Assembly: GCA_015039365.1 (NCBI GenBank)
Contig: WION01000036.1
Span: forward strand, 1-64,000
Source: Amanita rubescens
Lineage: Eukaryota; Basidiomycota; Agaricomycetes; Agaricales; Amanitaceae
Length of the DNA: 64,000 nt
Reading direction: 5' to 3'
In this document: in pieces, positions 1 through 64,000 of the stretch
How the letters are laid out: each line of letters opens with the position of its first letter
How positions within the stretch are numbered: position 1 is the stretch's first letter
Notes under the pieces: generated by a model
The model's database searches: none
Seen by the model: only the letters and a program-made list of their open reading frames with translations
What the model was told of the DNA's origin: nothing
Made by a program: the position numbers and the translations under genes

Positions 1-191
1 TATCAGACCTCGGCATCATGCATCATGCATCATCTGCAATCAAGTACATACTTACATATGTAACCGAAATATCATGTTGCTATAGCGTCCATCCACATCA
101 ATCCCATGATCGCAAAGGCTATCCTAGCATCAATTTTTCGCTTTAAGACCCCCTTTTCATCATTTGCCTTGCTTCGATCCGCAACTTCTAC

Positions 192-909
192 ATGGTGCTC
201 GCTACCAACCTCAATATCCTCATCTTCTTACTATCCCTCCTTGTCATTCAATGTCATTCTGAAAGATATGCACTCTTCGTAAGCCATTCTATTCCTGAGA
301 GTCTGACTCTGTCCGACCAAAAAAGCCTGATAAATTGGCTCGCAATCTTTGTCTGGGCTGTCACCATCTCTGCGGCTCAGAACAGGCCAAGGCTCACTTC
401 AAAGAAAAAAAAATACCGTATAACAGTCACACGTGCACGCTGAGCTGCGCCAAATTCAAAATGATCAGCGAAGTTGGCAGATACCCCTTGCATGTGATAT
501 ACGGACCGGACGGTTTAATCTACAGCACTATCTCATTCGCTGCCTCGCAAGATGTGAGTCTTTCCATGTACAACACAAAGCTCCATATTTCTCAATCCCT
601 AAAGAAACTTGGTTATTGCGGTTCCGCTCTTTCGCAGTACTGTACTGCTTTATATACCTATGGTATCAAGCCTCATGAAAGGGTGTTCACTGTGTCCGAA
701 TGCGAGGATTACTGGATGTCAGGATGTCACGGTACAGATGGAACATATAGTGCTCCCCCTCTTGTGAAACCAAATCATTAAACAATGCGACGGTGTATGT
801 GCCTGTGGCCGCTCCCCGACTGCCGTGGCACAAGATTCGAACTGTGGGCGAAAAGTTGTGGACGTGGATGGAAAAGCAGATGAAGGATTTGATCATCCAG
901 GAGAATTAA
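192..909 (+). CDS. small secreted hypothetical protein
   Basis: I do not recognise this family. A model of three or four exons reads well. Exon 1 (192-278) encodes a hydrophobic leader (MVLATNLNILIFLLSLLV) typical of a signal peptide. An intron at 279-325 (GTAAGC..AAAAAG) leads to exon 2 (326-553), which has a cysteine-rich start (CLGCHHLCG) and then a short globular segment. A good donor (GTGAGT) follows at 554. The 3' end is uncertain: one reading stops at 781; another splices to an acceptor at 749-750 and ends at 909 with a basic, tryptophan-containing tail. The protein would be about 150 residues. No domain can be named; secretion is inferred only from the leader. Confidence 0.42.
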
Positions 910-1603
910 GCCGGTAGTAGCGGCATGGGTAGGCGCATATGTAGAAGGTTGAGCCTAGTCCTGCTTCGCAAATTGGGGATTTTGGATTTATTTTGGTGCT
1001 CAATGTCCTACTGGTTGTGCCACGGTCTTCGTTTGCCAAACGCTGCAGGGTGCGGTTTCTTGTGGGAACTAATGAGGAACTAACCAATGGCGCGTGCGGA
1101 GAAGAGCTGGCCAGCGTAGACGAGAGTCTGGCGAATTGCGATCCAAGCTTGATTTGCATCTTCCGATTGGTTCTGATCGGCTAGGAGAGCCTGGTCCCGC
1201 TCACAGCTAAGTTGCCCTTGTTTAACCTGAACCACGAATCTACACCACTGAAGAACCATGGCCTCATGACGTGAGTCGTTCCGTGTTGCCTATCTACCCA
1301 TTGTCTCAATCGGACCATAAAGTACCTTGATTACTGGACTTCTTCTCTTTCACAGTATTCGCCGGAAAGATCCCGATATGCTCCGTTTCCTGTTGGAAGA
1401 CTGCGAAATTTTTTGAATGTCGGGATGTGTGGAGAATGGCATCATCCCAAATCCGTAGCTGGATAATACTGGGACTGATGGGGCTCTGTGATGTCATATA
1501 TATATATTCGTAAACGTTCTTGTACCCGCCTTGAAGCTTGAAGAATCGACCGAAGTGTCAATTGCACATTGTTCTTTGTTTGTCCATGTTGAATTGATCC
1601 GCC
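910..1603. other. intergenic, upstream of RPP1
   Basis: I see no convincing gene here. The minus-strand ORF at 893-1159 starts with an arginine/serine-rich segment that could suggest a mitochondrial leader, but it has no recognisable continuation. The stretch next to 1604 presumably holds the RPP1 promoter; no clear TATA box stands out. Confidence 0.4.
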
Positions 1604-3016
1604 ATGTTTTTCGACCTAAACCTGCCCATCGACGGGCCACCGCCTACCACAGGAAAATCAAAAGGAAAGGCACCTCAGGCTGATTTTCAATATAGTCCTG
1701 CACAAATATCTGCAATAGAGGCTAGAATCGATCTCCTGGTTCATTGTACGTCTTAACTTCCTTGTCTGTTGACCACGCGTTGATCGAATTCAGTAGGATA
1801 CTCTGTTCTCGCCTTCACGCAAACAATTCTGAAAAAGTTCGACGCAAAAACGCACATCAATACGCTTGACATTCTTGTTCCCCAATTACGTCCTAGATCT
1901 GGTATTCTCTACCTCAAACGCCTAAACATTATCCTTGATGAAGACTCTGAGAAGGGTTTCGGACTCGTGCGTATCGGTTTGACATCTTTTTGGAACTTTC
2001 TTCTGATGTACGAAAAGATCAATGCCAACACAAATCGTTTTTCGTCTTACGACATCCTTTCGCTAACCCCTACCAACGTAACGACATTCTCGCTGGCTTG
2101 CTTAACGCACACTGTCCCCTCCCCATTAACAACACACATCATCTCCCTTCCGCTCACCCTCCCACGGTTCAACTTCCATCTAAAGCACACCTTCATTCGA
2201 ACCGCACTCAAAAACGGTGCAGCGTTCGAAATCACCTATGCCGGTGCCTTGGGCGGTCAGCCAGACGCACTTTTGGCAGATTCAGGGTTTGCGGAAACAG
2301 GACAAAACTCAAAACGAAACTGGTGGGCGAACGCTAGGGAAATTGTTAGGGTAACAAAAGGGAAGGGAATCGTGCTTGGAAGTGGGACAACGAACGAAGC
2401 GGATCTGCGTGCTCCGAGAGATGTACAGAATTTGTACGTGATGCGGCGATTTTTCTTTGCTTGGTGTTTATAATACGGGGTGTCTAGGGTGACGTTGCTC
2501 AATATCCCACAAGACCTTGCACATCACGCGCTGACGACGACACCAAAGTCAATAACGATACGTGCTCGTGCGTTTGTCTATCTTGCCCTCGCCTTCTTTG
2601 ATTACTGAACCGGCGTACTAGAAACAAGACGAACCTACCGAGCTGTCTTTTCCGAGCCAAAGGTTGTTGTGCCGGAAGGTTCTATGGATCTCCTCCTTGC
2701 CTTAGAGTCTATGCCCAAGCCTCAGTCGACGAGCGCAGTTGTGGAGGAAGAAGAAGCTCAAGTAGGCACGAAACGGGCTCGGGCTCGGGACGACGAGGCG
2801 GGCGATGATGTCACCGCTTCTCCCCAAAGGAGCGATGGTTTGCAAACGATGGCGGAATCTGGACAGCAACAGGATAATCTGAAGAGCTTAGGAATGGAAC
2901 GCGGACAGGGGCAGGGGCAAGGGCAAGGATCGAAAGACGGGGAAAGAGAAGGCCTGGCGAAGAAAAAGAAACGTAAAAAGAACAATAAACCGTTGGAAAG
3001 TACTCTCGGTTCATGA
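1604..3016 (+). CDS. RPP1: RNase P/MRP subunit p30 (Rpp1)
   Basis: This is the protein scaffold subunit shared by nuclear RNase P and RNase MRP, which process the 5' ends of pre-tRNA and pre-rRNA. The start MFFDLNLPI is the family signature. Exon 1 joins (intron about 1746-1795) to HLGYSVLAFTQTILKKFD. Later hallmarks of the PHP-like TIM-barrel fold are SSYDILSLTPTN, LPRFNFHLKHTFIRTALKNG and GIVLGSGTTNEADLRAPRDV. Introns are likely at 1967-2017 (51 nt, in frame, so retention cannot be excluded), about 2436-2490 and about 2569-2622. The C-terminal tail after about residue 260 is acidic, then Gln/Gly-rich, and ends in a lysine-rich run resembling a nuclear or nucleolar signal. The tail is longer than in yeast Rpp1. 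The identification is firm; exon edges are approximate. Confidence 0.9.
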
Positions 3017-5005
3017 CGGTAATATTAATGTTCTTTGTTCGAGGCACAAAATAGCGTCAAGCGCCAGGCATAGTACAACATAGGCTTATAGACCTCGCAT
3101 GTTGTGGAAGCCTCTTTGAGTGGTATCGCGCCAATTCCTCTCGGAGTTTTCGGACCTATCGCTGATGATAGAGAAATTGGTTCCATCTGCTGCCGTCTCA
3201 GTCATCACAACCTAGGCTCGCATAACCTATGGGTTAAAGAACTGCAAGTGTAGTGAGCGATCGTGCTTCAGAGGGGCTCGCCATTCGTTTGTGACGCGGT
3301 TATGAAAATTGGGGAATCGAACATGCCGATATCATTGTGTCTTCGGGTAGAAGAGTGCGCAGCGTGTACCAGAAGATTCTTTTCGATGAACCGTTATCCA
3401 AGGCAGACTGGTTTGGAAAAACATTGAACACCCACGTCAAATAGACTACAACAACCGAAAGCACTTGCACCGCCACATTCCTCAGAGTCAAGAGTATTTT
3501 CCTCTAAACAAGAATTTAACACCATCAGTACAACGTCCGGTAGCGGATCCGTTTATATAAATGGCGCGTGCATCGAGCATAAGGTAAGAAACTGGAAGCA
3601 TGGACCATCGGTGCTTTCTCCAGTTGTCAGATACGGGGTCAACTTGAAGAATGTAAGCGATAGTGGAGATTCATTTACTTGTTACTAATGCTGAAACGCT
3701 GACTCGTCATTGACAGCGATTACATGCCTGCGGACCGCTCAAGTCTATATCTGTACGACAGGATGCTCCCGAGTCGGAGATGGGTACCATCCAGATGATG
3801 AGCGTGCGCATCTTATCACACCCCAAGTGAATGGCAAGGCTGCCCGAAGCACTGGCTCGCAACACCCGATCTCCTCTGCCCATCTCCTGTTCACGGAGCA
3901 TTTGAACCTATGCTGTGCTATTTAATACGGGAGCGCGGAAAAGCTAGGCCGCTTTCTATTGAGCGCTTTAAGCACTCACAAGCCTGTTGACCAACTTCAC
4001 CCTGCCGATGGCAAAAAACTCCACTTTGAATAACACGGCAATTTCATGGTTTGGAGACTGCCAAACAAGTCTTCGCTGAATCATCACTGACAGTGCGTTT
4101 TGGTGGTCCGATGCGCATTGAGTCTATTTTGAACCTTGTTGCGCGACCCAGAATTAACTTTGGCTGTTAAAGACGGTCATAACTTGAGTTTGGGCCGTTT
4201 GAATGCGGTGTACTCGCAAAGCAGAATCGACAGAAATAACCTCTTTAGTCTCCCCACTGGTGCCAAGTACGATGGCTTGACATTCTAGGGTGCTTTTTAT
4301 TTTTATTTCAACGGCATTCTCACGTTATAAGAACGGTTTCCATTAACTCGGCGAAAGCCTGGAGCGTTGATGTGGCGACTTGTGGCGGTTGGAGCGGCGA
4401 ATAAAGTCGTGGGGTTGCCAAACGCGGAAAGATTATTGCCTCGGAGAGCGCAAATGAGCGAGACTTTCACACGGCATCGGGAGAACTCTGATGCATTCCA
4501 GGAGGTCGCGCTCGGTAAGAGCGATAATTTTGATGTCGAAAGGTAGATTATTTTCCCAATGTTTACACAGTTAATCGTAGGTCGAACCGAAATGCCTTCC
4601 GAACCTCTTACTTATCTACTTCAGCCTCGGCCTTCGATGTTCTTGACGCACTTCAAACTGTTCAGAGGTATGACGATCAATTGGACTCAAAATGCCGTCG
4701 ATAATGAAACGTTGTCGTCGTCAACCAGACAGGTCTGATGCGGCCCGATCCGCCGAAGAGTATCGCATGACATGGCAGCAAATCGAAGTACTGTCAACCT
4801 TCGCTGTATTCAGAAGACGGCGGTGCGTGTGGGCAGAGAGTGGGGTACATGGGCGCTGGGCGCTGAACTCTCGATTGGCTCGGCAGTGGCAAGACTGCCG
4901 TGGAGTGGAATTCAAACTGCACACATGATTTGTTTCCATTCGCAAGAAGAACTCTGTTATTTCTATCCACTACATGAAAGGAATGGCTCACGTAACTACC
5001 AGATG
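3017..5005. other. about 2 kb without a recognisable gene
   Basis: Both strands hold only short, interrupted ORFs (the longest is 149 aa at 4772-5221, which overlaps the next gene in another frame). There is a TATA-like TTTATATAAATG at about 3550 without a supportable ORF behind it. I find no tRNA, repeat or transposon signature. It may hold lineage-specific short genes or decayed sequence. Confidence 0.4.
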
Positions 5006-5012
5006 TATAAAG
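5006..5012 (+). promoter_or_regulatory. TATA box of the beta-trefoil-like gene
   Basis: TATAAAG lies 60-66 bp upstream of the ATG at 5072. The paralogue at 26.5 kb has the same heptamer at nearly the same distance (26457-26463 versus ATG 26519), which supports its use as a core promoter element. Confidence 0.6.
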
Positions 5013-5071
5013 GTGCAGCGAGAAGGACTGAAGTCTTCAGCACCTCAACCTCAGAGCTTGCTTCGTCAATC

Positions 5072-5719
5072 ATGGCAGAGTTCATCGTTAGCAGCGTCCA
5101 AACCAAATTCATCATCGTCAGCACTGGCAAGGAAAAGCCGGGCGACAGAGTCCAAACTGTCCCTGATTCTGACAAGGACCTTAATACAATCGTAAGATAT
5201 CCCATCATCATGCTATTGTAACGCTGCTGAAGCTTCTGGTGTAGGTTGTCACAATTACGCCGCCCCCGGTCGGTCCCAATGATATGTCTACCGTGAAAGG
5301 CAGGAACGGATTATTCATCGCAGTCAACAGCGTGGGTCCACGTTCGCGTTGATTTATTTAGTAGTCTTTGATGTTTGTTTTAGGATGAAGCTGGTCAATT
5401 CCTAGTTTGGAGCTCAAAGCCATCTGAGTGGCGCTTCGCGCCTAATGGGCCGCCAGGCTCTCTTTCGTAAGCGTCTGCACTTCTGTTCCATCGAGTATGC
5501 CTAACAGCCCTTGGCGCTGCAGGATCAGCGTCCCGGGTTTTGATCTCTACTGGTTCGACCAGGTTGGGATTGGACGCAATGTACGTTCAATCTATGTCGA
5601 AACTGGTAACAAACAACAAACAGGGCTAACAACAATTGAAATAGATCATTCTCAAGCATGGGAAAGATGCTCAGGAGGATGAAATCTTCTTCAACGTCAA
5701 TCGATTGTTCCCTCAGTAG
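5072..5719 (+). CDS. small beta-trefoil-like protein (possible protease inhibitor)
   Basis: Five exons (5072-5191, 5245-5331, 5384-5466, 5523-5580, 5645-5719) join in frame to about 142 residues with no signal peptide. The pattern of short beta-strand-like segments (VVTITPPPV, GLFIAVNS, FLVWSSKP, FDLYWFDQ, IILKHGK) and the size fit cytosolic fungal beta-trefoil proteins such as MEROPS I48/I66 inhibitors or small lectins. This is a fold-level guess, not a motif match. A second copy at 26519 shares the start (FIVSSVQTK versus YKIQSVKTK), the VTITP strand and the phase and place of the first two introns, so the two are paralogues. The gene has its own TATA box. Exon structure is well supported; the function is not. 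Confidence 0.65.
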
Positions 5720-5959
5720 ATGAAATGTAGCACGAGTGAATTTATTCAAGTTGTTTGTGATATGTGACGTATCTTGTATGTAAATATATGATATTTGCCA
5801 CAAGTTCTGCTCGCTGGTTGTTCCAGTTGAAGATCATTGGCTCTACTCGAAAGTTTGCCTGCGTACCCCTGCCAGTAGTCGCAGACGCGAAGCGTGACCT
5901 CCTTTTCACCAATTGTCACAGTCACCTGGTCGTGTCACACCGCGTTACACTCCGCCATC

Positions 5960-8580
5960 ATGGGCGTTGCAGGGCTTTGGGAGGTACGTAGGAAAGCACA
6001 ATCCAGGACACTCTGCTGAAAACACCCAGGTACTAAAACCGGCTGCAGAAACACGCTCGATGACGGAGTTGGCGGTCACGGAGGGTTTTATCGCCAATCC
6101 ACAGGGACTTCGCGGGTTTCGGATTGGAATAGACGCGAGTATATGGTTCTTTCATGCCGAATACGGGAAGGAGGGTGAAAATCCGGTGCTCCGTACGCTT
6201 TTCTTTCGTTGCGCTACTCTGATGCGGACGACATTCTTGCCATTGTTTGTTTTCGATGGTCCGAAAAGGCCCGACTTCAAACGCGGCAAAAAGATTAACA
6301 AGACCAGTCATAAACTTATTCCCGGTATGAAGGCTATCATCGAGGCTTTTGGCTTCGAATGGAGAATGGTGCGTTTCCGTTTCTTTCGATTATTTCCGTT
6401 TCTGATCAGTCTGCAGGCTCCAGCTGAGGCTGAGGCCGAGTTAGCGTACCTCAATAGTGCCGGCATCATTGACGCTGTACTCTCAGATGACGTTGATAAT
6501 TTCCTTTTTGGCGCCACTACCGTAATCCGCAAGTGCGCCTTCCAGCCGCGACGTGATAGTCCGACTCATACCCCTTTCCAGTTTAAGCAATAATCTCTCT
6601 GGTAACAGAGCAAATCCCATCTTGAACAGCCAAGGCAGGGACGACAAGAACCATACAAGGTTATATCGAGCATCGAAGATTCGCAGCCATTCCTCCATTT
6701 CACTTACCAGGGGCGGCCTTATACTTATAGGCCTCTTGTCGGGTGGTGATTACGCTCAAGCTGGTTTACCTGGGTGCGGTATTACCACCGCTCACGCGCT
6801 CGCACGTTGCGGTTTCGGCGACTCTTTGTACGAAGCAGCTACTACCCTACCCCCTGATGCCCTCCCCGATTTCCTGACGCAGTGGCGCCGAGACTTGCGA
6901 GAAGAACTTCGAACAAATTCTCGGGGAATCATAGGTCGTAAGCTGGGTAAACTAGCCAAAGAGGTCCCCGACTCTTTTCCCAACATTGACATCCTCCTAT
7001 CCTACACGAGCCCCATAACTTCCGAGAGTCTCGGACGCGCGGCCGAGAAAAATTTGAAGCTGACGTGGGGGAAGGAGCCAGATGTCGGCAAACTGGCAGC
7101 TATATGCGAATTTTACTTCGAGTGGGGATATAAAGAGGCAATTATCAAGCGTTTTAGGACGTTGCTATGGCACTCGATCGTGCTACGAGTGTTGAGGCGA
7201 GCCGTGATCAACGCGGAAGCATCTGACCATGCCTCGTCATCAACCACCATGCCCTCTACGCCGCGTAAAGGCAAAGACCGGGCACATCCTCGCATTATTA
7301 ACACGCCATCAAAAATGGTTGCGAAGCATTTTGCTTCGATGGGTCTCAACTCACCAGATTCTCAACCGCGCGGAGACGCAAACTCAGAGTCTGATGATGA
7401 AGAACCTCTTATTGTGAAGATCCACTCTTCGCGAAACCACGCGAGCACGGATGAACTTCTAGAATATCGTCTCGAGGTTGCACCCGCTCAGCTAGTGCGA
7501 TTGGCAGAATCAGGCATCAAGGGAACGAGGGAGCCTCCGGAAACAGACGAATGGGCATCCGAGGAGGATGTTGGAGGGGACGATGACGATTCCGACGCTG
7601 GGAAAAAGACTAAGGGACCAAAGCCACCTCCAGATCCAACAAGTCATTTGCGGCTGTGGATGCCAGCATGTATGGTGGAAATGGCAGAACCAGAGATCGT
7701 CGAAGAGTATAAAGAGCGGAAGTCGAAGAAGGCTTCGAAGAAGAGCGGAAAAGCTAGACAAGAGTCGGGCGCTACAAAGCAGTCAAAGAAGAAAGCATTA
7801 AAGTCGCAGAAATCGTTGCGCGACTCGGACACAGATCAACGGCAAACCATTGAAGACATGCTTGCAAAGAGACAGGCGACGATACAGTCGACTCCTAGTC
7901 GTAGAGCCAATGGTCGGAAGATGGCGCTACAACTTATGTTTGAAGAGAGCGAGGAAAGCGGATCCGACGCATTACTTTCGATGCCCGCTTTTACGGCACA
8001 GTCACGCGCCGAATCTTCCAAGACAGCCGAACGCGAGAAACGGAGAAAGTCCTGGTTCAGCTATCTCTCGTTATCAGATGAAGACGAACAATCTGAACAT
8101 GTCCAACCATCCCGCGCCACGTCTACCAATACACACAAGAAGCCAGTTGTCCCAGCACCGTTTCCAATTTCGTTCAACAAGGAGGATGACGTGTTCTCGT
8201 CGAGCGATACCCACGGCCGGCTAAGACCCACGAAGATGAGTCTGAGGGGTGCTCCATCACAGACGTCGGATTCCGAGCAACACCAGTCGCCACGGAAATC
8301 TCTGAAGTACACTTTGGTGGAAAGCCAAGCACGGTCAACCTCTCCTTCGCGTAGACGACCCGCTGACGCGAAGGCGACCAATACGTCCGTCATCGAGATA
8401 TCTTCGGACGACTCGGATGATTCCGACGCTCGCCCAGCTGCTGTCTCTGTGCAACGATCCGTTATTCCGCCATTAATGCTTGCCAAGGCGAGGTCGCGGA
8501 ACAAGAACCAAGGTACTGCACTGGGTACAAATCCACCAACGAAACAGACATTTAGGGAAGACGTGATTGATCTAACATGA
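5960..8580 (+). CDS. GEN1: Holliday junction resolvase, XPG/Rad2 family (GEN1/Yen1)
   Basis: This is a structure-specific nuclease that resolves four-way junctions in nuclear DNA. Four exons (5960-5983, 6030-6368, 6417-6532, 6588-8580) give about 823 residues. MGVAGLWE is the XPG N-terminal signature. IGIDASIWFF, LFVFDGPKRPDFKRGK, APAEAEAELAYL and SDDVDNFLFGA carry the metal-binding acidic residues. LLSGGDYAQAGLPGCG is the helix-hairpin-helix entry typical of GEN1 rather than FEN1. A chromodomain-like stretch may follow at about 300-430. The remaining roughly 400 residues are low-complexity, Ser/Asp/Lys-rich and regulatory in character. Two SUMO-interaction-like motifs are visible, SVIEISSDDSDD and the extreme C-terminus DVIDLT. 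The gene looks intact. Confidence 0.9.
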
Positions 8581-8722
8581 TCGTATTATTGTACCCCAAG
8601 CAGTGCATATATTAAACTCTATGTAAAATGGATTATTAGACAGGCATCTTGAAAGCGTAAGAATGCGAAGATAGCAATACTAATGCCATACGATATGATA
8701 ACGCTACTGGGAATCAAATACA

Positions 8723-9834
8723 TTAGGCAACTGTAGTCACCGCCTGTGCGGTCCCATTATCTTTGTCTTCCTTATCCGTCGCAGTACGATGCTTCTTGAC
8801 CTTTCTGGCCTTCGATTCTCCACCTTTGGAACTGCGATTCCTTTTCTTCAAACTCGCAGTTGCGCCAATCCCAGATGCCCCGCCCGCAGAGCTCGTCCCG
8901 GGACTATCAACGACTGGTTGAATTGTTTGTTGCGGCTCCACAACTTGTGCCTGCCCAGGTTGAGCTGGCCGCAGTATTGGTTGACCAGGTGAGATTAGTC
9001 CCGGATACATTGCTGGATGCCCGTACGGAGCAGCATAAGGCGGGAACGCAGGCAAAAAGTACGGCACCATGGGCGGAGCACCATTCGCAGGTCCGGAACC
9101 ATCTTGAGGGGGAACCTCGGCAGGCAAAGGGACGTAAATCCCGTAATAACCCTCCGGCGAAGCAAACTGAGTGACAGCTGGCTGTGCAACGGGCATATAT
9201 TCAGGCTCTGTTATTTCGAATCAACAACCGCGTAATATTTGACTCGTAGAGCCTCACCGTTCTTGTTTCTACGTTTATACGACCCACGTTTGATCCCTTT
9301 CTTTCTTTGCTTCCGTTCGCCGTCTCGACAAGATTCGGTAATCCCATATTTCTGGCAACGGCCGCAAGGGCGATCGTCATCGCAGCGTTTACAGGCGGCA
9401 GCACAATTGGTACACGCCATTTTGACTTGTTTTCGTTTTGGTTTGGTCAAGGCGGGCGGTGTTGGAGTTGACATGCCAGGCGGAACTGTCATGAGAGATG
9501 AGGACATGCGTGATAGACTATGAAATGTCCCACGGATGAGCTTACCTTGTCCTTGTGGAGGTGGAAACGCATATACCATCCCCGGCGGAGGAAGTGGTAT
9601 CATGTAAGGCGGAATATGGTTCGGGACGCCATTTGGACCATTCTCGGTGTTGTTTCCATCTTGGGGATGTGCATAGGCAAAGAAGTGTGGCGGGTAGGCG
9701 CCGATCGGGGGAACTGTGACGTGTGTAGCCCCACCGAGTAGTTGGGGAGAAAAATTAACCACGGATGGTGGATATGAGTGATCTTGTGCAGCAGACTCGG
9801 CCTGACTCGTATTGGACTGCTCATCTGACGACAT
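8723..9834 (-). CDS. Zn2Cys6 transcription factor
   Basis: A fungal binuclear zinc-cluster regulator. The domain is central rather than N-terminal: CTNCAAACKRCDDDRPC plus GRCQKYGITESC gives Cx2Cx6Cx5Cx2Cx8C. A basic linker follows (GERKQRKKGIKRGSYKRR), a hallmark of a conserved dikaryan subfamily. The N-terminal part and the C-terminal part are Pro/Tyr/Gly-rich (PPHFFAYAHP, FPPYAAPYGHPAMYPG), like activation domains, and the C-terminus ends in lysine clusters. Introns: 9208-9257 (minus strand GTGAGG..ACAG), which joins RRNKN to EPEYMPVAQ in frame, and a short one near 9480-9550. No fungal_trans middle homology region is seen. Targets are unknown. Confidence 0.82.
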
Positions 9835-10315
9835 TTCAAGTCAAATTGCGTGGGCCGGGAATTACTGTAAAAAATGGCAAATTTTCTGCGCGACAGCCAG
9901 AGGGAACATCGTATGCATGGTCAGTATAATTCTCAAAGCTAGAATGTTAGGAAGAAGAAGAAAAGAAAAGATGCTCACTCCGATTCAGTTTCCGCTCAGA
10001 CTCAGAACGAGGTTAGGGAGAGTTTGGAATAAAAGTAAACGTGAGAATCTAGTCTTTGAACCGTGGTCCGTGCGCACTTGTCATCTACATTTGGCCTCGC
10101 TGTGATTTTCTCTACGTGGGAGGGCTTGGAAGGGTGCTTGAGATGCGCAAAGACGACTGTGCTGCGCATGTTTTCAGCACTCGTGGTTGTCCGACTTTCT
10201 CCGCCTCAACTCGTGATCTCCGCTTACAACATGACATTGATGATACAGAAGACAAGAATTACACAGTTACAGGCATGATACTCGTGATGTGTCGTAAATA
10301 TCCAAAACATGAACA
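9835..10315. other. intergenic, upstream of the zinc-cluster gene
   Basis: This 480-bp stretch separates the start of the zinc-cluster gene from the stop of the next minus-strand gene and should hold the former's 5' UTR and promoter. Short plus-strand ORFs overlap it but show no coding character. Confidence 0.4.
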
Positions 10316-11760
10316 TTATACATGCTCATATGTATTCAACGCCTCGCGCTCCTTGCTGGTGATTTTTTTCAAATGGTCCCGAACCGAAGTCCTCATTTTG
10401 TGAGAGAAGAGACCGATGAAGAAAGCCATGAACGCCACGGCGATGACGGAACCGGAGAAAGCAAGGGAAATGATACCAGCAGTTTCGACGACAGTGAAAG
10501 CGCCTTCGTGTAAACGGAGTTGGAAAATGGTTATGTTCACGATGACGATGGCACCGACGACCATTACTGTTGCAATGAAAAGGGCAAGACTAGGATTTGA
10601 CAATATCAGCATCGTAAAGGTTGGATTTTAGCGGGACACCTACAATGTAGCGTAGGTCCAGAACCTCTGGCTTGCAAAAGTCATTCCCTTGGGAACACTG
10701 GCGGCCCAGCCTATCCCAATATACACAAAGCCTGGAATCAGAAATCCGACTGTGAAGAGTGGAAATGTGAGAGTCATGAGGGACACCTCTCCATTTCCGC
10801 TGGGAATATGGTTAGCACCATAAACCCAACAAAAAGACACGCGCGTACCTAAATATCGTGGAATATACCAAGCCAGCACCTGCGATGGAAAGTGTTCCCA
10901 GACCTGTTGCATAGTTGCCCGTGAATTGCCGCATTGCCTGGTCAAACATGATAAACAAAAGGGCTGCGAATACCGATATATCGCACCTCTCCCCAATCAT
11001 GAAGTCCACGATAATTCGTGAGCTCCGCCACGGCTTGGGTGTCGACCGTATACTTGAATTCGTCCAGATCCCCATCAATATCGCGAAGCTTCATTGAAGG
11101 AATATCAATAGGACAGCAACATTGAAAACGACGTGAATCGTACATGATCTCTCAATAAACGAGTCGTCTTGACGTGCTCCAAATACGCTTTCAACAGATC
11201 TTCTTGATCAGCAGTGAGAGGATCCATGTCGGGCTGAAGCGTCGAAAGACGCGGCACTTTTTCGTTCAGTAAGTTCTCCGATACGCTCTAAAACCTGATT
11301 TAAACACATCGCGGAAGACAACTTGGCGGGAACTACGAACCGGGCCAGCGATCTCTGTACCGTACCTTTCCCTGATAGCGAGGTCTGGCAGTGTACTGCG
11401 CAGCTCATCCAGCATATCCGTCCGCTTGTTACGTGACGCCAGCACCTAAATCCAAAGTTAGAAAGGTAAGGAAGCGGAGAGCGGAAGAAATCACCAGGTA
11501 TTTCAACGTGTTTCGATCCCTCCTCAGAGTTTCAATATCATGCTCATAACACCGCTTTATGTCCCCCTGATTCAAAAACGTTATAACAAGTGCTTGACCG
11601 TTATCGACGATACACACCTCGATTTCTTTGAATTGTTCGGTGGACGTTGGAAGCAAGAAACCTTTGATTCTTTCGATGACTTGATACGTTGAGCCCAATA
11701 ATCAAAAAAACCAGATTTGAAGGACGTACTTTGCTTTACCTTTGAGAGCTGTCGCCGCAT
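10316..11760 (-). CDS. multi-exon membrane protein of unknown function
   Basis: The model starts at MRRQLSKVKQ (11760), splices to IIERIKGFLLPTSTEQFK and runs through a soluble, probably helical N-terminal half (DIKRCYEHDIETLRRDRN, RKRTDMLDELR-like segments, LTADQEDLLKAYLEHVKTTR). The C-terminal half has about four hydrophobic segments: YATGLGTLSIAGAGLVYSTI, LTFPLFTVGFLIPGFVYIGI, ALFIATVMVVGAIVIVNITI and AGIISLAFSGSVIAVAFMAF. It ends with a basic tail (SHKMRTSVRDHLKKITSKER). At least six introns are needed, so the middle is uncertain. The layout of coiled coil plus C-terminal membrane domain recurs among uncharacterised agaric proteins. No transport or channel motif is visible. Confidence 0.52.
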
Positions 11761-12369
11761 GTTGGAGAAGGGGAGGTGTGGGGCACGAATGTCACATTCA
11801 TCAAAAAGAGCCTTTTATACTATGTGCTGCGTGTCAAGAATGACATGAAAACCTAATCAAAGTCTGCCGTAACTTGGGCGTTCGGAAGTGATGTGCTCAT
11901 CGATCATTTGGTGAATTGAACAAAAGGACAACAACGTACGTACCACAGCTTGGCCTGCGCACAGTGAAATAGTGCGATAGAGTATGTATAGCATGTAGCC
12001 GTTGCAAAATGGCATGAGTGTAGATGGTGAATCCAAAGGAACGCGGAACTAATATCATTCCGATCATGCCTGCTGTCCAGCTAAATTTGGAACACTGCCG
12101 TTGACAGGGTTGATGGCCCCGAAAAACATAAGATTACACATCTCCGCATTCTGAGCGAATGTCAGGAAGAATGAACCGAGCGTGGCGGAAGCAGCAGGTC
12201 CGATACCATGAGTTACAGTGGCACCAATGCACAGTTAATTGTATCCTAAACTGCCAAGATGAACCGGTGCACATTGGGAGCACTACAGATATTCCAAGGT
12301 CCTAGCAGACAGATCTGTTCGAACATGCGATGGCTTATCCATATTAGGGTGCCTTAATTTTACTGCTTT
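11761..12369. other. intergenic
   Basis: No gene recognised. The part next to 12369 (from about 12285) is homologous to the sequence downstream of the second kinase-like gene (about 13765-13886), so it belongs to the duplicated unit of that cluster. Confidence 0.5.
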
Positions 12370-13255
12370 CTACTGCCTTATGTAACGTAGGTATTTCTCT
12401 GGCACAAAATAACCGCAGTTGGGATCTATCTCAAACGGTTCTGGCGGATTTTTATAACCTTTATAGCCATCTTCTCTGGTGAAGCACTCCCAGTCGATCA
12501 GTTCTGCTTGCCATTCGCCGCCAACTTTCCTGTACACCCAGTTCTTCGTGTCCCTGCCATGGTCGCTATAATCAATAGTGTAAAGTGATTGGTTCCAACT
12601 GAATAGCAACACTCTTACTCGTGCCGTAAATGGTAGTGTGAGAGGTAGAATTCTTCCGCTTTGCGCTGGAGTTTCCGGACCTGCCGGTGATCATTTGCGA
12701 ACGGCGTCTGCGACAATGGAACACCCATATTTTTCATAAAGAGATAGTACAACTTTTTGTCGGGCGTGTGTGCCCAGCCGAGCAACTGCTTCACGTTCTC
12801 AAGAGCCCATGCTTCGTCTTTGATCTCCTCTTCCTCCCCCATTCCATTGTGGATCACTTTCAGGATCACATTCTCATTGTCAACTTTTGTGGTCAGAGGG
12901 TAGACGATGCAGTCCTTGTCTGTGGGGAACTGACGTTCGGTGTCAACTGTACTCAGGGCCTTGATGAGCTCGTTAGGTGTCGCACGCTTGCACTTGGCCG
13001 CTGCTTTCTCCATTGTAGAGCCATTTCCACCCTTTTGGAGTGAGGTAGTAGTATGGGTCTTGGGAGTAGCGACCTTGCCAGGTGTATCATGTTCGTTCGG
13101 AGATCGCCTCTGATGATGAAAGCAGTTCAGAATATTCGGGGATGATTTATCCAACAACATACGCTCAATGCCACGGCGTTGCCACGTAAGGGGTTGATTG
13201 GCGTCGCGAGGACGTCGATGAAGAAGAATGCAAGAGCGACGAATGTAAGGCGCAT
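12370..13255 (-). CDS. secreted kinase-fold-like protein, copy A
   Basis: First of three tandem paralogues. Exon 1 (from 13255) encodes a signal peptide (MRLTFVALAFFFIDVLATP). A short intron joins ALS to RRSPNEHDTPGK. The core resembles a shrunken protein-kinase or aminoglycoside-phosphotransferase fold: NVILKV sits where the ATP-binding lysine is expected, then EAWALENVKQLLGW and YYLFMKNMGVPLS as a hinge region. After the last intron comes a catalytic-loop-like H-D-D-H..N-W, then AELIDWE in the DFG/DWE position. The protein ends with GYFVPEKYLRYIRQ. About 260 residues is short for an active kinase, there is no glycine-rich loop, and the HxD spacing is unusual, so it may be a secreted pseudokinase. 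Confidence 0.68.
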
Positions 13256-13343
13256 TATAGATCGACTCGGAATATGGGGAACGCCCAGCGCTGAGAAGAT
13301 GTGGAGGAACCAGCCTGGGGATTCATCAGCAACACTGGCAGTG

Positions 13344-13350
13344 TTTTATA
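13344..13350 (-). promoter_or_regulatory. TATA box, copy A
   Basis: TATAAAA on the minus strand, about 90 bp upstream of the start at 13255. It lies in a block (CACTGCC next to TATAAAA) conserved ahead of all three copies. Confidence 0.6.
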
Positions 13351-13886
13351 TCGGCTGGAGTGAGATTATGATAATGTTGGACATCACAACGCGACGATCT
13401 GCGACGATACGGGCAACGAGCTCGGAACCGAGCTGATCCGGAGCTTGAGGCGATTGTGATCAAGAGGTGACTGTAATTTCGGTACATTACGAAATTTTTC
13501 CAACACGAGCTTACTCTCAGGTCAGCTCTGCTAGCTCGACTGGACACTACGCTGGCTGCTGCCTCTTTAAAACCTTCGTAACCACACTGGCCACTCACGC
13601 CAACACGAGTTGGACGGTGCCGGTGATCAGCCGAGCAAGAGCTGTTACCATCACTACAAATTCGTGATGAAAGCACCGTGAGTAGCATCAACGCGCGCAC
13701 AGTTCGTATCCCTCACAGCCAAGAGCCAAGATTAACCAGTGTAGGTCCCATTGGAGCGCTACAGGTTTTCAAGATCCTAGCAGACAAATCTGTTGGAACA
13801 TGCGAGGCGGTCGCCAGTTTTGAGTGCACGATTAAGGCGCCCAATTCATTCCGACCCCTCATTTTACTACTTTCTACTGCCCTACT

Positions 13887-14766
13887 CTAATATATGTATC
13901 TCTCCATCATCGGAGGCACAAAATAACCGCATGCCGGATCTATTTCAAACGGTGCTGGCGGATCTTTGTAACCTTTATAGCCGCTTTCCAGCTTGAAGAA
14001 CTCCCAGTCTACCAGTTCTGCTCGCCATTTGCCGCCAACTTTCTTGAACGCCCAGTTTCTCGGGCTTTCGTCATGATCGCTACAATCAACTGTATGTCAT
14101 TAGTTCCAACTGAATAGTAACACTCTTACTCGTGCTCTAAATGGTAGCGTGACAAGTAGGTTTTTTCCGCTTCGCGCTGTAGTTTCTCGACCTGCTGGTG
14201 ATCATTTGCGAACGTCGCCCCAGTCTGCGATAATGGAACGCCCATGTTTTTCATAAAGAGATAGAGCAACTTTTCGTTGGGCGTGTATCCCCAGCCGAGC
14301 AACTGCTCGACGTTTTCAAGAGCCCATGCTTCACCTGCCTTCATCCTTTCGATGCCCGTTCCACGGACCACCTTCAGGATTACATCCTCATTGTCAACTC
14401 TCGTAGTCAGGTGGTAGACGCTGGAGGCCTTGCTTTCCTGGAGTTTGCTGCCAACTTTACCCTCACGCAGGGCCTCGAGGAGCTCGTTAGGCGTCGCACG
14501 CTTGCACTTGGCCGCTGCTTTCTCCATTGTAGAGTGATTTCCCCCTTTTTGAGTGGAGGTATGGGCTTTGGGAGCAGCGACCTTTCCAGGCGTATCATGT
14601 TCGTTTGGAGATCGTCTCTGATAATGCAAACAGTTCAGAATATTCAGAGACGATTTATCCAACAACATACTCTCAATGCCACGGCATTGCCATGCGAGAG
14701 GTTGATTGGCGTCGCGAGGACGTTGATAAGGAAGAGGAATGCAAGAGCGATGGATGTAAGGCGCAT
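13887..14766 (-). CDS. secreted kinase-fold-like protein, copy B
   Basis: Closest to copy A. The signal peptide is MRLTSIALAFLFLINVLATP. The same first intron removes a stop-containing segment. The core keeps DNEDVILKVV, EAWALENVEQLLGWGYTPNE and LYLFMKNMGVPLSQT. For the last intron only the acceptor at GATTGTAG avoids stops, giving H-D-D-H-D-E-S-P-R-N-W-A-F and then AELVDWEFF. That junction fixes the exon structure for all three copies. It ends with GYFVPPMMERYIY. No frameshift or stop breaks the spliced frame, so the gene looks functional. The insertion pattern between VYHLTT and VEQLL differs from A and C. Confidence 0.68.
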
Positions 14767-14849
14767 TGTAGATCGAATACGAGGAACGCCCAGCGTTGAG
14801 AAGATGTGGAGGAACCAGCCTGGGGATTCATCAGCAACACTTGGCAGTG

Positions 14850-14866
14850 TTTTATACTGTTTTATA
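14850..14866 (-). promoter_or_regulatory. duplicated TATA box, copy B
   Basis: Two TATAAAA heptamers on the minus strand (14850-14856 and 14860-14866) in a 10-bp local duplication, about 85-100 bp upstream of the start. Copies A and C have one. Confidence 0.55.
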
Positions 14867-15133
14867 TCGGCTGGAGCGAGATCATGTTGGACATCACAAC
14901 GCGATGATACGGGCAACGGGCTCGGAACCGAGCTGAGCCGAGCTTATTCTACCGCGACTAAATCGATATAAACGCGTTTTCCTGGTTCCAACACTTTGTT
15001 TAGTGCTGATTATTATGCGTACTACGAGTGGTGGTAGATATTGAAGCTGTTAGTCAAAGGCGAACTTGAAATACTCGATGGATTTGTACCAGTTAAAAAA
15101 GCCAAAGTCATAAGTAAATCGACAGCTATGAAA

Positions 15134-16016
15134 CTACTTAGTCCCGAGATACCTCTCCATCTTCGGAGGCACAAAAACGCAGTCCGGATCTATTATAAAC
15201 GGTGCCGGCGGATCTTTGTAATCTTTATGGCCGCTTTCTCTCTTGAAGAACTCCCAGTCGATCAGTTCTGCTCGCCATTCACCGCCAGCTTCTTGCCTGA
15301 ACACCCAGTTGGCCGGGCTTTCGTTATGGTCGCTATAATCAACTGCATGTCATTAGTTCCAACTGAATAGTAGCACTCTTACTCGTGCTCTAAATGGTAT
15401 TGTGAGCGGTAGACTTTTTCGGCTTTGAGCTGGAGTTCTCGGAGCTGCTGGCTATCCTTTTGGAATGGCATCTGCGGCGACAACGGAACGCCCATATCTT
15501 TTATAAAGAGATAGTATAACCTTCCGTTGGGCGTGTGGGCCCAGCCGAGCAACTGCTCGACGTTATGAAGAGCCCACGCTTCGCCTACGATCGTCTTTTT
15601 CGACCTCATTCCATTCAGGATCACCTTCACGATCACATTCTCGTTGTCAACTTTCTCTTTCAGGCGATAGACGCTGCAGCCCGCCTCCGAAAGGAGTGGA
15701 TTTTGTCCGTCAAATATTCTCAGGGCCTCGATGAGCTCGTTAGGCGTCGCACGCTTGCACTTGGCCACTGCTTTCTTCATTGTAGAGTGATTTCCCCCTT
15801 TTGGAGTGGAGGTACGGGCTTTGGGAGCAGCGACCTTGCCAGGTGTATCATGTTCGTTTGGAGATCGTCTCTGATAATGCAAACAGTTCAGAATATTCAG
15901 AGACGATTTATCCAACAACATACTCTCAATGCCACGGCATTGCCACGTGATGGGTTGATTGGCGTCGCGAGGACGCTGATGAAGAAGAATGCAAGAGCGA
16001 CGAATGTAAGGCGCAT
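15134..16016 (-). CDS. secreted kinase-fold-like protein, copy C
   Basis: Third tandem copy, with the same layout: signal peptide start at 16016 (MRLTFVALAFFF), first intron, RRSPNEHDTPGK linker, MKKAVAKCKRATPNELIEAL helix, ENVIVKVIL lysine strand, LGWAHTPNGRLYYLFIKDMG hinge. After the last intron it has DHNESPANWVFRQEAGGEW followed by AELIDWEFF. The C-terminus (FVPPKMERYLGTK) differs from A and B, and the 3' flank is not homologous to theirs, so C is probably an older branch or has a different breakpoint. The spliced frame is intact. Confidence 0.66.
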
Positions 16017-16107
16017 TATAGATCGAATATGAGGCCTTGAGGAACGCTCAGCGTTGGGAAGATGTGGAGGAACCAGCCTGGTGATTCATCAACAACACCC
16101 GGCAGTG

Positions 16108-16114
16108 TTTTATA
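16108..16114 (-). promoter_or_regulatory. TATA box, copy C
   Basis: TATAAAA on the minus strand about 92 bp upstream of the start at 16016, in the same conserved context as in copies A and B. Confidence 0.55.
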
Positions 16115-16382
16115 TCAGCTGGAGCGACAACACCTGGAGCGAGATCATGTTGCAAACATCACAACGCGACGATAGATTGTGTCAGGCTCGGAGCCGGAGC
16201 TGATCCGAGCTTACGTTCCGCAACTATCAGATCGCTCCCCGCGCCGTTGCCATGATGCATCATGTTGCTAACCTACTAGGCGCCATGCATCAGCCCGGCG
16301 TGAGTCAAAGGGCATGACGTTCTATTTACATATATTTACTTACGGCTTGTCTTCGGCATGCAAGGCTTACTTTTACGCTCAC

Positions 16383-17696
16383 ATGCACGCAGCTAGCGAC
16401 TTCATGTTCCCCCCGGAGCTTCTCGATGAATTAATCGATCAACTTGACGAGACATCGACATTACTTTCCTGTGGCCTCGTATCTAAGCGAGCCCTTCTCA
16501 AAACCCGGCGTCGTCTTTTTTCCACCCTCGAGTTCACGTTAGACGAGGATTTTGACCGATTTTTGGACCTAGCTGGTGCGCCGTGGACCAGCTTTAAATC
16601 AGCTGTCCGGGAGATCCACCTCCAAGACTTGTTCCTTCGGTATTACGACTATGGCAATGCGAGAGACACTAAAACAGTTGCATCAAACCTCTGTAATGTC
16701 AAGACACTAAGCATATTCGTACATCTCTGTCATTTTGGAGGGGGAACACTGCCGCGCTCCATCCTAGATATTGTTTGTGAATTGAAGATACACGATTTGC
16801 AGTTGGACGGCGTGGGCATGACGACGACGGAAGAGATGGTGATATTATTCAGCAGACTTTCGCCCACTCTGAAAATTCTGGCTTTTCGGGCGGTGCGGGC
16901 ATATGCAGTAGAAGATTTGCACCCCTTGCGTCATCTATCCATATTTCGTCGTCCCCTCCACTTCAGAATACTCGACAACCTCTCCCTCACCACGTTTCTT
17001 AAAGATGTACTTGATCCAACAGCTAACCCCGGCCTTGACGTTACTGTCCATACTTTCCACATACGGGAATCCATTTTCCTGGGCGACAATGCCTTGACCT
17101 GGCGATTTTTAGAACACATCGGTCATGGCGTCGTGCAGCTTGTCATCTCCTTTACTTTGCCTTCTCGTATTGCGTCACCGGGTAAGCTTCCTCTTATGCG
17201 CTAAATACGACACCTTAGCAAGTCAATTCTGACAGATGAATCAATGAAATATTTGGAGCCAACCCAAGTTGTGCAACTCATCAACCTTCGGTCGCTATTT
17301 ATCGGTTTTTGCGGGGTCCAAATGCATATACCCTTACTCGTATCGGCTATGTGGAAGATGCTGTCCGCTCTTCCCTCGCCACATCTTCTCGAGGAGTTGA
17401 AATTCAAGTTTACTCTATTTGACGAACCATTGGTAGACGATCATCGCTGCATGTCCGAGTTGGAATTTTTCGAGTCCCCAAATTGCCTCGATAAATTCCG
17501 GAGCATGTTCCCAAATCTGACATTGATCAAGATTATATTGAATAATCGCAAACGAGAAAAAACTGATATGTTTTTTGAAACATTGCGTCGGGTGAGGGGT
17601 TTGAGAGAGTTGGAAGAGATCGGTATTGTAAAACTTGCCACGTTCCATATGGAAGGACACGTCGCATGTCATTCTGTCCTAGAGACCTGTATGTGA
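16383..17696 (+). CDS. F-box-like/LRR-type protein, copy 1
   Basis: Two exons (16383-17181, 17236-17696). The N-terminus FPPELLDELIDQLDETSTLL followed by CGLVSKRALLKTRRRLFST matches the F-box-like pattern common in agaric genomes (P-E-L-L-D/E-I-I-D .. L..C.LVS). The rest is leucine-rich with irregular LRR-like spacing (LSPTLKILAFR, LINLRSLFIGF, LLEELKFKF, FPNLTLIKIIL). Such proteins are presumed SCF substrate adaptors, but no Skp1 contact can be proved by eye. The start is placed at the ATG aligned with copy 2; an upstream in-frame ATG at 16314 is not shared. Copy 2 at 18183 is closely similar. Confidence 0.72.
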
Positions 17697-17794
17697 TTGC
17701 AAGCCATGTAAGTTTGTACTAAGGTGGTTATGACGCAGTTTATATGCAACTAAAAAGTAACGAATAAAATAACAGCGCAAAGTAAAAGGCAACC

Positions 17795-17876
17795 CCTGTG
17801 CCTCGTTCTCCATGGCTCCTTTTCAAATTTCTTCTTCATTGAGCTCATTAAAATGCGAGAAGGACATTAGCAAAAA
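17795..17876 (-). pseudogene. relic of the HPC2 3' exon
   Basis: This block closely matches 19585-19668, which is the last exon of HPC2 (minus strand) plus the start of its last intron. The tail ..KKKFEKEAMENEA is recognisable, but the stop codon has changed to a sense codon and similarity ends near 17876. It was carried along when the neighbouring F-box gene was duplicated and has no upstream exons. Confidence 0.75.
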
Positions 17877-18182
17877 TGGGCTTGGCAACGCTCAGAAAAC
17901 AGGTTGCTGGATGCACAAACAATTCGATAGAGACCTGGAATTGACCAGCGACAGACGTTATGTAAAAGGATTGTTGTGGAACTGAGGTGTCTTGCAAGCA
18001 TTTGCTCACAAATTGGCAAGGCTACGTATCTTGGCCTATTACCATTCTCCGTCTGATGCCCGCTCACCTCCTTTTTGAATCTTGTCGTGTGACGGAGCGC
18101 TGATGGGAAAGCCAATTTCCATTTTAGGATTACTTTAGTAACGCACCGATTGATCACACTCCTCGATCTGCGGCCAGCCAAC
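17877..18182. other. spacer before F-box copy 2
   Basis: Not homologous to HPC2 beyond 17876 and with no supported ORF. It probably contains the junction of the segmental duplication and the promoter of copy 2. Confidence 0.45.
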
Positions 18183-19501
18183 ATGAACGCAGCTAGCGAC
18201 TTCACGTTTCCCCTAGAGCTTCTCGACGAATTCATCGATCAACTCGACGAGACATCGGCGTTATTTTCCTTCGGCCTAGTCTCTAAACGGGCCCTTGTCA
18301 AAACCCGGCGTCGTCTTTTTTCCACCCTTGGGTTCATGTTAGACGAGGATTTTGACCGGTTTTTGGACCTCGCTGGTGCGCCTTGGACCAGCTTTACATC
18401 AGCTGTCCAGCAGATTCACCTCCAAGACTTGTTCCTTCTGGATTACACCTATGGCAATGCGAGAGACCCTAAAACTGTTGCGTCAAACCTCCGTAATGTC
18501 AAGACACTAAGCATATTCTTACATTCGCCCTCCAATTATGGATGGAGACGAGTACCGTGCTCCGTCCTAGATGTTATCTCCAAATTGGAGATACACAATT
18601 TGCAGTTGGAAGGCGTGGACATGGAAAAGACGGGAGATATGGTGATGTTATTCGGCCGGCTTTCACCCACTCTGAAGACGCTTGCTTTCCGGGGGCTGAC
18701 CCTTAAAATAGAAGATTCGGACCTCTCGCGGAGTCACCTATCCATATTTCGTCGTCCCCTCCACTTCAGAATACTCGACAACATCTCCCTCGCGTGTCTT
18801 AAAGATGTACTTGATCCATTGGCTAACCCCGGTCTTGATGTTACTGTTCATACCTTCCATATACGAAGCCTTAGTTCCCCGGCTGACAATCCCTTGACCT
18901 GGCGATTTTTAGAACACATCGGTCATGGCGTCAAGCAGCTTGTTGTCGCCTTTGCTGGGCCATATGGTTTTACGCCGCTCGGTAAGCTTCCTGTTGTGTG
19001 CCAAATACGATACCTTAGTAAATTCTGACAGATGCCCGTGAATCAATGAAATATTTGGAGCCAAACCAAGTTGTGCAACTCATCAACCTTCGGTCGCTAT
19101 TTATCGGTTTTTGCGGGTTCCGAATGGATGTACCCTTACTCGTTTCGGCCATGTGGAAGATGTTGTCGGCTCTTCCCTCGCCAAATCTTCTAGAGGAGTT
19201 GAAATTCAAGTTTACTCTATGGGACACACCATCGATAGACGATCATCTCTGCATGTGCGATTTGGGATTCTTCGAGTCCCCAAATTGCCTCGATAAATTC
19301 CGGAGCATGTTTCCAAATCTGACATTGATCAAGATTATATTGAATATTCGCAAACCAGAAAAAACTGATGTGTTTTTTGAAAAATTGCGTCGCCGGGTGA
19401 AGGGTTTGAGAAAGTTGGAAGAGATCGGTATTGTAAAACTTGCCACGTTCGACATGGAACTACACGTTGGATGTCATTCTGTCCTAGAGGCCTGCATGTG
19501 A
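18183..19501 (+). CDS. F-box-like/LRR-type protein, copy 2
   Basis: Two exons (18183-18981, 19032-19501) with the same intron position as copy 1. The F-box-like start reads FPLELLDEFIDQLDETSALF; the leucine-rich remainder aligns throughout with scattered substitutions. It ends in VLEACM, only 94 bp from the stop of the convergent HPC2 gene. Because HPC2 is complete here and only a 3' scrap accompanies copy 1, this locus is likely the ancestral one. The substitutions give no frameshift, so both copies probably remain coding. Confidence 0.72.
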
Positions 19502-19595
19502 TTTTAAGGTTGTACTAAGATATAGGTTATGACACAGTTTACATGCAACTAAAGTAAGTAACGAATAAAATAACACCGCAAGGCAAAAGGCAACC

Positions 19596-22114
19596 CTATG
19601 CCTCGTTCTCCATCGCCTCCTTTTCAAATTTCTTCTTCATCGAACTCACTAAAACGCACATTAGCAAACAAAGGGGGTTAACAACCAACCACCGACACCC
19701 ACCATCTCTCGAAATCTGACCAGAAGACATCCACCCCTCCGGAAACGCCGCAACAATCTTTTGATAAAGGACTTTTCTCGACCCCTGCTCGCTGACTTGA
19801 ATAACCGATCCTTCCAAAGCACTATCCACCAACACAAATGAGTTCATAGAACGGAACGAAAAAAACCACCTTCCACCTACTTTTTCTCATTTTCCAATCG
19901 ACAACACTCGTTACTTAACATGACGAGCTCCCATACGATCGCCTTCATCGATTCCGTCAGACGATACTTCTTTCCAGGCGGGTGGGGATCTTTTCCGGCA
20001 GGCCCAGTTGAGGTTGGAGGAGCAGCAGTAGAGAGAGGAGCCCCGTCCTCCCTCTCTTTATCCCTATCCCTATCGCGATCGCGAGAGGTATCCCCACCAT
20101 CCACTTCCATTTCCTCGGTCGGATGCCTTGTAGGAGCCGTCGAGTCTGCCATCCCTTGCTCGCCTACACTACCACCACCACTACCACCGGCAGCAGCCGC
20201 TTCCAACCTAGCCTTTTCCTGCCTCTTATCTAAAAATAACGCAAGTTCAACAACTTGGAAGAGATACGTGAAACCCATACTCACCCCACGCTTGGACACT
20301 CTTCTCCCACTCTTCCTCCGCTTTCGAAAACCCTGCTTTGGCTTGCTCCGCAAGCTCTTTGAGAAGGACTTCTTGTCGTTCAGTTAAAAACTGAACGTGG
20401 TCTTGGAATACCGTTCGCTTGATGAGTTTCTATATATGCGTTCCGTGTCAAGGTTTTCCCTCTGAAGAGAGAGAGAGAGAGAGACGCACACTCATCGTAA
20501 ACTTGTTGTAAGGAAACAACGTGGGCATTAGAGTGAAAAAGTGATCGTCATATTCGCCTAATCTGATCGCCATGATGGCGAGTTTGCCCAAGAGAGGTTT
20601 GATTGTGGGAGGGAATTTTCCTTTTTGACCCCAGCTTTCTGTCGTAGGGCGTGAGTTGGCGTCGTGGAAAAAAGGGCACACGGCACCTTTACTTATAGCT
20701 TCTTTGAGTACTTCAATCTCAGCTTGAACATCAGGATGGAACGAATTCTATATATATGCGCGTGTAAGAAAGAAGAAAAGAAGAAACGACCACTCACGAT
20801 GTCGACGACTTTACGTTTCTTACCGGCCTGATCGACAACGGTGATATACCGCTTTCGTTTCTGACCGACTTCAGAAGTGTCTTCCATTTCACCGTCTCTC
20901 GTTCCTCCCGCTGAACCTGACCCATCCCCTCCTCTTTCATCATCATCAAACTTGTCTTCGTCGCGAGTTCCAGTAGCACCCCCCGCGCTCTCCGTACCAC
21001 CGCCACCGTCTTTCCCTTTCACACTCACACTACTCGCCGGTGCTTTTTTCGACTTTGGCTTCTTACTCCTAATGGCGGTCAAGACTTGTCAACTTGAACT
21101 GCAAACAACTCACTTATCACCAAGACCACCAAGACCACCACCACCCGCCCCAGGACCTTTATTATCCTTCAACAAAGCCACCTCCCCACTCGACACATAA
21201 AACCCTTGTTGTTTCGTCTGAGCAAACCAAGTCCGCTCATCAATCGCCAATTCAGAATCGTCGATAAAAGGATCAGAAGTATCGTAATACTCTGACGCCG
21301 CGTGTTTCTTTTTCTTTTTCTTCTTTGTCCCCCCTTCGCCGATGCCGTCCGGTTCTCCTCCGTCTTTACTAGTACCCTCCTTTCCTTCCTTCCCGTCTTT
21401 AGTACCCTCCTTACCGGAATTCGTCTTCCCACCTTTATCTTTATCTTTATCTTTATCTTTATCCTTGTCTTTGGAAGAAGAAGAACCCTCCTTGGGAACG
21501 TCCCCACCAGATTCATCTCCACTACTATCGTCGTCGTCGACGACGCCTTTGGAAGAAGAGGAGGGTTTGCCAAGGGGTGTTGAGGGACGTTGTCCAGTCG
21601 CTTTTGCGAGTGCGGAAATGTCGACTTCGTAGTTGTCTGGACCGCCGAGGTTTATTTCTAATCGGATTGTTTGGAGTTGGGGTGGTTGAGGAGGTGGTGG
21701 GGGTGATGGTGATCGAGAGGGTTTGCGTGAGGTGGGTTTGGTGGGAGCGGGTTGCGTCGTGGTAGCGGTTGTAGTTGTGGTGGTTGTGGTGGTAGGAGTG
21801 GATGATGAGACGTTGGCGGTGGCTCGAGAGCGGGGTTTGGCTGTGGATGTAGGTTTGGTTGAGACGGGTTTAGAGGTAAGTTCATCTTCCCCGTCAACGA
21901 GATCGGGAAGAGGTTCCAGTGATTGAGAACGAGAAATAGGTGGATGAGAGACGGGTGAAGAGTTTGAGTGGACAGAAACGGGTGAAGAGGAAGTGCCTCT
22001 GGGTTGAGTGTGTGAGAGGGGCGGAGGAGCGTTGTGTGCGTGTACGAGAGCGCGGTCGTCGTGTGTGAGAGTGTGAACTGGGATTGAAATTGGACGAGGG
22101 CGTGTAGCCGCCAT
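19596..22114 (-). CDS. HPC2: Hpc2/ubinuclein-like subunit of the HIR histone chaperone
   Basis: The HIR complex deposits H3-H4 independently of replication. The decisive motif is the Hpc2-related domain: SEYYDTSDPFIDDSELAIDE followed by FAQTKQQGFYVSSGEVALLK. Downstream exons encode a ubinuclein-like middle region (FPPTIKPLLGKLAIMAIRL, VQFLTERQEVLLKELAEQA) and a C-terminal segment (SEQGSRKVLYQKIVAAFPEG then WMSSGQISRDVSSMKKK). The N-terminal 200 residues are Ser/Pro/Thr-rich with long KDKDKD and poly-Thr runs; the charged linkers around 20.0-20.1 and 20.9 kb are also low complexity. About five introns are needed. The last joins RD to VSSMKKKFEKEAMENEA and fixes the stop at 19596. Confidence 0.84.
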
Positions 22115-22695
22115 TGCGTGCAGTTACCGTCCAACGCGAGAGTTGGGGACAAATATCGGTAACTTCCGTGATTGTCACCTACCATCGTCGAGTCGTCGAC
22201 CAAACCCGCAGTTTCGCCAGGGATATGGATCATTGGAGACTAGCGTAGCATCTCATGGTACCCAGCTAGTATCATAGGCTCAGGTTTTCGGCAGATTCTG
22301 CTTTGGCCGCTCTCGGCGCTTCCCAGAACAGCCAGAGCGCCTTGCCACTTTTTTAGGCTAAGGTACATTGCTCTCAAAGCCGATTTGATCACTCTGAGAG
22401 CAGGTTTTTCAACTCTGTTAAGCGTTCACGAAAAGATGAAATGCGACACAAATTCTATTTACGGAGTACAGGCGTTCTGCGAGACTGATAGCTAGCACTG
22501 TAATGAGGTGATCTAGTGAAAGCGAGCGGAGGGTATGGTACTGGAATCATTGAGAGCGTGCGATTGTGATGGTGGGTATGAGAGCATGGAACAATGAATT
22601 AAGTTGGATGTGAACACTGGACTAAGAAAAACGTCGATTAGAAGTGAAAGAGCGCAGAGGAGTCAATACTAGACCTTCAATTGATCGCATCGCAG
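22115..22695. other. intergenic, upstream of HPC2
   Basis: No gene recognised. It should include the HPC2 promoter. The minus-strand ORF continuing upstream of 22114 is low-complexity and in another frame. Confidence 0.4.
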
Positions 22696-22698
22696 TCT

Positions 22699-22985
22699 CT
22701 ATTCGCCTCGCCGAACAGTAGTTGGGTAGAGACCTGCAATTCCAATGATATAATCTAGAGAGGGCGGCGGACCTCGCTTGGAGACCTGAATCGTCCGTAA
22801 CGCATAGCCCCCACAGTAAGACGCGACCTTGGCTCCACGCAGGAACTTGATGTCGACGATGTTCCAGGCACCATTCATCGCGGTTACTGGTTTGTTGCGG
22901 TATGAAAGTTTGGGAGGCGGTAAAATACGCGCTGGGGTTTTGGACACCTTGTTGCTAATTTCGATGCCGAATGAAGCGAGTCATA
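22699..22985 (-). pseudogene. Argonaute (L2/MID boundary) relic
   Basis: The minus strand reads FGIEISNKVSKTPARILPPP, then KLSY, then AMNGAWNIVDIKFLRGAKV. This matches the Argonaute segment between PAZ and MID (pattern FGI.V...M..VPARVLPPP.L.Y ... NGAWN....KF..G). Upstream there is an in-frame stop before the segment, and downstream the similarity fades within 20 residues; no PAZ or PIWI domain is present nearby. It is therefore a small decayed fragment, not a gene. It lies 650 bp from the large palindrome described below. Confidence 0.62.
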
Positions 22986-22989
22986 TGGG

Positions 22990-23230
22990 AGCCTTCCTAG
23001 GCGCCGAAAGCCAGAGCTAGGGGGGCTGTGGGCGTGCACATGAAGGTGGTGAGCTCAGTGGGGACTGAGGACGTGGTGGTAGGGGCTGCGGGAGTGTAAA
23101 CGAGGGTGGCGGGGGGGCTGCGGGCGTGAACGTAGCATGACGAGGGGCTGTCGGTGCGTGTGAGCTGTAGGCGTGGATGCGAGGGTAGTTGAGCTGGTTC
23201 GCCAGTGGAGGACTTGATCGCTGTGTCAAG
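22990..23230. repeat. G-rich imperfect repeat
   Basis: Four or five degenerate copies of a motif resembling GGGGCTGYGGGCGTG spaced about 40-55 bp apart. The opposite strand gives a Pro/Thr-rich shadow ORF. No function is evident. Confidence 0.45.
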
Positions 23231-23631
23231 GTGAATGATCATTAATGTCCGCTTGTTAGGATCTAAGGGCACTTATTGCATGTGTATTGGTTAAAGCTAG
23301 AAGGACGTTTTTGGTGCTTACAGAATGGTTTATGGGGAAAGAACCTTTTTCGGTATTCCCTAATGGGGGCAGTTAATGGCACGAATAATGTTACCTCATT
23401 TAGTTTATTTGCCGACACACGTACTCACGAAGGTATATAGGCTGCGATCGATTAGAATCATGAGACCATAACACTCTGCTACTTTGAGCCATGCCAATGG
23501 CACTTCTCCCTCCGCACAGGAAGCTGGATCGGGTTTGAACTCACAAGTGGGAGATGGGGAGGTCGACATTCGTTTTACCATCAGATGATAACGTATGCGA
23601 CGGTTAATAATAGCTATGTGCCGAGTCGTCA

Positions 23632-23641
23632 GAGGGTGTAC
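23632..23641. repeat. target site duplication, left of the palindrome
   Basis: GAGGGTGTAC abuts the left end of the palindromic element and recurs at 26365-26374 beyond its right end. If the element is taken to begin one base earlier the duplication shortens to the 8-mer AGGGTGTA. Confidence 0.8.
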
Positions 23642-26364
23642 ACCTGATCAGCCAATAAAAAACTTCTAATTAGAGCTGGACACAGCGCATGTGTCCACCT
23701 CTAGTTAGAGGCACAAAAAGAGCTAATGGGCTGCAGTGGATATTGCAGACAATATCTCCATTGAAAAAATTTTACAAGTCAAATTTCCCACACCCAGACA
23801 TATTGCCATTTCTGGAAGGTGGGGGATGTATTTGTACATGTTTCTGACATGGGAATTTGAGCACAACTTAGGAACAAGGGGATGATTGCCTTATTTGGTA
23901 AGATAGACAAGTTCCAAATAAGGTAAGCAAGCTGGGATACCATATTTGGAAGGTTATGAGGTTGTCTGTACATGTTTGTACATGTTTATGACACAAACAC
24001 TTGATAGTTTCCCTTTTTGGAAAGAGTGTCAAACTTCCAAATAAGGCAGAAAATGGTCATTCAGGGTCAAAATTCCTAAAAAGGAAATGGTTATGTAATT
24101 TCAGGGCCAATCAATTGTGTAGCCTTGGTCAGTGGCTTTCTAAATCTGGTTGTATGACAGCATTTGGTGCTGATTTCATTGAGATATTTGCTGATTGATT
24201 TTCAGGGTCAAATTTCTAAAAAAGGAAATTGATAATGTAATGTGCGCTTTAGGATCGTGGCATATTTCCAAAAATGGAAATAGCACACTTTGGGATTGCC
24301 ATTTTGGGAAATATCTGCTCACTGTTGGTGATGATGAGCAGCAAGAAAATGCAATATCTCCCTTAATACTGGATATTCCTGTGGCGCATTTTTTGGAATA
24401 CATTCCTTATATGTACATGCACCTATCCACCATGTTAGAATGTAAAAAATGTGACTGGTTTCTGTCAGAATGCAATGTGTCTTGTTCACCGTTGTCAACA
24501 GTGAGGAGAAACAAATGGCAATATCTCCATCAATACTGGTTATTTGTGTGGTGCTTTTTTTGGTATCTCCCCATTAGGGATATAGGAAGGTATTTGGCAT
24601 GTCAGAATGCAAATAGCATGTACCAATCATGCCACAGATAAATTGGTGTGCTCACTGTCTACCACAATGAGCAGCCATATCTCCACCAAAACAGGATCTT
24701 TCTGTGGTGCCTCTTTGGATTACAATTTCTTATGATAACAGAGTGTCATTCAGGGTGTCTGGAAGTAGATTGCCCTGCTGATTAATGTGTAACTTTCAGT
24801 TTCATGATAAGAGTCTGAACATGATACAGAAAGAGTGGCTAACAAGTTGACATGTCAGGAAGAATGGGACATTCCACTTGATCTTGCCTAAGGATACCCT
24901 GTTGAGACCCTCCCAATGTTTATCTTTGTTTTGTGTGATAAAAAGTGCCACAGGAAGCACTTGTTTTGGTAGAGATGTGGGTGCGCATCATGACAGACAG
25001 TGAGCACACCACTTTTATTTGTAGCATGATTGGTGTATACTACTGTGGCGCTTTTTTGGATTTGTGATCACACAAAACAAAGGTAAACATTGGGAGGGTC
25101 TCAACAGGGTATCCTTAGGCAAGATCAAGTGGAATGTCCCATTCTTCCTGACATGTCAACTTGTTAGCCACTCTTTCTGTATCATGTTCAGACTCTTATC
25201 ATGAAACTGAAAGTTACACATTAATCAGCAGGGCAATCTACTTCCAGACACCCTGAATGACACTCTGTTATCATAAGAAATTGTAATCCAAAGAGGCACC
25301 ACAGAAAGATCCTGTTTTGGTGGAGATATGGCTGCTCATTGTGGTAGACAGTGAGCACACCAATTTATCTGTGGCATGATTGGTACATGCTATTTGCATT
25401 CTGACATGCCAAATACCTTCCTATATCCCTAATGGGGAGATACCAAAAAAAGCACCACACAAATAACCAGTATTGATGGAGATATTGCCATTTGTTTCTC
25501 CTCACTGTTGACAACGGTGAGCAAGACACATTGCATTCTGACAGAAACCAGTCACATTTTTTACATTCTAACATGGTGGATAGGTGCATGTACATATAAG
25601 GAATGTATTCCAAAAAATGCGCCACAGGAATATCCAGTATTAAGGGAGATATTGCATTTTCTTGCTGCTCATCATCACCAACAGTGAGCAGATATTTCCC
25701 AAAATGGCAATCCCAAAGTGTGCTATTTCCATTTTTGGAAATATGCCACGATCCTAAAGCGCACATTACATTATCAATTTCCTTTTTTAGAAATTTGACC
25801 CTGAAAATCAATCAGCAAATATCTCAATGAAATCAGCACCAAATGCTGTCATACAACCAGATTTAGAAAGCCACTGACCAAGGCTACACAATTGATTGGC
25901 CCTGAAATTACATAACCATTTCCTTTTTAGGAATTTTGACCCTGAATGACCATTTTCTGCCTTATTTGGAAGTTTGACACTCTTTCCAAAAAGGGAAACT
26001 ATCAAGTGTTTGTGTCATAAACATGTACAAACATGTACAGACAACCTCATAACCTTCCAAATATGGTATCCCAGCTTGCTTACCTTATTTGGAACTTGTC
26101 TATCTTACCAAATAAGGCAATCATCCCCTTGTTCCTAAGTTGTGCTCAAATTCCCATGTCAGAAACATGTACAAATACATCCCCCACCTTCCAGAAATGG
26201 CAATATGTCTGGGTGTGGGAAATTTGACTTGTAAAATTTTTTCAATGGAGATATTGTCTGCAATATCCACTGCAGCCCATTAGCTCTTTTTGTGCCTCTA
26301 ACTAGAGGTGGACACATGCGCTGTGTCCAGCTCTAATTAGAAGTTTTTTATTGGCTGATCAGGT
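23642..26364. mobile_element. 2.7-kb palindromic (foldback-type) transposable element
   Basis: The left arm (23642 to about 24940) and right arm (about 25066 to 26364) are reverse complements with almost no differences; the 148-aa shadow ORFs on the two arms are identical. The ends read ACCTGATCAGCC. An 8-10-bp direct duplication flanks it, showing it moved as a unit. No transposase is encoded. The TSD length fits hAT (8) or Mutator-like (9-11) mobilisation, and arms this long recall foldback or long-TIR MULE-type elements. Within each arm a 130-bp-scale unit containing TGGAGATAT and CAGTGAGCACACCA recurs in diverged form. A transcript across it would fold into a hairpin with about 1.3 kb of duplex. 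Confidence 0.88.
24941..25065. other. central spacer (loop) of the palindrome
   Basis: About 125 bp that do not pair perfectly. It is itself a diverged copy of the arm repeat (GACAGACAGTGAGCACACCA, GCATGATTGGT), and its edges still pair weakly (GTGCCACAG with CTGTGGCGC). The element may thus have grown from nested inverted copies of the same short unit. Confidence 0.65.
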
Positions 26365-26374
26365 GAGGGTGTAC
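26365..26374. repeat. target site duplication, right of the palindrome
   Basis: Second copy of GAGGGTGTAC, identical to 23632-23641. Confidence 0.8.
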
Positions 26375-26456
26375 ACTATTTTGGGAATCTGGGATATATC
26401 AGGCATCTTGGGAACGCTCGAAGGGAGCCATCTTTATTTGCAGTGACATCCAAAGG

Positions 26457-26463
26457 TATAAAG
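26457..26463 (+). promoter_or_regulatory. TATA box of the truncated beta-trefoil gene
   Basis: TATAAAG 56-62 bp before the ATG at 26519, matching the arrangement at the intact paralogue (5006-5012). Confidence 0.55.
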
Positions 26464-26518
26464 GAAAGACAACTTCTCTGCAAATTCTAGGACTTGAACT
26501 CGGCTTACTTCTCTGACA

Positions 26519-26860
26519 ATGGGTCAAAACTACAAAATCCAAAGCGTTAAGACCAAAGAATATCTCTGTACTGTGGTCGCCGACACTGCTATCGCTACTG
26601 ATGCTACTGAGACAAACGGTGTAGTAGTAAGTTACTGTGTTTCTCCTGCATCGCATGCTCAGGTGATTGTATCGAAGGTCACTATCACTCCTGCGCTGGA
26701 TGGATCCGGCATCATCGATGATGCCGCGCTCAAATCCGCTGACGGGTTGTACATTAAGAAAGACGTAGGTCCGCCTTTTGATCTAATTGTGGCCGTTTAA
26801 CATGTTCTCGACTCATAAAGGACGATGACCTCAAATGGACCGAGAACGCTGTGAACCCGC
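26519..26860 (+). pseudogene. beta-trefoil-like gene, 3' half missing
   Basis: Paralogue of the gene at 5072. Exons 26519-26626 and 26663-26764 and the start of a third exon at 26821 splice in phase 0, exactly as in the intact copy. It shares YKIQSVKTK, VSKVTITPAL and GLYIKKD, then DDDLKWTENAVNP. The third exon runs into the left end of the hAT transposon at 26861, and no further exons are found on the far side, so about half of the protein is lost. The flanking palindrome ends only 150 bp upstream of the ATG and may affect its expression. Confidence 0.72.
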
Positions 26861-29800
26861 TAGTGAATGACACGGGTAACCCGCGGGTATTCACTTGTAT
26901 ACCCCTACCCCTACCCGGAAAAACCCGGACCCTTTCCGCCGGGTATGGGTTTCCGCCGGGTATGGGACGGGTGCGGGTACGGGTTCACAACCCGTAGGGT
27001 AAGGGTACGGGTTTAACTTTCTACGAGAAGGGCTGTATACATCCAGTAACCTATGATACAACACCCCAATCATCATCTGACCAACTTTCATCATCCTGAA
27101 CGTCAGGGAGAGAAGCTGCGTAAGTCAAATCCGACATCTTTACATAGCCTGTCCTGCTCCACGCGCCCAGACAAAGGATGGCACGTGTTGTTTCACCTGA
27201 GAGCCTGTTACGAATGTGAGAAATGAGTAATCGACCCCTGCTGAATACCCGCTCAACTGCGACAGATGAGGCTAGTGCAGTAATCAGTCTGCATCATACC
27301 AAAGTTAAAACAGAAGTACATACCGGGTATAGTCATATAATCCCTTGCCATGCGCCACAGTCGAGGGTAGGAGCCTCGATTGTTGTACCACCATGACAGC
27401 GGATCATCAACGTCCTTGATTCGTCCAGTCGAAAGGTAACGCTCGAGTTCGTCCATGAACTCGCCTTCGTCCGAATCCGAGCTTGAGTCTCCTTTGCGCT
27501 TGCGCTTCGATGTATCGGCATCGCTCTCTGAATCGGATACTAGTTTCTAGGTATAGAAGTATGTTAGAAACAGATATAAAAGCATAGTAATAGAAACTCA
27601 CCTTTCTTTTTGATTTCGACGCGTCGGTCTTGGCCGTCGCCGGCTTTTGAACTACATAATCCTTATACATGCGCCAGAATTCTTCCTTCACGATCGTTCT
27701 CGCCGTTTCAATCCACTCCTTACTCCAACCCTGCTTTTCGAAGTACTTCAGTTTGTATTTTGGATGGAGAACTAGTAACGAATCAACGTTAGCGTAGATA
27801 AGGTTTCTAATAGAAAAGCTTACCCATGGCAATCCGATATACTTCAGAGTCGTCCGTCAGGGAGTAGTACTTGTTCAGCAATTTCTGGCCAAGTGAAAGC
27901 GCGGCTCGAATTGCTGGCGAATACCTGCTGTTTTTCATGAGCGAAGTGATCTCGCTATACATTCTGTCCATTGCTGGAATGACTGTCGCAGGGCAGGGTG
28001 TATCAGTGGAAAACTGTAGCGTTACGAGCTTAAAGCTCTGTGAAGTTGATCAGATTCCAACGACGAAGCCAATAAGTTATACTCACCTTGAGACAATCCT
28101 TTAGCTGCTTAACGATTTCCCATTCTGCCTCGGAAACCTCATATTCACGAAGTTTCAGCGACCGTTCACCTGTAATCTGGTCAATAGCCTCACGATACTT
28201 GTATGCAAATCGGAGCATATCATATGTCGAGTTCCAGCGAGTTGATACGTCACGTGGCATCATGCGAACAGTAAGCGCCTTCTTGGGGTCTGGTGCATTT
28301 GACGCGAGTGCCTCGATTATACTCTTCCACCGAGGCTTAATGATAGAAGGTGAGTTCTTAATGGCGTATGCGAGTTTCCTCAGCTAAAGCGGTAAACGAT
28401 ATGTTGCCAGCAGCGTGTGGTGATTGAAGACAGCCAGGTGCGTCGGAGATTGCCGTGAATGGGAGATAAGCCGAGTACACGCGGGCGGAGGGAGAGCGGA
28501 AGAGTGAGTGGGCATAGGGTTTACCTTGACAGCGGTGAGAACGAACCTTGTAGAGAACACGTTGCACAGGTACGACTTCCTCCGTCACGGCCGCGATGTC
28601 ATCCTTCATCATCTCTTCAAATTCTTCAGCTTCAGCATCGTCCTCGGCTTCTTCACCGTTATCCATTTCCCGTTCCTCTCTTTCATCTGAGTCGTCGTCG
28701 TCTGTTTCACATTCCTGATCACCATCAACTGGTTCCAGTGACTTATCGGAATCACTGCTCTTCTTTTTTTTCTTCGGTCCGTCAAACTGCCTCAAGACAA
28801 TCTTGACAACGAGATTGACGATATGCGCGAGACATCGCGCCCGATTTACAGGTCCCGGGAATGCAACAATAAGATTTGCAAGGGCGGCGACCATCGCGTC
28901 GTTTGCACTGGCGTTATCGCACGTCAGTCCAAGGATCTACCAGTAGTAAGTCAGCACTGTGTCGCATACAACTAGAGTTTATTTAGCTAACTCTTACCTT
29001 ATCAGAAATTCCGAAGTCGTCGAGTATATTGGCGATTGCTGTGGCAAGATTTTGTCCGGAGTGCGACCGTGCGAGTTCCAAAATGTCCAACAGATTGCAA
29101 GCGGGGACACCGTTTTCCTCAAAATGGACGGTCAAAGCTATGAAAGCTTTGCCGTTGGGAGAGGTCCATGCATCGGTTGCGAAATTCAGGCGACCATCGT
29201 ATTCCTTTCGCATTTGGTGAGTCATTTGTATAGTACTTTACAAGACCAACTGACCTGTAACATAGTGGCAACCCGAGACTTGACGCGCCGGAAAACAACG
29301 TGAATGTCACGCGCGACAGTCCGTGCGCGAGGGATACGGTAGCTTGGGCGACCGGTTTTCATTAGACGATGAAAGCCACCATCCTCGACAATATCCATGC
29401 ATCGTAAATCCTCGCAGACCCACCGCACGCATTCAACACTGAAATTAGAGGGAAGTAAGCGCCAAATCTCTAATCAAGCATCAATATGAGTCATGACTCA
29501 CCGAGTCTCAGCATATGTATGTTGCCGTATCGAGTATGTTTCTTTGCCCTTACCCGTTCGCTCGAAACAGGCAGTTATCGTCCCATCCTTCGATTTTTTT
29601 GCAGTACCAAGACCTGCACGAATACTGTTGATATCCCAACCTTTGTCCTTCACTGCGTCGTAAGCCTCCGTAATGAGTGATAATCCCCAACATTTTTTTG
29701 CGTGTTTGCGCAAATTAGAAGTTGATTTCTTATCTCCGGTGTCTAGGTATCGTCGAACAATACGGGGCCTTGCTCCCTTTCCTAAACAATGTGGTGCACC

Positions 29801-30865
29801 ACATTTGAACTCGTGGCATATCCGGCGATCAATAGTTGCAATGGAGGGACGGGGCTCGAAGAACGCGTAAATGGGTGCTGTCCAATCCTTGGCTAAACGC
29901 TCTGGCAGGTACGTGTCAACAGAAGCTAAAAATGGCAGTCGAGATAACTTACCAAGCTGATGTTCAGGGCTTTCTTTGGGCGGCGCATCCGGCGCTTCGA
30001 CTTCTGAATCATCATTATCATTATTACGGGTTGATGCCCTGCTGACTGCCCGTGATGAGCCATTTGTAGATGCTGCTGCTGTCTTCGGCTGGTGTGCGCG
30101 GAGACTAACAACTTGGATATCACTATCATCTTCATCAGATGACTGATGGTCGCGCTGAGGTACGGTTTTCTTTGGTTGGTGCCTGCGAGAGTTATGATTG
30201 ACCTCGGCATCATCATTGCCAGATTTGTCGCCCGACGGCTCAGGGTTCGACTGATGGTTGCGCTGAGGTATGGTTTTCTTTTGTTGGTGCCTGCGAGAAG
30301 GATGATTGACCTCAACATCATCATTGCCAGATTCGTCGCCCGAGGGTTCAGGGTTGCCACCGTCCCGGGATGGCAAGGGCAGTGGGACACCACGTCCAGG
30401 GTGAGTCCTGACTGTAGCATCACCGTTCAATGACTGACTTTCTGTCTCTGAGGGGTTGACAGTTTTCTTTATCCGCTTGATAGTCTCGTTTTTGTCTGCC
30501 GAAGCATTATCCTCGTTGGTGATGTAGGATGTAAGTTTCCTTTTCCGAGGTTGATCCAAAATGAGTGAAGGGTCGACCTCATCACGCGCCATGGTGAGGT
30601 CGGAGTAGGGGCCTTATCTTTCTTTTGTATTTCTGATTATATTTTTTCTGTCTATGTTGCAACGTCATGTACTGTACAGTTTTGATGGCGGCATATCATG
30701 ATGCCGTGCCATTTCCAAATTAAGCATACCCGCTTCGGCGGGTACGGGTTTTAGCCTTTACGGGTACGGGTCATGTGTGGGTACATGACTATGGACCCTG
30801 GCCCGTACCCGTCATACCCCTACCCCCATACCCCTGCGGGTCCACCATACCCGTGTCAATCACTA
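26861..30865 (-). mobile_element. autonomous-looking hAT transposon, 4.0 kb
   Basis: Terminal inverted repeats TAGTGAATGACACGGGTA (left) and TAGTGATTGACACGGGTA (right, reversed) bound the element. Both subterminal regions are packed with ACCCG/CGGGT repeats (26880-27010 and 30725-30860). One hAT transposase gene fills the interior on the minus strand. The expected 8-bp target duplication is absent: GAACCCGC lies to the left and GCAGTTAG to the right. The two flanks hold halves of two different genes, which suggests recombination or a deletion after insertion. Confidence 0.88.
27051..30592 (-). CDS. hAT-family transposase
   Basis: A spliced gene of roughly 900 residues on the minus strand. 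The N-terminus (MARDEVDPSLILDQPRKRK) is basic, acidic and repetitive, with two HQSNPEPSGD-like repeats around 30.2-30.4 kb. A BED-type zinc finger follows (CGAPHCLGKG ... LRKHAKKCW). The RNase-H core shows FATDAWTSPNGKAF (first Asp) and LGLTCDNASANDAM (second Asp), an acidic insertion (DDDDSDEREEREMDNGEEAE), and DVSTRWNSTYDMLRF. The C-terminal hAT dimerisation domain reads SSVAVERVFSRGRLLISH then IRNRLSGETT. It stops at 27051 after a DDESWSDDDW tail. I find no frameshift in the spliced frame, so the enzyme could be active. Confidence 0.85.
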
Positions 30866-32724
30866 GCAGTTAGTAAATCTTCCAAGTTAATTTCATCCCG
30901 AGTTGACACCTCCGGCATGCTGCCACAGCGATGATGTGCCATGGGGTGTTGCGAGACTGACCTCGCCCAAGCAGCTTCCGTACGTGACGCTGCCTTTTGA
31001 GCTCTCCTTAACTCGTTTGACTAAATTGTTTTGTCAATAGGGGCGGGACCGGTGGCTCTACTTTCAAATCTTTCCTGGACCCCAACGGCGGAAAGGGTGT
31101 GGATATTTACGTTATCGGTATGTGATCCTTGTTAGTAGTCTTAACACTTGTCATCATTGTTCACTCCCATGTACACCTAGATTCTGGTAAGTCTCAATCA
31201 TCTGCTGAATGTTTATGTTGGTGAAAGCAATTCCAATCAGGTGTCTCTATTGGCCACGTACGTATGCTCCCCCCCCCCAACACTTACTCCCATTCGTGGC
31301 CAGGATGACTTTGGTGGACGTGCTTCTTGGACCAACTTTGAAAACACAAAGTCAGTTTTTACTTTTTAATTATGGGATTTTTGGCCAACTGTGTTTAGCA
31401 CATTCGATGGCGAAACCCCCTTAGTGTATGTAGCATATTTCAAACCTTCAAGTTTGTCCAATGATGGGATTTTTGGACTTCGTAGAAAAAGTGACTTTAA
31501 TGGACATGGAACCCATGTAGCGTATGTATTTCTCCTATACCTTAGTTCCGCTACTCCAAGTCTTGACTCGGAATTGTAGTGGGATTGCCGCTGGCAAGAA
31601 ATACGGTGTTGCCAAGGTGTGTACTAGTTCAAACAATGTTTCCCAACAAAATAGACATAGTTGATCATTATTAAATTCTATGAAACCATTAAAGGCTGCC
31701 AGGATCATTGCAATCAAGGTCCTAGGGACTGCACCATGGGTGTACAACTTCCCCGCAGAGTAAATGGCCTTTACAGTGCCCCGTAAAAATATTCGTCTGA
31801 CAGACAAAACCTTCCAGAATGCCAAACAGCTCACTTATGTGAGTGTGGGTGATGTTTTTTCTGTCCCTGACCGACAAATCCCTCTCGGATTTAGTGTGAG
31901 AGGTATGCGGAAGGTGTCACAACTGGCACGGGCCGCATGGCGGGATTCGAGACGCCATTCCATCTTAAACCTCTCGATAGACATGCCGCTTCCCAATGAC
32001 TATGCGAACTATGCTCAATCATTGCATCAAATGATTGGTTCGGTAGGGAAATACCTGTCCTCTGCCAATTGCTCTTCTAATCACAACTACTCCTTCCAAA
32101 CGTTAGGTTACTAATGCAGGAGTTCATGTTGTGGTGTGCTCTCATGTTATTTTGTTATTTAAACAAGCGACTCTATCTCATGGTCTAGATCGCGAAAGGA
32201 AATGATAACAAAAATATCCAATATACGAATACGACCGACGCGATCCATGTCGGTGCATCTACCATCGAGGACAGACGATGGGTAGATTCATGGGGAAGTT
32301 CGGATTATGGCCGCGGTGTTGATTTGTTTGCCCCCGGTGCTAGCATCTACAGTGCGAGTAACAAAGATGCACAGTTATCGATCCGTATGTCGGGCTCATC
32401 GATGGTGAGCCTGATCCCGAGGGAGAGGCCGCCTCGAAACTAACTACACCACACACTCAGGCTACCCCCAATGTTGCTGGCATCATTGCATGCCTGATCA
32501 GCGCGGACTTTAGAAATCGCTTGACACCACGGGAAATGAAGCAGAAAGTCCTGGACTTGGCAGAGAGAGATGGTATGGACCGTATGAGACTTGGTAAGAA
32601 TTTCTTGACTCCGATAGCGTGTCCATCACGTTCTTACTCACACCCCTTCAAATTATAAGATGAAAGGGCTCTAATCACTGGTACTACCACACGTTTAGCA
32701 TCCCTGGTCCTGGTCCCGCGGTAG
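30866..32724 (+). pseudogene. subtilisin-like serine protease (S8A), 5'-truncated
   Basis: The coding signal begins just after the hAT end with DDVPWGVARLTSPKQLP, which in secreted proteinase-K-type subtilases follows the propeptide. Signal peptide and I9 propeptide are missing. Many small exons then read GGSTFKSFLDPNGGKGVDIY, the catalytic Asp block VIDSGVSIGH (Asp on a 6-nt micro-exon at 31191-31196), FGGRASWTNF, the catalytic His block FNGHGTHVAGIAAGKKYGVA, AARIIAIKVLGTAPW, the oxyanion Asn region KGNDN, DLFAPGASIYSAS and the catalytic Ser block MSGSSMATPNVAGIIACLIS. The usual GTSMA is GSSMA here. The stop is at 32724. Downstream exons look intact, so the loss is at the 5' end. Confidence 0.75.
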
Positions 32725-33593
32725 TGGGTCATGGCAGGACGCGGTGTGATCATGTGTTTCTGCGAAGGGCTAAACATTTTTGGTACGAATTTTAACAAGA
32801 ATCATGTAGTACTAGTAGTGGAGTGTGCTGTGGAATGATATGGTTGCAGAAAGCGGCCGTTGAACATACTACATAGTGAATTCAAGCAACTCCGAGTCAG
32901 CGCTGATTTGTCAGCACGTAGCGTTGCCTCCCCAGTCTTCCTCGCTTTCCAAAGCTCTCTTGCTCGCCCGCCTCCCCATTTACTCCCTCGTTAAATCACG
33001 CAGAAGTCGAGAAACAGATGCGGGAGGACGTGCAGCATTGGCGTTGAGGTATATATGCTTCGTGGCGTCTTGCCATTTATATTCTCGTCCTACTACTAAC
33101 ATCTCTGGAACGGGAGCATCGCATATGTCGCGGTAAAGGGTCTTAACTTAACATTAAAGTTCATAAATGCAAAACTGGGTCAGATTCGACAGTTCTTCCT
33201 CTTCTCCGCCCGCTGTGTGGTGAGGTTCTCCGCGGCTACACGAACTGAGTCTCGTAGTCATTTGTGTTTTGGATCGTCCATGTTTGGCTTGACGATGGGT
33301 AAGGCAGGAGTTGACAAGGCTGGAAATGCTCAGCCGAAGCCGCACGTCTCTTGAGCGATATTAACATGTTTGTCCTGCTGTCTTGCACTTACAGGCGTAC
33401 TGATTGTTTCGCGTCCTGCCGCACCTGCGTTGGAAGGACCGCACATTCAAGAGCTTGAAGGAAAGGTTTCGAATGAGGACGGACGGAACAGACTGTAATA
33501 ACTCCACCTCAAATCCAAGAATGAATAATAAGCGAGAGAAGCCTACCTTGAATTCAGCTAGCACATACGGCCTCACCTCATTCCTTTGATTTA
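32725..33593. other. intergenic
   Basis: No gene recognised on either strand; only short ORFs below 90 aa. The right edge is the proposed left end of the giant KDZ unit. Confidence 0.4.
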
Positions 33594-33669
33594 TTGCAAG
33601 ATTTTCTTCTGATTACAATACCATCAAATTGCAACATGTATTCTAATTAGAAAGTAATGCTGCTGTTGC

Positions 33670-34860
33670 AACATGTCAGCCCCTCAGCCCATCATCCACG
33701 TCCACGAGTCACGTGCCCCCGCAACTTATTCTGCAACCCCCAGCGCTCCCGCTCACCGTCTACAGTTGCAACACGTTGTGAAACCGCCACTCCCGCTCAC
33801 CATCCCGTTGCAACTCAACTAGCCCAGTCCCTGAACCGTGATGCGCCGCGCTCCCGCCCACCATCTACAGTTGCAACACATTGTGAAACCGCCACTCCCT
33901 CCCGCTCACCATCCCGTTGCAACTCAACTAGCGGTGATGCGCCGCGCTCCCGCTCACCATCTACAGTTGCAACACGTTGTGAAACCGCCACAAGTCCCGC
34001 TCACCATCCCGTTGCAACTCAACTAGCCCAGTCCCTGAACCGTGATGCGCCGCGCTCCCGCTCACCATCTACAGTTGCAACACGTTGTGAAACCGCCACG
34101 AGTCCCGCTCACCATCCCGTTGCAACTCAACTAGCCCAGTCCCTGAACCGTGATGCACCCCTCGCCCACCTCATTTGAACACACGCTGCAATCCCCCTCA
34201 CCATTTGGTTGCAACAGCTAACCCTGTCCCCCAGCCACAATTTATGTTGCAACATGACGTCTCGCTGACCTGTGCCCGCCGTATAACCTTGTTGCAATAC
34301 GCCTCCTCATTGTCTACTAGTTGCAACGGCGGCTAGCGCAGTTCACCACTTCCACTCACGGTCTAATTGCAACAATTGATGTCCCCGAGCCATGATTTCC
34401 GTTGCAACATGTCGTCTCGCTGACTCGGGCTTGTGCGCGCCTCGTAACCCTGTCGCAATGCTCTTGGCGACCGCTCACCATCTAGTTGCGATGGCTAGCG
34501 GCCCCCACCCGCTGCTGCCCAGTTGCAACAGATAATCTAGTCCCTGAGCTATGATTTCTGTTGCAACATGCTGTCTCGCTAACCGGTGCCTGCCTCGTAC
34601 CTCCCTTGCAACTGTCGCTCCTGCTCTAGTAGCCCAGTCCCACCGTCTCGCTCACCGTCTAGTTGCAACGGCTAGCGCAGTCCGCCGCTTCCACTCTATC
34701 GTCTAATTGCAACAGCTGCCACGATTTCTGTTGCAACATGTTGTCTCGCTGACCTGTGCCTCATACTCCTGTTGCAACCGCTAGTTGCAACAGCCCAGTC
34801 CCCTCGTCTCAATTAGCCATTAGATACCGTAGCCCTGACATGCTCACGCAGTTGCAACAG
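33670..34860. repeat. left GTTGCAAC array with a 100-bp minisatellite core
   Basis: From about 33740 to 34160 a unit of about 100 bp is repeated four times (CCGCTCACC..CTACAGTTGCAACACGTTGTGAAACCGCC.., CCCGTTGCAACTCAACTAGCC, CAGTCCCTGAACCGTGATGCG). From 34160 to 34860 the repeats are more degenerate, but GTTGCAAC recurs every 30-60 bp. GTTGCAAC is its own reverse complement. The 173-aa ORF across it is a repeat by-product. Confidence 0.85.
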
Positions 34861-35207
34861 AGATATAATTGATACACCTTACCGTTATGAACTAGTTTTG
34901 GTCAATTGAATATGTTCCTGACACTAGTCTACTAAGACAGCATAACATTACCATTTGTATGGAGTGACATAAAGTAAGACGGCGTTACAACAGAAGTCCT
35001 GTTGCAACGAACTGGTACGAAAAAGGAAAAAAAAGACTACTACCACTGCCAAAACTAAACCTTCTTTCTCGATCGCTTTGCCGCTGGTCCCTCCCAACGA
35101 GTCTCATCGGCCATTTGCCGAGGTTTATGAGCACGGGTTGCACCTTCTGGTAGCACAAACGATGCATCTATTTCATCTTTCCGAGCACGCTTGCGTGGTT
35201 TCGCCGG

Positions 35208-35604
35208 TGTAACGAGCCGATTCCGGCTACGTTGGAACCGATCTCCGAAACCTTCCGAAGCTCCCCGAAGCACTCCGAGCCTATGCTCGATCCCGGAGGA
35301 TGATCGTTTGTGTTCGGATGCACGCACAGGCCTCGGACTCGGTGCAGGATTCATCACATGGTCACCTCGTGCCTCCGTAGTATATATACCATTGTGTATG
35401 TAGTTGTAGTTAGCGAATTATCACCCCATCTGCGTTCCGAGTTCGATTCCTTTCGTTCCCTTCGTTCCTCGGTGCTTCGGACACCTTCCACTCGTTCACC
35501 TTCGTCTTCGGCACTCTCTCTGCCTCCGAGGCACCCCCAGGACTGACCTCCGAAGCCCCTTTGGCCGAACGCACTTCCGCATCGGCCTTCTTCTGATCGT
35601 TTCA
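35208..35604 (+). repeat. left LTR
   Basis: TG..CA-bounded, 397 bp. It contains TATATATA at about 35380, a plausible promoter core. It is rich in CTTCGG/TCCGAAG palindromic bits (CTCCGA, TTCCGAAG), giving it strong secondary-structure potential. Confidence 0.88.
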
Positions 35605-35993
35605 ACTGGAGCCCACCGCGAGGGGCTCTTAGGTCAGTCCATCGGTCATTCCTTTCACCCAACCGCTACACAGAAAGCATCGGACAAGTTCCGGTGTCAC
35701 TTGGAATCTCCTCCGAGCCACTCCAAGCACTCTGCCGGCCTCCCCATAGCTCAGAGACCATACCCCGCCGACATTTCTTCAATTATACCCCCCCCGCTCT
35801 TTACACTGCAGTAGCCTTCACCACCCGGCCCCACAGCACCAGCACAGCATCAGCCGAATAACGCCCACACGTGCCGCCACTCCCGATCCAGCTCCGATCA
35901 ATCAATAGCTTTTGCCCCTGGATCCCTTAGCCTCCCGATCCACCTCGCTTTCCATCAGAATAGCTCGCTTCGCTTCGGCCTGCCAGTAACATC

Positions 35994-37535
35994 ATGACCG
36001 AACCAAACCGCCGCATGCCCATCCGAACGAACAAGGAGGCACCCTGCTTCCGAGGCACTGCCGCTGGCCTTGAGAGATACCTCGAAGATATCGAGATGAT
36101 CTGCGAGGATAGACAACGCTCCGGAGATGCCGAACTGATCAAATGGGCTGTCTACTATACTGATGAGAAATCTTCCGAGATCTGGAGAGCCGCTCGAGAC
36201 ACCCTATCGGATCCGAAAACCTGGGATGCGTTTAAGGAAGCGATTTCCGAGATCTACCCCGAGGCACAGCCCGATCGCCGCCACACTATTGCAGCACTAC
36301 ACGCCGTTTCCAACCGCTTCTCAGCGCAAAATGTTGCATCGGAGACAGCCCTTGCTGAGTATCACAGGGAATTTTCCGGAACAGCTCAATACCTCATCGG
36401 AAAGCGCCGCATGACACGCCGTGAGGCAAGCATCATGTACATGTCCGCATTCCCTCCGGATCTCCGACCCGATATCACTACTCGGCTCACAATCAAGTAC
36501 CCGGACGTCCACCCCGATGACGGCTATGATCTGAAGGACATGAATAGTGCCGCACAATTCATTATCAGCTCAAGGTCTGCTATAGCCTTGCTCGCCGCGA
36601 CCACCCCACAAGCTCCGACGCTTCCGACGCCTCCGACGCCTATCCCTACTCCCCCTCCGAGCACAGCCTTCGCTCCGAGCACAGCTTCCACCCATCTCCT
36701 TAGCGGATGCATTTTCTGCGGAGATATCAATCATCGGACGGCCTGCTGCCATATCAGGGATGAATACGCAAGGCAAGGGAAGATAAAAATAGTCAATGGA
36801 CGGATTCAATTTTTGGACGGCAACGAACCGAATGCATTCCAATACCGCCACTTCGGACAATGGTTCAAAGAACGCATTGATGTATGGCTGCTGAGGTACA
36901 CACAGCCGACCGCTCCGAAGCCATTTGTGTCCTCCAACTACTTCCTGGAAGCTCTAGACCACTCCGGAACGCATACCACCGAGCCTGTCAATACTGAAGC
37001 ACTGCAAAATGTACATACGACTCCGACGCACATACACATTAGCACCACGATCCCTAATCAATCCACGCTCCCTAATACCACCCCCTCCGAACCCTCTGAA
37101 CCCTCCAGACCCTCCGACGCTCCTACCACTATAACGCATGATACCACCGAGACCTCCGAGGCTCCTGATGACCCCACCACTGCTACGCCAATTTCTGACA
37201 CCCCGGAAACCCTCGGCGACCCCATCGCCGAAGTCTTTATCATTTCCGAGCCATCTGGCATCCCGACAGCTGCCATTCCGAGACCTGACTCTGCCGAAAT
37301 TCCAACTGCCGCCCTGACCGCCTGCACGATTGAAGAAAGCGAGATGAGAAGAACCCACCCACCACTTCCCTTCTACTTCCTATCACCATCCGATCTCCCC
37401 GTCCTGACCAGGAGGTCAGTATTAAAAGTACCCAGGAGGTGTAACGAGCCGATTCCGGCTACGTTGGAACCGATCTCCGAAACCTTCCGAAGCTCCCCGA
37501 AGCACTCCGAGCCTATGCTCGATCCCGGAGGATGA
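35994..37535 (+). CDS. Gag-like protein of the TR-GAG element
   Basis: 513 residues in one exon. The N-terminal 200 residues (GTAAGLERYLEDIEMICEDR, KWAVYYTDEKSSEIWRAA, TWDAFKEAISEIYPEA, YHREFSGTAQYLIGKRR) look like a retrotransposon capsid of the Ty3/gypsy type. A zinc-knuckle-like CIFCGDINHRTACC (Cx2Cx4Hx4C) follows at about 240. The long C-terminal half is Pro/Thr/Ser-rich and its reading frame runs 96 bp into the right LTR before stopping. No protease motif (DSG/DTG) is present. The ORF is open, so the protein can presumably still be made. Confidence 0.82.
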   Translation: MTEPNRRMPIRTNKEAPCFRGTAAGLERYLEDIEMICEDRQRSGDAELIKWAVYYTDEKSSEIWRAARDTLSDPKTWDAFKEAISEIYPEAQPDRRHTIAALHAVSNRFSAQNVASETALAEYHREFSGTAQYLIGKRRMTRREASIMYMSAFPPDLRPDITTRLTIKYPDVHPDDGYDLKDMNSAAQFIISSRSAIALLAATTPQAPTLPTPPTPIPTPPPSTAFAPSTASTHLLSGCIFCGDINHRTACCHIRDEYARQGKIKIVNGRIQFLDGNEPNAFQYRHFGQWFKERIDVWLLRYTQPTAPKPFVSSNYFLEALDHSGTHTTEPVNTEALQNVHTTPTHIHISTTIPNQSTLPNTTPSEPSEPSRPSDAPTTITHDTTETSEAPDDPTTATPISDTPETLGDPIAEVFIISEPSGIPTAAIPRPDSAEIPTAALTACTIEESEMRRTHPPLPFYFLSPSDLPVLTRRSVLKVPRRCNEPIPATLEPISETFRSSPKHSEPMLDPGG

Positions 37536-37836
37536 TCGTTTGTGTTCGGATGCACGCACAGGCCTCGGACTCGGTGCAGGATTCATCACATGGTCACCTC
37601 GTGCCTCCGTAGTATATATACCATTGTGTATGTAGTTGTAGTTAGCGAATTATCACCCCATCTGCGTTCCGAGTTCGATTCCTTTCGTTCCCTTCGTTCC
37701 TCGGTGCTTCGGACACCTTCCACTCGTTCACCTTCGTCTTCGGCACTCTCTCTGCCTCCGAGGCACCCCCAGGACTGACCTCCGAAGCCCCTTTGGCCGA
37801 ACGCACTTCCGCATCGGCCTTCTTCTGATCGTTTCA
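37440..37836 (+). repeat. right LTR
   Basis: 397 bp, no difference from the left LTR seen by eye. It is followed by CCGGC, the first four bases of which repeat the CCGG left of the element. Confidence 0.88.
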
Positions 37837-40007
37837 CCGGCACCATTGATTTATCTCCTTTCGCATTTGCCACGGACATGTTCTCAGGCCCAGACGTCGA
37901 AATGGTAGATGGGACACGTGTCTCCGTAGCCCCATTCGTGAGCTCATTCATCGGAATGGAGGAATCCGGATAATTGCAGGGTAACGTACTAGGATCCGGG
38001 CCGAAGCAAGGATGTGAATTTATGTCGCGAGGTGTGAGGACCATGTTAGGAAAGGATGGAGGGTGGACTGATGATTCGAGATTCAAATTATTGCCTAATC
38101 CCGGATTCTGAGCCATAGCAGTCAAGACCAACGCCGCGTCATAAGCCTGGTGATTTGGGTCTGTCATGGCCAAGAACTTCGACATCGGAGAAAGATCCTC
38201 GTATGGTAATGATACGCTCTGCATCATCGGGGTGGAAAATGACAAAGGGACGGATGGCATCCAATTGTTGTCGTACGAGCCCAAAGTGGTTTGCGGCATG
38301 GAGTATCCAAAAGAGGCAGTTGATGCGGAGTATCTCAAAGAGGGAGTTGAAGCCACGGCATGACTTGCAGTTGGGTTGGGCTGGAAGACGGGCAGAGATG
38401 CGGCTTTGCTTTGCAATACAGGTGGTACAGTGGCACCAACATGGGATAGCATGGGGGGGTTCATTGAGTTTTCCCGTATTGAGATATCCGATGCGAATTG
38501 GGAATTCACCCCAGTGCACGCCTGGGGCATCGTGCCGCCCGCTGGCTGATCAGAGACTGGTCATCCAGTTAGTGGATTGGACGGCTTAGGATCTCTGATA
38601 CATACCATCTTTGCCAGTGTGTTCTTTCCTACGGCGCTTACCCGATTTCTTTGGCTGCGGGCCTGAGCTTTTCTTCTCCGTGATTGTTCCCGTTGTCTCG
38701 TTATGTTGATGAGATGCCTCCTGCTCCTCAGGCGTCCCATCTGCGCTGGCATGTGATGCCACATTATCCTCGGACGGCGTATCCGACCTGCCACCATTGT
38801 TCGCTTGGGCACATAGGATGCGTTCTTCAATAGCTAAAAATTAGTTAGCTTGATTCTGATTCAATTTTTAAAAAAGGACTAAACGATGTCGAAGTTTGAC
38901 GAAGGCTAAAAACTCTTGGAGAACATTATGTTGATAATCATCGCATACTTCGGGAAATGTGCCCCCGGCTGCAGTTTTCCCAATGTGAGAGCTATAAGAC
39001 ATTAAAATTGGCCTCGCTGAGATAAGGTTGAGACGTACGCTACGATTTTTACTTCACCATTACGATTGAGACCACCCCCAAGAATTGTGAAAGCCCAACC
39101 AGTTTCATCCTTCAAGTCGCGCAGAAACGAGGTTAATAGCTCTCCTAGTTGGTCGATGCACCTTCAACGATGTCCTGAATAGTTGCATCCCTTGAGATTT
39201 GAGAAATACTTACCCTCCATAGCCGTTGGTAACTGGGTCTTCAGTGCCGTCCAAATCCGGTTCGCCGTCCGCGACTTCATCATCTAAATTTTCGTCAGCA
39301 TTCCACAACGCTACGATTTCTTCCTTGACATCTTCGGACTCCTTTTCCCAGGAAAAAGATCTCCACTTGCGGTAGATGGTCATCTTCCTTTTCTGGAAGT
39401 CCTTCTTGGTCTCGTCGAGAGGCGCCGTGTCTGCGATCTCCCGATCAACCTGGTCCTTGAAGCGGGTCTCGTAGTATTTTTGACTATAGAGTTCAAGTTT
39501 TTGATTCTTCCGAGCACGCTTAACGGGCTTCCGCTCCTTGTTGATGAAGCCTTTCAAGACCCCCGAAGCTCGCGTGCGAACGACTTTCCCAGCGGCACGC
39601 CATCGAACATAATTATTTAATTGCTAAACATAACGTTAGAAGTTAGACATTTGTTAAAAATGCGAGAATACCCACCACCTGTCGTGTTTGGATGGCCTTG
39701 CGTAACACCTTCACATTGTCCTCGGTCAAAAGGTCTCCTTTTTTCCAAGTCTCGCCGAAGACTCTTGGTTCCTCTGGCCAGGATTTGAACCAGCCTTCGA
39801 AGAGCTCGCTGTGAAAACGTTTGAGCCGGTTATCCATTTGCGCTTGGGGGAAGCCCTGTACGTATCCATTGAGATACTCTGTTTGGGCCTTGGAACGTTC
39901 CCATTTCTTAGGCATGGCCCAAGATGCAACGCGAGGAAAAAGTAATATGCGAAGCCACCGCTATTTCTAGGATCGACTGACCCCAATGGAGATGAACGGA
40001 AATTCAT

Positions 40008-40399
40008 ACTAAAATACAAAAAAAAAAATAATCTTGCATCTCAAACGACCCGATGCACTTACCGAATAGAAGGGGAGCCTGAGCGCAAGAAAACGCTGTT
40101 GCAGAGATTGTAGGAGATGAATCGCGATCTGAAATAATCTGAAGTGATCTGACACACCCGCCCCAATACAAACGTACCTGATATCGTGGGTAAACAATAG
40201 TTCTACTAAAATACCAAAAAAAAATTAATCTTGCATCTCAAACGACCCGATGCACTTACCAAATAGAAGGGGAGCCTGAGCGCAAGAAAACACCGTTGCA
40301 GAGATTGTAGGAGATGAATCGCGATCTGAAATAATCTGAAGTGATCTGACACACCCGCCCCAATACAAACGTACCTGATATCGTGGGTAAACAATAGTA
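40008..40399. repeat. tandem duplication of about 196 bp in the cargo gene 1 leader
   Basis: 40008-40204 and 40205-40399 are almost identical, differing in poly-A length and a few bases. On the minus strand each unit carries CACGATATCAG/GTACGT and CTATTCG/GTAAGTGC junction-like sites, so it probably duplicates a non-coding leader exon or intron of cargo gene 1. It lies in the divergent promoter between cargo genes 1 and 2. Confidence 0.8.
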
Positions 40400-40507
40400 T
40401 AGAGCAATTTTCGCACCTAACCTGAAAGGAGAACAAAATGACGAGATAATCCATTGAATAGATCTGAGACGCTCAGATACGTTGCCAACCAAAAGGGAAC
40501 CTGAAGG

Positions 40508-41509
40508 ATGGATAAACAAACCGCTGGGTATAAGATGCTGGTCATTCACAGGGATGAAAAGGGACCACCGTCTTACCGTGATCCACCAAGCATGAGGCAA
40601 AATTCAGCCATACAGCAGTCCGACGCTGGCACACCTCCCGAGTCATCAGATGAAGAGTGTACAGATGATTCCTTTATTGTCAAGCAATTGTCGTTTGTGA
40701 TAGAAAGGTTGGCCATACTAGAGAGTAAGTGAAACATCCGATGATAATGCAGCGAGACTTACCAAGTGCTAGGCCGCCTTGACCGCCTTGAACGAGCCTC
40801 CGTACGCAATGCCGCACAAGGTTAGTCAGCATGTATGGTTTTATTTTGCTCCTATTGCACAGCTTCGTGATCAGTTCCAAATCTGGCTCCTTCGCCTCGT
40901 CCAAACCATGCCGCTGAAACCCACACAGCTCAAGGTACACATATCATTAATCACCTTAATCAAAGACTAACTTTGACTTCTTATCCACCCCAGTTACGCC
41001 AAGAAAGACCAAGACAACACGTGGAATCCAACTTGGCGTGAACCCTCGCTCACCAGCACACTGTGCCTCTCCCCACCAAGTACATGTTCGTAGTGGCGAG
41101 AGTCAAGGTTCATACCATGCTCCTGGCATGACCAAGGCCCGTCTGCCATCTGAAGACGAGGGTTTTGACGGCGTGGCTGGGCCGAGTCAACAAAGATCTA
41201 GGCTGCCCGACCATTACTTCCATCCCAATCCCATTTCGTCACCAGATTGGCTTTCTCAATCATTGGAACGCACTCAAGATGACACTTACTTTGTTATCAC
41301 GCAAGGACTTGAGCCAGGAATATATGCAGGCTGGTATGTGTTGTTAATCAAGTTATTGTCAGGTTACTTATATGCTTAGGCCCGAAACTGCGGTTCTCGC
41401 AAAGAATGTCAATGGTGTTTGGAAGAAAGCATACTCAAGGAAAGCTGCACTCGAGATTTACCGCAAAGCGTATGATAGTGGCTTTTGCAAGCGTATCCAC
41501 CATAACTAG
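40508..41509 (+). CDS. KDZ-unit cargo gene 2: protein with an RNase H1 N-terminal/viroplasmin-like domain
   Basis: The spliced product starts MDKQTAGYKMLVIHRDEKG, passes through an acidic Ser-rich linker and a coiled-coil-like segment (VIERLAILES, RLDRLERASVRNAAQ, LRDQFQIWLLRLVQTM) and ends in the only recognisable domain: YFVITQGLEPGIYAGW, then (over an intron near 41335-41379) PETAVLAKNVNGVWKKAYS and ALEIYRKAYDSGF. This matches the fold that lets eukaryotic RNase H1 bind RNA/DNA hybrids (YYAVxxGRxPGIYxxWxEC...V.G). The name viroplasmin describes the fold only; this is a fungal gene. No RNase H catalytic domain is attached. At least five exons are needed. The role may be nucleic-acid binding for the element or its host. 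Confidence 0.66.
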
Positions 41510-41619
41510 TTTTTTTGTCGAACTTTTGTAATACACGCCGCGCGCACCGTCCCGTCCTTCATATGGTGCGAATGAAAGTAGTATAGAATAATAAGGGCGT
41601 CAAGTTCTCTAAAACAGCA

Positions 41620-42082
41620 TTACTTGGGTCCTTCGGAATTGACAACTGAATCCGAACGCCGTTCTCCCTGATCAGAACGATGGTCTCCTAGTACCGCCCG
41701 TTTCCGAGTCTCGCTTGATGATGGCCTCAACTGGCCGCAGCAGCAGCAGCGCTCTGCCAGGTCTAAGCTTGCCGTTGCCTCTCCCGAGTCCGCTTGAAGT
41801 CCGATTGCTTTTCGTTCTTTGAGCTCACGTTCTTTTGCGCGGCGCCTTTGTCAAAGTCAAACAATGTCATAATTGGCCGTTAACCATTCCTTACTGCTTG
41901 GCTTTGACCCGCTGTGCCGCGCGAATGCGCTCCTTGTTCCTGCCATGCGTGAGAACAATTGGCTCAGCAATCCATCTGTTAGTCCAGCACACTCACCGTT
42001 CATAATATTCTCGACACGCTTTGCGATGCCGGACAAGCTTGGAGGGGAAACCGGACGTGTTGGGATCACCCGATACTGGCAT
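41620..42082 (-). CDS. KDZ-unit cargo gene 3: small basic coiled-coil protein
   Basis: Three exons splice cleanly: from MPVSGDPNTSGFPSKLVRHR and KACREYYE to RNKERIRAAQRVKAK, then QRRAKERELKERKAIGL and an acidic/Ser-rich tail ending SVVNSEGPK. The central YYERNKERIRAAQRVKAK is a highly charged helix of a type often seen in repeat-associated agaric proteins. A CCCCGQ cluster follows. The product is about 117 residues. No known domain. It is convergent with cargo gene 2 (110 bp between stops) and divergent from the KDZ gene (287 bp). Confidence 0.55.
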
Positions 42083-44294
42083 GATAATAGCAGGGAGCGG
42101 ACGTAAATGAACAAACCCAACGGTTACGGAATAAGTGATATCAAGTTCTCGGCTAACTAAGACTTCCATCAGGAACATGTCAGTGATGAGCATGGTGTAT
42201 TGATGTCAACTACCTACTGTATTATCAGGTGCACGATCAGGTAGATATCCTCAGATACCTCAGATTAGCCTAGACTACTGAGCAGGCACATGACAATACA
42301 TGTCTGCTTATTGATAAATAGGTAATGACAATCTGCTGCTACCGTTCGATACGGGCCAATCTTGACCCATGCTACTACGTCCTAACAAACGAAAAGCGCA
42401 GGAAAATCGACATCGACCTAGGAAGTCAAAATCATTCGATGTCTTTGACGTCTCCAACGACGGGAAAACTCTGTTGGCTTCAAGCTCTCGCGGACAATCA
42501 CCCCGTGTCCCGGCAGGCTTCAAAGACAATGCAGATAGAAATCAGAAGGCCATAAATGTCGTTGAATGGCAAATTCATGACGATCGCATCTCTACATTGA
42601 ATACCCTAGCTGCAGTAAAGCACACGGAATCAGAATTGCGGTCTAGTACCACCGGCAAATCGTCAACATCCATCATGAACAATGACTCCACCACATCACT
42701 GGCTCTACCCCCACCCGAATCAGACTCTATCTCTCTTGAACAAATGTTTGATGATGATGTCGTGCACCAGTACGGTGATTTCCTTCAAGATGAAGCTGCC
42801 GAGACAGAATTAGATAAGGAAAACCAACGAGTATGTTTATCTTTTTTCCATATCAACCTACGTCATCGTGTTGTAGGATAATGCGATTCAAGCTTGGGTG
42901 ACGGACATCGACATGTTTCTAGATGAGTTAATCCGATTAGACGGACGAGGGGATTCAGAGTCGAATGCAGATAACTGTCGTCGATGTTCAAAACAGCAGC
43001 GCCGCGAATACAGATGCAGAGACTGCTTTTGCAACGAACTCTTCTGTAGGGATTGTATTTTGGACTATCACAAGTATAATCCTCTTCATTTTCTCGAGGT
43101 CAGGTCCACTACTAGATTTTTACTCGATTCATTCTAACGTATATGTGCGATAAGTTCTGGAACGGCAAATATTTTGAGCGCATAACCCTGAAATCACTCA
43201 ACCTTCGCATTCAACTTGGTCACCCTATCGGGGAACTCTGTCCCGTCCCTCAGCCTTCTTCCGATGACTCATTTGTTATCATAGATACTCACGGTGTCCA
43301 TCAAGTTGGACTTGACTTTTGTGGGTGTGGGCGCTCCGGTTCAATGGTACAGCAACTGCTTCGATATCAACTCTTTCCCGCGACAGTCCAAAATCCGTCC
43401 ACTGCGGCTACATTCCGCGTCCTTCGTCACTTCCAAATATTGAACTTCGAAACTAAGTGTTCCGCCCACGACTACTTTCAAACTCTCCAGCGGGAGACAG
43501 ATAACACTGGTCTTTCTGCTCGAAAAGTGAGCCGTCTTTTCTCGTATTTTACCGATGCACCTAAAAACAGGGATAATAGGATAGGTACCGAGAGTTTTTG
43601 CGGATGACTCACGAGTGGCGGCATTTGAAGATGATGAAAAGGGCTGGACGTCGGCAGCATAATAACAGTACGAAAGACGAAGAAGGATCATGTGCGATCT
43701 TATGTCCAGCTTGTCCCCAGCCGGGCATCAATTTGCCATCTGATTGGGAGAATGGCCCGGAAGATACCCGGTATCATGTTCTCCCACAATTCTTATTTTT
43801 GTTTCGTCGCTGAATTTATTATCTAGATGGCTTTATACCTTGTTTCTCGCATTGGATGCGAACTTCCGCATGACTCGCAAGAACGTATCAAATGAGGAAC
43901 GTGATCCCTGTCTAACACAACATCGTGGATATTTCGTGAACAGCAAAGAATATCAAGATCACCTTCAAACTCACGGCGGTAAGCGACAAGCAGTAAGTTA
44001 TCAGATAATTCAACTGCGTTTGACCATGATATCTAATTATAAGCACAGCCAAGTACATGTGTATCACACGATGCAGTCAACAGCGCTGACACGAAGGATA
44101 GCCGAGGCCTTCTGATCACGGGGATAGGGACAGTGGACTGCGCACGTCATGACATGAAATGTCCTAACAGTGTAGGCGATTTACAAAAGGGGGAAAGGTT
44201 TGAAGTACATCGCATTTCATCGACCAATCCTAACTTGGGATAGATACGCAAACATGGATTTTCGAGGTCTTTACCCTCCCCCACTCATTCCTTA

Positions 44295-44600
44295 TGGATT
44301 CCTTGCATTCCGCGTGGAGGTTCCATGGAATCCACGTGGATTCCTTGCAATTTCAAGATGGTCCAAATGGCCCAGAACACACTAAAAAAAGTCCATGGAA
44401 TCCGTGTGGAATCCGTGTGGAATCCATGCATATTCCACGGAATCTCAGGAATTTGCCTGGAACAGGAGTGACAAGGAATCCACATGGACTCCATGGACTC
44501 CATGGATTCCAGGTACATTTCTGCCTGGTTTGCATAATGCTGACATACAAGGACTTTCAGCACAAGGAGTCCTCAGGAGTCCACATGGACTCCTGATTCC
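44295..44600. repeat. left subterminal GGAATCC palindrome cluster
   Basis: About ten copies of GGAATCC or GGATTCC, several joined into self-complementary words such as GGAATCCACGTGGATTCC (44333-44344 region). They are probable binding sites for the mobilising transposase. Confidence 0.75.
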
Positions 44601-45499
44601 CATGGTCATGTGACAGGCCACTTGGTCTGTGCGCCAGCCCACAGGTATATAAGGAGAGGGCATGTACCACATATCCCCCACTGCTTCCCCCCCTTCCTTG
44701 AGGATGGGGGGGAGGGGAGTGATAAGATTAGATAGATAGATAGTGATTAGATATATGTACATCTCATAGGTAAGTAGGTAAGCTTAAGTAGCAGTATGAT
44801 GATGTAGATAAGATAAGATCACAGATAAGATAATATGATTTCCTTTTATAGAATTTGTGACAACATGAGGTGTGTGACGCGTGACTGTGACAAAAAAGAT
44901 GCACCTAGATTGTGTGATTCAGAATATACAAGAATGACAGTGCCAAACAAAGTCAAACATGAGAAACACTTTTTCACATCTGACAGAAAATTGAAAAAAT
45001 CCAAAAAATTGTCAAAAATCCAAAAACATTATGTGATCACATCTCTGCAAGAATTGCAGTGCAAAACACAACCAAACACAAGATATTTTCAAAATACTGT
45101 TTTGGTGGGAATGGTGGCTGTTACAGTAATGGACTCCTACATTAGTACACAATCATGCTTGGCAGACAAGCCTCCTCATTCATCATGCCTATCCTTGCTT
45201 ACTCTACCTTGATTACTTTGCTGACACATGCATTGTTACATATGTAGCTGTGGTCAGCGATCTGATATGTAGTGGGGTGTACACACTTTACTGTATTTAT
45301 TTCTGCAACACAATCAGGACCTAGCCTACTCCTTTGCAAATTTGTAGTTGTTTCCCCCATTTGACTGGTGTGTTTGCAAAATGCTGTACCTACTAAGCTT
45401 CCACACTAGAGTGACCATCTGGCAAATGATACAATGAGACAGACTAGGGCTATGTAAGACTAGTATGGATACATATATTGAAAGAACACCTCAAGTTTG

Positions 45500-45800
45500 C
45501 AATAGTGCCCCTTAGACAGTCAGACAGTCAGACAATAAGTGTATCAGCAGCTGACAGTGCCTTTTAGATAGTCAGACAATCAGACAACTTATGCAACAGT
45601 GTCTCTCAGATAGTCAGACAGTCAGACAATTAGTGTATCAGCATCCATCAGTGTCTCTTAGATGGTCAGGCAGTCAGACAATTAATGTGTCAGCATCTAT
45701 CAGACAATCAGAAAAGCAGAAAATCAGACAAGTTATGGAGTAGTGTATCTCAGATGATTAGGCAGTCAGACAACCAGTGTGTCAGACAGAACCAGATGCG
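45500..45800. repeat. degenerate CAGACA/AGTCAGACAAT tandem repeat
   Basis: Imperfect repeats of AGACAGTCAGACAAT alternating with GTGTCTCTTAGATAGTC in the core of the hAT-like element. The longer word GATCACTAGCTGTCAATATT also occurs twice further on (about 46038 and 46198) in an approximately 160-bp direct duplication. Confidence 0.65.
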
Positions 45801-46414
45801 ATCAGACTTTTACTGTGTTAGCTGATGGTCATCCAGTAGGTCACTTCTGTACTACTGATAACTGAGATCCTTAAAGTCTGCTTAGATGCCCAGCCTTTTC
45901 AGCTAACAGATGTGGTTGCTGGAGGTATCCATAAGCTGGTAGGTGTGAGAGGGAGGTGGCAGGTGATTGCAAGTGGTTCCTTGTGATGGTAATGAGGTAG
46001 ACATTGATAACTTGAATTGCTGGCATGTCAGCCACCATTGATCACTAGCTGTCAATATTCTGCTAACAACTGCTCACCAATGTATGTATCTCCAGATAGT
46101 CATCTCCAAACTTCAAAGCCCCCACATGATTACAGAACCCTCATGACAACCTTCTCACGTCTATTCATGACCTCTGAGGCTCTGCAATGTTATGTCGATC
46201 ACTAGCTGTCAATATTCTGCTAACAACTGCTCACCAATGTATGTATCTCCAGATAGTCTGTGGCTTTTGAATGGTTAGCTGATACTGATCCAAGGACTAT
46301 CTTGGTATTTGGACTCTATGCATGTCCTAAGATAATAAATCTTATATAGGTTTGATCTTAGGAATTTTCTATATTTTTTGGAATTTTTTCCATATTTTTT
46401 AATGCATATATTGC

Positions 46415-46625
46415 TGCATGGAATCCACGGAGTCCACATGGATTCCAGACAATGTACCAGGAATTCAGGTGTAAATCATGTTTTTGCCTGTTGCCAGGAA
46501 TGTGCCTGGACTGAGCATGGAATCCACATGGACTCCATGGAATCCTGGTAGAATTTCCACAGAAATTTCCTTTTTGCAAGGAATCCATGTGGAATCCATG
46601 TGGATTCTGTATGGATTCCATGGAG
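46415..46625. repeat. right subterminal GGAATCC palindrome cluster
   Basis: The same GGAATCC/GGATTCC words as at the left end (for example GGAATCCATGTGGAATCC and GGAATCCACATGGACTCC), in mirrored arrangement relative to the terminus. Confidence 0.72.
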
Positions 46626-48556
46626 TCAGCCAGGATCCTGCCAGGAAGCGTGGGGGAGGGTAAAGTACTGGGATTTTCTATTCTATTCGGGCCTCAAGAA
46701 GACTGCGATCAAGACGATGGTCATATCTTACGACATTGCCTGTCAGTGGAGTATCAATTTCCGCACCCGAATGAAGGCATGTTTCCCGGAAACTTGGCCC
46801 ATCAATTCAGATGCCCAGCTTCGTTTCCTTGTTCCAAAATTCCACCTACCGGCTCACATCAACAAATGTCACCAAGATTTCTCATTCAATTATACTCCTC
46901 ACGTCGGGCGTACAGAGGGCGAGGCACCGGAGCGAGGCTGGTCCAAGATCAATGCGCTCTCGTACAGTACAAAGGAAATGGGCCCAGGGTCGCGGCAGGA
47001 TACGATCGAAGATCACTTCAATGATACAAATTGGAAGAAGGTAATCGGAATGGGTAAGTAGATTTCTGACTTAACTTCGAGTATCGTCTGAGCCTTATGT
47101 TTAGGATTGAGCCTTTATCGAAAACTTGACGTCGCTAATCAGGAAAAAGAGCAACAGCAGCTCGCGTTGAACGAATTTACAGAAGCATTAGATGATGAGC
47201 AAGTCTCCGTTTGGTTACAAGAGGTACAGGCATGGGAACAGGATCCTTCTAAACCTAACCCGTTCCGCCCGCGCACAAATGGTGTGTTCAGAGATCTTAT
47301 TTCTCATGAGGACTTCCCTGAATCGGAAAACAGAGCCGACGCAAGCTGATGTTCGCCTTAAGCTGGCGCAGAAAGACATGCAGAAGGTGCAGGATGGCGC
47401 AGCAGTGGAGTCTCATATAAGTGACAGCGCCATGATCAGCATGGGCATTGACTTGGAGGAATCAAAGTACGTGTTTCTTTCTTCTTTAAGATTTCTCCCA
47501 ATTACCCCTGGGCAATTAGACGCAAGTTACAATCCGAGATTTCATCCCTGGGCATACATGCGACATCACTCCAAAAAGCGCAGATTCAGGAGAAGCTGAA
47601 TACCCTTTATCGAAAGCTAGTCAATTGGTCTGAGGTACAATCAATTTACATTCCGGCCGTTGCAACACTACGTTCCCTGCAGCTATCCCAATGTGAATCG
47701 TTTGATATCCCTGACATTCCTATCGTGAACATGGATATCTGGCTTCCCTCAAACATTGGTAACAAGGTACACTGGGACCGAAGTCTCGGTAAATACGAGT
47801 GGTCACTCCGTGTGGCCCAGGCCAAAGATTCCCTCGAAGAGCTTCGTCAAAATATATACCTTCGTGACTTCCTGTTGAAGAAGAAAAAGGACTGGTCACG
47901 TGGAGTACGTCAAAATACTCGGTCACAGACGCTTATCGATCGGGCCAAGACCAAAGTCATTGCCTGTGCCGCCAAATATCGTATCGCGCGCATCGCCCTC
48001 GGACAACTTGCCCCAATTCTTGACAATGATGATTCATGGGCAACTGAGTTACGTGATTTATCGGAGAGTGACATAGAGGGATTGCCTGCTGAAGGCTGGG
48101 GAGAAGGTCGGAGGAGATTGTCATGGATCTGGGTAGTGGCAGGCGTGGGTGCAGGCGATGGAACACACTCTCAACCGCTAGCAGATGGTACGTAATAATC
48201 AGGAACCAGTTAGTAAGGTGACAACACTAGATCACTCAGGCCTGCGACTTCAATGGTGCCGTGCTCGAGCGCGCTCTCTCCGATGGTCGGAGGAAGTCTC
48301 CTTGATTAAGGAAGAGATGCGACGGGTCTTGGCATACTTTACTTGGTATGAGCAGTGGTGGCTGGATTGGGCAAATGAATACGAGGGGGATGGGCAGTGC
48401 AATGCAATGCTGGAAGGATTATCTGCATATGCTTTCCGCCAGGCTAATATCAGATCTCGAATGCGTGAGTCTTTCACAAAGCTTTGGTACACTGAAAAGG
48501 CTCGTAAAAAGAATGAAAAGGCTCGTAAAAGGAATGGAAAGGCTCGTAAAAAGTAA

Positions 48557-49245
48557 TATCAATACAATAATCTGTACAACGTAGTTCTAATACAGATTTT
48601 CGCAATATGGAAGTAGCATCATTCAGTCGATCAGACCCAGATTTCTAGAAGGAACGATCTAAGGCCGGGATGACGATCAGGAGCGGTGTAATGCGGCGTG
48701 AACAAAGGGCTTACCAAAAAAGTCAACAAATGTTGCAATATGAGCAGAAATCGCACGCAGATCTTGATTGCCCCGGTGGGGTAGTACTGGTGCCACGGTT
48801 TACGATACACGATCAGGAGGTTGTTGATGTCGTCATTCGGCGATGTCGTGTTCAGCTTGTCCACAGTTTCTGTCTCAGCACAGGAAGTGTCGGTGGAGCT
48901 CGTCCCACGCTGACTGAACAACAATAGTTCCACTGTGACCGACGGTGGCTGCAAAAACATCGCATCTTCTGAGTGGGTCGAGTGAGGGCTTGGTGGGGTG
49001 GCAGGACCATAAACTCATCCTATTTCTTGTCAGTTGAATTCTAAACAATAAAAAAGTAGGTACAAACGAAAACAGTCCTTCTATCGTGATCGCTTGTGCA
49101 TTCCAGAGGCGTTGAGGCCTAATTTGTTCATTCAAACTGTGAACGAGGGTAGGATTCTCTGCTGGGGGGTGGTGAGAGGCAAAAGCCCCGGGCATGTTAG
49201 GCCGCCATCCGTCATTATTTGTATCGTTGGAGACGTCGTGGTAAA
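48557..49245. other. unassigned part of the KDZ unit
   Basis: A minus-strand ORF at 48631-48960 (109 aa) and an overlapping one at 48875-49195 might be exons of a fourth cargo gene: TTSPNDDINNLLIVYRKPWH reads like coding sequence and is followed by a possible donor. I cannot splice them into a convincing protein. Confidence 0.3.
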
Positions 49246-49249
49246 GTCC

Positions 49250-50475
49250 TGGAGATGTTGCAACAAGTCGGGGGTCAGCAGGTCAGACCGCTGGGAGCGG
49301 CGGTTGTGATGGGGGCACGAGGCAGGCACAGGTTAGCGCTGAGACGACATGTTGCGGCAGAAATAAAAGGACCAGGCTAGCTGTTGCAACTAGATGGCGA
49401 GCGAAAGCGGTGGACTGCGCTAGCCGTTGCAACTAGGTGGTAAGCGGGAGGGTTGGAATAGGGTTACGGGGCAGGCACAGGTCAGCGAGACAGCGTGTTG
49501 CAACTAGACCGTGAGTGGGAGCAATCGTTGCAACGGGCGAGGCAGGCACAGGTCTGCGAGACATGTTGCAACAGAAATCGTGGCTTGGGGAATAAGTCAG
49601 CTGTTGCAACTAGACGTGAGCAGGAGCAGAAGACTGGACTAACTGTTGCAACCACGGGGTGAGCGGAAGTAGCGGACTACACTAGCCGTTGAAGCTAGAC
49701 AATGAGCGGGAGCATTGCAATGGGGCTAGAGGTGGGCGCAGATCAGCAAGATGGTCTGTTGCAACACAGCTCGGGGATCACACTACTACAACTAGATGGT
49801 GTGCGGGAGCGATGGTTGCAACGGGGTACGACTCGGAGGCAGGCACAGATCTGTAAAAGGAAGTTACTGTTGCAAAGGCTAGATTGGTGAGCGAGAGCGA
49901 CGGACTGGACTAACTGTTGCAACTATACGGTAAGCGGGGGTAACGGACTGGCTCGGGGACTGAGCTACTAGTAGCTGTTGCAACTAGATGGTGAGCGTGA
50001 GTGGCGGTTGCAACAGGAATCATGGCTCAGGGACTAGGCTAGTTGTTGCAACGGCAGTAAGTGGAAGCGGCGGCCAGCACAGGCCGTCACAATTAGATGG
50101 TGAGCGGGAGCGTTCCAATGGGGCACAGGTCAGCGAGACGATATGTTGCAACAAAAATCATGGCTCAGGTAGAGGGCTTTGAACTGTTGCAACTAGACGG
50201 TGAGCAGAAGCGGTGTGATGGGGGCGGGTCAGCGGGATATGTTGCAACTGATCAAGAGCATGTGCGCACATGCACAATCCGGGGACTGGGCTGTTGTTGC
50301 AACTAGATGGTGAGCGGGAGGGCCAGTGATTGCGGGTTAGCGAGGTAACATGTTGCAACAGGACAAGGGCCATGATGCGCCCATAGCTCGGGGACTGGGT
50401 TAGTGTTGCAACTAGATGGTGAGCAGGAGTGGCGGTTGCAACGTCGGCGAGAGTGTCACGGTTGCAACTAAGAGC
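49250..50475. repeat. right GTTGCAAC array
   Basis: About 25 copies of GTTGCAAC spaced 30-90 bp apart, typically followed by TAGATGGTGAGCGGGAG and preceded by GGGACTGGGCT. The consensus is the reverse complement of the left array. It is more degenerate than the left array and lacks the 100-bp minisatellite core. Confidence 0.85.
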
Positions 50476-50575
50476 GCCTTGGGCACGTGACTAGGTGAAC
50501 GTGTGAGGGATGTCGTATACTCTGTTTGCTGCAAGACGTCCTGTGTTCTAATCAGAACAATTTTTGCAAGATTTT

Positions 50576-53328
50576 AACAACACTGCCTGACGGCCTCGTC
50601 GCTAGATTCAAAAAATGTGCTCCAGTTTGCTTTGACCTGGATAACGATCATTCAAGAATATTTAATGTGAAAAGTTGGACTTACCTTGTATGCACAATCG
50701 TAGAATACGTTGGTGACTACACGCTTGGCTGTTACAAATCGATCCGACGTTCATGAATGGTTCGCAGCATCTTCCCAACGGGGATGCTTTACTACGACGA
50801 CCCGATATCCTGGCAATCGCCAGGAGCTCCCAGTTTCCAGGTCCTTTCAATGTACCCGTCAGCCCGCGAGCCCGCAAAAATTTGTGCGGCCCTTTAGAAA
50901 ATCAACGCGTTTGAGCCCCACCACTCGTTCCGCTTCAAAGCTCACGGCGGCTTTACACGGGCGCATATAGGCGCTAGAAACGTCCGACTTGACCTGTTCA
51001 GTCGGGATAAGGTCGTACTCGGCCTTGGTCGCCAGATGACGAAGGAACCCGTAGAGCACGTACACCAGCAACGGATCAGATGACACTAATTTAATGTACC
51101 ATGGAAGTCTCTTGTGCACGATGACAAGGTAGGGTCATGGTGGATATGTGGCGGGCTCGAGTAGCACTGCGTGGGGAGACGCGCGGCGGGCGACATGACG
51201 GGGTCGAATATCAGATGGACAGGACAGTTGCCATATTTAACCGGGGTAATTAGTGCGCCCACAGCGGGAAGCGGCGAGCACGAGCATGAGTAAGGTGAGG
51301 ATCTATAGTCCAACGATGGTGGTATCGGCGGGCCATCCGAATCTGTGACTGTTGGCAATGAGTAGGACGACAACGGCGTTGAGAGAGCAGGCGACGAAGG
51401 AAAAGGGAAAATGTGGATCTTGGGGTGCAAATTGCATGAACGGGGCAAAACTGGGATGAACAGTTCCCAATCAGAGCTTTTATCTGCCTTGTGTAAAGTC
51501 AAGAGAACCTTGAACGAGATGCGGAGTGAGCCAAGTATAACTTGAATAAATCGACATACTTACCAGGCGCACCGGCTAACGGCTCACACCCTGTGGTTTT
51601 CCGATGAGCAGGGTGTGAGGTCTCCTGGGATGAACGCACCATCCACGATGGTCTGGTTGGAGAAGTATGAGGCCCTGAGCTTTTCTGACGGTGTCGTGCA
51701 AGACGTTCGTTCGTGACTGCGTCGTACATATCTAACTCCGCCATCACTGCGCTCACGACTTCGAATGTAATTATCTGGATTCTGCCACCGGAACCCATGC
51801 CTTTTGAGTACACATGGACAGGGATGGATATATACAAGTAGTAAACAGACAATCCTTCTTGAAACACAGTAGCTCTGTTCGACTACAAAAGCGTCGCGCC
51901 AGAGCTCATATCGAGCTCGAAGGGCAGTGTCACCTACCGGGCTTGGTCACGGTAAGCGACGGCGGCGACAAATTCAGACCGAAAACTGTCATCTCATATG
52001 TATATGTCAATCTTCTGAAACGAAAAGAACAGCGACCCACAGGGAATATGCATTCTTCGTGGATGAGTTTAACCTTATCGGAGCTACGGAGAATCTCGAG
52101 AGATTTGGGGTCAAATCTAGCTGCGTTTCAATGACAATCAGCTTTCGATAATGGAGAAAAGAAGCTGCATATGTACCAGTGAGACATCTTAAATCATCAA
52201 AGTTGTCCTCGATGTTCTCGGCGGGTGTGGTGAGGTTCAAGGCCGATATGTCAGCCCTGGAAGTGTCGTCACTGAACAGGACAAGATGTCTGCCGGTGTA
52301 TGTTATCGTGGACATTGTTTGGCGCCGCTTGGAAAAGTTCTCACTTCGGATAACCCGTGACCGGTTCCGGACCGGGCGGAAGTATCGGTTCCGGTGCCAG
52401 TAAGAGCGAACGGGAACGGGAAAGTCGACTCGATTGGGGAAAATTGATCAGGAGTGTGAGCTTATGCTAGATAGATGTTGTGGATTTGTGAATTGCATGT
52501 TAGGTAACTTAGAGTTTGTATAAAAAAATTATTTCTGAATACCTCAGAAATAAGATGTTTCTGCAATCTAGGACGAAGCACACCATGGATATTGTGGATG
52601 CGACCATCCCGAGTAATATAACAGGTAGGATACGGAATCGATGTTACGTATAGGGCTTGATAAATAGGAGCAGACCCGCCGCATGTGTAGTTTAGCTATA
52701 CAGTCAGCAAAGACGGGCTGGAGCGGATTCGGCAGAGCTTCATGAATCGAGTTTCAAGTTGCCTTTTCCTACGAAGACTGATTCCCGCTGAACCTGAAAG
52801 TAGCATGTATACGCCTTGCGAAGCAGATATCGGCGTCGTTCCATGTTATACAGAGTGCATTTGCTGTGCTGTCTTTGGAGGGCGCCAAGAATCGTCATAG
52901 ATTAAGCAGTCGAAGGTGTGTTGGCGACTTCTCCCTGAAACGGAACCGAGTCATTGATGTCAGTTTCGTCAATTTCAACGTAAATGGTGGCATACCAGAG
53001 TGGGGAACGCCGACGGCGACTCGACATTCTTCACCAGGCTCCCTCTTCCTTTAAATTAAGTCACTATAAATTTAGAGACGTGGCCAAAATATATTACACT
53101 TTAACCATTCAGTAACATTTCTAAACAAAATATTAATTCTGGAGATATTTCAGCCCTACATCTTCTATCAGATGTTGTTACTTGAAGAAAACCATACTTT
53201 CAGCAATGGAGCCTTGTGCTGAAGTGGCCAAGAAAAGAGTAACTTTGGTGTATCAGTCAATCTGAATCCTCTCTCAAATGTCTTTTAATAAAGGGCTTAC
53301 AACACGGCGGAATATCTAGCTTGACTCA
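50576..53328. other. 2.7 kb without a supported gene
   Basis: Several minus-strand ORFs of 80-140 aa (50859-51119, 51086-51502, 51499-51867, 52007-52315) could be exons of one or more lineage-specific genes. The segment at 50860-51119 (KRLPWYIKLVSSDPLLVYVL) looks the most protein-like. I could not join them in frame with confidence and recognise no domain. At 52340-52440 there is a CGGTTCCGG-rich block reminiscent of transposon subterminal repeats, without a partner. Confidence 0.35.
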
Positions 53329-55138
53329 TTACATGTATTCCTCCTCGTCCATGTCATCCCAAGGCCAATGTGTCGTGATCTCAGCCCGTTCCTCGTCCGA
53401 CGTGCAAAGCGCCAACGAACCCTCCTTCACCTGCTTCTTGCGTTCCATGGCCTCCTCGTAGTGTGTGGTGGGTACCCAGCCATCCCACTCACAGCCTATC
53501 ATGTTTCCAATCGTCTCTTGACTCTCAACCGCGCCTCTCTGCTGTTCATTCAGCGCCTTCGTCTCGCGTACGTCCTCGGCGTCGAACACGACAGGACACG
53601 GCGCGCCTCCCCCCGTAAGGATCTCCCATTTCTCGGCTGCCTCTATCAGGGCAACCTTCAGCGGGAGGGTTTCACCCTCCCACAGTTGACTGGCGTGGCG
53701 GAAGAGGCGGTGGCGGAGCGGGCCCATGGAGTCCGTCAATGCCACGTAATGAAGCTCGTTGTACTTCTCCGAGTTTTTGACGTAGTGGTAATGGACGAGG
53801 CGGCGACGGTAGAGTTCCATCTCTCCGCTTTGCTGGGTTTCGTCCAACTCATCCAACTTCTCCGGTAGCGAAGGCCGCGTCATAGATTGCGAGACAGCAT
53901 CACCGCCCTGTAGCTTTCGGGGTATACCGGAAAGGAGAAACAGGGGTAGGATCGGAGTGTCGTGCCAGTCGATCAGGCCGACGACGTGCAAGCCAGTGTC
54001 GGGCGACCTAGAAACGATGATATTGCTCGGCTTGAGGTCGGGATGACGGATGCGGAAATGACCAAGGGCCGGGTTCCTAGGGATGAGTGACGATGCGATG
54101 AGGAGATAGCGGTCCAGGTTCTCGATGTGATCTGACGGCGACTGCTCCTGGTACTTGTAAGCCTCCCTCCTTACGCGCTGGAACGGCAAACGCGGTCGAC
54201 CGAACCGCCGTAGATAAGCTAGTTCCTTTTCGGCCCCTCTTACGAGGGCTGCTTCAGCACTTTCGTCTATAGTTATCAGTTGGTAGTAAAAACAAGGCAA
54301 GGAGCGGCCCACATGGTCCTCGATCTAAGTCGAGCTGCGATCTCCTGCCAAACCATAGACGAAGACTTGTATCTGGGCCGACACAGAAACGCTTGTCCTC
54401 TAGCGGGATGCCTGGCCTCCCAGCCACCTTCCCCAGGTCTTTTGCATAGTACAGGCTTCCACTTGCCGGGAAAGCAATCGACATCATCTTCGACTCAAGT
54501 TCAGCAATCTGGCGTGAGACTGAGATAATTTCCCCTTCCCCTAGCTCAGACCATATGTTGCTTAACCTGCTGCCTTGTATGAATTCCATGAATATATACT
54601 CGGTCTCTGCGGCGTTATTCGGCGCAGACGAGTATCCATATACCTGAGGTATAGGCAGCCCAGAGGAACGGAGTAAGGCCATAGTAGCCGCTTCACTGGC
54701 GACAGCGAAGTGCTTGGGAATAGTAGTCGGGAGCGGGATATGCGCCACTATTTGGAGGCCATCGCGCATGGTAATGAGGAAGGCACGGTTGTACCCGTGC
54801 TCGGCGAGTTTTTCCAGGTAGACAACATCATCAGGACTCCGATTGATGGATTGCGCTGCAAGTCGACATAGCCCATGGACGTTGAAGACACGTCTGCGCT
54901 CTGCGTGGCGAAGGGCATCGTTGATGCTGGACATGTAAATTACGGATTAGACATACACCCCACAGAACAACATGTATGAGACTTACATCCACCGCCCTGA
55001 CGTGTAGTTAAAAAGGTCGTGACGGGATGGTGGCGGCCAACGGGTCGGGGTAGCGGAAGAAAAGTGGCGTGAACGCAGGGAGAGCCTCGCGCTGGCAAGA
55101 TGCGACAGGCAAATGGAGTGGCGGAAGAAGGACTGCAT
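53329..55138 (-). CDS. mitochondrial APH-domain protein (AIM9-like)
   Basis: The protein has an aminoglycoside-phosphotransferase/choline-kinase fold. The first exon (start 55138, MQSFFRHSICLSHLASARLS) is an Arg/Ser-rich mitochondrial presequence ending FNYTSGRW. An intron joins it to NDALRHAERRRVFNVHGLCR. Then LAEHGYNRAFLITMRDGLQI supplies the nucleotide-binding strands, followed by ASEAATMALLRSSGLPIPQV and YIFMEFIQGSRLSNIWSEL. The catalytic loop is RHPDLKPSNIIVS, with LIDWHD as the metal-binding block. This order is that of yeast Aim9-type proteins. An ATG at 55222 would add 28 residues and is less likely. The phosphorylated substrate is unknown. The exon join near 54270-54300 is approximate. 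Confidence 0.82.
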
Positions 55139-55683
55139 TGCCTTGACGCCCACAATGTCTACGGCCACGTGACGCAAAGTTATAAATACGCGGCTCGCAC
55201 TGGCGCCGAAGCTAGGAAGCATATGCCTGACTTGTGTGTGAACTTTATGGAGCTAGCGACAGGGTCGGACGACAGAGATTCGAACACGAATTGTGTGCGA
55301 CGATGACGTCGCTCCTTTAAATCTGATAGAGACACCGTAAACGTCTTTGCATATGGTAATCAAGTCTGCTTTTCCTCGGCGCATACAGTCCAATAATGGC
55401 ACAATGACGCTCGTCACGGCACCAGAATCTTCCGAGCTGATGTAAATAACTGTAGCGATACAGCTTAATACACATTTAGTAGTAGTTGTTCTTCCAATGC
55501 TTCCGATAACCGTACCTCGCTTCCTTGGCCTCGCTTGCAATTGCTCACCACCCTTCGGCAGCCCTCGATATCTCAATCACCTATTCAGGCCCGCAACAGC
55601 GGTGTCTATTCTTTCTAAGCTCAATCGCAAGGACACCACAGGCATCACAATATCTAACCGAAATCTCAATAAGAGCCGCGCGG
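55139..55683. other. intergenic
   Basis: It holds the promoter of the AIM9-like gene on the left and the 3' end of the Ybp/glomulin-like gene on the right. The minus-strand ORF at 55253-55576 shows no recognisable product. Confidence 0.4.
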
Positions 55684-57526
55684 TTAAAGGAGAAAATCAC
55701 TTTGATTGTCTTTGCTCTCCCATCTGGTCAAGGCACCGCGAAGAGGTGAGATAAAAGTCTTTTCAATGTTATCGATGATGTCGCGATCACGTATCCCGGT
55801 CTGGGAAAAAGACAAATCAGAAAGAGAACATTATAAGCCGTCCCTCCCACCTTGTTCATTTTATCTCTCAGAAGAAGCACGTAATACAACGACAGAGATT
55901 CGACGATCCTCCTTATTTCATATGATTCGCACAGTTCTTGGGTACTGTAGTCTTTGGAAAGATAGTCGGGAGGGTCAGGGCGATATAGTATCGGTCCAAA
56001 CGTCTGTATGAAGAGGCGAGATGCAAACATGTTCTGAGAGGTCGATCCCAAGCCTTCTAGCACAGCTTCTTTTACAAGTCCCACAGCAGCTGTTCGCATC
56101 TGTGGCAATCGCTGATCCGTCGTCAACTCTTTCAAGGCCTCCATACGCAACGCTGGTGGAGAACGGGATAGTAGAAGAGCTAGAACGCGGAAGGCTTGGT
56201 GCCTAACCATCGGATCTGCGTGTGTGCTGGCGATAGAGGATACAATTGTGCAAAGGGGTACAACGATCTCAGGTGATACTGTCGACTCTTGTAGATTATG
56301 GAGCACATTTAACAATAGAGCCAAGCATTCGTCCAGCGCAACGCCTGACTGAAATGCCGATAGAATAGCGGGCAACAAATCGTCGAGTAGAGAGCCTGAT
56401 TTAGGTAATGTCTTGACGTCCATGTGCGCCAGGAGAATGAGGTTCCCAATGGACGGCTTGGAGATCAATGCTTTTAACGTGTATCCCAATACATTGGCGC
56501 TTTGCTGACACTTTTTATTAACAGGATCGTCCGCAGCTAGGCACATACTCACGATTGCATATTGCATTACTTGCTCGCCTGACTCCCAATTTGCATCGAG
56601 ATTCGGATTCACATTAAGTCGTGGATAATAAATAGCGAAAGTGCGCTGCGCCACACACGAGTGGATAGAAGACACACAGATCACAAGTACGTTTGTTAGT
56701 AGATCCATCAAAAGCACCTGTTGCAGAGTAACTCGTTTGAAATGCTGGATCGAGGAAAGATGGCTCACGTTGCACGATGAACGTTCTTCACTACTACCAG
56801 TTACAGCTTCGGCCCATGAGGTTACTGCCCGAACCAATTTGCATATGCGTTGGATGAGAGAACGACCTTGATCAATGGAGCAAGCTTCGCCGTGAGCGCA
56901 AGTCACTTTAGTAATATCTGTGACGAAGGGCCGCAACGTTTCAGATACCGTCTTCCGCCGCAGCTTGAGGCGGGGTATAGCTGAATTCCATTTCATAAAC
57001 AATCGTGGATATATAGCATTTTTGAATGCTTACCCGAAGCATACACATCGATCAGGATTATCAGCTGGTCGAAAGGAGATAGGTAGGTATCGTCGCACTG
57101 AATTTCAGTATTTTCCAACCGCTCCAGCGCTTCCTGAGCAGATATTATGACCTCTTTTGCCGAACCATGTTTGCTAAGCAACGTGATGATGTCTCTGGCG
57201 GCAGAGTCTTTGGATGGGAGGAGCACGGATAATGCATCCAATGGGCTCTAAGTCATACTTGAGCAAGACGTACACTGGCCCTAGCATGTTAACGGACAAG
57301 CAAAGAGGATCCATCGCAATCGTGGATTAAACGAGATACTTCGCTCAGTGGCAGGCGAGGGCTTTCATCTTTCACTGCCGAAGTAACGAGAGCAAGTAAC
57401 GCTGTGCTTAGGTCCTACCACCAACGCATCAATAATGAAAATAATTTCTAAAAAGGAGAAAAATACCTGTTCGCTGGTATCATCAGGGAGATCCAGCCTA
57501 TTCGTCAATTCCAATGGCGCCGTCAT
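55684..57526 (-). CDS. Ybp/glomulin (ALF4)-like helical repeat protein
   Basis: The start MTAPLELTNRLDLPDDTSEQ is at 57526. Later exons carry VLLPSKDSAARDIITLLSKH, SAKEVIISAQEALERLENTE, FDQLIILIDVYAS and then a long helical region (AIPRLKLRRKTVSETLRPFV, SGVALDECLALLLNVLHNLQ, MVRHQAFRVLALLLSRSPPA, MRTAAVGLVKEAVLEGLGS). This is the arrangement of the Ybp1/Ybp2-glomulin family: alpha-helical repeats acting in oxidative-stress signalling or kinetochore/cullin regulation. A final intron (GTGGGA..CCCAG) joins RDKMNK to TGIRDRDIIDNIEKT, and the protein ends DNQSDFLL at 55684. Family assignment rests on the SAKEVI/EALERL pattern and overall layout. Confidence 0.62.
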
Positions 57527-57624
57527 GCTGGTGTGACGGTAGCCTGATCTTTCTTTGCCTCTATTTGCAACACTGCCAAATACAGCCTGGCCTCTTCCTA
57601 AAGTTGAACGACCCCCATTTCCGC
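57527..57624. promoter_or_regulatory. 98-bp bidirectional promoter
   Basis: The divergent start codons of the Ybp/glomulin-like gene (57526, minus) and phosphomannomutase (57625, plus) are only 98 bp apart, so both must share this region. No TATA box is apparent. Confidence 0.7.
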
Positions 57625-58706
57625 ATGGCGGCCTTCGCAGACAGACCCATCAAGAAGCTCCTTCTCTTCGATGTTGACGGCACTCTGACACCAGCGCGCC
57701 AGGTCAGATCCCGTTACCATTCAGGTCGAACTATGCTTACACCCTTACCCAGGAGGCATCTCAGGAGATGATCTACACTTTGCGCGCTCTACGCAAAAAG
57801 TTTGTGATCGGGTTTGTTGGAGGGTCAGATATGGTCAAAATCTTGGAACAACTGTCAGTAGGGGGTAACGATGGTGCGGTTCATCATTCAGATTCTCGTT
57901 GATAAACTGCAGATCTGGTAACTTCTGCTAGCCATCCAGGATTTTGACTACGCGTTTGCGGAAAACGGGTTGACGGCATATAAGCTTGGTCAGAAATTGG
58001 AATCTCAGTCTTTTATCAAGTTCGTCGGCGAGGATAGGTATAAAGAGCTAGTCAAGTTTATACTGCACTATATCGCGGATTTGGATATACCAATTAAGAG
58101 GTATTTGCATGCTAAAGCATACATCCTATGCGATATGCTTAAAGTTGCAGAGGAACGTTTATAGAGTTTCGGAACGGGATGATCAACGTCAGTCCCATAG
58201 GTCGCAATGCCACGTAAGTCTAGTGGAGCATTTTGTTTTACGTTGATCTAAAGTCTATTATGGTGTAGCATCAAGGAACGACTTGATTTTCTGGCTTATG
58301 ACAATGTAAGAAATGCTTCCGATATGTATTTCGCGATGCTGATGCATGCCTCAGGAACACGGTGTCAGAGCTGCCTTTGTCAAAGTTCTTAAAGAGAAAT
58401 TCCCAGATTACGGCTTGACGTTCGCGATTGGTGGTCAGATTTCGTTTGACGTGTTTCCCAATGGGTGGGACAAGACGTATGCACTTAAACATGTCGAAAA
58501 CGAAGGATTTGAAGAGATTCACTTCTTTGGAGATAAGACATACGAGGTTAGTTTCCGCTGATTACAAAACTTTGTTTTTAAAATTGTTGTAGGGCGGTAA
58601 TGATCATGAGATCTACGACGACCCACGAACCATAGGCCATGCAGTTACTAGTCCGACAGATACGATACGTATTTTAAAAGAGTATTTCCTGGATGTACAA
58701 AACTAG
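57625..58706 (+). CDS. SEC53: phosphomannomutase
   Basis: Interconverts mannose-6-phosphate and mannose-1-phosphate for GDP-mannose, hence glycosylation and GPI anchors; cytosolic HAD-superfamily enzyme. About six exons. Diagnostic blocks in order: [15 protein letters not shown] (nucleophile Asp in DxDGT), [53 protein letters not shown] (substrate cap), [48 protein letters not shown] (metal ligands) and the end KEYFLDVQN. All catalytic motifs are present and the frame is intact. An internal splice (KR to GTFIEF, acceptor GTTGCAG) is well supported. Confidence 0.93.
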
Positions 58707-58789
58707 GTAAAGGTATGACTTACCGTATCTGTAGTTGTAGTTGTAAAGGACCAACCGCGTGTGAAACGTGAAATGTCGTCAGGGAAACG

Positions 58790-59335
58790 CTCGTTCACTC
58801 CACCACACCTGCTGCCATCCGACTCGCCATACTCCTCGCCGTACCTTCAACCACGTACCGCTTCTTTAAATCCGAAAACCGAGCTGATACTATACTCAGC
58901 TTACTCGTTCTCCTGCCAGTACCAAGTCCCGCAGGTGACCAACCGGAAATGCTTCTCCTTCACACCAGTCCCCTCTGCCACCACCCTTGATGACGAGCGG
59001 GACGCTAATCCACAGTTTCCCCTTCCGACATTTGATTCTCAACCTTCCATGCTGGCCTCTACTTTTCGCTTGGACCGAAAAGCCTTGCGTTGCTGTGCTT
59101 GTTTGTGCACTCCCATTTAACTGCCAGTGATGCGCTCTCTGTCTACGTATTCAATCAGACTCCCTTCAGTTCTCCCGCTATGTGTATCCGATTTTCGTAC
59201 GAACTATCTGTGGGCATATCTCGTTCCGCTGCTGCTCCCGGTATGGCGTTTATGCCGCCCGAGCGAGCGGGAACGGAGTGAGCAGTATCAAGGTGCCGAT
59301 TAAGGTGTACAACCACGTTGCTGGTATACATATTT
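58790..59335 (+). pseudogene. relic of RGP1 (Ric1-Rgp1 Rab GEF subunit)
   Basis: Fragments in shifting frames match the C-terminal Rgp1 domain: KTELILYSAYSF, FPLPTFDSQPSMLASTFRLD, RFSYELSVGISR and SSIKVPIKVYNHVAGI. In functional Rgp1 the blocks are contiguous (LPTF..QPSML..., LRFSYE..VGT, KVPIRVYNHV). Here a stop after CLCTPI and at least two frame changes separate them, and the N-terminal arrestin-like part is absent. It is a decayed partial copy; the functional gene should be elsewhere. Confidence 0.75.
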
Positions 59336-59848
59336 GGCACCGGACGTTACGCGTTATTGGGGCGGGAGGTTCCACACCACCGTTCTAGGTTTCACCATAA
59401 CTAGGCTCTAACAGTCCGAGTTATCAGCGAAGGAATAGGAGTTACGGAACGGTTAATTTTGAAAGCGTAAGTGGTCTCGACGATTATCTTCAGCGCGAGC
59501 CTCAAATTATCGCATCAGTCTGGCATGCTTTGTTTGAATCGACGTTCCAATGCCAAGTAGCATCGGCAATATGCGAACACGTTTTTGTAACGCGATGCTA
59601 GTTACTTAATAATTTTTTTAAAAAGACCGAATCATACACTCGGAACAATCTATGATAACGTTCACCGCCACCTCTATGATGCTGACGGCCACTATCCGTA
59701 CTAGGGTTGCCTCCTTCAGAGACGTTTGCAGCAAGCATCACGGACATACTCCGACGTTCGCATGATTCCGAGGGACGATTCTATTACAATCGACGGTTTC
59801 TGGATAAGTATAAAGCAAACGTGGTAAGATTCGTCATGTGCGATATCG
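59336..59848. other. intergenic, upstream of the FAD oxidase
   Basis: No gene recognised. The stretch may contain further RGP1 decay at its left and the FAD oxidase promoter at its right. Confidence 0.4.
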
Positions 59849-61836
59849 ATGTCAGCGATCTTACACTTTCTTCTGGTTTTTCTACCGCTCGTCCTTGGTA
59901 ATTCGTTTAGCGCCGGGCGCCATTCTAGCGACTACAAACACGTATGCGCAGCTATATCGTTTACTATTTCTTCTCAAAGCGCGGTATTCTATCCAGGTGG
60001 GTTGCCCGTCGTTTCCTCAACGCCGTTCTTCCTCGCGGTTATCTCAGGCAGCAAAAGCTATGACAGAGATATATTCCACTGGGGTATCACCAGTACGCAA
60101 CGCTCAGCTTGCACAGTTGAACCTGGAAACGCAAATGATGTAGGCAAAATCGTGTGTCATGCTGTCGTCTTTGGCGTGTAGTACCGCTGATGGACGTCGA
60201 TACAGCTGCAAATCCTGGGCAAATTTCGTACTCCTTTTGCTGTTAGTTCAAGTTTATCTCCTCCGATGGACAGTAGCTGAAGTTGTGTAGGTCAAAAGTG
60301 GAGGCCATAGTTTGAATCCTGGATTCTCGTCCACTCCGGGTGTTCAGATCGCTATGACCCGGTTCAACGAAACTGTCTATGATTCTTCAACAGAAACAGT
60401 GGAATTTGGTTCTGGTCTCATTTTCGACGAGGTTTACGCTGCTTTGGCGCCTTATAACCGCAGCATTGCCGGTGGAAGAGTAGCAGGAATAGGCGTTGGA
60501 GGATTTTTGCTTGGTGGTGGTGAGCGCGAGATGTTTTGATGTATTCATTCTGGTTATGACATTCCTTCGAAGGATACAGCTGGAAGACGAATCAAGTCGG
60601 ACTTGGTCTTGACACTATCGTCCGCTATGAGCTTGTGAAGCCCGATGGGAAAATAGTCAAGGTGACTAAACAATCAGATACTGAATTATTCTTCGGGCTT
60701 AAGGTGCTTTATTTCTCGCGTCCTTTCTCCGACTGAACTAACGTTCACTTTTACCTAGGGCGGTTCCAACAATTTTGTAAGGCGAATGAATACCAATGTG
60801 ATCACTAGCCAACGTACTTTTAGGGCATAGTTACCCGCTTTACGTTGAAAGCATTACCGCAACCTGCTGTCTGGGTGTGTATCTCGTCAGCTTGTGAGGA
60901 TCAGAAAGTTGATGTTTTATAATCAGGCTGGTACAATTATCTATCCCCCTTCGTCCGTTCCCGACGTGACGGCTGCTATTATAAAGTTCAGCGCCGAAAA
61001 CCAGGATGCAAGAGCAAATATTCTGCCTACGTATCAATTCTCCAATGGCTCGGTATGTTTGATTTCTTGGCTCTCGGCTTGTCAATTCACGCGCTCGTAC
61101 GCCTAGATCTCAGTCAGGATTTTACTATTCTATGATGGTCCAAGTCCACCATCGGGACTGTTTGATGACCTTTTAACGATTTCTTACGAGTCAAGCGACA
61201 TACACACGAGGGAGTTTACCAGTTTGATCAGTTCTGTGAACATCAACTCTATCGCAGGCATCCGGTGAGTTTCACCATCATTTATATCCGATAGCTATTG
61301 AACACTCAACTCTTAGCGGGGTATTCCACACCGTCCCACTACTGAAACACTCTCCAAAAGTCATGGCGGCAGTCCAGAACGAGACGAGCGTATGTTGAGC
61401 CATCCTGATAAAGTATAGCCTTCCGATAAACATTCCTCGTTAGTTCTGGGGTCAAGCTCTATCTGAAAAAGGCGGATTTGTCGCGTACACTGTAGAACCA
61501 TTTCTACCGTCCATCCTGAACCACAACACCACACCGACAGCTTATCCTCCAACACGCGACCACGTCTACTTTCCGTTCACTATCTTTCTTGCTTGGCAAA
61601 ATGCAATGTACGATGACTATTCTTATGATGCCATTCGCCAGAGCGCCGAGCGTATCCGTCACGCTGCCATTCAAGATGGTCAGGATATCAGGGATGCACC
61701 GCTTTATCCGAATGGCGCCATATTTGATACTCCTTTGAGAGAGATATATGGTGCGAATTTGGACAAGCTGCACTCGTTGAGGCAGAGGGTCGACTCGCAT
61801 AACGTCATGGGATTGGCTGGCGGATTCAGGTTTTGA
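59849..61836 (+). CDS. secreted FAD-linked oxidoreductase (BBE/GOOX type)
   Basis: The start MSAILHFLLVFLPLVLG is a signal peptide. About nine exons splice in frame. The PCMH-type FAD domain shows ACTVEPGNANDVGKI, FAVKSGGHSLNPGFSSTPG (the His of SGGH is the expected covalent FAD site), GSGLIFDEVYAALAPYNRSI, GGRVAGIGVGGFLLGG and GYSWKTNQVGLGLDTI. The substrate domain has GGSNNFGIVTRFTLKALPQP. The C-terminal berberine-bridge segment is reduced (SLRQRVDSHNVMGLAGGFRF), as usual in fungal members. Likely role: extracellular oxidation of sugars or secondary metabolites; the substrate cannot be inferred. One donor is weak (GTTAGT near 60232). It appears intact. Confidence 0.8.
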
Positions 61837-62387
61837 TATGGAAGTTGGATAGTTTGTGGACGACCTCACAGGAAGGTTGCATGTCATTTTTACAGTAATG
61901 TAAACCCCGTCATCAGCGCACAGCCGGACGGGATGAAACGTACCCCAACACTCGATAGAACGGCAATCTTCTACGTCGACCGAACCTAGCATAGACCGAA
62001 GTTGATGTGAGATATAAGACATCTCTGAGTGGGTAGGCATAGCCATCAGGTACGACCAGTTTCCCTAGCAACACCGAACGTCGTAATGGTTCGAGAGAAC
62101 AATGGCAAAGTATTCCACATCTGGGGTCGGATAACAGGAATGTTATTTAGTCTTTGCATGACATATACAAGAAACGTCGGATGTGGAATAGGATACTATG
62201 CCGCTTGATAGCCTTGGCTACTGAGGTCATCTTAGTCATAGTTTTAAGAACATGGCACAAAGTCCAACGTCCTACCATAAAAAACAAAACACTCCGTTTT
62301 ACTGGAACACATACAAAGTCATTGGCAACATTCACGAACGTACAAAGTACGTAACACTACACAACATCAAGGCACCTCCGATCTCAT
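61837..62387. other. intergenic between convergent genes
   Basis: No gene recognised. The 180-aa minus-strand ORF at 61504-62046 is mostly antisense to the FAD oxidase exon and is not supported. Confidence 0.45.
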
Positions 62388-62912
62388 CTAATACTTGCAC
62401 CAGCCATCGCTCTCGGTGATATAGTCAAGAAGTCCAGAGGGTTGAGTCTGGCCACCTTTGTTGATAGCAGTGTTAGAATAGTGGCATGACTTGTACATAG
62501 AGCAAGTAAGATCGGGGCTGCCATTCTGTGCAAATCCGTTAGAACCCATCCACTTGAACAAAAGGGTAAAAGACAGCTGACCTTGCCATTGACATCGTGG
62601 TAAGCTAAAAGAAGCTCAGCGTCGTACATCTTTGCAGTTGGGAATTAGCTTACTGTTGACAAATTTGCAGCCGGAGACACCATTGCAAGCCGTGAAACAA
62701 TCTACAATCACGAATAAGCGTCGAGCGAAAGAATATACGGCCAACACCTTACCATAGATAGTTGGGACAAGAACGTAAGTGAGATAGTCCGAGGCCTCAG
62801 TGGCTCCATTGAGGTTCAGGAAAGTCGGATAGAAGAAGCTTCTCTTAGCCACCGTGGCCGCCGAGGCAGCAGAAACAGCGGTGAGAGCGAGGATGAGCGA
62901 AGAGAAGTGCAT
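62388..62912 (-). CDS. small secreted cysteine-containing protein
   Basis: The signal peptide MHFSSLILALTAVSAASAAT is followed by FFYPTFLNLNGATEASDYL. Short exons then give DCFTACNGVSGCKFVNS, a YDAELLLAYHDVNGK segment and NGSPDLTCSMYKSCHY, then SGLLDYITESDGWCKY to the stop at 62388. The C..C...SGC.FVN pattern resembles a family of secreted, PAN/apple-like basidiomycete proteins, often found in fruit bodies, but a specific function cannot be given. About 120 residues, four exons. The neighbour downstream is convergent. Confidence 0.72.
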
Positions 62913-64000
62913 TTCGATCGTAAGACTTGTATCTGAGGACGTGAGTCTGAGGTTGGCTTCGTACGCGCCAGGTTAAATACCCTCAGTGTGTATGTTTCTG
63001 TATCTTGCCGCCCTGGACGCTCACGACTCGTATTGGGCACAGGAACGCCTTCATATTGTTTCTTGACCTCGTACTCGACAAGTCAGGAAGCTCCGTTGTT
63101 TGCGCACGAGATCCGCCCTGTGGTACATTCCACCAAGTCACTCGATCTTCTGTCTTGGCTCCATCATTCAAAACCTACACGTTACGTAGTTGAAAATGTT
63201 ACGTTAAGTTGCTCTCACCGCTCACCACTCGTATTCGGGAATCAGGGGATGCCCAAAACGCCGGTGCTTGAAGTTTGTGCCTAGCCTTGGATTTTTCGTT
63301 GTCCAGCTGCCATTTCAACTCACGTTGATTAGCACGAACCGAGGGCCACAAACGTAAGAAAGTAGCCAAGAATAGTTATGACGGGAGGATGGGGGTAAGG
63401 GGGGAAGCAATAAACTATTGCCAATAAACCGCGACGGTGCCGCGCGCGCTAGCCGAACAAAAGGCTTGGATCACGGGAGCGTGGCGCTACGACACGTGCA
63501 TCAGGTCCTTCAACTTGAAGCTTGAAGCCTGATGTGTGCCTCTTGCTCCTTTGCTTGACATTCGCTCGGCAGGGTCCATTACCTGTCCGTCGATCTCTAC
63601 CAATTTCTTATAATAAATATTAACCCTCACCTCTTTTCGTTCAGTTTACCTTTTTTGGGTATATTTGCATCTTGTATTTTCATGAAGCGAACCGCCTTGA
63701 GGGGGCACAAATTCCGTAGCCAATACGAAGCGGAAAAGAAATGTATTACAAGTTAAAGAAAACACTGCGTACGCCAACCCTGTTTTGATGAAATTCAGAC
63801 TGCAAGACCGCTGTCAACTTCCCGTGGATGTACCTAACGTTTGCCTCGCTTGATGTTACTTGCACGACAGATTATTTGAATCGGCATGGGCAGTTTGACT
63901 GTCCCCATTTACAAAGAAAAATCATTAGGCTTAAATTTGCCTAACGCCTATGTACTCACTCCTTGTTGGTCGGTTCACAAATCCCACAAATATTGAGATA
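62913..64000. other. about 1.1 kb without a recognisable gene
   Basis: It includes the promoter of the small secreted protein gene. Plus-strand ORFs at 62988-63284 lack support. No repeat or RNA gene seen up to the window end. Confidence 0.4.

Follow-up and report, generated by a model that had tools for sequence, protein, structure and literature searches.

A KDZ transposon of Amanita rubescens bounded by inverted arrays of a palindromic octamer and carrying three genes beside its transposase

A stretch of about 17 kb in the genome of Amanita rubescens is bounded by inverted arrays of one short word and holds a transposase gene together with genes of other kinds, which raises the question of whether it is a single mobile unit and, if so, what its repetitive ends are for. 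We analyzed it within 64,000 nt of contig WION01000036.1 (assembly GCA_015039365.1), referred to as the window here.

Termini and copies of the element

The stretch is a DNA transposon and belongs to the KDZ superfamily (Kyakuja-Dileera-Zisupton). Its termini were placed by comparing the copies or ends in C126, C704, C18, and C343 and an empty allele, C407; they are at 33574 and 50589, so that the left end moves outward by 20 bp and the right end by 14 bp from the limits of the original prediction (33594..50575). The 3' terminus, ...CTGCCTG, is identical in C126, C704, and C18, and the sequence beyond it differs in each. Target duplications of about 7 to 8 bp flank the two complete copies, ACGGCCT(C) in the window and ACTACCT(C) in C126. 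Both copies are also compatible with an 8-bp duplication and A..G termini, the left duplication in the window then reading ACGGCCTC, provided that the element begins at A. CA..TG termini are slightly favored because the leading C is kept in three left ends (window, C126, and C343), so that the data favor, without proving, a 7-bp duplication, 8 bp being the maximum. The short inverted repeats with TTGCAA that had been predicted outside the arrays are present as an imperfect inverted motif, TTGCAA-N6/7-TTCTRATTA, about 60 bp or less from each terminus; a long TIR is absent from the ends of the window element.

The checks suggested with the original prediction were applied to this one genome, which holds another copy with similar ends and the same gene order. 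This copy, C126, spans 11,331 bp and has octamer arrays at both ends; its four genes correspond to those of the window element and are arranged and oriented alike. Its empty allele, C407, matches the two flanks of C126 at 96.4% and 99.5% identity and has a single ACTACCTCA. Together with the duplication in C126, this settles the mobility of the element family and supports the original reading of one large mobile unit. Arrays and genes travel together in the two complete copies, but a further copy, C704, retains the genes and has lost the left array at its present boundary.

Genes carried and nested insertions

The predicted KDZ transposase is encoded by gene D (Table 1), whose product comprises an N-terminal region, a Cys-rich finger, a CxC2 cluster, the KDZ core, and a conserved C-terminal domain. 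The KDZ domain (PF18758) scored 135 bits in the window and 139 bits in C126 (cutoff, 26.6), and CxC2 (PF18803), located N terminal to the core, scored 144 and 131 bits (cutoff, 27). None of 41 proteins related to the transposase C terminus bears a Pfam label. The open reading frame at 42366-42881 was rejected as the third cargo gene, being the N terminus of the transposase; the small charged gene lies on the opposite strand at 41620-42082.

The three nontransposase genes proved to be real, all of them being conserved in C126. The exons of gene A, which encodes the "GWAF" protein, were matched one by one to C126 by tblastn, and gene C matched it in three pieces; a comparison of one gene A exon with a large protein database gave no homologue among 20 candidates. 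Gene B scored 18.5 bits against PF01693 in the window, below the cutoff of 21, and its C126 orthologue scored 29.5 bits, above it. Pfam scans assigned no family to gene A or C. They also gave no TET/JBP hit in the sequences covered, which were 10 ORFs and 2 spliced proteins from the window and 8 ORFs or exons from C126. Searches of Rfam at gathering cutoffs and of viral contigs gave no match.

The predicted "giant" size of about 17 kb stands as a measured length, but it is in part an accident: two younger nested insertions make up about 5.0 kb of the 17.0 kb. The base element is 11 to 12 kb long and reaches 17 kb through these insertions, which interrupt its genes. One is probably LTR-retroelement-like, and its 523-amino-acid open frame had no Pfam match; the other, of 2,407 bp, has mirror-image arrays of its own (GGAATCC/TCCATGGA). 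With genes A and D interrupted, the window copy is probably unable to move by its own proteins.

Table 1. Features of the element in window coordinates
Feature	Positions	Strand	Remarks
Left target-site duplication ACGGCCT	33567..33573	.	Read directly; register matches C126 ACTACCT(C)
Whole KDZ element	33574..50589	+ (set by transposase gene)	17,016 bp; 5'-CACCTCATTC...CACTGCCTG-3'
Left terminal motif TTGCAA-N7-TTCTGATTACAA	33594..33618	+	Second copy, TTGCAA-N6-TTCTAATTAGAA, comes next
Left subterminal GTTGCAAC array	33665..35008	+	21 exact copies; includes 96- to 108-bp tandem units
Gene A, "GWAF" protein	35055..39915	-	Several exons, predicted limits; C-terminal part split off by LTR-like insertion
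LTR-retroelement-like insertion (probable class) within gene A	35206..37836	.	Pair of identical direct repeats, 399 bp each; CCGG on each side
197-bp tandem duplication upstream of gene A	40007..40398	.	97% alike
Gene B, RNase H1 N-terminal-like domain (Cauli_VI, PF01693)	40592..41509	+	Predicted exon limits; tblastn to C126
Gene C, small basic helical protein	41620..42082	-	About 118 amino acids, CCCC motif; three exons, predicted limits
Gene D, KDZ transposase	42369..48556	+	Core exon broken by nested element
CxC2 cysteine cluster, PF18803	43188..43511	+	144 bits, E = 1.9e-42
Nested 2,407-bp element inside KDZ core exon	44264..46670	.	8-bp duplication GGATTTTC
Second part of KDZ catalytic core (positions 97-217 of PF18758)	46654..47031	+	135 bits, E = 4e-39
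Right subterminal GTTGCAAC array	49257..50468	-	22 exact copies; spacers in inverse orientation to those of left array
Right terminal motif, inverted, TTGCAA-N6-TTCTGATTAGAAC	50545..50569	-	
Right target-site duplication ACGGCCT, then C	50590..50596	.	Read directly

Palindromic arrays and rival explanations

The window contains 45 copies of the self-complementary octamer GTTGCAAC, where 1.21 would be expected, and none of 100 shuffles reached this count. The two mirror-image arrays described in the original prediction hold 43 of the 45 copies, 21 on the left and 22 on the right, where 500 first-order Markov simulations gave expectations of 0.08 and 0.05, respectively. The window contains 37 inverted pairs, and among the 25 longest, 23 join the left array to the right one. 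The octamer is also the top 8-mer common to the arrays of the window and C126 (86 and 34 occurrences, both strands), the next-ranked shared 8-mers being shifted versions of it. Beyond the octamer, the arrays of the two copies have little in common: a DNA search with the window arrays did not find C126, and one with the left array of C126 did not find the window. Pairs of GTTGCAAC are also present away from listed KDZ genes, e.g., in C231, and for the 50 pairs listed of 64, the 12 other places include two dispersed repeats and one single place.

The genome yielded 126 KDZ transposase matches, many being exon pieces of one gene. In the nearest other KDZ family, found in C95 and C772, the KDZ gene is flanked by arrays of a different palindrome, TGATRYATCA. 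There are 30 pairs of this word genome-wide and none of its reversed control; for 17 of the 30, the listing shows no KDZ core closer than about 49 kb. Palindrome enrichment downstream of KDZ loci exceeded 100 Markov simulations at 9 of 12 loci and did not at the other 3. Three of these nine are copies of the window element, L054 and L055 belong to one sister family, L056 rests on a word with zero exact copies, and L060 is enriched upstream as well. Fifteen copies of GCCTAGGC beside the KDZ gene at L057, another of the nine loci, were rejected as a palindrome array and excluded from support, as they form a regular 34-bp minisatellite.

The arrays might be inert minisatellites that grew by replication slippage at the element ends, with the octamer merely lying within the repeat unit, and both the tandem units of the left array and the plain minisatellite at L057 speak for this. 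Slippage nevertheless fits poorly with the irregular octamer spacing (13 to 150 bp in the window and 54 to 317 bp in C126), with an octamer kept between copies whose spacers could not be aligned in the searches made, and with exact copies outnumbering one-mismatch copies in three of four arrays (left and right, 21 versus 6 and 22 versus 1 in the window and 9 versus 2 and 8 versus 7 in C126), which makes it quite improbable. Somewhat less so, but still unlikely, is that the octamers serve a host protein, either a transcription factor or one that acts in silencing, and thereby control of the element's promoters rather than its transposition. A palindromic octamer would suit a dimeric host factor, and the arrays adjoin genes; however, the sister KDZ family of this genome has a different palindrome, so that an element-encoded reader fits better than a single host reader, and octamer numbers are about equal at both ends, yet genes A/B and C/D start internally.

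The three extra genes, in turn, could be passengers captured by chance by an element made up of transposase and ends only. Pfam matches are lacking for genes A and C, gene B matches the RNase H1 N-terminal domain alone, and fungal DNA transposons, including Kyakuja, are known to capture TET/JBP genes according to passages of PMC12730594. Against this, gene order and orientation are kept in two copies whose pS is 0.53 to 0.96, i.e., most synonymous sites differ, and pN is lower than pS in all 14 usable stretches across the four genes, so that the three genes look like conserved accessory genes. Homologues of gene A within the genome, moreover, sit only in copies of the window element (C126 and C704) among the best candidates listed. 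The predicted cargo is present but does not behave as a chance load, and we regard random capture as about as doubtful as the host reader. Far less credible than any of these is that the stretch belongs to the host and bears its repeats by chance. The other haplotype of the window, C634, lacks 18.7 kb and has no target duplication, as if host DNA had been deleted; because the missing part includes both near flanks, we rejected C634 as a clean empty site, and an empty site was recovered for the C126 copy but not cleanly for the window copy. The filled and empty alleles C126 and C407, duplications in two copies, and identical termini at several places stand against host DNA, which is already refuted for the C126 copy.

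Proposed mode of action and known counterparts

Our main reading, to which we give a probability of about 75%, is a cut-and-paste KDZ transposon with a CxC2-KDZ transposase, three accessory proteins, and arrays acting as putative family-specific palindromic binding sites. The arrays are probably a landmark for recognition by the element's own proteins. A dimeric element-encoded protein would bind GTTGCAAC, with about 20 sites per end in the window copy and 8 to 9 in C126; the candidates are the finger/CxC2 region in the N-terminal part of the transposase, small basic protein C, and protein A. Occupied arrays would bring both ends together in one complex, and the KDZ core, by the cut-and-paste chemistry presumed from its superfamily, would cut at CA/TG and then join the ends to a staggered target. 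Several observations weigh against this reading: one-mismatch copies are almost as numerous as exact ones in the right end of C126, C704 has no left array, pairs of either palindrome also occur without a listed KDZ gene nearby, and 3 of the 12 KDZ loci examined did not exceed the simulations.

Judged by its favored CA...TG ends and a duplication of 7 bp, or 8 bp at most, the element appears most like Kyakuja. Passages on Kyakuja of Agaricomycetes (Kojima 2025, PMC12730594) give a KDZ transposase, 5'-CA..TG-3' termini, a 7-bp duplication, and an extra gene, with a TET/JBP dioxygenase in the described elements and two Laccaria families stated to be without TIRs. As far as these passages go, the window element shares the transposase, probably the termini and duplication, and the presence of genes beside the transposase, but it differs in its imperfect inverted motifs, palindrome arrays, and three other genes and, unlike TET-plus Kyakuja, gave no TET/JBP hit among the ORFs scanned. 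The word "subterminal" is absent from the main text of that paper. Zisupton of fish and fungi, also of the KDZ superfamily, is given there an 8-bp target duplication, whereas our data favor, without proving, 7 bp with CA..TG. The elements KDZ1 to KDZ3 of Cryptococcus neoformans, as presented in passages of PMC12810828, are 9 to 11 kb long and of demonstrated mobility, with a predicted Zn-chelating CxC domain (CxC1), TIRs of 139 to 241 bp, and target duplications of 4 to 8 bp. The window element shares their superfamily and CxC-type transposase but has CxC2 instead of CxC1, a 7- or 8-bp duplication, and no long TIR; "subterminal" does not appear in PMC12810828, and its passages on KDZ1 to KDZ3 mention no accessory gene set.

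The literature searched, which had the founding papers outside its scope, did not describe arrays of this kind for any KDZ element, and none of the papers found deals with how KDZ elements recognize their ends. In plants, the ends of CACTA/En-Spm and Ac/Ds elements carry many short subterminal motifs that are bound by an element-encoded protein; to our knowledge, these motifs are not perfect palindromic octamers. The motif-rich ends of the window element may work alike in a different superfamily, as CACTA features were not found in it: its termini read CACCTCATTC...CACTGCCTG, its duplication is 7 or 8 bp and not 3 bp, and its transposase is of the KDZ type.

More tentatively, and with some doubt, we suggest an exchangeable "address code," in which each KDZ family would have its own palindromic word, repeated many times at either end and recognized by a coevolving dimeric accessory protein. 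The word of the window element would be GTTGCAAC, that of the sister family TGATRYATCA, and that of the 2.4-kb nested element possibly TCCATGGA. Such a code would amount to a two-component system, with recognition by the accessory protein separate from cutting by the KDZ core. Palindromes that differ between sister families and are kept amid changing surroundings offer a direct test of the pairing of protein and word. The four-gene set shows what a complete element contains and so helps to annotate long stretches of fungal genomes that are labeled "hypothetical."

Copies, termini and empty allele of the element

We found in the window a mobile KDZ element with definable ends, target duplications, four conserved genes and, in two copies, a conserved octamer array at each end. 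The window corresponds to positions 1-64000 of contig C289, in a genome (75.7 Mb, 786 contigs) whose KDZ/CxC2 content suggests a basidiomycete. This genome was searched with one exon each from three genes, and only the best candidates were scored. All three queries led to contig C126: the gene A ("GWAF" protein) exon to 78101-78517 (58%), the gene B (RNase H1 N-terminal-like) exon to 79737-80117 (38%), and the C terminus of the transposase (gene D) to 83822-84535 (70%). Among these best candidates, contig C704 was reached by two of the three queries and C363 weakly, by the gene B query. Window and C126 share two long aligned DNA blocks (77% and 73% identity), and an exon-by-exon reading of C126 recovered all four genes, including that of the small basic protein C, in the order and on the strand seen in the window. 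Together with octamers at both ends, this makes the 11.3-kb C126 element a further copy of the kind called for by the original prediction of one large mobile unit. Contig C704 carries a third copy, which matches that of C126 at 98.6-99.1% identity across three long blocks; its gene B is split by a 49-kb insertion, and a left array is absent at its present boundary. On C18, ∼0.9 kb of the right end lies within the 10 kb fetched. The C704 insert (74365-123557, junctions in stretches L064 and L065) has inverted ends (AGCTAACAYGTCAAAAGTCTGATGCCATCTGA), an apparent ATG duplication and KDZ matches inside, and is either a giant element or a nest.

On the left, the outermost stretch common to the window and other copies is 5'-CACCTCATTC, which is also present in C126 and, as CACCACATTC, in C343. 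The right terminus, CTGCCTG-3', is identical in C126, C704 and C18, with three different sequences beyond it, and also forms the last seven bases of the window element. Since these termini are common to several copies, we used them to set the limits of the window element (see the table). The C126 copy is flanked by ACTACCT(C). Contig C407, interpreted as the second haplotype of this locus, lacks the element: its two flank alignments cover 1,543 and 1,510 bases (99.5% and 96.4%) and overlap by 10 bases at the duplication. An empty site and its duplication, as expected of a mobile unit, were thus obtained for the C126 copy. Two readings fit the ends: CA..TG termini with a 7-bp target duplication, the combination given for published Kyakuja elements (PMC12730594), or A..G termini with one of 8 bp. 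Tests of membership place the element in the KDZ superfamily, and its termini suggest Kyakuja as the nearest lineage. The open frames scanned in the window and C126 yielded no TET/JBP match. On C634:1-2122 (L075), the other haplotype relative to window positions 32943-51672, ∼18.7 kb is missing; this gap covers the element plus 0.6-1.1 kb of either flank, and no target duplication was seen at the junction.

Coordinates of the window element, its nested insertions and TGATRYATCA pairs near other KDZ genes
Feature	Position	Setting	Details
Window element	33574-50589		Flanks ACGGCCT on both sides, next base C also matching
LTR-retroelement-like insertion	35206-37836	In gene A	Identical 399-bp direct repeats, CCGG on either side
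2,407-bp element	44264-46670	In KDZ core exon	8-bp duplication GGATTTTC
C95 pairs (n = 5)	48.3-49.2 and 58.6-59.3 kb	KDZ gene between	KDZ gene at 50.3-52.1 kb
C772 pairs (n = 5)	24.2-25.0 and 51.3-52.2 kb	KDZ gene between	KDZ gene at 48.4-50.2 kb
C495 pairs (n = 3)		One side of KDZ gene

Octamer arrays at the ends

The octamer GTTGCAAC occurs 45 times in the 64-kb window versus 1.21 expected. The left end region has 21 of these sites and the right end region 22; the other two are in the coding region (47659) and at 30656. The spacers of the left array are inverted relatives of those of the right, in agreement with the mirror-image arrangement proposed originally: among the 25 longest of 37 inverted pairs, 23 join the two arrays. 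In the fetched stretch of C126, the octamer is found nine times at the left end and eight times at the right. Used as DNA queries, the left and right arrays of the window matched the window itself only, and the C126 left array did not find the window; the top 8-mer shared by the arrays of both copies is GTTGCAAC (86 and 34 occurrences, both strands counted), followed by its shifts. The neighboring bases are weakly constrained, with mainly A 3' and T or A 5' of the octamer. Exact versus one-mismatch octamers number 21 versus 6 and 22 versus 1 in the window, and 9 versus 2 (left) and just 8 versus 7 (right) in C126.

We propose that GTTGCAAC may be bound by a protein of the element as a dimer, that the arrays would increase its local concentration and label the element's ends, and that the KDZ core would make the cuts at the termini. 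Protein C, with its basic helix, is a candidate reader of the octamer, as are the cysteine-rich N terminus of the transposase and also protein A. The ends of CACTA and Ac are comparable in their way of working, not in descent. In the literature searched, no paper was found to contain both "KDZ" and "subterminal"; novelty of the arrays is claimed only relative to that body, which leaves out most subscription literature and did not yield the founding work on KDZ.

Conserved genes and nested insertions

Gene A has no Pfam match, and its homologues among the best candidates scored in its own genome are those of C126 and C704 only. The Cauli_VI / RNase H1 N-terminal domain scores 29.5 bits in gene B of C126 (cutoff, 21) and 18.5 bits, under the cutoff, in that of the window. 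The gene C product (∼118 amino acids) is basic, carries CCCC and is probably largely one long helix. Between window and C126, pN was lower than pS in all 14 usable stretches (8 + 6), the pattern expected of genes that are retained because they serve the element. The dN/dS values, from the five stretches of A, B and D with dS, were 0.13-0.15 for D, 0.19 for A and 0.37 for B and are rough, because synonymous sites are near saturation; three further stretches were saturated, and the set of six that includes all those of gene C gave pN and pS only.

The window copy owes much of its 17 kb, against 11.3 kb in C126, to two nested insertions; it also has a 197-bp tandem duplication. The insertion in gene A is young, and its 523-amino-acid open frame has no Pfam match. 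The two ends of the 2,407-bp element match (CTTTACCCTCCCCCAC), and GGAATCC/TCCATGGA arrays lie in mirror image within it; it is possibly a non-autonomous KDZ relative. Because both insertions interrupt genes, the window copy, although apparently intact at its ends, is unlikely to be autonomous. The left part of the 2,407-bp element also occurs in stretch L014 (C451), beside another KDZ match, and L064 (C704) has repeats resembling its middle. Elsewhere in the window, a near-perfect inverted repeat (23906-26100), whose arms reach at least 1,034 bp with 99.8% identity and are separated by 127 bp, has relatives of 87-89% similarity in stretch L073 (C18).

Palindromes around other KDZ genes

Genome-wide, 64 GTTGCAAC pairs lie 30-60 bp apart, versus 3 for the reversed control. 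Among the 50 of these that were listed, the window element accounts for 27, C126 for 6, C18 for 1 and C231 for 4; the other 12 are elsewhere, 11 of them belonging to two dispersed repeats. C231:35454-37104 is a further GTTGCAAC array with different spacers, on a contig for which no KDZ match is listed.

Palindromic 8-mers around 12 transposase C-terminus loci were tested against 100 first-order Markov simulations and exceeded all of them at 9 loci in the 1.5 kb downstream versus 1 upstream. The enriched loci include copies of the window's element (L050-L052) and its next closest relatives (L053-L055); at L056 no exact copy of the top word exists, and at L060 the upstream side is enriched as well. 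L057 was rejected as a palindrome array, being a minisatellite.

The next closest relatives (C495, C95 and C772; 34-38% identity) carry TGATRYATCA, pairs of which number 30 genome-wide versus 0 for the reversed pattern. For most of these pairs the data consist of positions. As TGATRYATCA arrays lie to either side of the KDZ gene in C95 and C772, two KDZ families have two different palindromes; that more than two families have palindromes is a suggestion. C113, C354 and C673 account for the other 17 pairs, none of which has a listed KDZ core within ∼49 kb. On C113, dense TGATRYATCA arrays at 72040-72409 and 76875-77172, 4.5 kb apart with no listed KDZ match between, represent a possible non-autonomous relative. 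At C772:24208-52171, a second KDZ gene (33939-35840) apparently lies inside the element with TGATRYATCA arrays, which would be a case of one KDZ element nested within another.
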